Shown: in pieces, positions 1 through 45,020 of the stretch
Position numbering within the stretch: position 1 is the stretch's first letter
Layout of the letters: the number at the start of each line of letters is the position of its first letter
From: Candidatus Saccharimonadota bacterium
GTDB lineage: Bacteria > Patescibacteriota > Saccharimonadia > Saccharimonadales > Saccharimonadaceae
Direction of reading: 5' to 3'
Length of the DNA: 45,020 nucleotides
Assembly (NCBI GenBank): GCA_017515205.1
Contig: JAFWHN010000006.1
Location: 1 to 45,020, forward strand
Translations under genes and position numbers: made by a program
The notes under the pieces: model-generated
What the model was told of the DNA's origin: nothing
Databases searched by the model: none
What the model saw: the letters and a program-made list of their open reading frames with translations, nothing else

Positions 1-3000
1 AGAACTAATGTGACGCTTTACTATCCAAGCTCTACTTCTGCTAGAACTTCTAAGACTCTATATAGGAACCAATACGTGAATGGTACTTCTGGAGGCAATA
101 TGAGTACTACAGTATTATCAGACAGTAATACTGGTACTACTGACTATGCTCCAAGTACTCCAATCACAGGATACTCTATTGCAGGTTATGCCGCGAGTGC
201 CAGTACTAATACAGTAGGATATGCTGCAGTATCTAACATGGCTGCTGATGCTGGCACCACTTATTACATGATTCTATCTAAGTCTGTTACAGCTACCTTC
301 TACTATAATAATAATACTAGTGACAGTCCAACCAGTTACACAGCAGCAGTTACCAGTACTACTGCATCAGGCACCCAATATGTCCGTTGTACTTCCTCTG
401 CCGCAGAGATTAGTAATGGATCTATCTCCGTCCCAGCTGCCGTATCTAATTCTAAAGGTACTCATGGTGAGAACTATCTAAATGTAGGTACATCTACTTC
501 CAATATGACAGCAGTATCTCCTACTACTGGTTCTACTACTTACTATGCAAGATACTCAGATGCTATCACTATATATAAACCAGCTTCTGAAACTACTACC
601 ACATCTGCTACCTGGCATAGGAACCAAAGAGTGACTGGTACAGCTGCAGCTAATATGAGCACTGCAGTACTTAATACGGCTGATACTGGTACATCTAACT
701 CTTCATATAGTTCTAGCGTTTCTAACTATAGCTTATATGGCTTTGCTACATCTACTAATACTGCTACAGTAACTTATGGTGGTACTACCCCAGTTCAAAC
801 TGCTGCAGAAGCAAATGCAGTCTACTCTACACTATATGCAATAGAAACTAGAAGCGTGACTGCTACCTTCTACTATAATAACAATACTACTAGTGGAACT
901 TGTAATACTACTTCTATTAAGAGCACTACAGCATCTGGTACTAGAACTCTATATACTACTTCCACTACTGCTGCTACTACCAGCCAAGGATCTATCTCCG
1001 TCCCATCTGCAGTATCTGGTTCTGCTGGTACTTACTGTAATGCCTATGCTGGAGTTGCTACTTCTACTGGTTCTATGTCAGCCGCTACTCCTAATACTGG
1101 TACTACTACTTATTATGCTTTCTATCGTAGTAACGTTACACTTTACTATCCAAGCTCTACTTCCGCTAGAACTTCTAAGACTCTATACAGAAACCAAACC
1201 TTCGCATCTACTTCGGCCTTAAATACTACAGTACTTTCAGATTCACAGACTGGTACTTCTAACTATGCTCCAAGTACACCAGTGACAGGTTATTCTATTG
1301 TAGGATATGCCGCAAGTGCTAGTACTAATACTGCCAGTTTTGCTTCTGTTTCTGCTATGGCTACAGACGCTTCTTGTGGTACCACCTATTACATGATTCT
1401 AAATGCTACTTATTATGCTAGATTTTGCTATAACAATAATACTACCCCAACTTCTGGTACAAGTTCAGTCACTAGTGCAGCTAAAAGTGCAACACGATAC
1501 GTGAGAGTAACTTCTTCTGCAGCGGAGATAAGTAATAGTAACTACTCACCACCAACAGGGCATTATGGTACTTATAACAATGCTCTAGCTGGTTGGGCTA
1601 CATCTACTGGTACTATGACTACTACTACACCAGCTACATCTGTAGGTGCTACATCAGATCCAGGATCAGGTACTTGTAACTTCTACGCTGTATATAGAAC
1701 TAATGTTACTAACTATTATTATAGTGGTTCAGCTTATACTAGCAGAACTCTGTATCGTAACCAAACACTTAGCTCTACTTCTGCTATGGGCACTACTTAC
1801 CTTTCTACATCTACTACTGGACTATCTAACTACACTACAGCTCCTGGACCTGGTTCTAGCGCAACCTATGGCTTTTCTACATCACTTGGTAGTACTACTA
1901 GAACTTACTCATCAGTTTCTGGTGCTGCTGAATCTACTGCTACCACACTAAATACTATTTATCGGTTTCTTCAGGAATACTCAAAGTATGGCAGCACTGG
2001 TGTATCGTCTATTGGGTATTATTCATCAATGTGTTTTGTCAGCTCTACTTCTGCAACTGCCGGCGGTACATCTTGTACTGTTACTACACCATCAATTACA
2101 GTAGATACTGGCTACACATCACTAGGTTGGGGAACACAAGGGCACACGACTAATGGTACTGCAGCAGGCACTGATATTACACTTTCTACTTCTGATGGTA
2201 CATTATATGCTAATGCTAAAATTAATACTTATACAGTCACCTTAAATAGAAACTGTTCTACTACTGCTACTGGTTCTACTTCTGCTACTGCTACATATAA
2301 TAGTACTACTCTAAGTGCTATTACCGTACCTACTTGTGCTAATTATACTGGTACTAGGACTCTGTCTGGCTTTACTACTTCTAGTAACAATGCTTCTGGT
2401 GCTACAGTAACTTATAGCACTTCTGGTTCAAGTGATGTAACTTGGGTTAAAGGCAGTAGCAATAATGTAGATCTTGAATATTGTACTGCTGGTGCTGCTC
2501 GGACATTTACTTTAATTTCTGTTAAAATTGATGGTACTGTGATAAGTGTAACAGAGCCTTCTGGATGTAAGTTTAGAATTTCAGCAAGTACTCTTAACAA
2601 TTATGATATAGGTGTTCACACGATACTTGCTACTAAAGAGAATGATGATACAGGTAACATTTCTACAAATAGCTTTTCCCTTGAGATAGTTGATACTGCA
2701 GGTGGTGGAAATTGTACTTCTGCTTCTAATTGTAAGTCTACTAGTACTACTACCTATGCCTTTAATGGTTGGCATATCAATTCTGGTACTGGCACTCTAG
2801 TAGCTTCTACTGCTTCTACTCCAGCCCTTCAACCTAGTGTATCAGGTTATACTGATTCGTCTTCTAGATGGACTAGGACATCTGCTGCTACTATTTATGC
2901 TGGCTGGGATACTAATACTAGTTCATTTAATTCAGTTACATTACCTACTATTACTAAGTCAGGCTATATTTGTGGTTGGACTACTACTTCTAGTGGTGCT

Positions 3001-3861
3001 ACTTCTATTACTTATAATTCTGGTTATTCATTTGTGCCAAGTGATAATATGACGCTTTATGGTGTTTGCTTTTCAAATTCATCAACGATGCAGGCAATGT
3101 CAAATTCTGATTGCACTACAACAGCTAAAACAGTAAGAGATATCCGTGATGGTCGACAGTATAAGGTACGACGTTTGGCTGATAATAAATGCTGGATGCT
3201 AGATAACTTAAGTTTATCTCCTATTAATGATGAGTTAAACGAATTAGATGGTAAGACTAATGCTTCTAAGACAACTCTTACTTACTTCTTGAATGGTGGT
3301 GGCTCTAGCCCATACCCAGCAACTGGAGTAGATGATATTTGGACCAGTTCTTCTTATAATAAATATAATCAGCCAAAAGTAAAAGCTTCTTATAGGGATA
3401 CTACTATAACTAGCTATGGTGCTGGTTCTGGTAAAATAGGCGTATATTATAATTTTTGTGCTGCTAGCGCTGGTAGTTATTGTTATTCTTCTAGTGCTGG
3501 TACTGGAAACGCTACAGAAGACTTGTGCCCAGCTGGTTGGCGGTTACCTACATCTGGTGATAGTGGAGAATATAGAGCACTCTGCACAGCTTATAAAGGG
3601 TCTACTTGCACTAGTACATCTAGCAATTCTATGACTGCAACTTCTAGTTCTAGCCTTCAGTATAATCTCTCTACACCACTTTCTGGCCGATTTAACTCTG
3701 GTTCGCAAGCCAGTACGGATACCGCTGGTGTCTTCTGGTCTTCTACATTTAGTAGTAGTACCAATATGAACATGTTATATGTTGTCAGTGGGAATGTAAC
3801 GCCGTCTTATACTAGTGGCGGTCGACACTATGGATATTCTATTAGATGCGTAAAGAAATAA
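1..3861 (+). CDS. Giant repetitive Ser/Thr-rich surface protein with C-terminal FISUMP-like domain (5' end outside window)
   Basis: The reading frame is open to the first base (R-T-N before the first GTG), and later repeats begin with the same residues, so the gene starts upstream of the window. About 1286 residues are visible. The first 2.0 kb holds four super-repeats starting near 10, 565, 1135 and 1705. Each has a module opening VTLYYPSS-like and containing YRNQ, and the first three are followed by a module opening VTATFYYNNNT-like. Ser, Thr, Ala, Tyr and Asn dominate. From about 1970 to 3050 there are InlB/Listeria-Bacteroides-like pieces (GWxT, LYA, AGWD). The last 260 residues resemble the FISUMP domain: YKVRRLADNKCWMLDNLSL, CPAGWRLPTSGD, FWSST and a terminal YSIRCVKK. 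No LPXTG motif or C-terminal anchor is visible; a signal peptide would lie outside. It is probably an exported adhesin or surface-layer-like protein; its role in host contact is inference. Confidence 0.8.
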   Translation, partial: RTNVTLYYPSSTSARTSKTLYRNQYVNGTSGGNMSTTVLSDSNTGTTDYAPSTPITGYSIAGYAASASTNTVGYAAVSNMAADAGTTYYMILSKSVTATFYYNNNTSDSPTSYTAAVTSTTASGTQYVRCTSSAAEISNGSISVPAAVSNSKGTHGENYLNVGTSTSNMTAVSPTTGSTTYYARYSDAITIYKPASETTTTSATWHRNQRVTGTAAANMSTAVLNTADTGTSNSSYSSSVSNYSLYGFATSTNTATVTYGGTTPVQTAAEANAVYSTLYAIETRSVTATFYYNNNTTSGTCNTTSIKSTTASGTRTLYTTSTTAATTSQGSISVPSAVSGSAGTYCNAYAGVATSTGSMSAATPNTGTTTYYAFYRSNVTLYYPSSTSARTSKTLYRNQTFASTSALNTTVLSDSQTGTSNYAPSTPVTGYSIVGYAASASTNTASFASVSAMATDASCGTTYYMILNATYYARFCYNNNTTPTSGTSSVTSAAKSATRYVRVTSSAAEISNSNYSPPTGHYGTYNNALAGWATSTGTMTTTTPATSVGATSDPGSGTCNFYAVYRTNVTNYYYSGSAYTSRTLYRNQTLSSTSAMGTTYLSTSTTGLSNYTTAPGPGSSATYGFSTSLGSTTRTYSSVSGAAESTATTLNTIYRFLQEYSKYGSTGVSSIGYYSSMCFVSSTSATAGGTSCTVTTPSITVDTGYTSLGWGTQGHTTNGTAAGTDITLSTSDGTLYANAKINTYTVTLNRNCSTTATGSTSATATYNSTTLSAITVPTCANYTGTRTLSGFTTSSNNASGATVTYSTSGSSDVTWVKGSSNNVDLEYCTAGAARTFTLISVKIDGTVISVTEPSGCKFRISASTLNNYDIGVHTILATKENDDTGNISTNSFSLEIVDTAGGGNCTSASNCKSTSTTTYAFNGWHINSGTGTLVASTASTPALQPSVSGYTDSSSRWTRTSAATIYAGWDTNTSSFNSVTLPTITKSGYICGWTTTSSGATSITYNSGYSFVPSDNMTLYGVCFSNSSTMQAMSNSDCTTTAKTVRDIRDGRQYKVRRLADNKCWMLDNLSLSPINDELNELDGKTNASKTTLTYFLNGGGSSPYPATGVDDIWTSSSYNKYNQPKVKASYRDTTITSYGAGSGKIGVYYNFCAASAGSYCYSSSAGTGNATEDLCPAGWRLPTSGDSGEYRALCTAYKGSTCTSTSSNSMTATSSSSLQYNLSTPLSGRFNSGSQASTDTAGVFWSSTFSSSTNMNMLYVVSGNVTPSYTSGGRHYGYSIRCVKK
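10..1975 (+). repeat. About 565-bp tandem super-repeats inside the surface protein gene
   Basis: Near-identical DNA recurs with the same phase. The block at 10-60 recurs at 1135-1185 with only a few third-position changes, and the block at 286-320 recurs at 856-890. Unit starts at 10, 565, 1135 and 1705 give a period of 555-570 bp. Codon use is narrow (ACT, TCT, GCT, AAT, TAT), unlike the purine-rich neighbouring genes. Such long direct repeats are prone to recombination and copy-number change. Confidence 0.8.
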
Positions 3862-3924
3862 TTTCTTGCAACTTTTTTGATGCAAAGTTTTATTAAATAT
3901 GTATTAGAAAGCGATAGTTTATTG

Positions 3925-3930
3925 TATAAT
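3925..3930 (+). promoter_or_regulatory. -10 box (TATAAT) for leaderless DUF4422 gene
   Basis: TATAAT ends 6 nt before an in-frame GTG at 3937, the spacing expected if transcription begins at the start codon. It lies inside the longer open frame that begins at 3877, which argues for the later start. Confidence 0.55.
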
Positions 3931-3936
3931 AGTGGC

Positions 3937-4749
3937 GTGAAGAATGTGGATGAAGCGAAAATCACGGTGGTGGTGGCGACGCATAAAAAATATGCGATGC
4001 CGAAGGATGAGTTATATTTACCGCTTGAAGCGGGGGTGGATTTTCATGGTAAGAAAACGAATTATCAGGGTGATAATACTGGAACGAATATTTCTAAGAA
4101 GAACGATGGGTTTTCGGAGTTAACTGGTATTTATTGGGTTTGGAAAAATTTAAAAGCGGATTATAAAGGTTTGGTGCATTATCGGCGATATTTTTCAGTA
4201 GATAAGTTTAAGTTTGGAAATCCTAAGGAACGGTTAAAAAAAGTTTTGACGGAAAAGCAGGCGAGGAAACTACTAAAAAAGTATAGCGTGGTTTTGCCAA
4301 AAAAAAGAAACTATTTCATTGAAAATTTATATGATCATTATGCGCACACGATGCATAAGGAGCCACTAGATTTAACAGGTGAAATTATCAAAGAAAAAGA
4401 TCCAAAGTATTATGAAGAGTTTTTGAAGTTGCATGAGAGAAAGACGGCGCATATGTTTAATATGATGATTATGCGAGAAGATATTTTTGATGATTATTGT
4501 GATTGGCTATTTGATATTTTGTTTGAGCTAGAAAAGCGAGTGAAAAAGGCGGGATTAAAATATGATGGGTTTCACGCAAGATTTTATGGTAGGATTTCGG
4601 AACTTCTATTAGATGTATATATAAGGACTAATAAAATAGATTACGCAGAAGTGCCGGTGATTTCGATTGAACCAGTAAATTGGATCAAAAAAGGCGGGAG
4701 CTTTTTGAAAGCAAAGTTTTTTGGGAAAAAGTATAAGGAAAGTTTCTAG
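3937..4749 (+). CDS. DUF4422 family glycosyltransferase-like protein
   Basis: The 270-residue product opens ITVVVATHKKYAMPKDELYLPLEAG, then has NYQGDNTG and TGIYWVWKNLKADYKGLVHYRRYF, the conserved core of the DUF4422 family found in capsule and exopolysaccharide loci. The family is regarded as glycosyltransferases; donor and acceptor are unknown here. The frame stays open back to a TTG at 3877, but GTG 3937 is preferred because it sits 6 nt after a TATAAT box and places the family core near residue 9 as usual. It is the first gene of the glycan cluster and follows the surface protein gene by 75 nt. The C-terminus is basic (KKGGSFLKAKFFGKKYK), perhaps membrane-associating. Confidence 0.8.
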   Translation: MKNVDEAKITVVVATHKKYAMPKDELYLPLEAGVDFHGKKTNYQGDNTGTNISKKNDGFSELTGIYWVWKNLKADYKGLVHYRRYFSVDKFKFGNPKERLKKVLTEKQARKLLKKYSVVLPKKRNYFIENLYDHYAHTMHKEPLDLTGEIIKEKDPKYYEEFLKLHERKTAHMFNMMIMREDIFDDYCDWLFDILFELEKRVKKAGLKYDGFHARFYGRISELLLDVYIRTNKIDYAEVPVISIEPVNWIKKGGSFLKAKFFGKKYKESF

Positions 4750-4759
4750 TATATTAATA

Positions 4760-5500
4760 TTAGTGATTTTTATCTTTTAGTTTTTTGTCTATTGATTTAT
4801 TAATAGCAGAAAAATCTTTTAGAGAAAATTTTCCTATATTAAAAATACGTTTTAAGTTGATTGAGTTGATACCGCCCTGGCGTGGACGAAAGGTGATGGG
4901 GAGGTATTTGATTTTTTGATGACGTTTTAAATATACGACTGTAAGAATAACATTTGCGAGATTATAATCTTTAGGAATGAATTTAATATTTTCGGCGAGA
5001 GTCTTTGCAGACATTAGACGATACGGAGTATTTGCATCTACCGCCCACACTTTGAACTTCCATTTAACAATACGACGAAGGGTTCTGGTGACTACGATAC
5101 GGCTAAGGCCATCTTCGCGTTTTTCGCGGTGGCCGATGATGATGTCATATTTATCTTTCAGATTCCAGAATTTTTCGAATTCTTCTGGTCGAGTTTGGCC
5201 GTCCGAGTCAGTTTGAAAGACAAAATCGGCACCATGTTTCAAGGCATAATTATATCCATACAAAACTGTGGCGCCATGACCACTGTTTTTTTTCGTGAGA
5301 GCATTTAGAGCAGATTTGGAGTTAGACATAGATTTGAGGATGCTTAGTGTGTCATCTTTGCTGCCATCGTCAACGACGACGAGACGAGATTCTTTATTAC
5401 CAAATTTTTTGATAATAGGGTACCACTCTTTAACAACGGTTTTAATATTGGAGCCTTCATTATAAGCTGGCATAACAATAAATAAAGATGGTCTTTTCAT
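4760..5500 (-). CDS. Family 2 glycosyltransferase, DPM1/polyprenyl-phosphate type
   Basis: This 246-residue cytoplasmic GT-A enzyme would move a sugar from a nucleotide donor to a polyprenyl phosphate or glycan acceptor. Visible motifs are the N-terminal strand FIVMPAYNEGSNI, the nucleotide-binding VVVDDGSKDDT, the small-residue turn KNSGHGATVLYGYNYAL and the metal-binding DSDGQ (D-x-D). There is no C-terminal membrane domain, so it is the short form. It converges on the DUF4422 gene with a 10-nt gap. ATG at 5500 lies 7 nt after a TATAAT on the minus strand, so the transcript is probably leaderless. Sugar specificity cannot be read. Confidence 0.85.
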   Translation of the reverse strand: MKRPSLFIVMPAYNEGSNIKTVVKEWYPIIKKFGNKESRLVVVDDGSKDDTLSILKSMSNSKSALNALTKKNSGHGATVLYGYNYALKHGADFVFQTDSDGQTRPEEFEKFWNLKDKYDIIIGHREKREDGLSRIVVTRTLRRIVKWKFKVWAVDANTPYRLMSAKTLAENIKFIPKDYNLANVILTVVYLKRHQKIKYLPITFRPRQGGINSINLKRIFNIGKFSLKDFSAINKSIDKKLKDKNH

Positions 5501-5507
5501 GTTCTAT

Positions 5508-5513
5508 ATTATA
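5508..5513 (-). promoter_or_regulatory. Extended -10 box of GT2 gene
   Basis: On the minus strand TGTTATAAT precedes the ATG with 7 nt between box and start. No good -35 is visible. The layout predicts leaderless mRNA. Confidence 0.6.
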
Positions 5514-5569
5514 ACATGGAGACTCTTTGGTTGGGATAGATTATCCTATGGGGTGCCCTTAGAGATACG

Positions 5570-5578
5570 TGTTATAAT
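5570..5578 (+). promoter_or_regulatory. Extended -10 promoter of licD-like gene
   Basis: TGTTATAAT on the plus strand. The predicted start of transcription near 5585 leaves a leader of about 26 nt with AAGG before ATG 5611. Confidence 0.5.
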
Positions 5579-5610
5579 TAAAAAAAGCGATAGTTTTGAA
5601 AAAAAGGAAA

Positions 5611-6522
5611 ATGATGAGATTAGCGACGACAGATACTTTTAAGCAATTGCAGAATAATAATTCTAAATTAAAAAAAGTGAGTGAGGCTGACTTAAAGAAG
5701 TTGCAAAAGATTTTGCTAGAAATGATATGTGATTTTGATAAATTATGCACAAAGCATGATATCAATTATCATCTGACCGGTGGGAGTTGTCTAGGTGCGG
5801 TTCGGCATGATGGTTTTATTCCGTGGGATGATGATGTAGATATTGATATCCCGAGAAAGGATTATGAAAAACTGAAAAAAGTTTTTAATAAAGAGTTGGG
5901 AGAAAAGTATAATTTTCAGAGTATTGATACTAACTCAACTTATAGTTTAATTGTGCCAAAGATAAGAAAAAAGGGGACCATTTATAGAACAAAAGACGAT
6001 ATAGGGGACGAGGATGCTGGAATTGCAATTGAACTTTGTATTATCGAGAATACTTATGACTTCGTGTTGATGAGGTGGTTACAGGGAGTGCTTTCTTTGA
6101 TGCTAGGGTTTATAAATTCGTGTCGGAATTTTTATGGAAAAAGAAAGCTATATTTAGAGATGGCGGGGGATAATAAGAAAATTCGAAGGACTTTTAGAAT
6201 AAAGATTGGTTTAGGGTTTTTGTTTGCGTGGAAGAGTGAAAGAGGTTGGGCAAAGGCTTGGGATAGAATAAATAGGATGTGTAAAAACGATAAATCGGAG
6301 CTAGTAGTAGTGCCGGTCGGTAGAAGGCATTTTTTTGGAGAAATGTATAAGAGAGAGGATTTTTGTGAGGGGGTGAGGCATAAATTTGAAGGAAAAGATT
6401 TTTTGATTCCTAAGGAATATGATAAGTATTTGAGACATATGTATGGTGAATATATGAAGATACCGTCTGATGGAAAAAAAGAGACACACGTGGTGTTTGA
6501 ACTTGATTTTGGTGAAAAATAA
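5611..6522 (+). CDS. LicD family phosphotransferase
   Basis: The 303-residue protein carries the LicD signature: HLTGGSCLGAVRHDGFIPWD followed by DDVDIDIPRKDYEKL, the nucleotidyltransferase-like core with its acidic metal ligands. LicD proteins attach phosphocholine or other phospho-substituents to surface glycans and teichoic acids, using CDP-activated donors. It lies directly upstream of a CDP-forming IspD-like gene, which fits. The frame extends to a TTG at 5596, but ATG 5611 (or the adjacent ATG 5614) with AAGG just upstream is the better start. No licA/B/C choline genes are in the window, so the substituent may be something other than choline. Confidence 0.85.
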   Translation: MMRLATTDTFKQLQNNNSKLKKVSEADLKKLQKILLEMICDFDKLCTKHDINYHLTGGSCLGAVRHDGFIPWDDDVDIDIPRKDYEKLKKVFNKELGEKYNFQSIDTNSTYSLIVPKIRKKGTIYRTKDDIGDEDAGIAIELCIIENTYDFVLMRWLQGVLSLMLGFINSCRNFYGKRKLYLEMAGDNKKIRRTFRIKIGLGFLFAWKSERGWAKAWDRINRMCKNDKSELVVVPVGRRHFFGEMYKREDFCEGVRHKFEGKDFLIPKEYDKYLRHMYGEYMKIPSDGKKETHVVFELDFGEK

Positions 6523-6557
6523 GTAGAAAGTGTTCGATGGCTTTTTGAGTGAGATTA

Positions 6558-6566
6558 TGGTATAAT
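6558..6566 (+). promoter_or_regulatory. Extended -10 promoter of the cytidylyltransferase operon
   Basis: TGGTATAAT 26 nt before ATG 6593; no convincing -35. It appears to drive the three overlapping genes 6593-9220. Confidence 0.5.
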
Positions 6567-6592
6567 TTTTGAATGATAATGTGGAGCAAAAA

Positions 6593-7306
6593 ATGAACAT
6601 CGCAGTAATATTTGCAGGGGGAATTGGTAGTAGAATGAAAACTAAAGACGGAACACCAAAGCAATTTTTGGAGATTGAGGGCGTGCCGATTTTGGTTCAT
6701 ACGCTTAGGAATTTTCAAGATCATGGCGAGATTGATAAGATTGTGGTAGTGATGAAAGATGGTTATCTAGACAGAGCTAAGGGGCTGATAGATAAGTATG
6801 ATATTTCTAAAGTAGAGAAGTTGGTAGTTGGTGGTGAGACTGGGCAAGAGTCGATTTATCATGGACTTTTGGCAGCGAAGGAACTATCTGAAGATGAGAA
6901 TGATATTGTGTTGATTCATGATGGAGTGAGGCCATTTATTGATGGGAATCTAATAAGTGAGAATATCGAATGTGTGAAAAAACATGGAAGTGCAATTTCT
7001 TGTGTAAAGACGACGGAAACGTTTTTGGTGACAGATGATGAAGGAAAGGTAAAAGAGATACCGGTAAGGGATAGATCTTTAGTGGCAAAAGCACCACAGA
7101 GTTTTTATTTAAAGATTATTTTGGAAGCGCACGAAAAGACTTTGGCGGAGGGAATTCATGATTCGATTGATTCTTGCACGTTGATGTATAGATATGATCA
7201 AGATTTGGCAGTAGTGATGACGGATTATGATAATATAAAGATTACTACACCGAAGGACATGTCGCTAGCCGAATCGATTTACCGAAAAAGGAAAGAAGAT
7301 GTATAA
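6593..7306 (+). CDS. IspD/TarI-like CTP:phosphate cytidylyltransferase
   Basis: The 237-residue cytidylyltransferase has the GT-A-like nucleotide loop VIFAGGIGSRM with a following K (PKQFLEI), GGETGQESIYHGL, and HDGVRPF with the metal-binding Asp. These are shared by IspD (isoprenoid MEP pathway) and TarI/Bcs1 (CDP-ribitol synthesis). ATG 6593 is chosen because GGAG lies 6 nt upstream and the nucleotide loop then starts at residue 4; an upstream TTG at 6569 is only 2 nt from the -10 box. It is translationally coupled to the next gene (8-nt overlap), an SDR, and sits among LicD and CDP-polyol transferase genes. I infer that it makes a CDP-activated polyol or sugar for a surface polymer rather than isoprenoid precursor. 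The substrate is not proven. Confidence 0.75.
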   Translation: MNIAVIFAGGIGSRMKTKDGTPKQFLEIEGVPILVHTLRNFQDHGEIDKIVVVMKDGYLDRAKGLIDKYDISKVEKLVVGGETGQESIYHGLLAAKELSEDENDIVLIHDGVRPFIDGNLISENIECVKKHGSAISCVKTTETFLVTDDEGKVKEIPVRDRSLVAKAPQSFYLKIILEAHEKTLAEGIHDSIDSCTLMYRYDQDLAVVMTDYDNIKITTPKDMSLAESIYRKRKEDV

Positions 7307-8318
7307 GAACAAGATTATTCAAGAAGATTTGAAAAGAATTTGTGATGAATATGATTTTTCGTGGCTAAGAGGAAAGACAGTTTTAGTAACTGGGGCTCTG
7401 GGGATGCTAGCGTATTATTATACGGCGGCACTTTTCTATTTGAATGATGGAAAAGATTATGGGATAAAAGTGATATTGCTAGCTAGGAGAGAGGAAGTTC
7501 TAAAAAAAGAATTTGGTGATAGAAAAGACGTTACTTTATTAGTTCAGGATGTTTGTGAGGAAATAAAGTTATCACAACCGGTTGATGTGATTTTGCATGC
7601 GGCAGGGAGAGCTGATCCGGAAGCGTTTAAAGAGAATCCGGTGGGAGTAATTGAAGCCAATGTTAAGGGCACGCAGAACGTTTTGGAATTAGCAAAGGAT
7701 AAAAAAGCACGGGTGATTTTTATTTCAACGCGAGAAGTTTATGGAGCGGTGTCAAAAAGTCCGGTAGAAGAAACTGATGCTGGAGTGTTGAACCAGACGG
7801 AACTGAGGTCGTGCTATCCAGAAAGTAAACGAATGGCGGAAAATTTGATAGTGTCGTATGCTTATCAATATGGCGTGAAATATCAAATTACAAGATTGGC
7901 GCATGCTTATGGCCCGATGATGAAAATTCAGGGTGATGGAAGAGTAATGGCAGATTTGCTTGGAAGGGCGGTAAGAGGGGAGGACATTGTTTTAAAGAGT
8001 AATGGTGAAGCTAAGAGAGCGTTTTGTTATGTAGCTGATGCAGTAGCAGGATTATTATTGTTGACTGTAGCAAAGGAGGATAATCAAGTTTATAATATTG
8101 CGAATGAGACGGAAGAGATTTCGATTCGAGAGTTGGGTGAGGATTTAGCAAAATGGTATGGGTTAGGATTTGATATACAGCTAGAGAATGATGATAATGC
8201 ATATGTGAAATTTGCCAGGACAGCGCTTGATACTAGAAAAATTGAGAGCTTAGGTTGGAAACCGCTAACACGGCTTGAGGATGGGGTGAGACGAACTATG
8301 GAGTTTTTTAAAGGATGA
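7299..8318 (+). CDS. Extended SDR family NAD(P)-dependent epimerase/dehydratase
   Basis: The 339-residue Rossmann enzyme has the dinucleotide motif LVTGALGMLA (TGxxGxxA), an acidic DVCEE patch, the HAAGRADP strand, the catalytic region ISTREVYG and the YxxxK pair YPESK. The C-terminal substrate domain contains RLAHAYGP, RAFCYVADAVAGLL and YNIANE, typical of the UDP-sugar epimerase/decarboxylase group. Its start overlaps the cytidylyltransferase by 8 nt and its end overlaps the next gene by 4 nt (ATGA), so the three are one translational unit. IspD-like plus SDR pairs occur in nucleotide-activated polyol pathways, so a reductase or epimerase acting before or after cytidylylation is likely. The exact reaction is unknown. 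Confidence 0.8.
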   Translation: MYKNKIIQEDLKRICDEYDFSWLRGKTVLVTGALGMLAYYYTAALFYLNDGKDYGIKVILLARREEVLKKEFGDRKDVTLLVQDVCEEIKLSQPVDVILHAAGRADPEAFKENPVGVIEANVKGTQNVLELAKDKKARVIFISTREVYGAVSKSPVEETDAGVLNQTELRSCYPESKRMAENLIVSYAYQYGVKYQITRLAHAYGPMMKIQGDGRVMADLLGRAVRGEDIVLKSNGEAKRAFCYVADAVAGLLLLTVAKEDNQVYNIANETEEISIRELGEDLAKWYGLGFDIQLENDDNAYVKFARTALDTRKIESLGWKPLTRLEDGVRRTMEFFKG

Positions 8319-9220
8319 ATAAAAAAGATGATAAGATTTTGAGGGTTTGTTTATGTTTTTTTGCTGTAGTTTTATTTGTGGCATTTGTGAAAGTTAAGAT
8401 AGATGAAAAAATAAGTGATGAAAGACGAGAAGAGGTGATTTCTAAGTATGTTCAGGCGGTTTCAGAAAGTGACTATATAATGCATGCTTTAGGTAGCATT
8501 GATGGATATGCATGCACAAACAGTAAGGAAGCTTTGGAGGAATCGAAAAAACATGGAGCTAGGTTTTATGAGGTTGATGTGCAGTTGACGGCTGATGATA
8601 GATTAGTCTTGTCGAATGGATGGCCAGAAGACGATCGTATATGGGACACAGAACTAGATACTAATCTTGAAAATGGGGTGATGTTTTATAACCAATTTAT
8701 GGCAACAAGAGTCCAGGGGAGGTTTACGCCAATTGATTTCAATTATTTAGTGGAATTCATGAAAGAGAATCCAAATATTTATGTGATGTTGGATTTTGGA
8801 AATAAGAATACATCATATTTAAGAAAAGCATATAGGGGGATTTTGGCGGTTAGTGATGAGCCGTCGGTTTTAGATCGGATGATTGTAGGAGGGTATAATA
8901 GTGGGACGATTGGAACGGTGAGGAGCGTATATGATTTTAAACTTTTTAATATGTCTTGGCCAGCAGAGTGGAATAGAACGGATGAAAGAATTGACACAAA
9001 GGAAGAGTTTTTGGACTTTTGCAAGAAGAACAAAATAGCAAGTCTTTCTACTTCTGTGGAAGTGTATGATAGTGAAAAAGAAACGATGCAATATTTTAGA
9101 GATAACGGATTAATTGTGTACGTTTTTACTGAAGACGATAAGAATAGGGCTGAAGAATTATTAGATGGAGCTGATATGGTGGGTACTAATTTTTTGTATC
9201 CCCAAGTTGATAAACTTTAG
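8315..9220 (+). CDS. Membrane-anchored GDPD/PI-PLC-like protein with altered catalytic residues
   Basis: The 301-residue protein has one N-terminal membrane segment (about 10-27) and an outside domain that reads like a glycerophosphodiester phosphodiesterase TIM barrel: HALGSIDGY at the HRG position, FYEVDVQLTADDRLVLSN where family members have ExDv..T.Dg..V..HD, and later YVMLDFG and LIVYVFTEDD. The first His and the Glu/Asp pair remain, but Arg of HRG is missing and the second catalytic His is replaced (LSNGW). It may be a divergent hydrolase for another substrate, or a non-catalytic binding protein. It belongs to the cytidylyltransferase-SDR operon by a 4-nt overlap, suggesting a link to a glycerol- or polyol-phosphate polymer. 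Its 3' end overlaps the opposing gene by 35 nt. Confidence 0.65.
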   Translation: MNKKDDKILRVCLCFFAVVLFVAFVKVKIDEKISDERREEVISKYVQAVSESDYIMHALGSIDGYACTNSKEALEESKKHGARFYEVDVQLTADDRLVLSNGWPEDDRIWDTELDTNLENGVMFYNQFMATRVQGRFTPIDFNYLVEFMKENPNIYVMLDFGNKNTSYLRKAYRGILAVSDEPSVLDRMIVGGYNSGTIGTVRSVYDFKLFNMSWPAEWNRTDERIDTKEEFLDFCKKNKIASLSTSVEVYDSEKETMQYFRDNGLIVYVFTEDDKNRAEELLDGADMVGTNFLYPQVDKL

Positions 9221-10766
9221 CCCCTTTTTCTTTTTCTTCATTGGTTTCGGTGTTTTTTTCTGAATAGATTAATTCATAATGATTTTCTTCGAGAAAATCT
9301 AGTATTCTAGTTTCCGAAGGATCGCGTTTAGGTTCTATAACTATGATTTTTGGTTTATTGTTTTTTAAATCATTTAGGTATTCATCGACAATTTCAGGTC
9401 GTACCATAAAGAGGTTATATTGGTATGAATATTTTGAGGCGGAGAAGCGGTTAGCTTTGTTGTAGATGAGATCCCAGTTACCAACGACAGATATTTTATC
9501 ATCTTCGTTTGTGTTTTCTTCGACGATTTTGCATACATCATAGACTTTTTGTTCGAATTTTGGTTTTCCTCGATCGCTGTATCTAACAACGGCATTTTGA
9601 AACGATTGTAGATATGGCATGATTATTACGGGCATAGAAAGAAGCAATAGTAATATAACGATCATGGTTTTTTCTTTTTTTAGTTTTTGGATTTCATTTA
9701 GAAGCAAGAATGATGGGATGATGATAAATGGGATCATGATTATTGCATAATGCTGAAGTAGGGCGCCAGAAAGAGCGCATAAAAGAAGTGAAAGGATTAA
9801 TAAGGTGGTGTTTAGCCATAATACTGTTTTTTGTTTTTTGGGTAGTTTTTGCTTCAAAAAGAATAATGAAATAACAATGGATGAAAGGATGATAGGTTTA
9901 TCTAAGAAAAAGATAAGAGACGTAGCTTTTTTGCCAAACGAAGCCCTGGATTTTACAGAGGAATATTGCAGATTAAAAATAAACACTTGATCAATGAATT
10001 GTGTAAATGCACCATTCACGATGAGCCAGATAATGATTGGTATGATAATTATTGCGGCGCCGAGAGCGAACCATAAGATATTTTTGAAGAGTTGTTTGAT
10101 ATTTCTTTTTTTGAAGTTTTCGAATAGTATTATTATTAACATAATAGGTTGGAAAATGGCTCCATTAGGTTTCATCATGAGTGACAAGCCCATGAATAGT
10201 CCTAATAAGAATAACCTCTTGGCGTTGATGATGCCGTTTAAGAGATAGTCTAAGAAGAAGTAAAGAGAAATAGTAAGCAATGGGAGACTGAAGAGTTCTG
10301 GATAGTTTAATGCATCTTCAATATTTAATAATAACGCTCCGCAAAAAAGCGTAATTAGTAGTGCTGTCGTAGTGGAAGTTTTGAAGAGTTTTTTGGGAAT
10401 AAAGTAGGAGAAATAAAGTCCAAAAAAGATGGCGAACACTTCTAGAACCCAGATTCCTCTATTGGGGCTAAAAAAACGAGCAATAAGATTGATAAAATAG
10501 ATAACAGGCCCTTTATGATCAAAACTATCTCGATAAGGCATACCGCCTTCTGACATTAACCTGGCTGTATACTTGAAGACGTTTGAGTCTGGAGTAGTGT
10601 CACCACCTTTCCATAATCCACTGTTGCTATATTCTGCTATTAAAAAAGTAATAAGCAAAATTACAACTATTGGGATAATTTTTTTCCAATTTTTTTTAAA
10701 AAAGGATTTGATTTTTAGAAAGAAGTTCTGATTACTGTTTTTTCCTTTAGTCTGATTTTTTTTCAT
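9186..10766 (-). CDS. Polytopic GT39/ArnT-like membrane glycosyltransferase
   Basis: This 526-residue integral membrane protein has a basic N-terminus, then about ten hydrophobic segments. The first external loop has WKGGDTTPDSNVFKYTARLM and PYRDSFDHKGPVIYF, the acidic and DxxGP features of GT-C enzymes of the GT39/PMT_2 type, which use polyprenyl-phosphate sugars at the outer face of the membrane. The C-terminal 120 residues form a soluble domain (DDKISVVGNWDLIYNKANRF). It probably decorates the surface polymer or an exported protein. The ATG lies 9 nt after a TGATATAAT on the minus strand. It converges on and overlaps the GDPD-like gene by 35 nt. Confidence 0.75.
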   Translation of the reverse strand: MKKNQTKGKNSNQNFFLKIKSFFKKNWKKIIPIVVILLITFLIAEYSNSGLWKGGDTTPDSNVFKYTARLMSEGGMPYRDSFDHKGPVIYFINLIARFFSPNRGIWVLEVFAIFFGLYFSYFIPKKLFKTSTTTALLITLFCGALLLNIEDALNYPELFSLPLLTISLYFFLDYLLNGIINAKRLFLLGLFMGLSLMMKPNGAIFQPIMLIIILFENFKKRNIKQLFKNILWFALGAAIIIIPIIIWLIVNGAFTQFIDQVFIFNLQYSSVKSRASFGKKATSLIFFLDKPIILSSIVISLFFLKQKLPKKQKTVLWLNTTLLILSLLLCALSGALLQHYAIIMIPFIIIPSFLLLNEIQKLKKEKTMIVILLLLLSMPVIIMPYLQSFQNAVVRYSDRGKPKFEQKVYDVCKIVEENTNEDDKISVVGNWDLIYNKANRFSASKYSYQYNLFMVRPEIVDEYLNDLKNNKPKIIVIEPKRDPSETRILDFLEENHYELIYSEKNTETNEEKEKGAKVYQLGDTKN

Positions 10767-10775
10767 CGCTGTTCT

Positions 10776-10781
10776 ATTATA
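10776..10781 (-). promoter_or_regulatory. Extended -10 box of GT39-like gene
   Basis: Minus-strand TGATATAAT, 9 nt from the ATG; the leader would be no more than about 3 nt. Confidence 0.5.
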
Positions 10782-10817
10782 TCATGCTATATGGTTGAAT
10801 ATAGTGTTTAAATTAGA

Positions 10818-10823
10818 TATAAT
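10818..10823 (+). promoter_or_regulatory. -10 box of the transferase-polymerase-flippase operon
   Basis: TATAAT ends 7 nt before ATG 10831, and no Shine-Dalgarno sequence can fit between, so a leaderless transcript is expected. Confidence 0.6.
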
Positions 10824-10830
10824 ATAGTAT

Positions 10831-12000
10831 ATGAAAAAATTGCGAGATTTTGTCTCTATGATTTTGTCTCCTTTAAAAGTTATTTATGGGTGGATTATTT
10901 TTCATATTTATTGGTTCTTACCGTTAGAGAATAAGGTGGTTTTTTCGTGTTTTAGTGGGAAGAGATATGGTGATAGTCCGAAATATATTTCGATGATGCT
11001 TCACGAGAAGCATCCAGAGATTAAACAAGTTTGGATTTATGATAAGAAGAGACTAGTGGGATTGCCTAATTATATACGTCAAGTAAAGCGACATTCGCGG
11101 GAGATGATGAAGGAGCTTGCAACTGCTAAGGTGTGGGTGGATTCGCATTATCAGCCCTGTTGGGTATTTAAACGTAAAAATGGTCAGTTTTTCTTGGAGA
11201 CTTGGCACGGTGGACTTGGTTTTAAGAAGATTGGTTTTGAGACAAAGGAAAAAATTCCGATGGTGGAGTTAGCGCGTTTAAGGCATACTTCTAAAGCGGT
11301 GGACTTATGGCTTTCAAATAGTAATTGGCTTTCTAATGCATTTAGAAATGGAAATAGATATGAAGGCAAGATATTAAAGATTGGTTTACCAAAAATGGCG
11401 TTTTTGATTAAAAACGAGAAAGACTCGCGAAAGAAAGTACGTGAGTTTTATGGGTTAAATGAAGATAGTAAATTAGTTGTCTATGCGCCGACGATGCGGA
11501 AAAATCCAAAGGAGACTGATTTTGATATTGATGTAAAAAGTGTTTTAGGTGCATTAGAGGAAAAAATGGGTGGAGATTTTAAAATGGCTATTAGGTTGCA
11601 TCCAGTAAATGAAGCGGAATGTAAGAATATTGAATTTGGTGGTGACGTATTGAAAGGAAATGCTTATTCTGATATGCAAGAATTAATTGCAGCGGCGGAT
11701 GTGTTTATTAGCGATTATTCTAGTGCGATGTTTGATTCGGCAATCCTCAGGCATCCGACGTTTTGTTTTGCTTTTGATGAAGATGAATATGAAAAAGAAA
11801 GAGGATTTTGTGTAAAGCTAAAGGATTTGCCTTTCCCGATAGCAAAAAATAATGAAGAATTAAAAAAGGAAATAGAAGAATTTGACAAAAAAGAATATGA
11901 GAAAAAACTAAACCAGTATTTCGAAAAGGTTGGGTTAAACGAGCAGAAAGATTCAACTGAAAAGGTAGTGGAAATAATAATGGAGAAGATGGATGAGTAA
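10831..12000 (+). CDS. CDP-glycerol/CDP-ribitol-type glycerophosphotransferase (TagB/TagF/TarL family)
   Basis: The 389-residue product matches the Glyphos_transf family that polymerises or primes wall teichoic acid with polyol phosphate from CDP-glycerol or CDP-ribitol. Visible are an N-terminal amphipathic/hydrophobic stretch (about 15-32), the first catalytic His region FLETWHGGLGFKKIG (family WHGTPLK), LWLSNSNWLSNAFR, the mid-domain YAPTMRKNP, AIRLHPVN with the second His, and ADVFISDYSSAMFDSAIL, the family S-D-Y-S-S motif binding the CDP diphosphate. It is first in an operon whose next two genes overlap. With an IspD/TarI-like enzyme nearby it argues for a phosphodiester-linked surface polymer. 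Whether the unit is glycerol, ribitol or another polyol is not readable. Confidence 0.85.
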   Translation: MKKLRDFVSMILSPLKVIYGWIIFHIYWFLPLENKVVFSCFSGKRYGDSPKYISMMLHEKHPEIKQVWIYDKKRLVGLPNYIRQVKRHSREMMKELATAKVWVDSHYQPCWVFKRKNGQFFLETWHGGLGFKKIGFETKEKIPMVELARLRHTSKAVDLWLSNSNWLSNAFRNGNRYEGKILKIGLPKMAFLIKNEKDSRKKVREFYGLNEDSKLVVYAPTMRKNPKETDFDIDVKSVLGALEEKMGGDFKMAIRLHPVNEAECKNIEFGGDVLKGNAYSDMQELIAAADVFISDYSSAMFDSAILRHPTFCFAFDEDEYEKERGFCVKLKDLPFPIAKNNEELKKEIEEFDKKEYEKKLNQYFEKVGLNEQKDSTEKVVEIIMEKMDE

Positions 12001-13198
12001 AAAGAAGAATGCTTGTAGTCTTTTGAAAATGCCATCCGTTTGGTTAGAGAATTTTTATATTGGTGGAGTTGTTTCATTTATTGCACTCAGCATTTTTATG
12101 TCATATTTTGTTTATTCGGATGTGATGGAACTAATGCCATTAAGGATTATTAGATATATTATCCTGGCTTGCATGGTGGGGAAGATTTTAATTTTTGACG
12201 TGAAGTCATATTCAAAAAAGAGAGCTGTGATTACATTAGTGGCTTTTTTGTTGGTGCTTATTTCTGCGGTTTTTTCTGAAAGCAGAAATCTTTTATGGAT
12301 TTTGATTATAGTTATTGCTGCTTATAAAACTGATTTTAAACGAGTATTAAAATATGTACTTGCTTCTGAATTAGTATTGGTTGGGTTGTTCGTGCTATTA
12401 TGTGTACTACAAATAACTCCGGATCGCCTTTATGGTCGATCAGGAAGTGATGTGATTAGACATAGTTTGGGATTTAGATATGCAACTTATTTAGGTCTGT
12501 TCTTATTTAGTATTTCGTGCGGATGGTTTTATTTAAGATGGAAAAAAGCGAAGTGGTATGAATTTTTGATTTTCGTAGTGCTTAGTTTAGTGATTTATTT
12601 ATTGACTGATACTAGATTTGAGCCATTTTGTACTATAATCGTGGTTGGATTTTTTGGGTTGAGGAGGTTACTGCCTAAGCTAAAAATCGAGGGTGCGATT
12701 AATTTTTTGGCCAAGTACGCAGTATTAATAGCGGCAGTTTTTTCTGTGGTTGCGGTAATTTTTTATAATGGTGATGTTCCCGTTTTAAATAAAATGAACA
12801 GTGTTTCATCAAATAGATTATCGTTGATGAATAATGCTGTGATGGAACATGGGATATCGTTTTTTGGAGAACCTATCCAATGGGTAAGTATTTCGGAAGT
12901 GTATAATGGTGAGGCAGAAGCCTCTGAGTTTAATGCTGTTGATAATGTGTATGTGCGTTTGATTTTGAACTATGGTATTTTAGTGTTTGGGTTGTTTTTG
13001 GTGGCACAATATTTGTTGGGTAAAAAAGCGGTGGAAGATAAAAATATAGAGTTGCAGTTTATTTTAATTTTGATAGCTTTTTATTCTATATTAAGTCCTC
13101 GAATGATTGAGCTAACATTTAATTATTTTCTAATGCTATACCCAACTATTGGTTTATTAGGGATTAATCAGAAGAAAAAGAAGAATGAAAAGAAATAG
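11993..13198 (+). CDS. Polytopic membrane protein, probable Wzy-like O-antigen/polysaccharide polymerase
   Basis: The 401-residue protein has ten or more membrane segments and one larger loop (about residues 255-305, GDVPVLNKMNSVSSNRL to EFNAVDNVYVRL). That topology and the DNVYVRLILNYG stretch are typical of Wzy-type polymerases and O-antigen-ligase-like proteins of Gram-positive capsule loci. Wzy proteins show little sequence conservation, so this rests on topology and on position between a polymer transferase (8-nt overlap) and a flippase (14-nt overlap). It would polymerise lipid-linked repeat units outside the membrane. It could alternatively be a ligase. Confidence 0.65.
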   Translation: MSKKKNACSLLKMPSVWLENFYIGGVVSFIALSIFMSYFVYSDVMELMPLRIIRYIILACMVGKILIFDVKSYSKKRAVITLVAFLLVLISAVFSESRNLLWILIIVIAAYKTDFKRVLKYVLASELVLVGLFVLLCVLQITPDRLYGRSGSDVIRHSLGFRYATYLGLFLFSISCGWFYLRWKKAKWYEFLIFVVLSLVIYLLTDTRFEPFCTIIVVGFFGLRRLLPKLKIEGAINFLAKYAVLIAAVFSVVAVIFYNGDVPVLNKMNSVSSNRLSLMNNAVMEHGISFFGEPIQWVSISEVYNGEAEASEFNAVDNVYVRLILNYGILVFGLFLVAQYLLGKKAVEDKNIELQFILILIAFYSILSPRMIELTFNYFLMLYPTIGLLGINQKKKKNEKK

Positions 13199-14699
13199 AT
13201 CTGTAACTGCGATAAACGTTTTTGCGAGTATTTGTTTGCAAATTGCAACGATTATCAGTGGATTTATCATTCCGCGAATTATTTTGACAACATTCGGATC
13301 GGAAGCAAATGGTTTGATTTCGTCCCTCACGCAATTTTTAAATTATATGGCGTTATTTGAAGGTGGACTTTCGGCGGTAGTACTGGCGAATCTTTATAAG
13401 CCACTAGCGGAAAGAGACATGGAAAAAGCAAGTCAGGTGGTGGCGACGACAAGGAGATTTTATAACAAACTAGCGATTGGTTTTGTGATTTATACTTTGG
13501 TGTTGGCGGTGCTGTATTCGATTTTTACAAAGAGTAGTTTTTCTTTTGGATATATTGCTTTGATGACTTTGATTCTCGCGATCAATACTTTTGTGAGATA
13601 TGCTTTTTCGATTTCATTGAGACTTCTTTTGCAGGCAGATAAAAAAGTCTACATTATTTCATTTACGCAAATAGTCGTGGTGATTTTGAATATTTTGGCG
13701 TTTGTGATTCTAAAGAATGTATGGCCAAATTTACACTTTATGGAATTTGTGAGTGCATTAGTGTTTTTGCTTCAGCCGATCATTTATTATTTGGCAGTGG
13801 GGAAACATTTAGATATTAAAAAAGATGCGAAACCGGATAAGGCGTTGCTTAAAAGTCGGTGGGATGGACTGGGCGTAAGCCTCGCAACTTTTGTGCACAA
13901 TAATACGGATGTAGTAGTTCTAACACTGTTTGTTGGGTTAAAGACAGTTTCGATTTATAGTGTCTACGTGTTTGTGACGGGTCATTTGAAACAGTTGATC
14001 CAGTCTTTTTCGTCTGGAATAACTCCGACTATGGGACACTTATACGCTAAGAAGGATGAAAAGGGATTGAATAAACTATTTGATTTTTATGAATACATGA
14101 CATTTGTATTAACGAGTTTTCTTTTTACAGTGGGTGGACTTTTGATTACGCCATTTGTGCTCCTTTATACTTCCAACGTGACGGATGCGAATTATGATCA
14201 ACCAGTGTTTGGAATTATAATTTTGTTAGCGGAAGCGATGTTTTGTTTGAAAGAGCCTTTTGTAAATTTAGCGTATGTGGCAAATAAGTTTAAGGTAGTA
14301 AGAAAGCACGCAATTATTGAAGCGGCAATTAATATTATTCTTTCAGTGATCTTAGTTTTTCCGTTAGGCTTGATTGGAATCGCGATTGGTACATTAACGG
14401 CTATGACTTATCGAACGATGTATCACGTAATATATGCTTGGAAGGATTTGATAAAAAGATCTCCATGGAAGTTTTTCGAGAAGATGATGGTGTTTGGAGT
14501 GGCGAGTTTGATTTGTGTGGTGGTATGCGCATGGCTCTTACCATTGAATGATTTATCGGTGAATAATTGGCTGGTACATGCTGTAATTTATGCAGTGATA
14601 ATGGCTGCATTGATTATAATAATATCGGTAATGTTTTACCGTAAGGAATTGGGTAAAATCAAAGGGGTGGTGAAGAAGGTGATGAAACGGGGTGCTTAG
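13185..14699 (+). CDS. Wzx-like polysaccharide flippase (MOP superfamily)
   Basis: The 504-residue protein with about 14 hydrophobic segments opens INVFASICLQIATIISGFII then PRIILTTFGSEANGL, the usual start of polysaccharide-type MOP flippases, followed by a YKPLAERD loop. It would flip undecaprenyl-linked glycan units across the membrane. ATG overlaps the polymerase gene by 14 nt, so the transferase, polymerase and flippase are co-translated. The basic tail (GVVKKVMKRGA) overlaps the opposing acyltransferase gene by 41 nt. Confidence 0.85.
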   Translation: MKRNRSVTAINVFASICLQIATIISGFIIPRIILTTFGSEANGLISSLTQFLNYMALFEGGLSAVVLANLYKPLAERDMEKASQVVATTRRFYNKLAIGFVIYTLVLAVLYSIFTKSSFSFGYIALMTLILAINTFVRYAFSISLRLLLQADKKVYIISFTQIVVVILNILAFVILKNVWPNLHFMEFVSALVFLLQPIIYYLAVGKHLDIKKDAKPDKALLKSRWDGLGVSLATFVHNNTDVVVLTLFVGLKTVSIYSVYVFVTGHLKQLIQSFSSGITPTMGHLYAKKDEKGLNKLFDFYEYMTFVLTSFLFTVGGLLITPFVLLYTSNVTDANYDQPVFGIIILLAEAMFCLKEPFVNLAYVANKFKVVRKHAIIEAAINIILSVILVFPLGLIGIAIGTLTAMTYRTMYHVIYAWKDLIKRSPWKFFEKMMVFGVASLICVVVCAWLLPLNDLSVNNWLVHAVIYAVIMAALIIIISVMFYRKELGKIKGVVKKVMKRGA

Positions 14700-15732
14700 G
14701 TGGACGAGGGGGGATAAGATTGAGGATGTTTTGAACGAGTTTACTAAGCAGAAGCGACGTAACAGTGATTAGCACGGTAAATATGATTAACTGTGTAATA
14801 TTATTTGTCGTAAAATGATTTCTGTCTACAAGGCTTTTGAGAATAATAATATGCACTGCATATGATTCGAGCGAGACTTTACCAACAGACTCTAAAATTT
14901 GGCGGGTTTTTGGTAGTTTGAATAGTTCAAAGAAGATGATTATCAGAAAGATGGTACTTAGGGCTAGGGGTGTTAAGTAAAAACGCGATAGAGCTGGTTC
15001 AAATGCTGTGAAGCTTTTCTTTTGGAGAATAATGAAAAACGCGTCTCGGACAAAGAGTAAAGCTAGGACGATTAGAATAGTGGATTGTTTGATGGGCTTT
15101 TTCCCATAAACACGCGTGGCAAGAAGTGAACCGATGAGAAATGGGATGAACCTTGTTAGCCCAATTTCGTAAGTCATATAGAATTCTTTGCAGGTGACGT
15201 TTAATATACATAGAAAAACAATGTAGATTGGAATGAAGGCAATAATAAGATTTTGTTTTTTACTTTCAATAAGTTTATAGATTAAGGGATATATTAGGTA
15301 ACAAATTGCGATGAAGTTGATGAACCAGAATTCTCCAAACCCTTTTTCGCTAATAAAAGCATGGTTAAAGAAAAAGCTAAAGTCTTTATTATCTGAGAGA
15401 GTGCAGAAAATGAACCATGGTAGACAGACAAATAAATCTATTTTGAGCAGTTTGGTAAATCTTTTTTTATAAAAACTAAGTATGTGTTTGCCATCGGTCT
15501 TTTTTAGCGAGAAGTAGAGACAAATGCCTGACATTATTAGAAAGATATCTACGCCGACATTGCCAGCTTTGAATATTTGAACAATAAAGGGATGAAAATA
15601 TTTGACTGAGTCCGGGAACCGATTTGCGACATGGTATAGAATGATCCAAATGGCGGAAAAGCCATAAATTATATTGCGGTATTTACTGAGATTATACCAG
15701 TTAAAAATCTCGTCAACTGTTTTTTTAGTCAT
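14659..15732 (-). CDS. Acyltransferase 3 family membrane protein
   Basis: The 357-residue protein with about ten membrane segments has the family signature near the N-terminus, IIYGFSAIWIILYHVANRF with the catalytic His, then GVDIFLIMSGICLYFSLKK, then FYKKRFTKLLKI. Such proteins O-acylate (usually O-acetylate) surface polysaccharides or peptidoglycan. Placed between the flippase and the priming transferase, it most likely modifies the glycan made here. Its 3' end overlaps the flippase gene on the other strand by 41 nt, a conserved-looking compact convergence. TATAAT lies 9 nt before the ATG. The C-terminus is Pro/Ser-rich (PPRPPKHPVSSPSSPPL), encoded by the antisense of the flippase tail. Confidence 0.85.
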   Translation of the reverse strand: MTKKTVDEIFNWYNLSKYRNIIYGFSAIWIILYHVANRFPDSVKYFHPFIVQIFKAGNVGVDIFLIMSGICLYFSLKKTDGKHILSFYKKRFTKLLKIDLFVCLPWFIFCTLSDNKDFSFFFNHAFISEKGFGEFWFINFIAICYLIYPLIYKLIESKKQNLIIAFIPIYIVFLCILNVTCKEFYMTYEIGLTRFIPFLIGSLLATRVYGKKPIKQSTILIVLALLFVRDAFFIILQKKSFTAFEPALSRFYLTPLALSTIFLIIIFFELFKLPKTRQILESVGKVSLESYAVHIIILKSLVDRNHFTTNNITQLIIFTVLITVTSLLLSKLVQNILNLIPPRPPKHPVSSPSSPPL

Positions 15733-15741
15733 ATTACATAT

Positions 15742-15747
15742 ATTATA
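15742..15747 (-). promoter_or_regulatory. -10 box of acyltransferase gene
   Basis: Minus-strand TATAAT, 9 nt upstream of the ATG at 15732; no extended TG and no clear -35. Confidence 0.45.
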
Positions 15748-15758
15748 TAATAGATATT

Positions 15759-16373
15759 CTATTTGGCGCTAGATTTTTTAAAGATGGTGGTGAAAGTATA
15801 AAGGAAGATTTTGGTATCAAGAAAGAAGCTGGCGTTTTCAGAGTAAAAAAGATCCATTCTGATACGATCTTCGAAAGTACCGCGCGAGCGAAGGTGAGCT
15901 TGCCAAAACCCGGTAAGGCCTGGCTTGGTTTTGACGATAACACGGAAATCTTTTTCTCTTATATTCTTTTTTTCGTCAAGCAAGTATGGGCGGTTGCCTA
16001 CCATAGACATTTGGCCAATAAAAATATTAATAAATTGAGGGAATTCGTCTAACGATAAACGACGAATTATTTTGCCGGCCTTAGTAATTCTGGGATCATG
16101 ATTGAATTTGTGATTTTTAGTATATTCGTTGTTATACTTTGGCTCTTTTAATAGTTTTCTAAGTTCTTCGTCGGCGTTGATCACCATAGTGCGGAATTTG
16201 TAGAATTTGAAAGGTTTGCCGTTTTTACCTATGCGAGTTTGAATAAAGATAATGCGGTGAAAATCACCGGTGCAAATATAAAGTAAGCGAATAAAAAGAT
16301 AAAGTGGAATCAAAAAAACTAAGCCGATGAAGCTGAAAAGTAAATCGAAAATGCGTTTGAAAAAATGATACAT
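15759..16373 (-). CDS. Undecaprenyl-phosphate glycosyl-1-phosphate transferase (PglC-like priming sugar transferase)
   Basis: This 204-residue monotopic enzyme would transfer a sugar-1-phosphate from a nucleotide sugar to undecaprenyl phosphate, the first committed step of surface glycan assembly. Motifs in order are the N-terminal re-entrant helix KRIFDLLFSFIGLVFLIPLY, IFIQTRIGKNGKPF, the catalytic FKFYKFRTM, the Asp-Glu dyad region RLSLDEFPQFINIFIGQMSM, VGNRP, and KPGLTGFWQAHLRSRGTF. The canonical VGPRP is VGNRP here. The size matches the minimal PglC form without the WbaP-type extra membrane domain. It has its own extended -10 box (16392-16397) and a short leader with AGG before the ATG. 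It is the presumed initiator for the cluster. Confidence 0.9.
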   Translation of the reverse strand: MYHFFKRIFDLLFSFIGLVFLIPLYLFIRLLYICTGDFHRIIFIQTRIGKNGKPFKFYKFRTMVINADEELRKLLKEPKYNNEYTKNHKFNHDPRITKAGKIIRRLSLDEFPQFINIFIGQMSMVGNRPYLLDEKKNIREKDFRVIVKTKPGLTGFWQAHLRSRGTFEDRIRMDLFYSENASFFLDTKIFLYTFTTIFKKSSAK

Positions 16374-16424
16374 CCTGACTTCGTTTTTTGTATTATAACA
16401 CTTTATAGTCTAATTGAAAAATGG

Positions 16425-16934
16425 TTATTGCTTTTGTGAGTTGCGTTTACCAAAAACGAATTTGTCGTAGAAAAGGAAATTAATAATCATAATAACTATG
16501 CCGGCGAGGATAAAGGCACCGGTGCTCTGGATGAAATCGTAAGAAAAATCTAGATGAATTGCTTCAGAAATGGATTTAGCGAGATCATAGAGAGGAGTAA
16601 AATAACTAAAAAGTTGGGTGAGGAGGGGATTAATGAGAAAAGCTAAGGCGAGGTTCCAGATGAAAAATTTATAAATAGTGGTTTTTGTAATAACACGTTC
16701 TTTCCAGGTGATGCGGGAGTGAAGAAAATAAGCTAAGAAAGTGATAATAAAAGTGGCAATCAAGGTGGAGAGCCAGAGTAAATCATTATTTTTAATAATG
16801 AGGTTGGCGATGATGGTATAGAGGAGATAATTGGAAACAGTAATAGTTACACCGATAATAAAATAGATGCCAGCACGTTTTTTAGTGGTGACAGCTTGAG
16901 ATTTTTGAGGTGTTTTGGTGGAAGTTTCTTCCAT
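16425..16934 (-). CDS. GtrA family membrane protein
   Basis: The 169-residue protein has four membrane segments and the GtrA pattern: FIIGVTITVSNYLLYTII, then FIITFLAYFLHSRITWK and IINFLFYDKFVFGKR. GtrA-like proteins are associated with moving or using polyprenyl-phosphate-linked sugars and often pair with a GT2 of the DPM1 type; such a GT2 is at 4760-5500 and a GT-C enzyme at 9186-10766, so the three could form one decoration route. The ATG lies 7 nt after TGCTATAAT, suggesting a leaderless mRNA. It is divergent from uvrA, and the two promoters are packed into about 60 bp. Confidence 0.8.
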   Translation of the reverse strand: MEETSTKTPQKSQAVTTKKRAGIYFIIGVTITVSNYLLYTIIANLIIKNNDLLWLSTLIATFIITFLAYFLHSRITWKERVITKTTIYKFFIWNLALAFLINPLLTQLFSYFTPLYDLAKSISEAIHLDFSYDFIQSTGAFILAGIVIMIINFLFYDKFVFGKRNSQKQ

Positions 16935-16941
16935 GTAGTCT

Positions 16942-16947
16942 ATTATA
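16942..16947 (-). promoter_or_regulatory. Extended -10 box of gtrA-like gene
   Basis: Minus-strand TGCTATAAT with 7 nt to the ATG at 16934. Confidence 0.6.
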
Positions 16948-16975
16948 GCATATGGACAAAAAAGGGATTTTGGTG

Positions 16976-16981
16976 TATAAT
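16976..16981 (+). promoter_or_regulatory. -10 box of uvrA
   Basis: TATAAT preceded directly by TG; 10 nt to ATG 16992, so the leader is only a few bases. It decides the uvrA start, because the frame is open far upstream. Confidence 0.5.
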
Positions 16982-16991
16982 ATGTCAGTTT

Positions 16992-19919
16992 ATGGAAAAG
17001 GATGGATTAGAAGAAAAAGAGCTAGAGGGGGAGATTTTTGATGTTGAAAATGTGATTCGGGTAAGAGGGGCGCGGCAGAATAATTTGAAGGACTTAAACG
17101 TAGATATTCCGCGGGATAAACTAGTGATTATTACAGGGCTATCAGGTTCGGGAAAGTCATCGCTCGCGTTTGATACGATTTACGCGGAAGGGCAGAGGCG
17201 TTATGTGGAATCGCTTTCTTCATATGCAAGGATGTTCCTCGGTGTGATGGATAAACCAGATGTGGATTCGATTACGGGGCTTTCACCGGCGATTTCAATT
17301 GACCAAAAATCGACCTCGCGGAATCCACGGTCAACGGTGGCGACGGTAACAGAAGTGTATGATTATTTGAGACTTTTATTCGCACGTGTGGGGGTGCCAC
17401 ATTGTCCGATTTGTCATAAAAAGGTGAGTCGCCGGACGGTAGAGGATATTATCAATGAAGTAATGAAGTTGCCGCTTGGTTCTAAATGTATGTGTCTTGC
17501 GCCGATTGTGACGGCGAAAAAAGGTGAGTTTCTGCATATTCCAGAACAATATACGGCGAAAGGTTTTTCGCGGGTGAGAGTAGATGGTATTATTTATGCG
17601 CTGGATGAATTTCCTGAACTAAATAAAAATGAACGGCATGATATTGAAATTGTAGTAGATCGGTTTGTATTAAATCCAGAGCTGAGAACTAGAATTGCAA
17701 GCTCGATTGAACAGGCTCTTGATATGGGCCAGGGAATTATGCAAATTTTGATTATCAAGGATAATTCCGTGGCGGTAGGCGAGTCGAATATTAAAGCCGA
17801 AAAGACGGAAGTTTTGACGTATTCGCAAAGATATGCGTGTCCGGATCATCCAGATGAATTAATACCAGAGCTGACGCCGAGACTGTTTTCGTTTAACGCA
17901 CCGGAAGGAGCTTGCCCGGAATGTACGGGGCTAGGTTCAAAAATGGAAATCGATCCGGGACTAGTGTTTAATAATAATTTGACGATTGCGGAAGGTGGAA
18001 TCCGGCCGTTCAATCGGGTGGGTCAAGATTCGTGGTGGCTAAAAAGATTAATGGCAGTGGGCGCAAAACATGGATTTAACGTGTACACACCGATTGGCGA
18101 ATTGTCGGACGAAGTAAAGCAAATGATTATGTATGGGACAGGAGATGAGAAATATGAAATGCGAGTATCGGGCTCGGGACGCTTTGCAGATGGGACGATT
18201 TATCAGACGACTTATGAAGGTGTGATTCCGACACTAGAACGGCGCTATAATGATCCGAAGATTTCGGATTTTGTGAAACATGATATTGAAAGATTTATGC
18301 GTGTGAGAGAGTGCCAGAAGTGTCATGGTGCGAGGTTGAAACCGGCGGTGCTCGCGGTGACAGTACATGATTTGAATATTGTTGATATGTGTAATTTGGA
18401 TGTGGACGCGACGCTAGAGGTTTTGAATCAAGATTTGAATTTTACTAAGGAAGAAGAGATGATTGCAGAGCCGATTTTAAAGGAGATTAAAAAGCGAGTG
18501 AAGTTTATGCAGGACGTGGGACTGGGATATTTGGAACTTGGGCGTGCGGCGAACACGCTTTCTGGTGGTGAGGCGCAACGGATTCGATTAGCAACACAGA
18601 TTGGGTCGGGACTAACGGGAGTTTTGTATGTGCTGGATGAGCCGTCGATTGGTTTACATCAGCGGGATAATGATAAACTGATTGCAACTTTGAAACATTT
18701 ACGTGATCTCAAAAATACGGTTTTAGTCGTAGAACATGATGAAGACACGATGCGAAAGTCAGATTATATTATTGACATTGGGCCTGGCGCTGGCGTAGAG
18801 GGTGGGCGACTAGTGGCCTGTGGTACGCCGGACGAAGTGATGAAAAATCCGAATTCAATTACTGGCAAATATTTGTCTGGTGAGTTATCGATCCCAGTGC
18901 CGAAGAAAAGACGAAAAATTCGAGCTGGACACGAATTGGTGGTGCGAGGAGCTAGGGAAAACAATTTGAAGAATATCGATGTGCATTTTCCTTTGGGGGT
19001 ATTTACAGTAGTATCGGGTGTATCGGGATCGGGTAAATCGACGCTAGTGAATACGATTCTCGCGAATGAGTTACTGGCGAGATTACATCGGGCGCAAACG
19101 GTGTCGGGTACGCATGACAAAATTGAAGGCATTGAAAAAATCAATAAAGCGATTGTGATTGATCAGTCACCAATTGGACGGACGCCGCGGTCGAACCCAG
19201 CGACGTATACTGGTGTGTTTACGGCGATACGGGAACTTTTTGCGGCACAGCCAGAAGCGCAGGTGCGGGGATATAAAGCGGGAAGATTCTCGTTTAATGT
19301 GAAGGGCGGACGGTGTGAGCATTGCCAAGGTGATGGGGTGAATAAAATTGAAATGCATTTTTTGCCGGATGTATACGTGACGTGCCCGGAGTGTCACGGC
19401 AAACGGTATAATCGGGAGGCGCTAGAAGTTAAATATAAAGGTAAAGATATTGCAGATGTACTAGATATGACAATTGATGAAGCGGTAGAATTCTTTGCAA
19501 ATATTCCGGCGATTGTGACGAAACTAAGGACCATAAAAGAAGTAGGGCTTGGATATATTAAACTTGGTCAGTCAGCGACGACGTTTAGTGGGGGTGAAGC
19601 GCAGAGGATAAAACTCGCGACGGAATTATCGCGACGCTCGACGGGAAAGACTTTGTATATTCTAGATGAGCCGACGACAGGATTACATTCGGATGATGTG
19701 AAAAGGTTACTCGCGATTTTGAATAAACTAGTGGAAGGTGGAAATACGATTGTAGTGATTGAACATAATTTGGACGTGATTAAATCGGCAGATTGGATTA
19801 TTGATATGGGGCCAGAAGGTGGGCTAAAAGGTGGACAAGTGATTGCAGAAGGTACACCAGAACAACTGGCAAAAACAGCGAAGACACCAACGGGTGAATA
19901 TTTGAAAAAGTATTTATAA
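16992..19919 (+). CDS. uvrA: UvrA, excinuclease ABC subunit A
   Basis: The 975-residue DNA-damage sensor of nucleotide excision repair has two ABC ATPase halves. Walker A is GLSGSGKSS at about 49-57, with a second GVSGSGKS; the signature sequences are [19 protein letters not shown] and [18 protein letters not shown]; Walker B/His-switch regions are [16 protein letters not shown] and [16 protein letters not shown]. The C-terminal zinc finger has CEHC and CPEC. In the N-terminal zinc finger the second Cys of the usual CPxC is His (CPDHPDEL), followed by a normal CPEC. Length is normal for the family. The open frame begins at 16896 but overlaps gtrA; ATG 16992 after the TATAAT is the credible start. 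uvrB and uvrC are not in the window. Confidence 0.95.
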
Positions 19920-19925
19920 CTGATA

Positions 19926-19934
19926 TGGTATAAT
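19926..19934 (+). promoter_or_regulatory. Extended -10 promoter of acetate kinase gene
   Basis: TGGTATAAT, then AAGGAG 4 nt before ATG 19951. The leader is only about 10 nt but includes a Shine-Dalgarno sequence. Confidence 0.5.
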
Positions 19935-19950
19935 AAAGAAAAGGAGAAAA

Positions 19951-21153
19951 ATGGTTAGTAATATTACAAAAATTTTTTTGGTTTTAAACTCGGGGTCTTC
20001 GAGTGAAAAGTTTTCGCTTTATGAAGGCGATGATGAAGTTTGTTCGCTTTATTTTGAGGGGATAGAGGAAGACGGGAAAAAGAAGTTTATTTGTACGATT
20101 ACGCGGGCAGATGGCTCGGAAGAGCTGATGGATAAAAGATGGGATACTCTAGACGGAGCATTTAAAGAAGCGAAGGCGATTTTTGAGAAAGAAGGATTTA
20201 TTAATGAAGCACATCCATTAGATGGGATTTTGGTACGAACGCCGGCGGCAGGAAAATATTTTACCAAACATCATATTGCGAATGAAGAAACTTTCCGGGA
20301 GCTTGAAAAAGCAAAACTGACTTATCCTTTACATGTGCCAGGTGCGATTCGGGGACTCAAAAATGCAATGGAGACTTTTCCGGGTGTGCCAGTGCTGACG
20401 ATGAGCGATTCGGAAGCTTTGACAAGGTCGTCAAGACGGGACGTAGACTATGCTTTACCGGAAGAAGTGATTAATGAATTTGAACTAGCGCGTTATGGTG
20501 CGCATGGGTCTTCGTATGGATATATTATTGGGCGTGTGAAAGAATTAGGGTTGCTTGAGAAAAGGATGATTGTGTGTCATTTAGGTTCTGGTTGCTCAGT
20601 GACGGGATTTATTGATGGTGAGCCGGCTTACACTTCGATGGGCGAAACGCCACTGGAAGGATTAATGTCGTCGACACGGACGGGTTCGATTGATCCAACG
20701 ATTGGCGCGTTACTTGGTGAGAAGTTAGGCGCAGAAGAAGCGATTAAAGTAATGATTAAACAGTCTGGGCTGCTTGCGATGGCGGGGTCTTCTGATATGC
20801 GTGAGATTATTGCTGGTGCAGAAGAAGACGATAAAAAGGCTGCGAAAGCATTTGATTTGTTTGTGGATGGCGTAGCTGGGAAAATTGGGGAATTTGCCGC
20901 GAAGATGGGTGGAGTAGATGCAATTGTATTTACGGCGACGATTGGGGAACGGTCGATGCCGGTGAGAAATGCGGTGATGGATAAGCTTGAATTCATGGGT
21001 TTTGAGATTAAGCACGATGCGACGATTGATAAGACTAAAGGTTTTGCGAATATCGCAGAAGATGGCTCGAAACCGGTTTATATTATTCCGACAAACGAAG
21101 CGGCTTATATGATTAAGAAAGCTGGAGAATTACTTGACGGCGTGGAAAAATGA
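19951..21153 (+). CDS. ackA: Acetate kinase-like phosphotransferase, divergent active site
   Basis: The 400-residue ASKHA-fold enzyme would interconvert acetyl phosphate plus ADP and acetate plus ATP, the usual last ATP-yielding step of fermentation. Conserved parts are LVLNSGSSSEKF (Asn13), Arg96, RYGAHGSSYGYI with His185, VCHLGSGCSV, TSMGETPLEG with STRTGSIDP (Arg243), and IPTNEAAYMI with the terminal Glu. Several positions differ from the well-studied enzymes by my alignment: HRVVHGGE reads VRTPAAGK, FDTAFH reads MSDSEA, GFHG reads GAHG, HLGNG reads HLGSG, and TAGIGEN reads TATIGER. Those positions line the acyl and nucleotide pockets, so substrate preference may have changed. No phosphotransacetylase gene lies nearby. 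It overlaps the next gene by 20 nt. Confidence 0.85.
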   Translation: MVSNITKIFLVLNSGSSSEKFSLYEGDDEVCSLYFEGIEEDGKKKFICTITRADGSEELMDKRWDTLDGAFKEAKAIFEKEGFINEAHPLDGILVRTPAAGKYFTKHHIANEETFRELEKAKLTYPLHVPGAIRGLKNAMETFPGVPVLTMSDSEALTRSSRRDVDYALPEEVINEFELARYGAHGSSYGYIIGRVKELGLLEKRMIVCHLGSGCSVTGFIDGEPAYTSMGETPLEGLMSSTRTGSIDPTIGALLGEKLGAEEAIKVMIKQSGLLAMAGSSDMREIIAGAEEDDKKAAKAFDLFVDGVAGKIGEFAAKMGGVDAIVFTATIGERSMPVRNAVMDKLEFMGFEIKHDATIDKTKGFANIAEDGSKPVYIIPTNEAAYMIKKAGELLDGVEK

Positions 21154-21715
21154 TCAGGTTTCGGAAGCGGAAACCGCAGAGATAATCAGATTGGCGCGTG
21201 AGGCGCTGAAGTGTGACGGTGATTTTGTGGAGCTGGGCTGCTACAAGGGGGATACTTCGCTGATGCTAGCGGAGGTGATTTCTGGTAGTGACAAGAAACT
21301 TTGGATTTACGATTCGTTTGAAGGGTTGCCTGTGAAATCTGAGCAAGACTATTCGGAAATAGGGAAAGATTTTAAAGAGGGGGAGCTTTACGCGAGTAAG
21401 AGGGAAGTGAAAGAACGGTTCCTAAGAGCAGGAATGAAGGTACCGGTGATTAAAAAAGCGTGGTTTTCTGATTTAACAGAGGCGGATTTGCCGGAAAAGA
21501 TTGCGTTTGCTTTTATTGACGGAGATTTTTATGAATCAATTAGGGATAGCTTGAAGTTGGTGGGGCCTTGGATGGTGCCATCTGGATTGATTCTGGTACA
21601 TGATTATGCGAACGAAGCTTTGCCAGGTGTGGAAAAGGCAGTGGATGAATGGAATCGGAATAAGAATTATAAAATAAAAAGATTTGAAAGTTTAGCAATT
21701 ATCAAGACAAACTAA
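21134..21715 (+). CDS. TylF/macrocin O-methyltransferase-like SAM methyltransferase
   Basis: The 193-residue class I methyltransferase has a SAM-binding GDFVELGCYKGDTSLMLAE, LWIYDSFEGLP (acidic end of strand 2 and the TylF-type DSFEGLP), FAFIDGDFYESIRDSL with metal-binding acids, and GLILVHDYANEALPGV. TylF-type enzymes methylate sugar hydroxyls in natural products and surface glycans. The start is taken as TTG 21134, overlapping ackA by 20 nt; there is no ATG or GTG before the SAM motif. It may modify the glycan made upstream, but that is inference from family alone. Confidence 0.75.
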   Translation: MTAWKNDQVSEAETAEIIRLAREALKCDGDFVELGCYKGDTSLMLAEVISGSDKKLWIYDSFEGLPVKSEQDYSEIGKDFKEGELYASKREVKERFLRAGMKVPVIKKAWFSDLTEADLPEKIAFAFIDGDFYESIRDSLKLVGPWMVPSGLILVHDYANEALPGVEKAVDEWNRNKNYKIKRFESLAIIKTN

Positions 21716-21729
21716 GACTGTTAAAATAG

Positions 21730-21756
21730 TTAGCACTCGGGGGTTTACAGTGCTAG
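21730..21756 (+). promoter_or_regulatory. CIRCE operator (HrcA binding site) upstream of groESL
   Basis: TTAGCACTC, a 9-nt spacer, then CAGTGCTAG: the left arm is perfect and the right arm 7 of 9 against the CIRCE consensus TTAGCACTC-N9-GAGTGCTAA. It covers the -35 region of the groES promoter, whose TGTTATAAT ends at 21771. HrcA would repress here until heat or folding stress. hrcA itself is not in the window. Confidence 0.9.
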
Positions 21757-21813
21757 TTTTTGTGTTATAATGGGGGTAGATGGGCTGATAAGACAGCCAG
21801 AAAAGGAGTAAAA

Positions 21814-22068
21814 ATGGCGTTAAAACCTTTAAAAGATAGAGTTGTGGCTAGGGTAGAAAAGCCACTAGAGAAAACAAAATCTGGAATTCTTCTGGGTGAA
21901 GCAAAAGAAAAGCCGGCTTATGCGGTGGTTGAATCAGTAGGTCCAGAAGTGAAGGCCGTGAAAAAAGGCGAAAAAATCGTTTATAAGGAGTATTCGACGA
22001 CAGAAGTAAAGGTGGATGGGACGGATTATATCATTTTGAAAGAAGAAGATATTTTAGCGACTTTATAG
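21814..22068 (+). CDS. groES: GroES co-chaperonin
   Basis: The 84-residue co-chaperonin caps the GroEL ring. It opens ALKPLKDRVVARVEKPLEKTKSGILLGEAKEKP with the mobile-loop position around SGILL, and ends YKEYSTTEVKVDGTDYIILKEEDILATL, as usual for GroES. It is about ten residues shorter than typical. ATG 21814 is preceded by AAAAGGAGTAAAA; the upstream open frame from 21760 is not used. It is first in the CIRCE-controlled operon with groEL, 48 nt apart. Confidence 0.95.
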   Translation: MALKPLKDRVVARVEKPLEKTKSGILLGEAKEKPAYAVVESVGPEVKAVKKGEKIVYKEYSTTEVKVDGTDYIILKEEDILATL

Positions 22069-22116
22069 ATTGAAATTGGTGGAAAACCTGTGGAAAACTT
22101 TAAGAAAGGAGTTTAA

Positions 22117-23736
22117 ATGGCAAAGAAGATTTTTTATGAAGCAGAGGCACGGGAAAAGGTGCTTTCTGGCGCAAAACAACTATATGATGCGGTGAAAGTG
22201 ACGTTTGGACCGAAGGGTAAAAATGTGGTAATTGAAAAGGATTATGGTGCACCGGTGATTACACATGATGGTGTGACGGTGGCGGAAGCAGTGGAATTAC
22301 CAAACAAGGATGAGACTTTGGGTGAAGCAGTGGGGGCGAAATTGATTAAAACTGCGGCAGAAAAGTTGAATAAGGTAGCTGGTGATGGTACTACTACCGT
22401 GACAGTGCTCACTTATAACATTTTGAATGAGGCGAATAAGTTGATTGCTGCAGGAGTGAATCCGATGGAGCTACGACGTGGTATTGAAAAAGCTGGCGAC
22501 GAGATTATAAAAGGGATTGAAAAATCGGCAGAGAAAATTGAAGGTAATTCCGATAAGGTAGCGGAAGTGGCAACGATTTCGGCGGGTGATGCGGAAATTG
22601 GTAAGCTAATTGCGGAAGTGATTTCAAAGATTGGCAAAGACGGCGTGGTGACAGTTGAAGCAGGCCAAGGTCTAGAGATGGAAGAAGAAATCGTGGAAGG
22701 TTTTTCGTATGATAAGGGATATTCTTCCCCGTTTTTTGTGACTGATGTGAATCGGCAAGAAGCAGTATTCGAAAAGCCACTAGTATTAATTACAGATAAA
22801 AAGATTTCGGCTGCTTCTGATGTTTTGCCACTTCTAGAAAAGATGGCACAAGCGGGCAAAAAAGATTTAGTGATGATTGCGGAGGAAGTTTCGGGTGAAG
22901 CATTGTCGCTTCTAGTATTGAATAAATTGAAAGGTGCATTTAATTCGTTAGTTTTGAAAGCTCCTTCATTTGGTGAAAGACGCAAGGAAATTATGGAGGA
23001 CATCGCGATTCTGACAGATGCGACGGTAGTGTCGGAAGATAAGGGTTTGAAGTTGGAAGAAGTAGGCCTAGAAGTACTCGGTTCAGCAGCGAAAGTAATT
23101 GCGACGAAGGATGAGACGACAATTATTAAAGGTGCTGGGTCAGCGAAGGCAGTGGCGGAGAGGATTGGTTTGATTCATAAGCAGGCAGAACTAGCCAAGA
23201 CGGATTATGAAAAGGAAGAATTTGAAAAACGAGCTGCAGCACTTTCGGGCAGAGTGGCAGTGATTAAAGTTGGTGGTGCGACGGAGACTGAAATTGATGA
23301 GAAGAAATTCCGAGTAGATGATGCAGTGGCAGCGACGAAGGCGGCCTTAGCGGAAGGTATCGTGACAGGTGGTGGCGTGACACTAGTGAATTTAGCGAAT
23401 GGTTTGAAGGCAGAAACGGACGGTGCAAAAATCGTGAAGAAAGCTTTAATGGCACCATTTGTGCATATTACAGAGAATGCGGGGTTGAATGCGCAGGCAT
23501 TACTGGCTGAAGTTGAAAATGCTAAGCCAGGTATGGGCGTGAATGTAATGATGCCATCTGATGGGCTAGTGGATTTGAAAAAGGCGGGCGTGATTGATCC
23601 AGCGAAGGTGACGAAAGAAGCGGTGAAAAACGCAGTTTCGATTGCTGCTACAGCGATTACAATGGGAGCTTTGATTACAGAAATTCCGGAGGAAAAACCA
23701 GCAGCAGCTGCTCCTGACATGGGCGGAATGTACTAA
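22117..23736 (+). CDS. groEL: GroEL chaperonin
   Basis: The 539-residue ATP-dependent folding chamber subunit has the N-terminal AREKVLSGAKQLYDAVKVTFGPKGKNVVIEK region, the ATP site GDGTTTVTVL (Asp90), the apical FVTDVNRQEAVFEKPL, and the C-terminal VTGGGVTLVN. The flexible tail ends in AAAAPDMGGMY with a single GGM rather than a long GGM repeat. A strong Shine-Dalgarno sequence (AAGAAAGGAG) precedes the ATG. It shares the CIRCE-controlled promoter with groES. Confidence 0.96.
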   Translation: MAKKIFYEAEAREKVLSGAKQLYDAVKVTFGPKGKNVVIEKDYGAPVITHDGVTVAEAVELPNKDETLGEAVGAKLIKTAAEKLNKVAGDGTTTVTVLTYNILNEANKLIAAGVNPMELRRGIEKAGDEIIKGIEKSAEKIEGNSDKVAEVATISAGDAEIGKLIAEVISKIGKDGVVTVEAGQGLEMEEEIVEGFSYDKGYSSPFFVTDVNRQEAVFEKPLVLITDKKISAASDVLPLLEKMAQAGKKDLVMIAEEVSGEALSLLVLNKLKGAFNSLVLKAPSFGERRKEIMEDIAILTDATVVSEDKGLKLEEVGLEVLGSAAKVIATKDETTIIKGAGSAKAVAERIGLIHKQAELAKTDYEKEEFEKRAAALSGRVAVIKVGGATETEIDEKKFRVDDAVAATKAALAEGIVTGGGVTLVNLANGLKAETDGAKIVKKALMAPFVHITENAGLNAQALLAEVENAKPGMGVNVMMPSDGLVDLKKAGVIDPAKVTKEAVKNAVSIAATAITMGALITEIPEEKPAAAAPDMGGMY

Positions 23737-23742
23737 AAATAG

Positions 23743-23771
23743 TTGACAGCTTAAATTGCGACGGGTATAAT
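23743..23771 (+). promoter_or_regulatory. Full sigma70-type promoter
   Basis: TTGACA (23743-23748), exactly 17 nt, TATAAT (23766-23771). It is one of few promoters here with a consensus -35 and drives the tandem membrane paralogues. Confidence 0.75.
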
Positions 23772-23800
23772 ACTACTTATAGTTAAAAAGAGGTATTTGA

Positions 23801-24541
23801 GTGGAGGAAACAAAAAAACCTGACAGGAGTTTTGCTAGGAGTGTGGATGGGTTGATGACTCGTCACGCAAGACGTGAATCTGTAACTAAGTCAAAAGCGG
23901 TAGTGCCGGTGCCTATGGATACTAAGAGTGATTCGGTAGACAAGGGCGGTTTTGTGGTAAGCACCGCTACTACAAAAACTGGAGTAAAAAAAGCTGGAAA
24001 GAAGTGGCAGAAATATTTGAAGCCAAAAATGATAGCGGTTTGTGGCGTGGTTTTTGTGATGGTTTTAGTGTTGGTGGTAGTAGTTTTGACGACTGTCTTT
24101 AACAAACCTGGTGAGGATAGTGGCGATGAAACAGTAGAAAATGTGGCACTTTTACCATCGAATTATGACACAACGGAGGAAGAAGATGCTACGACGAAAA
24201 AAATTATGGATGAATATATTGACATTGAAGTTGGCGAGCTGGAAGAAGTGGAAGATGAGCATGGTAAAAATAGCGTTATTCCAATAACGGTGAAGAATGT
24301 TTCAGAGGAGAAAATGACCGTAGCAATTGAGGTAGTGGCATTAGATGGGGATGGAAATCCGCTAGATGTCGCTTCGCTTTATGCGGAAGGGATTGAACCA
24401 GGGCAATCCTATTTGTTCCGTGCTTTTGAACTATCTGCACTGTCTGATGAACAATTGCGGCAAGCTAAATATGAGGTGCATAAGGCGTACACTTATGAGG
24501 CACCAACAACGGAGGATGCGGATATTGGTGGTGATGCATAA
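23801..24541 (+). CDS. Single-pass membrane protein with extracytoplasmic beta domain (FxLYD-like), paralogue 1
   Basis: The 246-residue protein has a basic cytoplasmic tail of about 75 residues, one membrane helix (about 77-98, MIAVCGVVFVMVLVLVVVVLTT), an acidic linker, then a domain of alternating strands: VIPITVKNVSEEKMTVAIEV, GNPLDVASLYAEGIEPGQSYLF. This resembles FxLYD-type or DUF4352-type immunoglobulin-like domains exposed outside. It starts at GTG with AGAGG upstream. The adjacent gene has the same architecture and related domain sequence, so the pair is a tandem duplication. Function is unknown; a surface or cell-wall role is plausible. Confidence 0.75.
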   Translation: MEETKKPDRSFARSVDGLMTRHARRESVTKSKAVVPVPMDTKSDSVDKGGFVVSTATTKTGVKKAGKKWQKYLKPKMIAVCGVVFVMVLVLVVVVLTTVFNKPGEDSGDETVENVALLPSNYDTTEEEDATTKKIMDEYIDIEVGELEEVEDEHGKNSVIPITVKNVSEEKMTVAIEVVALDGDGNPLDVASLYAEGIEPGQSYLFRAFELSALSDEQLRQAKYEVHKAYTYEAPTTEDADIGGDA

Positions 24542-24576
24542 TAAACAATGATAGTCAACAATAAAAGGAGGTAAAA

Positions 24577-25332
24577 ATGGATCAGAAAAAAGAAAATGTT
24601 GTGAAGAAGGTTTCTTTAGATGGTATGAGATTTACGGGGCCTAAGACGAGTGCTAGTAGTGCGAAGCCTGCTCCTAAAGTTGCTAGTAGTGCCACTACTT
24701 CTAGCGAAAAAAGCAGTAGTACTGCTACTAATAAACTTGCTAGCGTGACTGGAAAGCCAGCGTCTACGATGGAGAAGCAAACTTCTACGATTTCCACTAA
24801 CGGTGTTAAAAGGAAAAAATCTAAATCATTAAAGAAGGGTAATCCTTTAATGTGGGTGCTAGGCTGTTTGATAGTGGCAATTGTAGTGATTTCAGCAGTT
24901 TTGATAATTCGCAATTTGACTAATGGTGAACCAGAACCGGAGCCGGTAGTTTCGAATGGAGATTCGTCAGTTACCGAAAAACCAACGGAAGAGGAAGAGA
25001 GAATTACTAAAGAAACTTTGGAAAAATATCTTGACCCAGGCATAGAGGGCTATAAGGAAGATACTTTTGGCGAAAATGTGCACGAGGCTATCGTAGTGAG
25101 TATGCATAATAAGTCTGAAGAAAAAGTTTCTCTCATGATGGAAATTATTGCGGTAGATAAAAACGGCGAAATCAAAGACAGTTCTTACGTTTCGGCAGAG
25201 AATATGCTACCAGGGGAAACCCAATCTTTCCCAATGTTTGTTGAATCTAAAATACCTATGAACGAATTAAAGGATATGGAGTTTAAAGTTTATCGAGCGA
25301 ATACTTACGACGCTACTCCTTCGGCAGAGTAA
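24577..25332 (+). CDS. Single-pass membrane protein with extracytoplasmic beta domain, paralogue 2
   Basis: The 251-residue paralogue of the preceding gene has a Ser/Ala/Lys-rich cytoplasmic part (about 1-88), a membrane helix at about 90-110 (PLMWVLGCLIVAIVVISAVL), an acidic Pro/Glu linker (EPEPEPVV), then a matching domain: AIVVSMHNKSEEKVSLMMEI, SYVSAENMLPGETQSFPMF, KVYRANTYDA. The order of strands and the closing Y-x-A-x-T-Y-x-A motif match paralogue 1 (VHKAYTYEA). An excellent Shine-Dalgarno sequence (AAAGGAGG) lies 6 nt before the ATG. It sits 35 nt behind paralogue 1 and is probably co-transcribed. Confidence 0.75.
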   Translation: MDQKKENVVKKVSLDGMRFTGPKTSASSAKPAPKVASSATTSSEKSSSTATNKLASVTGKPASTMEKQTSTISTNGVKRKKSKSLKKGNPLMWVLGCLIVAIVVISAVLIIRNLTNGEPEPEPVVSNGDSSVTEKPTEEEERITKETLEKYLDPGIEGYKEDTFGENVHEAIVVSMHNKSEEKVSLMMEIIAVDKNGEIKDSSYVSAENMLPGETQSFPMFVESKIPMNELKDMEFKVYRANTYDATPSAE

Positions 25333-25539
25333 GTGGATTTTAGTTGTTTAGGTCAATGAAATAGTTCTTTGGGGTAGAGGGGATATGAGTGAAGGGGGGA
25401 TATTAATGGGGGAGTTTGCTAAGACTTTTCGTATAGTGGAGTATATGGTTGATTAGGCTGTGTGCAATCAATAAGCACGAGCATAGGATTGTCGTGCTTA
25501 GATTTATAGAATACTGGATGGTTATTTTGCTTTGATTTT
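25333..25539. other. Intergenic stretch with a 9-bp hairpin
   Basis: No gene is seen. TAAGCACGA (25472-25480) pairs with TCGTGCTTA (25492-25500) around an 11-nt loop. No T-run follows on either strand, so it is not a standard terminator, though it lies between converging genes. Confidence 0.4.
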
Positions 25540-26175
25540 TTACATCTTGTCGATGGACTTGACGAGGTAGAGAAGAGCTTCGGCGCGTTCGGTTTCGTCA
25601 GGAATTTCACGAGCGGCTTGATAAGCTGGATCGAGAACAGTGTAATCTTTTAAGTCATCAAAGATATCGCGATAGATATTGAATTTTTCGGAGCTTCCCA
25701 TGTTGATTTTGTTGAGCAATGGGATGAGATCACGTAGAGCAGCTCTTTTGACTTCAGAAGTGGAGAGATTTTGAGAAATTGATTCTGGTTCAGCAATGAC
25801 TTGCTCTGGTACAGTTGGTTCTGCTGGAGCTGGTTCTGGAGCCGGTTCAGCGACTGGCTCTGGCATTACTGGTTCAGGGGCAACAGCTGGAGCTGGTGCA
25901 GGTGGAAGATTAGGATTGTTAAATTCAGGAATATCCATAGATTCTAACGGGGCAATTGGCTCAGGACCTTTTTCAACGGTGGCGACTTTGGGCTCTGGAA
26001 AAGGTCCGACTGGTTCATCGAGCTCGCCGGTATCACCTTCTGGCACAGAAGATGGAGCAGCAACGGGATCAGAAAAAACCGGGTCAACATTAGTAGTATT
26101 GGTAATATCGTCAATAGCTTTTTGTAGATCGTTGTCTACAGACGGATTAGTAGTTTGAGTTTGATTTTGGTCCAT
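25540..26175 (-). CDS. Pro/Ala/Glu-rich hypothetical protein with helical C-terminus
   Basis: The 211-residue product has no recognised family. The N-terminal 130 residues are low complexity and acidic, with a run of PAP/PEP/EPV elements at about 85-130. The C-terminal 75 residues (SEVKRAALRDLIPLLNKINM, KFNIYRDIFDDLKDYTVLD) look like a compact helical domain. No signal peptide or membrane segment is present, so it is cytoplasmic. ATG at 26175 is chosen over an upstream GTG because AAAGGTGG lies at the right distance. The disordered Pro-rich part may act as a spacer; the C-terminal domain would carry any specific function. Confidence 0.7.
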   Translation of the reverse strand: MDQNQTQTTNPSVDNDLQKAIDDITNTTNVDPVFSDPVAAPSSVPEGDTGELDEPVGPFPEPKVATVEKGPEPIAPLESMDIPEFNNPNLPPAPAPAVAPEPVMPEPVAEPAPEPAPAEPTVPEQVIAEPESISQNLSTSEVKRAALRDLIPLLNKINMGSSEKFNIYRDIFDDLKDYTVLDPAYQAAREIPDETERAEALLYLVKSIDKM

Positions 26176-26224
26176 TTTGCCCACCTTTATAATTAATACT
26201 TATGTTAATATTAGCACAGTTTTT

Positions 26225-26692
26225 TTAAATACGCAAGAAATTTACAATTTTATCGAGGAAGTCGAGTTTGATGTTTTCCATCGGGAGGTGACTACCGAGA
26301 GCGTCAACGATAGCTTCGCCACTGCCTTCTGGGAAGTAGACTTTAACATTGAGGCCGAAGCGTTTTTTGGGAATAAGAATAGCGGAATAATTGTTGCCTT
26401 CTTTGAGAATACCAAAAGCTCGAAAGTTTTCGTATTTATGGAGCTCGGTGCCTTCAGTGAGGCCAGTTTTGTCGAGAGTGTAGTTGATTTTGCGCGGGGG
26501 ATGAAGATTAGAAGTTAGAATAGTGATGACGCTGAGGACGACGAGGGCAAGAAAAGGCCACCATTGGAGGAAAATAGAAAGTGTAATCAATCCAGCGCTA
26601 ACAACAAAAAGACCAATGTACCAGGCAGTATTGTGAGTGCGTACAATGTATTCTTCGGCTTGCCAAGAGATTGGTTGAGATATTTTTGCCAT
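26225..26692 (-). CDS. Membrane-anchored PH-like domain protein
   Basis: The 155-residue protein begins with SWQAEEYIVRTHNTAWYIGL, two adjacent membrane helices (about 22-62), then a beta-rich domain (INYTLDKTGLTEGTELHKYENFRAFGI, SAILIPKKRFGLNVKVYFPEG) ending in an amphipathic helix. This is the layout of bacterial PH-like (bPH-type) membrane proteins that are common in candidate phyla genomes. Function is unknown. The ATG lies 6 nt after TGCTATAAT on the minus strand, so it is a clear leaderless candidate. Confidence 0.65.
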   Translation of the reverse strand: MAKISQPISWQAEEYIVRTHNTAWYIGLFVVSAGLITLSIFLQWWPFLALVVLSVITILTSNLHPPRKINYTLDKTGLTEGTELHKYENFRAFGILKEGNNYSAILIPKKRFGLNVKVYFPEGSGEAIVDALGSHLPMENIKLDFLDKIVNFLRI

Positions 26693-26698
26693 AAGTTA

Positions 26699-26704
26699 AT
26701 TATA
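26699..26704 (-). promoter_or_regulatory. Extended -10 box of PH-like gene
   Basis: Minus-strand TGCTATAAT with 6 nt to the ATG at 26692. Confidence 0.6.
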
Positions 26705-26759
26705 GCACATAAATCAATATGTTGCGAAAAGCCAGATGGGATGATAAAATAGTTCTAAT

Positions 26760-26849
26760 GGAGGGTTACCCAAGTGGTTGAAGGGGACGGTTTGCTAAAT
26801 CGTTAGTCTGGGGCGACCTGGAGCGGGAGTTCGAATCTCCCACCCTCCG
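26760..26849 (+). tRNA. tRNA-Ser(GCU)
   Basis: Acceptor arms GGAGGGT and ACCCTCC pair perfectly. The anticodon stem ACGGT/ATCGT (one G-U) carries loop TTGCTAA with anticodon GCT. There is a long variable arm (GTCTGGGGCGACCTGGAG region) as in class II tRNAs, a T-arm GGGAG-TTCGAAT-CTCCC, discriminator G, and an encoded CCA at 26850-26852. Confidence 0.95.
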
Positions 26850-26920
26850 CCACGCTTCTGGAGGAAGCGCGTGAAAAAGCGGAATTCGGATCTACGATGC
26901 GAATCTCCCACCCTCCGCCA
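26832..26920 (+). repeat. Exact 21-bp duplication of the tRNA-Ser 3' end
   Basis: The last 21 nt of the tRNA including CCA (26832-26852) recur without mismatch at 26900-26920, 68 bp downstream. The intervening 47 bp carry a hairpin-like CACGC/GCGTG and no tRNA body. A repeated tRNA 3' end is the usual footprint of integration at a tRNA gene; here both ends would be almost adjacent, as after excision or collapse of an element. Confidence 0.75.
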
Positions 26921-26928
26921 GAATGTGA

Positions 26929-26934
26929 TATAAT
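26929..26934 (+). promoter_or_regulatory. Extended -10 box of pilin-like gene
   Basis: TGATATAAT starts 6 bp after the duplicated tRNA 3' end and ends 6 nt before ATG 26941. Confidence 0.6.
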
Positions 26935-26940
26935 AAGGTT

Positions 26941-27372
26941 ATGATGAAAAAGTTTTTGAAAATAGTTTTACCATTATTACTAATAGCAGTCGTAGTCGCT
27001 GGAGTGCTTGCTCCGGAAACTTCCGCTTTGACTTTGCGAGAAGGGGCAGAGGCAGCACGCTGCGATGGTTGTCCATCTGACTTGTTTGGTGAAACTGGGG
27101 CGTTTAGAAAAATTACGAATACTGTGCTGTTTGTAGTAGGTGTGATTGCAGTGATTATGTTGATAATTGGCGGTATTAAATATGTGATTTCCGGTGGTGA
27201 TTCAAAAAAAGTGACAGATGCAAAAAATACAGTGCTTTATGCGATTATTGGTATGGTGATTGCGGTGTTTTCATACGCGATTGTGACTTTCGTACTTTCG
27301 GCTTTGCCAACAGCAGAAGATGAAAAATTACCAGAACAGACTGGGGCACTAATTTTAGACGCTAAGAGCTAA
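26941..27372 (+). CDS. TrbC/VirB2-like pilin protein of the T4SS, with signal peptide
   Basis: The 143-residue protein has a signal peptide (about 1-29, cleavage near ETSA), a short region with paired Cys (RCDGCPSD), then two membrane helices around the characteristic loop IIGGIKYVISGGDSKKVTDAKNTVLYAIIGMVIAV. The same loop (GGxxYxxSxGD.xK...AK.T..Y..IG) occurs in the minus-strand pilin genes at 28685-30596. TrbC/VirB2 subunits form the conjugative or secretion pilus. It is separated from the rest of the T4SS by comF and hsp20, and its end overlaps comF by 18 nt on the opposite strand. Confidence 0.75.
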   Translation: MMKKFLKIVLPLLLIAVVVAGVLAPETSALTLREGAEAARCDGCPSDLFGETGAFRKITNTVLFVVGVIAVIMLIIGGIKYVISGGDSKKVTDAKNTVLYAIIGMVIAVFSYAIVTFVLSALPTAEDEKLPEQTGALILDAKS

Positions 27373-28044
27373 AATAGCGAAAACGATTTTTTGAGCACCG
27401 GCTTTTTGGAGTTTTTGATGGGCTGCATGAAGGGAAGCGCCGGTAGTCCAGACATCATCAAAAAGAATATAAGTAGTGTCTGGACTGATGGGGATACGGG
27501 TGTTGATTTCATAGGCCGAGGAAGCTTGGCTGAGTCTAGTTTTTCGGTCGGAACCGACTTGGACGGAGTTTTTGTTACGCATCAAAAGATTGGTGACTTG
27601 ATAATTTGAGCCACGTAATTTGACAAATTTTTTAGCAATTAGGGTAGTATGGTCGAAACCACGAGCGCGGATGTGGGCACTTGTAGTAGGGAGTGGGACG
27701 ATGGCGACTGAGCCGTCGATAGAAGGAAGAGTTTGATTTAATAATTCGGCGAGTGGGGAAGCGAGGGCGCGAACAGAATGATATTTGAGGTCGTGAATTA
27801 AGTTGCCGACAAGTTCGGAACGTTGATCTACTACATAGGTAGGTGGTAAATCTGGGCAGTTTGGACAGTTGCCGGTGGGGTTTTGGTGCTTACAATTTGG
27901 GCAAACATTAGTGCGTTGTTCTAAAATGTTTTTTTTACAACGATTGCAAAGCGCGTTCCCTAAACATCCGCAACCCCTACAGGAGTGGGGCGCGATAAGG
28001 TCTAGCGGGTTCAGAATTGTTGTAATTTTTACAATATTTAGCAT
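27355..28044 (-). CDS. comF: ComF family phosphoribosyltransferase-like protein
   Basis: The 229-residue protein has an N-terminal zinc-finger region with CxxC pairs (CRGCGCLG, CNRCKK, CPNCKHQ, CPNC) and a C-terminal PRTase domain: VPLPTTSAHIRARGFDH and the PRPP loop TYILFDDVWTTGAS. ComF proteins are needed for DNA uptake in naturally competent bacteria, as a cytoplasmic partner of the translocation machinery. Placement inside a T4SS/pilin locus is suggestive of DNA uptake, but comF is widespread in these genomes. The upstream minus-strand TGATAAAAT is a weak extended -10. Confidence 0.9.
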   Translation of the reverse strand: MLNIVKITTILNPLDLIAPHSCRGCGCLGNALCNRCKKNILEQRTNVCPNCKHQNPTGNCPNCPDLPPTYVVDQRSELVGNLIHDLKYHSVRALASPLAELLNQTLPSIDGSVAIVPLPTTSAHIRARGFDHTTLIAKKFVKLRGSNYQVTNLLMRNKNSVQVGSDRKTRLSQASSAYEINTRIPISPDTTYILFDDVWTTGASLHAAHQKLQKAGAQKIVFAILALSV

Positions 28045-28069
28045 AATTCTCTTGATTTTATCATGGTGA

Positions 28070-28078
28070 TGTTATAAA
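28070..28078 (+). promoter_or_regulatory. Probable extended -10 promoter of hsp20
   Basis: TGTTATAAA, about 31 nt before ATG 28110, leaving a short leader with GGAGG. No CIRCE element is seen here. Confidence 0.45.
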
Positions 28079-28109
28079 ATACAAGCATAACAATATAAGT
28101 GGAGGAAAT

Positions 28110-28628
28110 ATGGCTCGTACAAACAGTGACGATTTGCTGATGGAAGACGATCTTGCTGCGGCGTTTTTGGGAGGCGATGAGGGAGAAGCTACTCCAGCTC
28201 AGCCTGCTGCAGAAGAGCCAGTTGCGGTAGAGGAAGAGACTCCGCAAGAAGAAGTCAGCGAAACGAACGAAGATGAGTGGGAAAATGCCGACGATTTTCC
28301 TGGGCAACTAGCAGTAGATGTCTATGAGACCGCCGATAAATTAGTAGTAAAAGCACGCACCGCTGGCATCTCAAAATCTGATCTCGATGTCAGTATTTCT
28401 GACAATATTTTGACAATTTCTGGTGTTTTGTCTGGTGGTGAAGATGAGCAAACTACGAGATGGCATATTCAAGAATGCTATTGGGGAGAATTTTCGAGAA
28501 CGATTGCTTTGCCAGTACAGGTAAAGGAAGACGAAAATAGTGTGAAAGCTGAATTAAAAGATGGCGTTCTCACAATTATGTTTGAGAAGGAAAAGACTGA
28601 ACAGCCAAAGAAGATCGAAATCCAATAA
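28110..28628 (+). CDS. Hsp20/alpha-crystallin family small heat-shock protein
   Basis: The 172-residue ATP-independent holdase has a very acidic, Pro/Glu/Ala-rich N-terminal arm of about 60 residues, longer and more charged than usual, followed by the alpha-crystallin domain: LAVDVYETADKLVVKARTAG, LDVSISDNILTISGVL, ECYWGEFSRTIALPV, LKDGVLTIMFEKE. The C-terminal IEIQ may serve as the I-x-I anchor. GTGGAGGAAAT precedes the ATG. It is followed by a strong hairpin terminator. It lies within the T4SS locus but has its own promoter. Confidence 0.92.
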   Translation: MARTNSDDLLMEDDLAAAFLGGDEGEATPAQPAAEEPVAVEEETPQEEVSETNEDEWENADDFPGQLAVDVYETADKLVVKARTAGISKSDLDVSISDNILTISGVLSGGEDEQTTRWHIQECYWGEFSRTIALPVQVKEDENSVKAELKDGVLTIMFEKEKTEQPKKIEIQ

Positions 28629-28641
28629 AAGAGCCTATAGA

Positions 28642-28669
28642 AAAATATCTCCCGAAAGGGAGATATTTT
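28642..28669. terminator. Bidirectional intrinsic terminator
   Basis: AAAATATCTCCC, GAAA tetraloop, GGGAGATATTTT: a perfect 12-bp stem between convergent hsp20 and the last pilin gene, with A-tract and T-tract in the stem so that it can act in both directions. Confidence 0.85.
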
Positions 28670-28684
28670 GATGTCTTAAATAAA

Positions 28685-28984
28685 CTATTGTCCGATGATG
28701 TTGCTGATGACAAAGTTGACGATAGCAAAAGCAAGTACACAAATGACGAGACCGATGAGGCCATAAAGGATAGTGTCTTTAGCTTTTTTGACTTTACCGG
28801 CATCACCGGATGAAGTCATGTAGCTAACGCCACCAATAATCATAACAATAACGCAAACAAGACCGAGAACACCAATGACGCCGTTGATGATGCCAATGAT
28901 AGCTTTGTCTAATTCACCGCCTTCACCTTCTATATATTGTCCTGGATCGTTGTCGGCAACAACTTTGATAATAGTATCTTTCAT
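28685..28984 (-). CDS. Small VirB2/TrbC-like pilin protein (no signal peptide)
   Basis: The 99-residue protein has two membrane helices flanking GGVSYMTSSGDAGKVKKAKD. Its core is nearly identical to the next gene upstream (29058-29444) at protein and DNA level, with only scattered mostly synonymous changes over about 200 bp, so it is a recent duplicate. It lacks an obvious signal peptide. AAAGG lies before the ATG. It is last of four minus-strand pilin genes and ends at the shared terminator. Confidence 0.75.
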   Translation of the reverse strand: MKDTIIKVVADNDPGQYIEGEGGELDKAIIGIINGVIGVLGLVCVIVMIIGGVSYMTSSGDAGKVKKAKDTILYGLIGLVICVLAFAIVNFVISNIIGQ

Positions 28985-29057
28985 TTTAATCCTTTATATT
29001 AACTTAAGTTTATTTTATAACTATTTTTTAAAAAATGCAATAGATATAACTGTGGGA

Positions 29058-29444
29058 TTATTTTTCTTCGCAGTGAGCTTTGTCGCCGGAGCCGGTCCAT
29101 TTGAAGCCAGCTTCTTTACATTCTTTGGAGCTTGAGTAATTACCTGGATTATCTTTTATGATATTACCGATAACAAAGTTGACGATGGCAAAGGATAGCA
29201 CGCAAATGACGAGACCGATGAGGCCATAAAGGATAGTGTCTTTAGCTTTTTTGACTTTACCGGCATCACCAGAGGAGGTCATATAACTAACGCCGCCGAC
29301 AATCATGACGACAACGCAAACTAGGCCAAGAACGCCAATGACGCCATTAATAATATCAATGACATTATTTGGCAAATTGTGGTCACTTTTGTCGCCGACT
29401 GAGTTGACTTTGTGGGCGGCTAACTGTAATAGATTTTCTTTCAT
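29058..29444 (-). CDS. VirB2/TrbC-like pilin protein with Cys-containing tail
   Basis: The 128-residue close paralogue of the 28685-28984 gene shares the same two-helix core (VSYMTSSGDAGKVKKAKDTI, LIGLVICVLSFAIVNFVIGN) but has a 28-residue C-terminal extension, SSKECKEAGFKWTGSGDKAH, ending CEEK. The extra domain with two Cys may be exposed. No cleavable signal is evident. GAAAGGAAATAC precedes the ATG. Confidence 0.75.
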   Translation of the reverse strand: MKENLLQLAAHKVNSVGDKSDHNLPNNVIDIINGVIGVLGLVCVVVMIVGGVSYMTSSGDAGKVKKAKDTILYGLIGLVICVLSFAIVNFVIGNIIKDNPGNYSSSKECKEAGFKWTGSGDKAHCEEK

Positions 29445-29461
29445 GTATTTCCTTTCAAAAG

Positions 29462-29854
29462 TTAGTTATAAATGATTTTGTCGATGACAAAGTTGACAAT
29501 TGCAAACGCTAGGACACAGATAGCGAGACCGATGCAGGCGTAGAGAATGGTTTTTTTGGCTTTTTCAAGTTTGGTGGCGTCGCCATTAGAAGTCATATAA
29601 TTAATGCCGCCGATGAGGACAAAAATTACTGCTACGATGCCAGTGACGGCAATGATGGCATCTAGAATATTGGTGATGACTTTCGGTAAAGCGTTGGCAT
29701 TACCTTTGCAACCGGCGGCTTCTTTGACTGAGGCAGGTGCGTTAGAGTTACAAACATCATCGGCAAAGGTTGGAGTGCTGAGGAGAATACTACTAAGGCC
29801 TAGAACACAAATAATGGCTAAGAAAATGTTTTTAATTAATTTGGTGAATTTCAT
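29462..29854 (-). CDS. VirB2/TrbC-like pilin protein with signal peptide
   Basis: The 130-residue protein has a signal peptide (about 1-31, ending STPTFA-D), a short Cys-containing region (VCNSNAPASVKEAAGC), then the pilin core IGGINYMTSNGDATKLEKAKKT and ACIGLAICVLAFAIVNFVID. AAAGGAGG before the ATG is the strongest Shine-Dalgarno sequence in the locus, suggesting high expression, as for a major pilin. The start overlaps the end of the upstream two-module gene by 23 nt. Confidence 0.8.
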   Translation of the reverse strand: MKFTKLIKNIFLAIICVLGLSSILLSTPTFADDVCNSNAPASVKEAAGCKGNANALPKVITNILDAIIAVTGIVAVIFVLIGGINYMTSNGDATKLEKAKKTILYACIGLAICVLAFAIVNFVIDKIIYN

Positions 29855-30596
29855 GGACCTCCTTTGAGATAATTGTTTGATTGTTATAGCCTGCGCCCTC
29901 GTCGGCTTTTCTAATCATATCAGAGACGAAGGCAGTGATGATTTCGGATAGGGCGACGATGGCGAGGCCGATAAGGGCATATATAATGACGCTTTTAGCT
30001 TTTTGCAATTTGGCGGGTTCGCCAGTGGAGCTGATATAGGCGATGCCACCGTAAACGATGAAGATAACTGAGACGACTCCGGCGATACCAATGACCCATT
30101 GCAGAGCATTGGTGACCATGGCGCCCCCATCAACACAGCCGGTGCCACTAGTTGGGTCGCAGTTAAGTTTGCCTCCAGCGCCGAGGAGGGCAAAGCGGAT
30201 GGTACTCATGATGAGATTGGCAGACATAACAATGGCGAGGCCAATGAAGGCTTGGGCTAGAGTTTTTTTGCCAGTGGCAACTTTACCAGGGTCTCCATAA
30301 GAGAAGATATATTGGTAGCCGCCATAAATGACGTAACCTAGAACTAAGTAAGCGGCAGCGACGGTGATATCGACTAAAACATTTGCAGCGATGGTCCAAA
30401 TACCGCTTTTAAGAGATTCTTGATCATTGGTTATAGTAACGCCGCAATTCCAGGAATTGAAGCCGAGAAAATTATTGCAAGTGTCGTCTACATAGCTAGT
30501 AGTGTCTTTGGCTAGAGCCATCTCGGAAGAAAGGGCGGAAAAAGTGAGGGTGACGGTGCAGCAGATTGCAAGAAAAACCAAGATTTTTTTAATCAT
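29832..30596 (-). CDS. Fused two-module pilin-like membrane protein
   Basis: The 254-residue protein has a signal peptide (about 1-29, ending MALA-K) and then two copies of the pilin module: YVIYGGYQYIFSYGDPGKVATGKKTLAQAFIGLAIV (about 90-125) and IVYGGIAYISSTGEPAKLQKAKSVIIYALIGLAIV (about 180-215), each in a two-helix unit. Between them are Cys residues (NCDPTSGTGC). It is first in the minus-strand pilin operon, divergent from the VirB6-like gene. A tandem fusion could serve as base, tip or assembly adaptor of the pilus; this is inference. Confidence 0.75.
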   Translation of the reverse strand: MIKKILVFLAICCTVTLTFSALSSEMALAKDTTSYVDDTCNNFLGFNSWNCGVTITNDQESLKSGIWTIAANVLVDITVAAAYLVLGYVIYGGYQYIFSYGDPGKVATGKKTLAQAFIGLAIVMSANLIMSTIRFALLGAGGKLNCDPTSGTGCVDGGAMVTNALQWVIGIAGVVSVIFIVYGGIAYISSTGEPAKLQKAKSVIIYALIGLAIVALSEIITAFVSDMIRKADEGAGYNNQTIISKEVHEIHQIN

Positions 30597-30709
30597 ATTT
30601 TTATCTTAGCATAAATAGAAAAAAAGTCTAGTTTTTGAAGATTTTTTAGACGGTGGTGGTGGCTAGTGATTTTTAAATTAGCATAAATAGTATTTTGGTG
30701 TTCTACCTC

Positions 30710-30738
30710 TTGACAAAAAAGCTTATGCGTGCTATAAT
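30710..30738 (+). promoter_or_regulatory. Full sigma70-type promoter of the T4SS operon
   Basis: TTGACA (30710-30715), 17 nt, extended -10 TGCTATAAT ending at 30738. Leader of about 28 nt to ATG 30773. It is probably the main promoter for the VirB6-like gene. Confidence 0.75.
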
Positions 30739-30772
30739 TAAAGATGCGCCTAAGTGGGAGACGTAAGAAGTT

Positions 30773-33700
30773 ATGAGTGGTAAAAAATCCTCAAAATTTG
30801 GAAGGCTAAAGGCTGTTTTTGCCGGTTTTTTGGTACTCATAAGTATGTTTATAGGGGTGATTAGCCCATTTTGGAATGCTCAAGATACCTATGCTTTACC
30901 TGATGAAGGATCTTCTGAAGTGGAAGAAACTACAGATGGAGCGGAGGATGACGCGGAGGAAACAGAGAATAAAAATGAATCTGATAATAAGGAAGAAAAG
31001 GAAGAAAAAAAGGACGAAAGAGTTAAATCGTCATCTGGAGATAATTGTCAGGATAGTTTAGGGGCGCTGGGTTGGGCGGTTTGTCCGGCTACAGGGAAGA
31101 TTGCAGAGGCGGTGGACTGGCTTTATGATAAAATTGAGAGCATTTTGATTGTAAATCCAGTGCCGGCTGAGGATGGCTCACCGATTTTTGAGATTTGGAA
31201 GTACTGTAAGGAATTAACCAATATTATCTTCATTATTTTCCTATTGGTGGTGATTTATTCACAGATAACTGGGGTAGGGATTACGAATTATGGTATTAAA
31301 AAGATTTTGCCGAAATTGATTGTGACGGTAATTATGGTGAATTTGAGCTTCCTGATCTGTTCGCTTGCGGTAGATGTATCAAATATTGTAGGTAGTAGCC
31401 TTCGAGGGACTTTTGAGTCAGTAGAGGAAATGGCACTTGAAAATAGCCAGATGACAATAGACGAATCGAAAATTTCGTATTCGAGCATGTATAGCGCTTT
31501 AGCGGGCGGAACATCGCTTGCGATTGGGGCGGGCGTAATTGCTTTTGAAGCGGGCGCGATTTGGATGATGATACCGATGGCACTGGGTGCAATCGTGGCA
31601 GTGGTTTCTGGTCTCATTACGATTGCTTTGCGTCAGGCGGTAGTGGCGCTTCTAATTATGATTTCGCCACTCGCTATGGTCGCAAATTTGATGCCAAATA
31701 CAGAGAAGTGGTTCACGAAATGGAAAGATTTGTTGACAAAGATGCTGGTGTTTTATCCAATGTTCTCACTATTATTTGGAGCATCAAGTTTGGCTGGTTT
31801 TGCAATTATCATGGCAGCAAAAGATGGTTTTGGATTGCTACTGGGTACAGCGGTGCAAATATTCCCACTCTTCTTCTCTTGGAATTTGATGAAGATGTCT
31901 GGTACGTTCCTCAGCGATATCAACGCAAAACTCAACGGATTGGCCAGCAAGCCATTGGCAGCCAACCGAGCGTGGGCCGATTCACATCGGAATTTGGCTA
32001 GAAATAAGCATTTGGCTGCGAAGAATGCGTATACGCCAAGTTTAGCGTTGACACAGTTTTTGTCTAATAGAAAGATAGCGCGAGAAGAGGAAACGAATGA
32101 TTATGCAGCGACGATAAAGAATCGTGGTTTGGCTTACAACGCGGCGAGAAAATATCATAAGGGTGTGCCGACAAAGGAGGGTGAAGAAGATTATGAGGCA
32201 CAGGCACGTAATATGAGATATACGGAGATTGTGGAGAGACACAAGAATAATATGAATAAAGGTTTGGGTCAGCTTGAAGCAGTAAAGAATGGTGGTACGT
32301 TGGCACAGAGAGCTAAATTGAAAGAGTTGGATGTAGCAAATGTGAAAGCAGCGGATACTTTGTTTGCTGAAAAAACAAGAGGTGAGTCAATTGAGTATCA
32401 TAATGCAATGGGCAGGCACAAACGGTTTGAAGAAGCAATTAATGCGCATATGGATGACATAAATGGATTTGAGCGAGATGAGAATGGCGGGTTTAAGCGC
32501 GATGCTCAAGGTAATCGGATTGCGAAGAGTAAATATGATTTCCATTTCGATCCAACGAATTTGAAACAAACGGAAGGTTTTGCTAGATATAATACTTTAC
32601 ATCAGATTATGGAAGGCGATGTTGCGGACGTACAATATACAGCGGCAGCAGCGGCGCAGGGTTATGATGCACAAAGGAAAATTTACGAGACGAAGATGCA
32701 AAAGTATTTCGATTTGACGCCGCCATCACAAGATGTGGTTAACCGCTTAACTGAGCTAACGACACATAAAGACGCAGCGATTAATATTGATTCGATTGTT
32801 TCAGGTTTGAGAGTGCTAAATCAGCGGGGCGATACTGATTTGGTGAAGGCACAGATTGATAATATACTGGATAAAGCTGAAGGTGGTGGAATTGAAATAG
32901 GCACGCATGCGTCACAAGCACTGGCTAGTTTCTTGATGTTTGAAGTGAAAGATAGTGACCCTATGCTACGTAGATTTGGCAAATACATTAATTTGGAGAC
33001 AGCTAGAGCATATAGCATGGGTGAAAGAAAAGAACCGTATATAACGTATGATGAGTATGTAAAAGGTTATCATACTGAGCCAGATGGTTCAATAATGTAT
33101 GCGAAGAAGGATTTGAGAAAGTTACTTGAAGGTACTTCGCTGGATAATATTGAACGTACGGCATTAGATAACCTTGATAATAGCTTAAAGAAAGCCTATG
33201 GTTTTGACTCATTGCATCCAGAGAAAGCATGGCAAGTTGATGAATATCTGGAGCGACGTAAGAATATTCAAACTGCGTTTGAACCAGCATTCTTGTCATC
33301 AAGTATGAAATGGTTATCTGGTAGTGAGCAGATTAATAGCGCTGTGAAATTCTGGACTGGCTATGAGCTAAAACAAAAGAAAGATGCAAATGGTCAATTG
33401 GTGATGAAGGGCGATGATCCGGTGTTTGATTTAGTACCAGTTTGGGAAAAGGAAGAATTTGCTAATAATAAGGATGAAGTAAAAGAGTTCTTCCGCAATC
33501 GAACGAATGACTTCTTCAAGGATCAGACTACTGGTCAGATTTTGAATATGCGGACGGATTACCGTGATGCGACAATGGAACATTTGCTTGCAACTTATTT
33601 GGATGAGAGTTCGGATGATGAGACTTCGAGTGAAAGAAAGCGGAAGTATAATATGGAACGAGCGGAAATTCAGACTAGATATAGAGATGAGGCGGATGCT

Positions 33701-34234
33701 GAGAAGGCACAAGATAAGCGAGATAAGGATCTCAAGGCTTTGAAGATGGAATTAGCCGGTAGACAGTTAAGAAAGATTTTGGGTAATAGTGGTAAGTTGA
33801 AACAAATTTATCGTACGCGTTCAAGTGGTACAGCGATTAACGCAAAAGACTGGTTGAGAAAATGGGTTAATTTGGATGATGAAAAGGCTTTGCGGGAGGA
33901 AGTGGAATATTATGAAAAGAAGAGAGCTGCACAAGCAGAAAAGGGTGAGGCTGGAGATGCCGCTGAAGGCACACATAGAGTTTATGGCGATGAGGATAGA
34001 GACTTATATCTAAACGAAATCAGTACTTTGAGGAGTCAAATTAATAATGAAGACTCAGAAGCGTTCTTTGAAGATTTGAGAGAAAAGATTGAAGAATGGT
34101 TTGGTGAAGATACGGTGATTGAAAAGAAATTTGAGGATTATTATAAAGTAGATAATCCTAATGCAGAAAATGATGAGATATACGAGAAGTTGGTTGAGCT
34201 TTTGAATGATTTGAGTAATTATCCTGACGCTTAG
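30773..34234 (+). CDS. Large VirB6/TrbL-like T4SS membrane protein with long soluble C-terminus
   Basis: The 1153-residue protein has an N-terminal signal or anchor (about 14-43), an acidic Glu/Asp/Lys linker (about 45-85), a small Cys domain (NCQDSLGALGWAVCPATGKIAEA), and six or so membrane helices at about 140-385, including LPKLIVTVIMVNLSFLICSL and LRQAVVALLIMISPLAMVANLM, typical of VirB6/TrbL channel subunits. From about residue 390 to the end it is a charged, mostly helical soluble region with no recognised domain. Classical VirB6 proteins are about 300 residues, so two thirds of this protein is extra and probably cytoplasmic. It heads an operon with PrgI, a VirB4-N-like protein and VirB4. 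Confidence 0.8.
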   Translation: MSGKKSSKFGRLKAVFAGFLVLISMFIGVISPFWNAQDTYALPDEGSSEVEETTDGAEDDAEETENKNESDNKEEKEEKKDERVKSSSGDNCQDSLGALGWAVCPATGKIAEAVDWLYDKIESILIVNPVPAEDGSPIFEIWKYCKELTNIIFIIFLLVVIYSQITGVGITNYGIKKILPKLIVTVIMVNLSFLICSLAVDVSNIVGSSLRGTFESVEEMALENSQMTIDESKISYSSMYSALAGGTSLAIGAGVIAFEAGAIWMMIPMALGAIVAVVSGLITIALRQAVVALLIMISPLAMVANLMPNTEKWFTKWKDLLTKMLVFYPMFSLLFGASSLAGFAIIMAAKDGFGLLLGTAVQIFPLFFSWNLMKMSGTFLSDINAKLNGLASKPLAANRAWADSHRNLARNKHLAAKNAYTPSLALTQFLSNRKIAREEETNDYAATIKNRGLAYNAARKYHKGVPTKEGEEDYEAQARNMRYTEIVERHKNNMNKGLGQLEAVKNGGTLAQRAKLKELDVANVKAADTLFAEKTRGESIEYHNAMGRHKRFEEAINAHMDDINGFERDENGGFKRDAQGNRIAKSKYDFHFDPTNLKQTEGFARYNTLHQIMEGDVADVQYTAAAAAQGYDAQRKIYETKMQKYFDLTPPSQDVVNRLTELTTHKDAAINIDSIVSGLRVLNQRGDTDLVKAQIDNILDKAEGGGIEIGTHASQALASFLMFEVKDSDPMLRRFGKYINLETARAYSMGERKEPYITYDEYVKGYHTEPDGSIMYAKKDLRKLLEGTSLDNIERTALDNLDNSLKKAYGFDSLHPEKAWQVDEYLERRKNIQTAFEPAFLSSSMKWLSGSEQINSAVKFWTGYELKQKKDANGQLVMKGDDPVFDLVPVWEKEEFANNKDEVKEFFRNRTNDFFKDQTTGQILNMRTDYRDATMEHLLATYLDESSDDETSSERKRKYNMERAEIQTRYRDEADAEKAQDKRDKDLKALKMELAGRQLRKILGNSGKLKQIYRTRSSGTAINAKDWLRKWVNLDDEKALREEVEYYEKKRAAQAEKGEAGDAAEGTHRVYGDEDRDLYLNEISTLRSQINNEDSEAFFEDLREKIEEWFGEDTVIEKKFEDYYKVDNPNAENDEIYEKLVELLNDLSNYPDA

Positions 34235-34298
34235 TTTAGTATAATTGTCTCGACGGTTTGACGTGGTACACTCAGTTTAAATTTGATAATGGATATGC

Positions 34299-34304
34299 TA
34301 TAAT
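34299..34304 (+). promoter_or_regulatory. Extended -10 box upstream of prgI-like gene
   Basis: TGCTATAAT ends 6 nt before ATG 34311, another leaderless arrangement, giving the VirB3-VirB4 part its own promoter. Confidence 0.6.
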
Positions 34305-34310
34305 GGTATC

Positions 34311-35255
34311 ATGGCGCAGTATAAGGTACCACAGGATGTTGAGGCGGATGATAAATTGCTAGGACCGTTTTCGTTTAGGCAATTTGTTTACCTTTTGATT
34401 GCTGGCGGCTGTATAGCGTTAGGAGTGGCCTTGTTCCAAATTTTCCCACTATTAATTATTATTCCAATTATACCGGCATTATTCTTTATTGTTTTAGCTT
34501 TGCCGTTAAAAAAAGACCAACCGATGGAAACATATTTAGCGGCGATTGTGTCATATTATTTGAAGCCAAGGACGAGGATTTGGGTGCCAGGGCAAAGAGA
34601 ATCAACAATTCGTATTACTGCTCCGAAAGTGGTGGAAGAAACAAAAGCGAGGGATATCACAGGCGAAGAAGCTACGCATAGATTGTCGTTTCTAGCTGAT
34701 ATTGTGGATACGGAAGGGTATGCGATTAAAAATAGCAATACTGCTCATATTAATGATGATGTGGTAGCAGAAGCAAATGCTACTTCGGATATGTTTGAGA
34801 CTACGCATTTTGATAGTTTGGAGGATACGATTGCGAAAGACGAGAATGATAGGCATAGAGAAGTGGTGGAAGAAATGCGGGAAGCGATTAGACAGACGGA
34901 AAGTATGACGCACGAAATAAAAAAGCGGAGTGATGAAGATAAGGGACCGGAGAAGGGTTCATTGAGAGAAGCAGAGGCGAAAGACGATGCAGAAGTAATA
35001 GTGGAGCCAGGAGCAGTACCAGAGCCTGTAGAAAAGACTGAAAAAATTGAGGAACTAGTGGAGAAAACCAAAAGGCCTGTGGAAAAAACCGATAGAATTA
35101 GCGAGCAAACTGAAGAAAAAGTAGAGAAAACAGAAGCAAAACCGAGTATAATAGAATTAGCTAATAATGCTGATTTTTCTGTTGCGACTATAGCGAAAGA
35201 AGCTAATCGAATAAAGGAAAGGGATGAGGGCGAAGTTTTTATATCGCTACATTAA
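34311..35255 (+). CDS. PrgI family (VirB3-like) T4SS protein with long charged tail
   Basis: The 314-residue protein opens AQYKVPQDVEADDKLLGPFSFRQFVYLLIAG, the PrgI-family start, with two membrane helices (about 25-65) and KPRTRIWVPG. PrgI/VirB3 proteins partner VirB4 at the inner membrane. Residues 105-314 are a hydrophilic tail rich in Glu and Lys with repeats of the type VEKTEKI, VEKTKRP, VEKTDRI, EKVEKTEAK (about 240-280), predicted to be disordered or coiled. Such a tail is not part of standard PrgI. It ends 3 nt before the next gene. Confidence 0.85.
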   Translation: MAQYKVPQDVEADDKLLGPFSFRQFVYLLIAGGCIALGVALFQIFPLLIIIPIIPALFFIVLALPLKKDQPMETYLAAIVSYYLKPRTRIWVPGQRESTIRITAPKVVEETKARDITGEEATHRLSFLADIVDTEGYAIKNSNTAHINDDVVAEANATSDMFETTHFDSLEDTIAKDENDRHREVVEEMREAIRQTESMTHEIKKRSDEDKGPEKGSLREAEAKDDAEVIVEPGAVPEPVEKTEKIEELVEKTKRPVEKTDRISEQTEEKVEKTEAKPSIIELANNADFSVATIAKEANRIKERDEGEVFISLH

Positions 35256-35258
35256 ATT

Positions 35259-36245
35259 ATGAATCCACAGCAAAATAATCAGGATGGGCAAATGCCGATG
35301 GACCAAAACGCGATGGGACCGCAGGTGATGATGCCGGATGGTGGTGCAGGTGCGCCCCAAATGGTGATGCCAGATCAAATGCAAGGTCAGATGCAGAGCC
35401 AGGTGCAAGATCCGAATATGATGCAAGGACAAATGCCAATGCAGCAGATGCCGATGCAAAATAATCAGAATGCGGTAAGTCTTGGTTCAGCGGCGATAGC
35501 GGCAAATCAAGCGTCGCCAAATTCTGGTACAAAGGATTCACCAATTTCGACTCAATCTACACTTTTGATTTCAGAATTACGCGATAATGTGGTAATTATG
35601 AAGGATGGTTCTTTCCGAGCGGTGGTAGCTTGTAAATCAATTAACTTTGATTTGATGAGCGACATGGAGCGAGAGGGTGTAGAGTATTCTTATCAGAACT
35701 TTTTGAATTCTTTGAAATTTACAACACAGATTTTGATTCGTTCACAAAGGGTAGATATTGGACCGTATCTCGAAAAATTGTCGGAAATACGGCGGAATAA
35801 TGATAATATGTTGCTCGGAGTTTTGATGGATGATTATATTAATTTCGTGGATGTGCTTTCACAAGAAGCAAATATTATGGATAAGTCGTTTTTCATAATT
35901 ATTCCATATTATTCATCGCCGGATGCAGAAAAAGTTTTGCAACAAACTAAAAACATTTTTAAGTCGTTTTCTAAATCTAAAGCGCCAGTAGTGACAAAAA
36001 TTGATCGGGCGACGTATGATAAAGCTCTTTCGGAGTTGTCCAATAGGGTAGATTCGGTAATGTCTGGGTTATTCCAAATTGGCATTCGTTCAGTAAGACT
36101 TAATACACGGGAACTTGCGGAACTTTATTATAACTTTAATAATCCAGATACGGCAGTAAGAGAACCTTTGGTTGATTTTAGTAAACTCGCAACGATGTAT
36201 GTAAAGAAAGGTGATAAGCCGAATGAGGAGGGGATAAATGGCTAA
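35259..36245 (+). CDS. TraC/VirB4 N-terminal-like T4SS protein
   Basis: The 328-residue protein has an N-terminal Met/Gln/Pro low-complexity region (about 1-70, many QMQ and MQ units), then a globular part: LLISELRDNVVIMKDGSFRAVVACKSINFDLMSD, EGVEYSYQNFLNSLKFTTQILI, RVDIGPYLEKL. This resembles the N-terminal domain of TraC/VirB4, which binds PrgI/VirB3, but no Walker motifs follow. The following VirB4 gene starts inside its last 8 nt. VirB4 function therefore seems divided between two chains, or this is a dedicated adaptor. Confidence 0.75.
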   Translation: MNPQQNNQDGQMPMDQNAMGPQVMMPDGGAGAPQMVMPDQMQGQMQSQVQDPNMMQGQMPMQQMPMQNNQNAVSLGSAAIAANQASPNSGTKDSPISTQSTLLISELRDNVVIMKDGSFRAVVACKSINFDLMSDMEREGVEYSYQNFLNSLKFTTQILIRSQRVDIGPYLEKLSEIRRNNDNMLLGVLMDDYINFVDVLSQEANIMDKSFFIIIPYYSSPDAEKVLQQTKNIFKSFSKSKAPVVTKIDRATYDKALSELSNRVDSVMSGLFQIGIRSVRLNTRELAELYYNFNNPDTAVREPLVDFSKLATMYVKKGDKPNEEGING

Positions 36246-38061
36246 AAAGAAACAACTAACGGCGGCTGAGCTAGCAGCGCAAAAAGAGGCAATGGAAGCA
36301 GCTGAAATTCAGCAAGCGTTTGAGCAAGGTACTAATACTTTACGTGATTTGATTTCGCCGTCAGCAATTGAAATTCATTCAGATTATTTTAGATTGGGCA
36401 ATAAGTATGGGCGGACACTGTATATATATGGTTATCCGAGGATGCTTTATACTGGGTGGCTTTCGCCGATTATTAATATAGACGAGGTTTTGGATGTATC
36501 AATGTATATTTATCCAGTGGAGTCGTCTGTAGTGATGAAGAACTTACGTACTAAAGTTACACAGCTAGAAGCGTCGATGAATTTGAATATGGAAAAAGGT
36601 AAAGTGCGCGATCCGGAACTTGAGGCGGCCATTACGGATGCTGAGGAATTGCGTGACCAATTGCAGCTAGGTGCTGAAAAGTTTTTCCGATTTGGGCTTT
36701 ATGTGACTTTGTGGGCGGATTCGCTAGATGAGATGAAGTTTGTCCAACAAAAAATTGAAACGATTTTAGGACAGCAAATGGTGTTTTCGAAAGTGGCGAA
36801 TTCGCAACAGGAGCAAGGCTTAAATTCAGTGATGCCGCAATGCTCGGATCAATTACAAATTCGGCGGAATATGAATACTGGTGCAATTTCGACGTCATTT
36901 CCATTTACTTCGGCAGATTTGACACAGGATAAAGGGATTCTTTATGGAATCAATATGCACAACAATGGTCTAGTGATATTTGACAGATTTTCACTAGAAA
37001 ATGCAAATATGGTGGTGTTTGCAAAATCTGGTGCAGGCAAATCATTTACGGTGAAACTCGAAGCACTGCGTTCGATGATGGTGGGGGCGGAGATTTTGAT
37101 TATCGATCCAGAGAATGAATATCAAAAATTATGTGATGCGGTAGGTGGGTCGTATATTAGATTGTCACTAAACTCGGATGTAAGGATTAACCCATTTGAT
37201 TTACCAAAAGTGGTGGATGCAGAAGATGCAAACGATGCTCTCCGGGCGAATTTGGTGACTTTGCACGGTCTATTTAGATTAATGCTGGGCGGGAATCAAA
37301 TGGCTGGTGGTCAAGTAGTACCAGCACTTTCGGCAAACGAAGAAGCGGACTTAGATCAGGCTTTAATTGATACTTATGCGCGAGCAGGAATTACGTCGGA
37401 TCCATTGACACATCAATCAACGCCACCGACGATTGCTAATTTATATGACACACTTCTACACATGGAAGGGACTGGACCGACTTTGGCGCAAAGATTAAGA
37501 AAATACACGACTGGAACTTTTGCGGGGATTTTCTCACAACAGTCAAATGTGGATATCAATAATCAAATGGTAGTATTTAACATTCGTGATCTAGAAGATG
37601 AGTTAAGGCCGGTAGCGATGTATATTGTGCTTTCGCATATTTGGAATATTGTAAGAGCATCACAGAAAAAACGTTTATTAATTGTAGATGAGGCTTGGCA
37701 GTTGATGAAGTACGAAGATTCGGCGAATTTCTTGTTTTCACTGGCGAAGCGAGCGAGAAAGTATTATTTAGGTTTGACGACGGTAACACAGGATGTAGAA
37801 GATTTTATGAGTTCAAAGATGGGACGCGCAATTGTTGGTAACTCATCAATGCAGCTACTTTTGAAACAATCTGTTTCGGCAGTGGATGTTTTGTCGGACG
37901 TATTTAAATTGACTGAAGAGGAAAAGAGAAGACTATCAAACTTCCCGGTGGGGCAAGGGTTGTTCTTTGCGGGGCAAAATCACGTGCATATTCAAATTAT
38001 TGCTTCAGAAACTGAGGAAGGCTTGATTACTACAAATCCAGCCAGTAAAAAACCTAGTTAG
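36238..38061 (+). CDS. virB4: VirB4-family T4SS ATPase
   Basis: The 607-residue ATPase powers T4SS assembly and substrate transfer. The N-terminal part (about 40-240) includes GNKYGRTLYIYGYPRMLYTGWL and dimerisation-type helices. The RecA-like domain has Walker A KSGAGKSFTVKLEA (about 264-277), LIIDPENEYQKL, Walker B RLLIVDEAWQLM and the C-terminal TTVTQDVEDF with a Gln sensor. The size is shorter than the 800 or so residues of classical VirB4, in line with the separate N-terminal-like protein upstream. It is coupled to that gene by an 8-nt overlap. No VirD4 coupling protein or relaxase is in the window, so secretion or DNA uptake is as likely as conjugation. Confidence 0.9.
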   Translation: MAKKKQLTAAELAAQKEAMEAAEIQQAFEQGTNTLRDLISPSAIEIHSDYFRLGNKYGRTLYIYGYPRMLYTGWLSPIINIDEVLDVSMYIYPVESSVVMKNLRTKVTQLEASMNLNMEKGKVRDPELEAAITDAEELRDQLQLGAEKFFRFGLYVTLWADSLDEMKFVQQKIETILGQQMVFSKVANSQQEQGLNSVMPQCSDQLQIRRNMNTGAISTSFPFTSADLTQDKGILYGINMHNNGLVIFDRFSLENANMVVFAKSGAGKSFTVKLEALRSMMVGAEILIIDPENEYQKLCDAVGGSYIRLSLNSDVRINPFDLPKVVDAEDANDALRANLVTLHGLFRLMLGGNQMAGGQVVPALSANEEADLDQALIDTYARAGITSDPLTHQSTPPTIANLYDTLLHMEGTGPTLAQRLRKYTTGTFAGIFSQQSNVDINNQMVVFNIRDLEDELRPVAMYIVLSHIWNIVRASQKKRLLIVDEAWQLMKYEDSANFLFSLAKRARKYYLGLTTVTQDVEDFMSSKMGRAIVGNSSMQLLLKQSVSAVDVLSDVFKLTEEEKRRLSNFPVGQGLFFAGQNHVHIQIIASETEEGLITTNPASKKPS

Positions 38062-38088
38062 CAACGTCTATGTTTATAGATGGTTTAG

Positions 38089-38115
38089 TTAGCACTCTTG
38101 CGTTTTGAGTGCTAG
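38089..38115 (+). promoter_or_regulatory. CIRCE operator (HrcA binding site) upstream of dnaJ
   Basis: TTAGCACTC, 9-nt spacer, GAGTGCTAG: left arm perfect, right arm 8 of 9. It ends 5 bp before the -10 box of a leaderless gene, so bound HrcA would block RNA polymerase directly. It is the second CIRCE site of the window. Confidence 0.93.
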
Positions 38116-38120
38116 TAATA

Positions 38121-38126
38121 TATAAT
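38121..38126 (+). promoter_or_regulatory. -10 box of dnaJ
   Basis: TATAAT ends 6 nt before ATG 38133. With CIRCE immediately upstream the promoter, operator and start codon fit into 47 bp. Confidence 0.65.
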
Positions 38127-38132
38127 ATATAT

Positions 38133-39056
38133 ATGGCTAGTAAACGTGATTATTATGAAGTTTTGGGCGTTTCTAAAAACGCGTCAGATGATGAAATTAA
38201 GAAAGCTTATCGTAAATTAGCGATTAAATATCATCCAGACAAAAATCCTGGCGATAAAGAAGCAGAAGCGAAATTTAAGGAAATTAATGAGGCACATGAT
38301 GTTTTGTCTGATAAGCAAAAGCGGGCGCGTTATGATCAATTTGGCCATGCGGGCGTAGGCGGAGCCGGTGGCAGTCCATTCGGTGGCTTTAGTGGGGAGA
38401 ATCCGTTTGGCAAAGGTGGTTCGTTTAATTTCAACGGGCAGACGTTTAACTTTGATTTTGGTGGTGGTTCGCCGCTTGACGATATAATTGGAAATATTTT
38501 TGGTTTTGGTGGAGGAGCGAGACGAACGCGTCGGGGAGCTGACTATGAAACTAACGTAGTTTTGACGTTTGAAGAAGCGATTTTTGGGGCAACGAAGAAA
38601 ATTTCGGTGGATGGAAAGGATTTGAAGATTAAAATCCCGGCAGGAATTGATGACGGAATGAGTATTAGACTGCGCGGTAAGGGTGGTCCAGCGCCGGCGG
38701 AAGGGACAGAGCCTGGAGATTTATACGTGAGAGTGCGTGTGAAACCGCATAAATCTTTGACGCGAGAAGGTGCAATTATTTTATCGGAAGAACATATCAG
38801 TATGGTAGATGCAGCGCTGGGTTGTGAGATTGAAGTTTTGACGGTAGATGGACCTGTGACGATGAAAGTGCCGGCGGGAACGCAGTCAGGTACACCATTT
38901 AAATTGTCTGGGCACGGAGTGCCATTTAGAAGTGATGGCGATAGAGGGCCGCATATTGTAACGGTAGTAGTAGAGACACCGAAAAATCTTTCACGTAAGC
39001 AGAAGGAACTTTTGGAAGAATTTAAGAATAGCAAAAAGCACGGATTCTGGGGCTAA
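38133..39056 (+). CDS. DnaJ-type co-chaperone without zinc-finger domain (class B, CbpA-like)
   Basis: The 307-residue Hsp40 has a J domain (about 4-70) with [20 protein letters not shown], the HPD motif in KYHPDKNPG and [13 protein letters not shown] Gly/Phe-rich region (about 72-130) follows, and then the C-terminal beta domains begin with [20 protein letters not shown]. The four CxxCxGxG repeats of class A DnaJ are absent, so it is class B. It stimulates Hsp70 ATPase and delivers substrates; dnaK and grpE are not nearby. The open frame begins at 38109, but ATG 38133 behind the TATAAT is the start. CIRCE control groups it with groESL. Confidence 0.92.
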
Positions 39057-39080
39057 ATAGTCGCAAATTTTGCCATTTTG

Positions 39081-39089
39081 TGGTATAAT
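39081..39089 (+). promoter_or_regulatory. Extended -10 promoter of rny
   Basis: TGGTATAAT about 88 nt before the rny ATG, giving one of the longest leaders in the window. Confidence 0.5.
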
Positions 39090-39129
39090 TAAGGGTGGAA
39101 TATTATAATTTGATGTTATTTGTTAACCC

Positions 39130-39153
39130 GCTGATATAGAGAAAAATATCAGC
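39130..39153 (+). promoter_or_regulatory. Hairpin in the rny 5' leader
   Basis: GCTGATAT (39130-39137) and ATATCAGC (39146-39153) form a perfect 8-bp stem with an 8-nt A-rich loop, 23 nt before the rny ATG. It could protect or autoregulate the message of this endonuclease; no T-run follows, so it is not a terminator of the plus strand. Confidence 0.45.
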
Positions 39154-39176
39154 AAAAACAATTAGAAAGGGAACTT

Positions 39177-40694
39177 ATGGAAATTGTGATCCCAATTATT
39201 GCCGCAGTGGCTGGCCTTTTTGCTGGCGCAGGCGGAATTTTTGCATACAATAAGAAAAACGAGAAGGGTGGGAAAGATAAAGCCGATGATTTGGTGCGAA
39301 AAGCAAAGAGAGAGGCATCAGATATTGTTTTGAACGCTAAAAAAGAAGCGGCGGAAATCACCGAAAAAAATCAAGCCGAAGAAAATGACCGTCGCAAGGA
39401 ATGGAAGAAGACGGAGAATCGTTTAGCAGAGCGAGAAACGACTTTGGATGCGAAGCTAGACCAGCTAGAAAAGAAGACTGAAAAGCTAAACAAGGAAGAA
39501 AAAGAACTAGACGATTTGAAAAATGAAGTGCGAGATATTCGGACGAAACAACACGAAAAGTTGGAGAAGATTGCTGGTTTATCGAAGGCGGATGCGCGCG
39601 ACAAGCTGATGAAAATGACGGAGAACGATATCAAGGAAGATTTGGCTGGATTGATTGTGAAGGAACAAAAGGAAATTAAGCAAGATATTGATGAAACAGC
39701 GCAAGCGATGCTACTTACGGCGATGGAAAGAATGTCTTCGGAAGTGACGGCAGACCGTACGATTACGGCGTTGAAGCTACCAGATGATGATATGAAGGGA
39801 CGGATTATTGGTAAAGAAGGCCGTAATATTCAGGCTTTGCAACGGGCAACTGGTGTAGATATTTTAGTAGATGATACGCCGGGGATGGTGGTGCTATCCT
39901 CATTCGATCCGATTAGAAGGCAAGTGGCGAGATATGCTTTGGAGAGACTCATGAAGGATGGGCGGATTAATCCATCATCGATTGAAGAATCGGTAGCAAA
40001 AGCCGAAAAAGAGATTGAAAAGGAAGTCGTGCGAGCTGGTGAAGATGCGGCAAGGGAAGTAGGTATTGTAGGCATTCCACGCGAAATACTGCATCTTTTG
40101 GGTGAGTTGAAATTTAGAACTTCATATGGGCAAAATGTGTTACTCCATTCGATTGAAATGGCGCACGTGGCGGGTATGATTGCGGAAGAGATCGGTGCAG
40201 ATAAAAGAATCGCAAAAACGGCGGCACTACTTCATGATATGGGTAAAGCGGTGACGCATAAAATTGAAGGGAAACATGCGGATATCGGTGCAGAACTTGC
40301 GAAGAAATATGGTATGAGTGATGAAGTGGTGCATGCAATTGCGGCTCATCACAACGATATTGAGCCGACTACGCCAGAAGCGATTATTGTGAAGATTTGC
40401 GATGCGATGAGTGCAGCGCGACCAGGAGCGCGTAATATTTCGGCAGAGAACTTTGCAGAAAGAATGCGCGACCTTGAGAATATTGCAACGTCATTTAGTG
40501 GAATTGACAAGGCCTACGCGATTTCAGCAGGACGTGAGATTCGGGTGATTGTAGAGCCAAAGCAAATTGATGATCTTTCGGCTTTGAAGTTGGCGCGTGA
40601 TATAGCGAATAAAATTGAGGCAACAATGAGCTATCCTGGCATTATTAAGGTGAATGTGATTAGAGAGACACGTGCGGTAGAATACGCGAAATAA
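39177..40694 (+). CDS. rny: Ribonuclease Y
   Basis: This 505-residue membrane-bound endoribonuclease starts bulk mRNA decay. It has an N-terminal membrane helix (about 3-23), a long coiled-coil region (about 30-190, Lys/Glu-rich), a KH RNA-binding domain with MKGRIIGKEGRNIQALQRATG, then an HD domain: LLHSIEMAHVAGMIAEE, the metal-binding ALLHDMGKAV and IAAHHNDIEP. Length and order match the family. AAAGGG precedes the ATG. It is monocistronic, with a strong terminator behind it. Given so many predicted leaderless messages, mRNA turnover by RNase Y is likely central in this organism, but that is inference. Confidence 0.95.
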   Translation: MEIVIPIIAAVAGLFAGAGGIFAYNKKNEKGGKDKADDLVRKAKREASDIVLNAKKEAAEITEKNQAEENDRRKEWKKTENRLAERETTLDAKLDQLEKKTEKLNKEEKELDDLKNEVRDIRTKQHEKLEKIAGLSKADARDKLMKMTENDIKEDLAGLIVKEQKEIKQDIDETAQAMLLTAMERMSSEVTADRTITALKLPDDDMKGRIIGKEGRNIQALQRATGVDILVDDTPGMVVLSSFDPIRRQVARYALERLMKDGRINPSSIEESVAKAEKEIEKEVVRAGEDAAREVGIVGIPREILHLLGELKFRTSYGQNVLLHSIEMAHVAGMIAEEIGADKRIAKTAALLHDMGKAVTHKIEGKHADIGAELAKKYGMSDEVVHAIAAHHNDIEPTTPEAIIVKICDAMSAARPGARNISAENFAERMRDLENIATSFSGIDKAYAISAGREIRVIVEPKQIDDLSALKLARDIANKIEATMSYPGIIKVNVIRETRAVEYAK

Positions 40695-40713
40695 ATATAG
40701 TCTTTTATGAATG

Positions 40714-40745
40714 AAAAATCCCGGAGCTTTTACTTCGGGATTTTT
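40714..40745. terminator. Intrinsic terminator of rny
   Basis: AAAAATCCCG at 40714-40723 pairs with CGGGATTTTT at 40736-40745 around a 12-nt loop. The T-run makes it effective on the plus strand, and the A-run allows it on the minus strand too. Confidence 0.85.
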
Positions 40746-40757
40746 GGAAAAGAGCTT

Positions 40758-40803
40758 GTGTGCTTTTTCCGCACACTATTAAATTTTTGCTCTTTGGAAG
40801 AGC
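40758..40803. other. Two small hairpins between convergent genes
   Basis: GTGTGC/GCACAC (40758-40776) and GCTCTT/AAGAGC (40789-40803) lie between rny and the zinc-ribbon gene. They could form the 3' end of the minus-strand transcript; neither has a clear T-run. Confidence 0.35.
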
Positions 40804-40805
40804 CG

Positions 40806-41165
40806 TTATTTGGGAGTTGAAAGCTTTTTTTCTTTCTTCTTTTCTTTTTCGTACTCCCTCTTTGCTTTTGCGCTTAGTTTTTTGCGTTCTTCTGGTGGGA
40901 ATATGTCGCCATTATTCCAGTCGTTGGCAGATAATACTTTGATTTCTCTGCGAGTTTCGCCAGTTCTTTGACGTCTATTAATTGTTCCATAAAAGCATTC
41001 TCTGCAACTTACATAGATAATAGCTGGTTTCCACGTTTCGTTTTGGTGGAGCTTTGCTTTCCCGCCACATATGGGGCAAGGATTTAGTGCAGGAATCTTT
41101 AATTTGGGTTTCGGCGCGCTATCTTTTTTGGCTTCGCCGTTATTATTGGACTTCTTTTTTGACAA
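40806..41165 (-). CDS. Small zinc-ribbon protein
   Basis: The 119-residue basic protein has a Lys-rich N-terminus (about 1-22), a zinc ribbon with ligands CPICGGKAKLH (about 30-40) and CRECFYGTINRR (about 54-65), then VLSANDWNNGDIF and a Lys/Glu helix at the end. The CPxCGG...W..N pattern resembles Lar-type (restriction alleviation) and phage zinc ribbons, but identity is uncertain. It starts at TTG with GGGGGTGA about 6 nt upstream and is served by a full consensus promoter, which is unusual for so small a gene. It is probably a nucleic-acid-binding protein. Confidence 0.7.
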   Translation of the reverse strand: MSKKKSNNNGEAKKDSAPKPKLKIPALNPCPICGGKAKLHQNETWKPAIIYVSCRECFYGTINRRQRTGETRREIKVLSANDWNNGDIFPPEERKKLSAKAKREYEKEKKKEKKLSTPK

Positions 41166-41204
41166 TTAATTCACCCCCTCAATTTGGTAATGTACTATAT
41201 GTCT

Positions 41205-41233
41205 ATTATATCATTTTTATGTAGTTTTGTCAA
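41205..41233 (-). promoter_or_regulatory. Full sigma70-type promoter of the zinc-ribbon gene
   Basis: On the minus strand TTGACA (41233-41228), 17 nt, TGATATAAT with TATAAT at 41210-41205. It is a perfect-consensus promoter, with a leader of about 35 nt. Confidence 0.75.
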
Positions 41234-41292
41234 TAATAAGAAGTGGGGCTAAAGTTTGCGGGTGTTTTTGGCTAATTAATGCGTTTTGTTTG

Positions 41293-41301
41293 TGATATAA
41301 T
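41293..41301 (+). promoter_or_regulatory. Extended -10 promoter of TM2 gene
   Basis: TGATATAAT followed by a short leader with AAAGGAG before ATG 41327. Confidence 0.55.
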
Positions 41302-41326
41302 CTGAGAGGAATTATAAAGGAGAAAT

Positions 41327-41773
41327 ATGGCAGAGATTTTGAAAATTGTGGGGAAAGAAGTAAAAATTGGAACGGATGATGGGAGGGTTATCACGGTGTC
41401 TTTAAAGAGTATAAACTATGATAATCCGAAAGAAGGTGACAGAATAAAAGTTTATAAAGATGGTAGGGATTATATCGTGACGCGTGCGGGCACGTCGATG
41501 GATGGGATTTATGAAACTGATGCAAAGGGCAATAAGAAGATAAATAAGCATATTTTTGTATGGGTAGGAACATTCTTCTTTGGATATTTAGGATTAGATA
41601 GATTTTTACGTGGACAAATTGGAACTGGGGTTTGTAAACTATTGTTTGGCTGGTTGACACTTGGGATTTGGCAATTAGTGGATTGGATTATTGCGATGAC
41701 AAAAGCATACGGATCGGCATATGGAAATGTTGAAGAAATAACTTTTGATACAGATGGTAATTATACGAGATAG
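41327..41773 (+). CDS. TM2 domain-containing membrane protein
   Basis: The 148-residue protein has an N-terminal beta-rich soluble domain (about 1-62, [35 protein letters not shown]) and a C-terminal TM2 domain: [49 protein letters not shown] with the usual Gly-x-x-Gly-x-Asp-Arg-Phe loop between two helices. The function of TM2 proteins in bacteria is not established. The next gene's ATG follows 2 nt after its stop. Confidence 0.85.
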
Positions 41774-41775
41774 TG

Positions 41776-42027
41776 ATGGCAGATAGAAAGGTTGTTATAC
41801 ATGGGTTGTATCGACATTTTAAGGGCGATTTGTATTTGGTAGAGGATACTTGTGAGCATTCGGAGACGGGAGAGAAATTGGTGCTTTATCGGGCGCTATA
41901 TGGTACTGCGAAATTGTATGTGCGACCGATTGAGATGTTTCTTTCCGAAGTGGATCATGAAAAATATCCGGGGGTGAAGCAAAAATATCGGTTTGAATTA
42001 GTTGATATTAAAAGCAAAAAAGATTGA
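41776..42027 (+). CDS. DUF1653 family protein
   Basis: The 83-residue protein matches the DUF1653 pattern along its whole length: [35 protein letters not shown], then [12 protein letters not shown] and RFELVD at the end. The family is widespread in bacteria with unknown function. It is coupled to the TM2 gene (ATG 2 nt after the TM2 stop; a GTG 3 nt earlier is also possible). No signal or membrane segment is present. Confidence 0.85.
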
Positions 42028-42075
42028 GTGGAATGCTATGGGGATGGGTGCAGGGGTTTTCTTTTGCGCGATTTG

Positions 42076-42084
42076 TGGTATAAT
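42076..42084 (+). promoter_or_regulatory. Extended -10 promoter of tRNA-Lys
   Basis: TGGTATAAT ends 13 bp upstream of the mature tRNA 5' end. Confidence 0.6.
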
Positions 42085-42097
42085 AGTAGTACTGGTT

Positions 42098-42171
42098 GGT
42101 CCGGTAGCTCAGCTGGTTAGAGCACGAGCCTCTTAAGCTTGGTGTCGAGGGTTCGAGTCCCTCCCGGATCA
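42098..42171 (+). tRNA. tRNA-Lys(CUU)
   Basis: Acceptor GGTCCGG pairs with CCGGATC (one G-U). D-arm GCTC...GAGC, anticodon stem CGAGC/GCTTG with loop CTCTTAA (anticodon CTT), T-arm GAGGG-TTCGAGT-CCCTC, discriminator A, encoded CCA at 42172-42174. Its 3' half is overlapped antisense by the recombinase gene and is the probable integration target. Confidence 0.95.
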
Positions 42172-43778
42172 CCACAGGTAATTTGGCCTGTTTTTACGCC
42201 TGAAATTAGAGTTTGAAACGGTTCTTTATATCTGTAAAGGACCGTTTTTTGTTGGTCAATTTCGAGGTTCAAGAATATTTTTCGGGCCAAAAGGTCCATT
42301 TGAAGCATATCTGCCGCTCTCATCTGTAAATCCAGGGAATTTAGGGGGTTCAAGAAATTTTCGGCAGTTAGCTTTAATTTGCTTGGATCCACGATTTTCT
42401 CGTTAATTTCCGTTAGTTCATCGTCCAGTTTTGCCATCTCCAGTTGCCTTGCATCAATTTGCTGCTTGATGCGGTCTTTGGCCGGTTTAGGCGCATCCTT
42501 GCCGAGTTCAGTGTATTGCTCGGCAAGTGCGTCTATCTGGCGCTGTTTGTTGTTCTTCTCGGCTTGTACGCTTCGTTTACGAGCTAGAATGTCGTCCATT
42601 TTCGCGTCGGTGTATGCGCGCATATTCTTTACAAAATCTGCGTAATGCGACTCTGTGAAGTGTAGCTTGGATAATTCTGCGTACATATCCTCTAAAATTA
42701 CACCAACGCGTATGCCTTTTGGGTTGCGTGGACATCCTTCCCATTGGCAACGGGCGTTTAAGTAGTATTTGCCGCGTCGTCCGCGTGAGCGCGACACGAT
42801 CATATAGTGTCCGCATTCTTTGCAGACTATCATATGGCGGAACGGCAAGAATAATCTCTGGCGTTCTGGTTTAAGTGGTTCAAAGTACGTTATTTCGCGT
42901 CTTGAACGGTCTTTAGTCTGAGCTTGTACTATATTGAATTCTTCTTCTGTTACGACCGGCTTAAAGTCTTGGTAGAGCTGTTTCAAATCAACTGCATGTC
43001 CAGCTTGAACCAGCACGCCATAGTAGAATGGATCGCGGAAAATGGTTGTCATGGCATGATCGCCAATAACCATTAAGCGCGGATGTTTGTTTCTGCGTGA
43101 TAACTTCGTCATACGCGATACGTTATGTGCGCGTAAATACGCCAGCGCTTCGCTTCTGGTTGCACCAGCAATAATCATCTCCCACGCATGGCGAATGTGA
43201 GGGAAGTTCTCGTCTGGTAGATATAGGCCAGTAGCTTCGTCGCGGATATATCCCCACTTCGGCACGCCGGAGGACTTGCCTTGTGCAAAGTTCGAATCTA
43301 CACCGCGCTGCACGCTTTCGCTCAAATGCTCGGAGTACTGCTTAGACATTGCAAACATGATGTTTAGTAGCAGTTTTCCGCTTGAATCGTTGGTAAATTC
43401 TAGAGTTGGAAATTTAAGGTCTTTAATCGTGTCGTTATCTACCATATCCACGATTTTGCCGGCCTCTAGTGAATTACGAGATAGACGGTCTGGGTGCCAA
43501 GCCAGAATGCCGTCGTATTTGCCTTTCTCGATATCTTTTAGCATCTGCAAGAAGAGCGGACGATTACCGCTTTTCTTAGCAGACTTTGATTCTTGGATCG
43601 GCTCGCCCACCACGAGCAATCCTTTCGCTCTGGCATATTCTTTGCATGCCGCGATTTGGTCTGGTAATGATTTAGCTTGCGCCTCGGCGTCCTCGGAAGA
43701 TTTACGCACGTACATGACGTAACGCAAAGGCTTCGCGGTAGGCTCTGGCGCCATTCCTACGTAGTCCAATATCTTCAT
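42117..43778 (-). CDS. Large serine recombinase/integrase, C-terminus formed by antisense tRNA-Lys
   Basis: The 553-residue site-specific recombinase has a resolvase catalytic domain (about 18-160): YVMYVRKSSEDAEAQ with the nucleophilic Ser, WHPDRLSRNSLEAGKI with conserved Arg residues, and MFAMSKQYSEHLSESVQRG. A Recombinase domain (about 165-300) and a zinc ribbon (CKECGHYMIVSR ... CQWEGCP, about 320-350) follow, then a coiled coil (about 385-450). The last 19 codons, CGDPGGTRTLDTKLKRLVL, are read from the complement of tRNA-Lys. Base composition looks richer in G+C than the neighbours. Large serine recombinases integrate and excise phages and conjugative elements. ATG 43778 is the first Met; no strong Shine-Dalgarno sequence is visible. 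Confidence 0.9.
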   Translation of the reverse strand: MKILDYVGMAPEPTAKPLRYVMYVRKSSEDAEAQAKSLPDQIAACKEYARAKGLLVVGEPIQESKSAKKSGNRPLFLQMLKDIEKGKYDGILAWHPDRLSRNSLEAGKIVDMVDNDTIKDLKFPTLEFTNDSSGKLLLNIMFAMSKQYSEHLSESVQRGVDSNFAQGKSSGVPKWGYIRDEATGLYLPDENFPHIRHAWEMIIAGATRSEALAYLRAHNVSRMTKLSRRNKHPRLMVIGDHAMTTIFRDPFYYGVLVQAGHAVDLKQLYQDFKPVVTEEEFNIVQAQTKDRSRREITYFEPLKPERQRLFLPFRHMIVCKECGHYMIVSRSRGRRGKYYLNARCQWEGCPRNPKGIRVGVILEDMYAELSKLHFTESHYADFVKNMRAYTDAKMDDILARKRSVQAEKNNKQRQIDALAEQYTELGKDAPKPAKDRIKQQIDARQLEMAKLDDELTEINEKIVDPSKLKLTAENFLNPLNSLDLQMRAADMLQMDLLARKIFLNLEIDQQKTVLYRYKEPFQTLISGVKTGQITCGDPGGTRTLDTKLKRLVL

Positions 43779-43838
43779 TGCTAAATTCCAATCTTCTTGT
43801 TTGTTAGCAACGAATTATACCAACTAAAGAAATTAAAG

Positions 43839-43991
43839 CTAGTATGTGACGATAATGCCGTCGTTGCACTCGCCGCAATATGAGTTACGTTTGACGGTTT
43901 CGTCGTTAGTGTTAATTTGTTCTGTAAGTCGCAGTATTCCAATAAGGTTGGCAACTGCGTTTTGATCGTCTGTTGTGGTATCCTGCTCCAC
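43839..43991 (-). CDS. Small acidic protein with CxxC, possibly 5'-truncated (50 aa)
   Basis: From GTG 43991 the frame reads MEQDTTTDDQNAVANLIGIL, then RLTEQINTNDETVKRNSYCG and ECNDGIIVTY to a stop at 43839. Composition is soluble and protein-like, unlike the two competing frames. AAAAAGGAG lies 8 nt before the GTG. The frame continues open upstream through PCFGCFIGLPEKGDE, which adds a second CxxC that could form a zinc site with CGEC, but no start codon exists there before a stop. It may have lost its start by mutation, or the short form may be real. It lies just upstream of the recombinase on the same strand. Confidence 0.45.
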   Translation of the reverse strand: MEQDTTTDDQNAVANLIGILRLTEQINTNDETVKRNSYCGECNDGIIVTY

Positions 43992-44164
43992 ACTTTCGTC
44001 TCCTTTTTCGGGGAGACCAATAAAGCATCCAAAACATGGTCCGTGCCTTTTTATTAAAGTTAATAATTACGAGCCATGACTTTCCTCCACAAAGACTTAT
44101 CGTCTTGCGACCATTATATGTCAGCGGTTCAATAACGCAAGCATAAGCAATTTGTACTAATTGA

Positions 44165-44248
44165 AGAATAGTTCGAACCAAGTTAAAATACGACAACCCA
44201 TGTGGCAGTGGGAAGAAGTATAAGGCGTGTTGTGGTAGAAACCAGTAA
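44165..44248 (+). pseudogene. Remnant ending in a SEC-C-like zinc motif
   Basis: This 27-codon frame, preceded by a stop and without a start codon, ends PCGSGKKYKACCGRNQ. That matches the SEC-C zinc-binding motif (CxCGSGKKYKxCCG) less its first Cys. SEC-C occurs at the C-termini of SecA, some transposases and plasmid or phage proteins. Only the tail is left, so the parent gene cannot be named. Confidence 0.45.
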
Positions 44249-44340
44249 AATGAAGGGTTTACAGAGATTTGAGTAAATCTAAAAAGTCAAATATAGTACA
44301 CTTACATACGTTTTACATACGTTTTTTATAAATGATTTTA

Positions 44341-44370
44341 AAAGATTATCTGGATACCTAGATAATCTTT
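44341..44370. terminator. Hairpin terminator
   Basis: AAAGATTATCT (44341-44351) and AGATAATCTTT (44360-44370) form a perfect 11-bp stem followed by TGTTTTT on the plus strand; A-rich DNA on the other side could serve the minus strand. Confidence 0.75.
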
Positions 44371-44503
44371 TGTTTTTATAGTATAAGTGAACTTGAGAAA
44401 AACAAAAATTATTTGGATGTTAAATGTTCATAATATAAGTAATATTGTTAACAAGCTGAATAAAGAAAGATAAATAGTAATTTGTTTAATAGGAGGAATC
44501 TAA

Positions 44504-44647
44504 ATGGATAAGAAAAAGATAATGAATTGGGTAATAGCAATTATAGTGGCTATTGTATATTTATCAATAAGTATTATATTTGATGCGTGGGCATATTCTT
44601 GGCTTATATGGGTGGTTTATGCAATTTATAGATTTATTGCAAAATAG
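44504..44647 (+). CDS. Small two-helix membrane protein (47 aa)
   Basis: ATG 44504 follows AGGAGGAATCTAA, a textbook Shine-Dalgarno sequence. The 47 residues read MDKKKIMNWVIAIIVAIVYL, then a second hydrophobic stretch AYSWLIWVVYAIYRFIAK, giving two short membrane helices with positive ends. Tiny proteins of this form are common in Firmicutes genomes, often without known function. The DNA is very AT-rich and the translation signals differ from the leaderless style of the chromosome, so transfer is likely. A terminator follows at 44691. Confidence 0.7.
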   Translation: MDKKKIMNWVIAIIVAIVYLSISIIFDAWAYSWLIWVVYAIYRFIAK

Positions 44648-44690
44648 ACAAATTACAATTTTATAGTTATTGATTTATAGTAATTTACCG

Positions 44691-44718
44691 AAAAGATTGT
44701 CAGTAATGACAGTCTTTT
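44691..44718 (+). terminator. Intrinsic terminator
   Basis: AAAAGATTGTCA, loop GTAA, TGACAGTCTTTT with further T: a stem with one G-T pair and a T-run on the plus strand, ending the small membrane protein transcript. Confidence 0.8.
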
Positions 44719-44728
44719 TTGTTATATA

Positions 44729-44755
44729 TTGACTTTTAACGGTAACTACTATAAA
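44729..44755 (+). promoter_or_regulatory. Promoter of the VOC gene
   Basis: TTGACT (44729-44734) and TATAAA (44750-44755) are 15 nt apart; TAAAAT at 44752 gives 17 nt. It is a Firmicutes-like -35/-10 arrangement. Confidence 0.5.
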
Positions 44756-44765
44756 ATATAGTAGT
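44745..44765 (+). promoter_or_regulatory. Palindromic operator overlapping the VOC promoter
   Basis: ACTACTATA (44745-44753), AAA, TATAGTAGT (44757-44765): perfect 9-bp arms with a 3-nt centre covering the -10 box. The form fits a dimeric repressor site. The regulator is not in the window. Confidence 0.6.
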
Positions 44766-44798
44766 GTAGCTTATAGCAAAAAAGGAGATGTGGAGTAT

Positions 44799-45020
44799 AT
44801 GAAAAATTATGACAACTATTTTCTTCCAGTAGATAATATGGAAGAAGCAAAAAGATATTATGAGGAAATATTGGGGTTAAAAAAGAAATTTGATTTCTCT
44901 GATAAGGGAATGGTTGCTTATAATATTGGAAATGAAGAACCTGCAATAATTTTAAAAGACAAAAATAAATTTGAGAATTTAAAGCCTACAATATGGTTTG
45001 AAGTAGAAGATGTTGCAATC
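44799..45020 (+). CDS. VOC superfamily protein (glyoxalase/bleomycin-resistance-like), 3' end outside window
   Basis: The first 74 residues are seen: MKNYDNYFLPVDNMEEAKRY, YEEILGLKKKFDF and GMVAYNIGNEEPAIILKD, then KPTIWFEVEDVAI. This is the start of the vicinal-oxygen-chelate fold (beta-alpha-beta-beta-beta): an exposed first strand, the helix EEAKRYYEEILGL, and the second-module opening IWFEVEDV. Members include glyoxalases, dioxygenases and antibiotic-sequestering proteins, and the metal ligands cannot be judged from half a protein. AAAAGGAG and a closer GGAG precede the ATG. Low G+C, promoter style and position in the integrated element suggest it came from a Firmicute. Confidence 0.75.
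   Translation, partial: MKNYDNYFLPVDNMEEAKRYYEEILGLKKKFDFSDKGMVAYNIGNEEPAIILKDKNKFENLKPTIWFEVEDVAI

Follow-up and report, generated by a model that had tools for sequence, protein, structure and literature searches.

Comparison with relatives supports the view that the pilin genes described here represent old, distinct types whose order along the DNA is fixed, and not interchangeable copies of one another. They are found in a 45,020-nucleotide window (the whole stretch of DNA analyzed), where the open reading frames and a profile search reveal five genes with six pilin modules adjoining the only secretion machine of the genome (Table 1). We propose that these genes would belong to a group of four or more old and distinct VirB2-like pilin types, which a Saccharibacterium of the Ca. 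Nanosyncoccus group would use as specialised subunits of one heteromeric assembly in its single Gram-positive-style type IV secretion system (T4SS). To this explanation as a whole we give a probability of roughly 0.6.

Table 1. Pilin genes of the window and the T4SS genes next to them.
Feature	Position	Strand	Description
p1, outer pilin	26941..27372	+	143 aa; hydrophobic segment at the N-terminus; single module; type of slot 5+
p2, short pilin	28685..28984	-	99 aa; without signal peptide; one module
p3, pilin	29058..29444	-	128 aa; without signal peptide; one module; duplicate of p2
p4, pilin	29462..29854	-	130 aa; hydrophobic segment at the N-terminus; single module
p5, fused two-module pilin	29832..30596	-	254 aa; PF18895 66.4 bits, two stretches
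Intergenic, divergent, pilin genes to virB6	30597..30772	.	Intergenic sequence
VirB6-like polytopic protein	30773..34234	+	1153 aa; next to the array in almost every complete locus
PrgI (VirB3-like)	34311..35255	+	PF12666 47.0 bits, cut-off 27; sole copy in genome
TrsD-like (VirB4 N-terminal-like)	35259..36245	+	NF041427 E 7e-7, under its cut-off
VirB4 ATPase, CD1110 family	36238..38061	+	NF045971 381 bits, cut-off 325

The five open reading frames were located exactly where the original prediction, made from the DNA letters alone, had placed them, and all of them exceed the curated cut-off (26.6 bits) of the T4SS pilin family PF18895, with 44.7, 43.1, 44.0, 48.2, and 66.4 bits for p1 to p5. 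In a profile search of the whole genome the six modules of the window scored 37.2–45.5 bits; two extra modules of the same genome (contig C6, 46214–46573 and about 14745–15905) had been missed. Several traits read from the sequence could be recovered: the motif GGxxYxxSxG[DE] is found in 6/6 modules, p5 carries two units in one chain as two PF18895 stretches, p1, p4, and p5 start with a hydrophobic segment by hydropathy and p2 and p3 do not, and the Cys-bearing C-terminal extension is the 36-aa tail of p3, with two Cys. The description of p2 and p3 as nearly identical in their core DNA was right for a run of ~68 identical nt, but it was overstated overall, since the identity is 83.7% over 221 nt. 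Gene p1 lies past ComF on the opposite strand, p4 and the fused gene p5 overlap by 23 nt, and a counterpart of p4 is present in nearly all arrays of the genus.

The TrbC/VirB2 family PF04956 was matched only below its cut-off (best 25.9 vs. 27.9 bits); the E value of ~1e-5 indicates that the proteins are related to this family, yet they are not filed in it. The AF2 model of p2 is a helical hairpin (helices 24–57 and 62–97, pLDDT 78) and that of p5 has four helices following an N-terminal one (pLDDT 76). Compared with the PDB (Foldseek, VIA-align), these plain helical hairpins match many unrelated folds, with no VirB2 match above background and none among the PDB rows listed; this result is uninformative, and we do not hold it against their being VirB2-like pilins. 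The top Foldseek match of the p2 model was the ATP synthase c subunit (E 0.58), and a sequence search of PDB chains with the p2 and p5 profiles gave nothing meaningful.

The supposed link of the pilins to VirB4 is borne out by the PF18895 matches and by the block ComF-Hsp20-[pilins]-VirB6-PrgI-TrsD-VirB4, which recurs in relatives (57 syntenic arrays). The VirB4 of the CD1110/FATA group together with PrgI identifies a machine of the MPF_FATA type, the TrsD model staying below its cut-off. This VirB4 was the single match genome-wide with the query used, and the match to a TrwB-like ATPase sits on a different contig. The name VirB6 is taken from position and published annotation because the window copy has no Pfam match above cut-off. 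A search for VirB5 (PF07996) gave no match in the genome, nor in the control genomes, and is therefore no evidence that VirB5 is absent. Between the pilin genes and virB6 we found a consensus promoter (30710–30738, + strand; TTGACA-17-TATAAT, 12/12, with a TG extension). Apart from this block, second T4SS-like loci contain a pilin module fused straight to a polytopic domain; one of the two matches TrbL/VirB6, below the cut-off.

The clearest evidence for distinct types comes from the comparison of the 57 arrays, whose slots were numbered outward from VirB6 and described by slot HMMs tested on held-out groups. Slots 1, 2, and 3 were identified from the module sequence alone in 75/75 cases (leave-one-group-out); slots 4 and 5+ were less sharply separable (15/25 and 58/61 correct). 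Reciprocal best matches between arrays of different families were collinear in 94% of the comparisons, against 50% in shuffled ones, and in 95% when each family was represented by one array. Slot 1 has a PG[GSA] tail in 24/25 vs. 1/124 elsewhere, and slot 2 an F..W[YW] motif, of which F..W occurs in 21/25 vs. 0/124 elsewhere. Slot 3 is short (median 99 aa) and mostly without signal peptide, while slot 4, with exactly two N-tail Cys in 24/25, overlaps the later slots. Three arrays from outside the taxonomic order (L118, L122, and L127) fit the scheme poorly. The specialised subunits suggested by the original prediction are thus backed by comparative evidence that lay beyond its reach: orthology by position, signatures of the slots, and fusions that arose repeatedly.

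In the window array, p1 fits slot 5+ best (99.8 vs. 92.8 bits for slot 4), and the two halves of p5 are of different types. The first half (~residues 70–133) is slot 2 (57.4 bits, next 42.0), and the second (~160–225), which follows a linker with two Cys, is slot 3 by a lead of just 1.9 bits over slot 4 (67.9 vs. 66.0). Among the fused genes of the genus the first half was assigned to slot 2 in 16/16 and the second to slot 3 in 13/16. A tree of the genus (107 modules, at most 300 iterations, ultrafast bootstrap) clustered the first halves together with the first genes, which are unfused, of L072, L082, and L085 (UFBoot 98) and placed three second halves outside the main clade. By hand count, a fusion spanning both modules is present in about 84/117 genomes of the genus, and separate lineages have fusions too: slots 2 and 3 in genus g20, slots 1 and 2 in L109/L110, and a triple one in L071/L079. 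A reading of the window genus as slot 1 fused to slot 2 was dropped, the slot HMMs giving slots 2 and 3. Wherever unlike types are fused in one chain, their co-expression is therefore forced.

The slot-1 type is absent from the window array and present on contig C6 (68.6 bits against 42.5, and 60.9 against 37.8), where one copy bears an ectodomain; matches to this C6 type were found in 60/60 genomes of the genus. Relatives have slot-1 pilins joined to a GDSL hydrolase, other outside domains of this slot belong to no known family, and in a sister genus an array pilin carries Ig-like repeats. CHAP-like C-terminal domains, recognized by eye on some slot-1 relatives, are not claimed here (Pfam E 0.014, in one only). 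Slot 1 being unlinked in the window genus, the connection between gene order and assembly order is weakened.

Each module would span the membrane as a hairpin, its short, lysine-rich loop lying in the cytoplasm and its two tails outside. On the VirB6/VirB4 platform the types would most likely co-assemble into a single filament or short channel of heteromeric make-up, in which each subunit has a fixed role such as tip or shaft. The covalent union of slots 2 and 3 would lock both at 1:1 and adjacent to each other, and the slot-3 partner could then do without its own signal peptide. Slot 1, encoded elsewhere and with large outside domains in relatives, may be the head, a tip-like subunit present in few copies that would contact the host. 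The mixed pilus and the base and tip subunits of the original prediction remain inferences. We put forward tentatively, at somewhat less than even odds, the most specific version of this proposal: a conjugation-type machine whose heteromeric pilus or channel would consist of four or more pilin types that cannot replace one another and have fixed roles, some neighboring types being covalently fused. The slot-1 “head” pilin would have been relocated, and its outside domain would differ by exchange from species to species.

The array might instead be a store of variants for antigenic variation or for fitting different host strains, an idea suggested for Bartonella and Anaplasma and extended to Patescibacteria (PMC12102498); the 2025 survey takes pilin variety as possible host adaptation. 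The low identity within arrays (published average 25%; PMC12102498) agrees with it, as do the recent origin of extra copies (p2/p3) and the N-tails of the genus, far more variable (mean pairwise identity 0.32–0.66) than the cores (0.65–0.89). In p2 the values are 0.32 for the N-tail and 0.80 for the core; the most conserved core is that of p1 (0.89). However, types that can be recognized from position across families, fusions that force different types to be expressed together, and a pilin series published as essential, which suits non-redundant parts, make such a store unlikely. The evidence supports specialised co-assembling subunits and counts against the published idea of pilin variation, although variation within types (tails, slot-1 heads) could still tune the host range.

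Heteromeric proteolipid rings also combine fused hairpins with fixed subunit types. The fused hairpins and fixed types found here resemble them, and the system could be a heteromeric membrane ring or channel, akin to the V-ATPase rings with fused double hairpins, without an extended pilus. The c-subunit match of the p2 model, in spite of its E value, and the pilin-polytopic fusion of the second T4SS-like loci point the same way. We regard it as rather unlikely, since PF18895 and the sub-cut-off TrbC matches indicate pilins and the large outside domains of slot 1 suit exposure at the surface. That the copies are near-equivalent and merely increase the amount of pilin would agree with the recent duplication of p2/p3, but the 75/75 slot identity, the slot-specific motifs, and the fusion of unlike types make it highly improbable.

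A Saccharibacterium needs its T4SS for life on the host (PMC10633639), and the role of the Saccharibacterial T4SS has been described as completely unknown (PMC11665869). If the pilins are parts with fixed roles, the question narrows to the head type, the shaft type, and the action of exchangeable head domains on the host surface. A heteromeric filament or channel would also be added to a superfamily described with one pilin type, and there would be slot-specific markers for annotating such arrays in thousands of genomes.

Multi-pilin arrays beside the T4SS of Patescibacteria are already published (PMC12102498, PMC10633639, PMC12857230), including six VirB2-like pilins conserved in structure and divergent in sequence (PMC12857230), and the pilins of the Southlakia epibionticum array (SEML1_0006-0019) are reported as essential (PMC10633639). 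The array as such is therefore not new. The published arrays share with ours the class, PF18895, the linkage to VirB6/PrgI/TrsD/VirB4, and a similar copy number. The internal logic of the array (slot types, fusion) appears to be new: in the text of these papers that was consulted we found no mention of fixed slot types or signatures, the slot 2-slot 3 fusion, a relocated slot 1, or pilin-enzyme fusions. Genes p2, p3, and p4 qualify for the Mbov_0395 family of pilin-like conjugal transfer proteins of mycoplasma ICEs (NF045849; 56.2, 53.0, and 41.9 bits, cut-off 40), whereas p1 and p5 fall short of the cut-off of this model, which spans a single module. The paralogue arrays of Bartonella Trw and Anaplasma VirB2 also have several VirB2 genes per T4SS (as cited in PMC12102498 and PMC12857230). 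However, their copies are viewed there as variants, while the Saccharibacterial pilins are conserved in position across families and partly fused. With the Gram-negative VirB2/TrbC (PF04956) they share the two-helix hairpin, a signal peptide in some, and being encoded with VirB4. The contrast originally drawn with ordinary systems of one VirB2 is fair, in spite of the published Patescibacteria arrays: Gram-negative conjugation systems have one pilin, in many cases plus a VirB5 tip, and the window system has several pilin types.

The five open reading frames with six pilin-like modules of the original prediction are present as described (see table). All five genes pass the curated cut-off of the T4SS_pilin family (PF18895) in a profile search, and a search of the whole genome (650 kb in 9 contigs, of which the window is the 45 kb contig C7) recovered each of the six modules separately. 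Matches to TrbC/VirB2 (PF04956) are real, yet under cut-off. At 381 bits (cut-off 325), the neighboring VirB4 falls in the CD1110 family, PrgI scores over its cut-off and the TrsD match falls under its own; the genome search found a single VirB4 and a single PrgI. Genes p2 and p3 are a recent duplicate pair with partial sequence identity. Relatives that carry the same fused pilin are Saccharibacteria, many of them from the ruminant gut, including Candidatus Nanosyncoccus alces (NZ_PRLM01000002.1), and the window system is therefore the Saccharibacterial T4SS. Among 195 genomes of the class with a completeness of 90% or more, 189 have PF18895 modules, mostly 5–10 per genome, and thus the multi-pilin array is the rule in the class.

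Locations of the pilin genes and of other features in the window, the rest of its genome (contigs C6, C8) and the compared regions (L numbers; G numbers are genomes)
Feature	Location	Strand	Description
p1	window 26941-27372	+	pilin
p2	window 28685-28984	-	pilin
p3	window 29058-29444	-	pilin
p4	window 29462-29854	-	pilin
p5	window 29832-30596	-	fused two-module pilin
Promoter toward virB6	window 30710-30738		perfect (12/12) extended consensus sigma-70
Surface-like protein	window 10-3861		1283 aa, repetitive; Fib_succ_major domain at its end
Two adjacent like-built proteins	window 23801-24541, 24577-25332		each with disordered N-part, one membrane helix, outside domain; no family over cut-off in Pfam search
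Large serine recombinase	window 42117-43778		Resolvase and Recombinase domains; near contig end; possibly integrated element
TrwB/VirD4-like ATPase matches	G000:C8:3730-4677, C6:20020-20169		unlinked to T4SS locus
Pilin module, 119-aa protein	C6		adjoins rpoD-like sigma factor gene
Pilin module, 386-aa protein	C6		C-terminal; signal-like N-terminus
Pilin plus polytopic domain	L096:8711-10165, L100:7583-8863		one module joined to polytopic domain, about 340-400 aa
Slot-1 pilin	L115:9647-11791		714 aa; N-terminal 645 aa outside, with no known domain
GDSL-type hydrolase	L210:825-1967 (G213)		slot-1-type module at C-terminus; PF13472 40.0 bits vs. 32.9
Sister-genus array pilin	L107:9155-10771 (G163)		538 aa; N-terminal pilin module, then Big_2 Ig-like repeats (95.7 bits)

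Sixty regions were retrieved and 57, counting the window, gave a main array, with the order ComF, Hsp20, pilins, VirB6, PrgI, TrsD, VirB4 wherever the region was complete. Among arrays from different families, reciprocal best hits were collinear in 94% of the pair comparisons (950/1,011), and with one array per family the order was kept in 95%; the shuffled control gave 50% in the same order, with a maximum of 0.55 over 200 trials (0.66 for the one-per-family set). Slots were numbered by counting from VirB6 in 25 arrays free of fusions, all outside the window's own genus (the Ca. Nanosyncoccus group), and slot profiles were built on the module alone, i.e., excluding tails and signal peptides. 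Eleven arrays were omitted from training: seven contain fusions, L098 has a duplicate, and three (L118, L122, L127) come from other taxonomic orders and fit the slot scheme poorly. Profiles made without the test group assigned correctly 25/25 modules for each of slots 1, 2 and 3; slots 4 and 5+ were partly mixed up (15/25 and 58/61 correct).

The slots also differ in sequence. Slot 1 ends in P-G-G/S/A (24/25, against 1/124 for the remaining slots checked) and has a long, cysteine-rich outside N-tail of up to 645 aa. The motif F..W[YWDC] precedes the first helix in 21/25 slot 2 pilins and in 0/124 elsewhere. Slot 3 pilins are short (median 99 aa), mostly lack a signal peptide (called by hydropathy only) and have no N-tail cysteine in 20/25; exactly two are found in 24/25 of slot 4.

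Fusions join these types. By slot profiles, the first halves of the own-genus fused pilins are slot 2 in all 16 (57.4 bits for p5, next best 42.0) and the second halves slot 3 in 13/16, p5 being a weak call taken alone (67.9 vs. 66.0 bits for slot 4). A tree built from 107 modules of the genus united the first halves with the unfused first genes from three regions (L072, L082, L085) in one clade (19/19; aLRT 74.6, UFBoot 98), and grouped 13/16 second halves in another (97.8/99). A match spanning both modules in one frame was counted by hand from the match listing in about 84 of 117 genus genomes. Another genus (g20) has the same slot 2 plus 3 fusion and retains slot 1, L109 and L110 carry a slot 1 plus 2 fusion, and L071 and L079 encode three-module proteins. 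Fusion of unlike neighboring types implies co-expression of both, and suggests their proximity and, possibly, use at 1:1. Separately, genomes G134 and G135 have a second locus resembling a T4SS, which encodes TrsD and VirB4 and whose pilin-polytopic proteins (L096, L100) are possible pilin-VirB6 fusions; the polytopic part in L100 matches TrbL/VirB6 under cut-off (23.0 vs. 25.9 bits, E 7.5e-5).

Slot 1 is missing from the array in the window. Two further modules were found on contig C6 by the whole-genome search, and both are slot 1 by profile (68.6 vs. 42.5 and 60.9 vs. 37.8 bits). The 119-aa protein has matches in 60/60 sampled genomes of the genus, the best of them lying mostly outside the array, and in several genus genomes slot-1-like modules lie inside proteins of 350–680 aa. 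Heads that differ between species, such as the GDSL hydrolase domain and the Ig-like repeats in the table, on a conserved pilin base would suit a subunit of low copy number exposed at the surface.

Within the genus, module cores had mean pairwise identities of 0.65–0.89 vs. 0.32–0.66 for the N-tails, the most conserved core being that of the outer gene p1 (0.89), followed by the signal-less p2 type (0.80). This fits tails that face outward from a core under constraint in a membrane or polymer. AlphaFold predicted helical hairpins for p5 and p2 with moderate confidence (pLDDT 76 and 78), matching only generic hairpins in the PDB, a comparison that speaks neither for nor against a VirB2 fold. 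The p5 gene and virB6 diverge over 176 bp, with only weak promoter matches toward the pilin genes. These nearly touch or overlap (23 nt for p4/p5), as in relatives, which suggests translational coupling. Our preferred reading, to which we give a probability of about 0.62, is that they encode specialised, co-assembling subunits of a pilus or a membrane ring.

The window set belongs to the known Patescibacterial T4SS pilin arrays. A 2025 survey (PMC12102498) reports 441 VirB2 arrays of 2–11 genes in 3,035 Patescibacteria genomes, abundant in Saccharimonadia and Microgenomatia and averaging 25% identity within one array, and proposes them as a possible aid in adapting to host strains. The T4SS of S. 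epibionticum, including its pilin series, is reported as essential (PMC10633639); a review puts the number of VirB2-like pilins in this species at six (PMC12857230). To these descriptions, as far as their available text extends, the fixed pilin types, the recurrent covalent fusion of two types and the relocated head-bearing type add a seemingly undescribed organisation.
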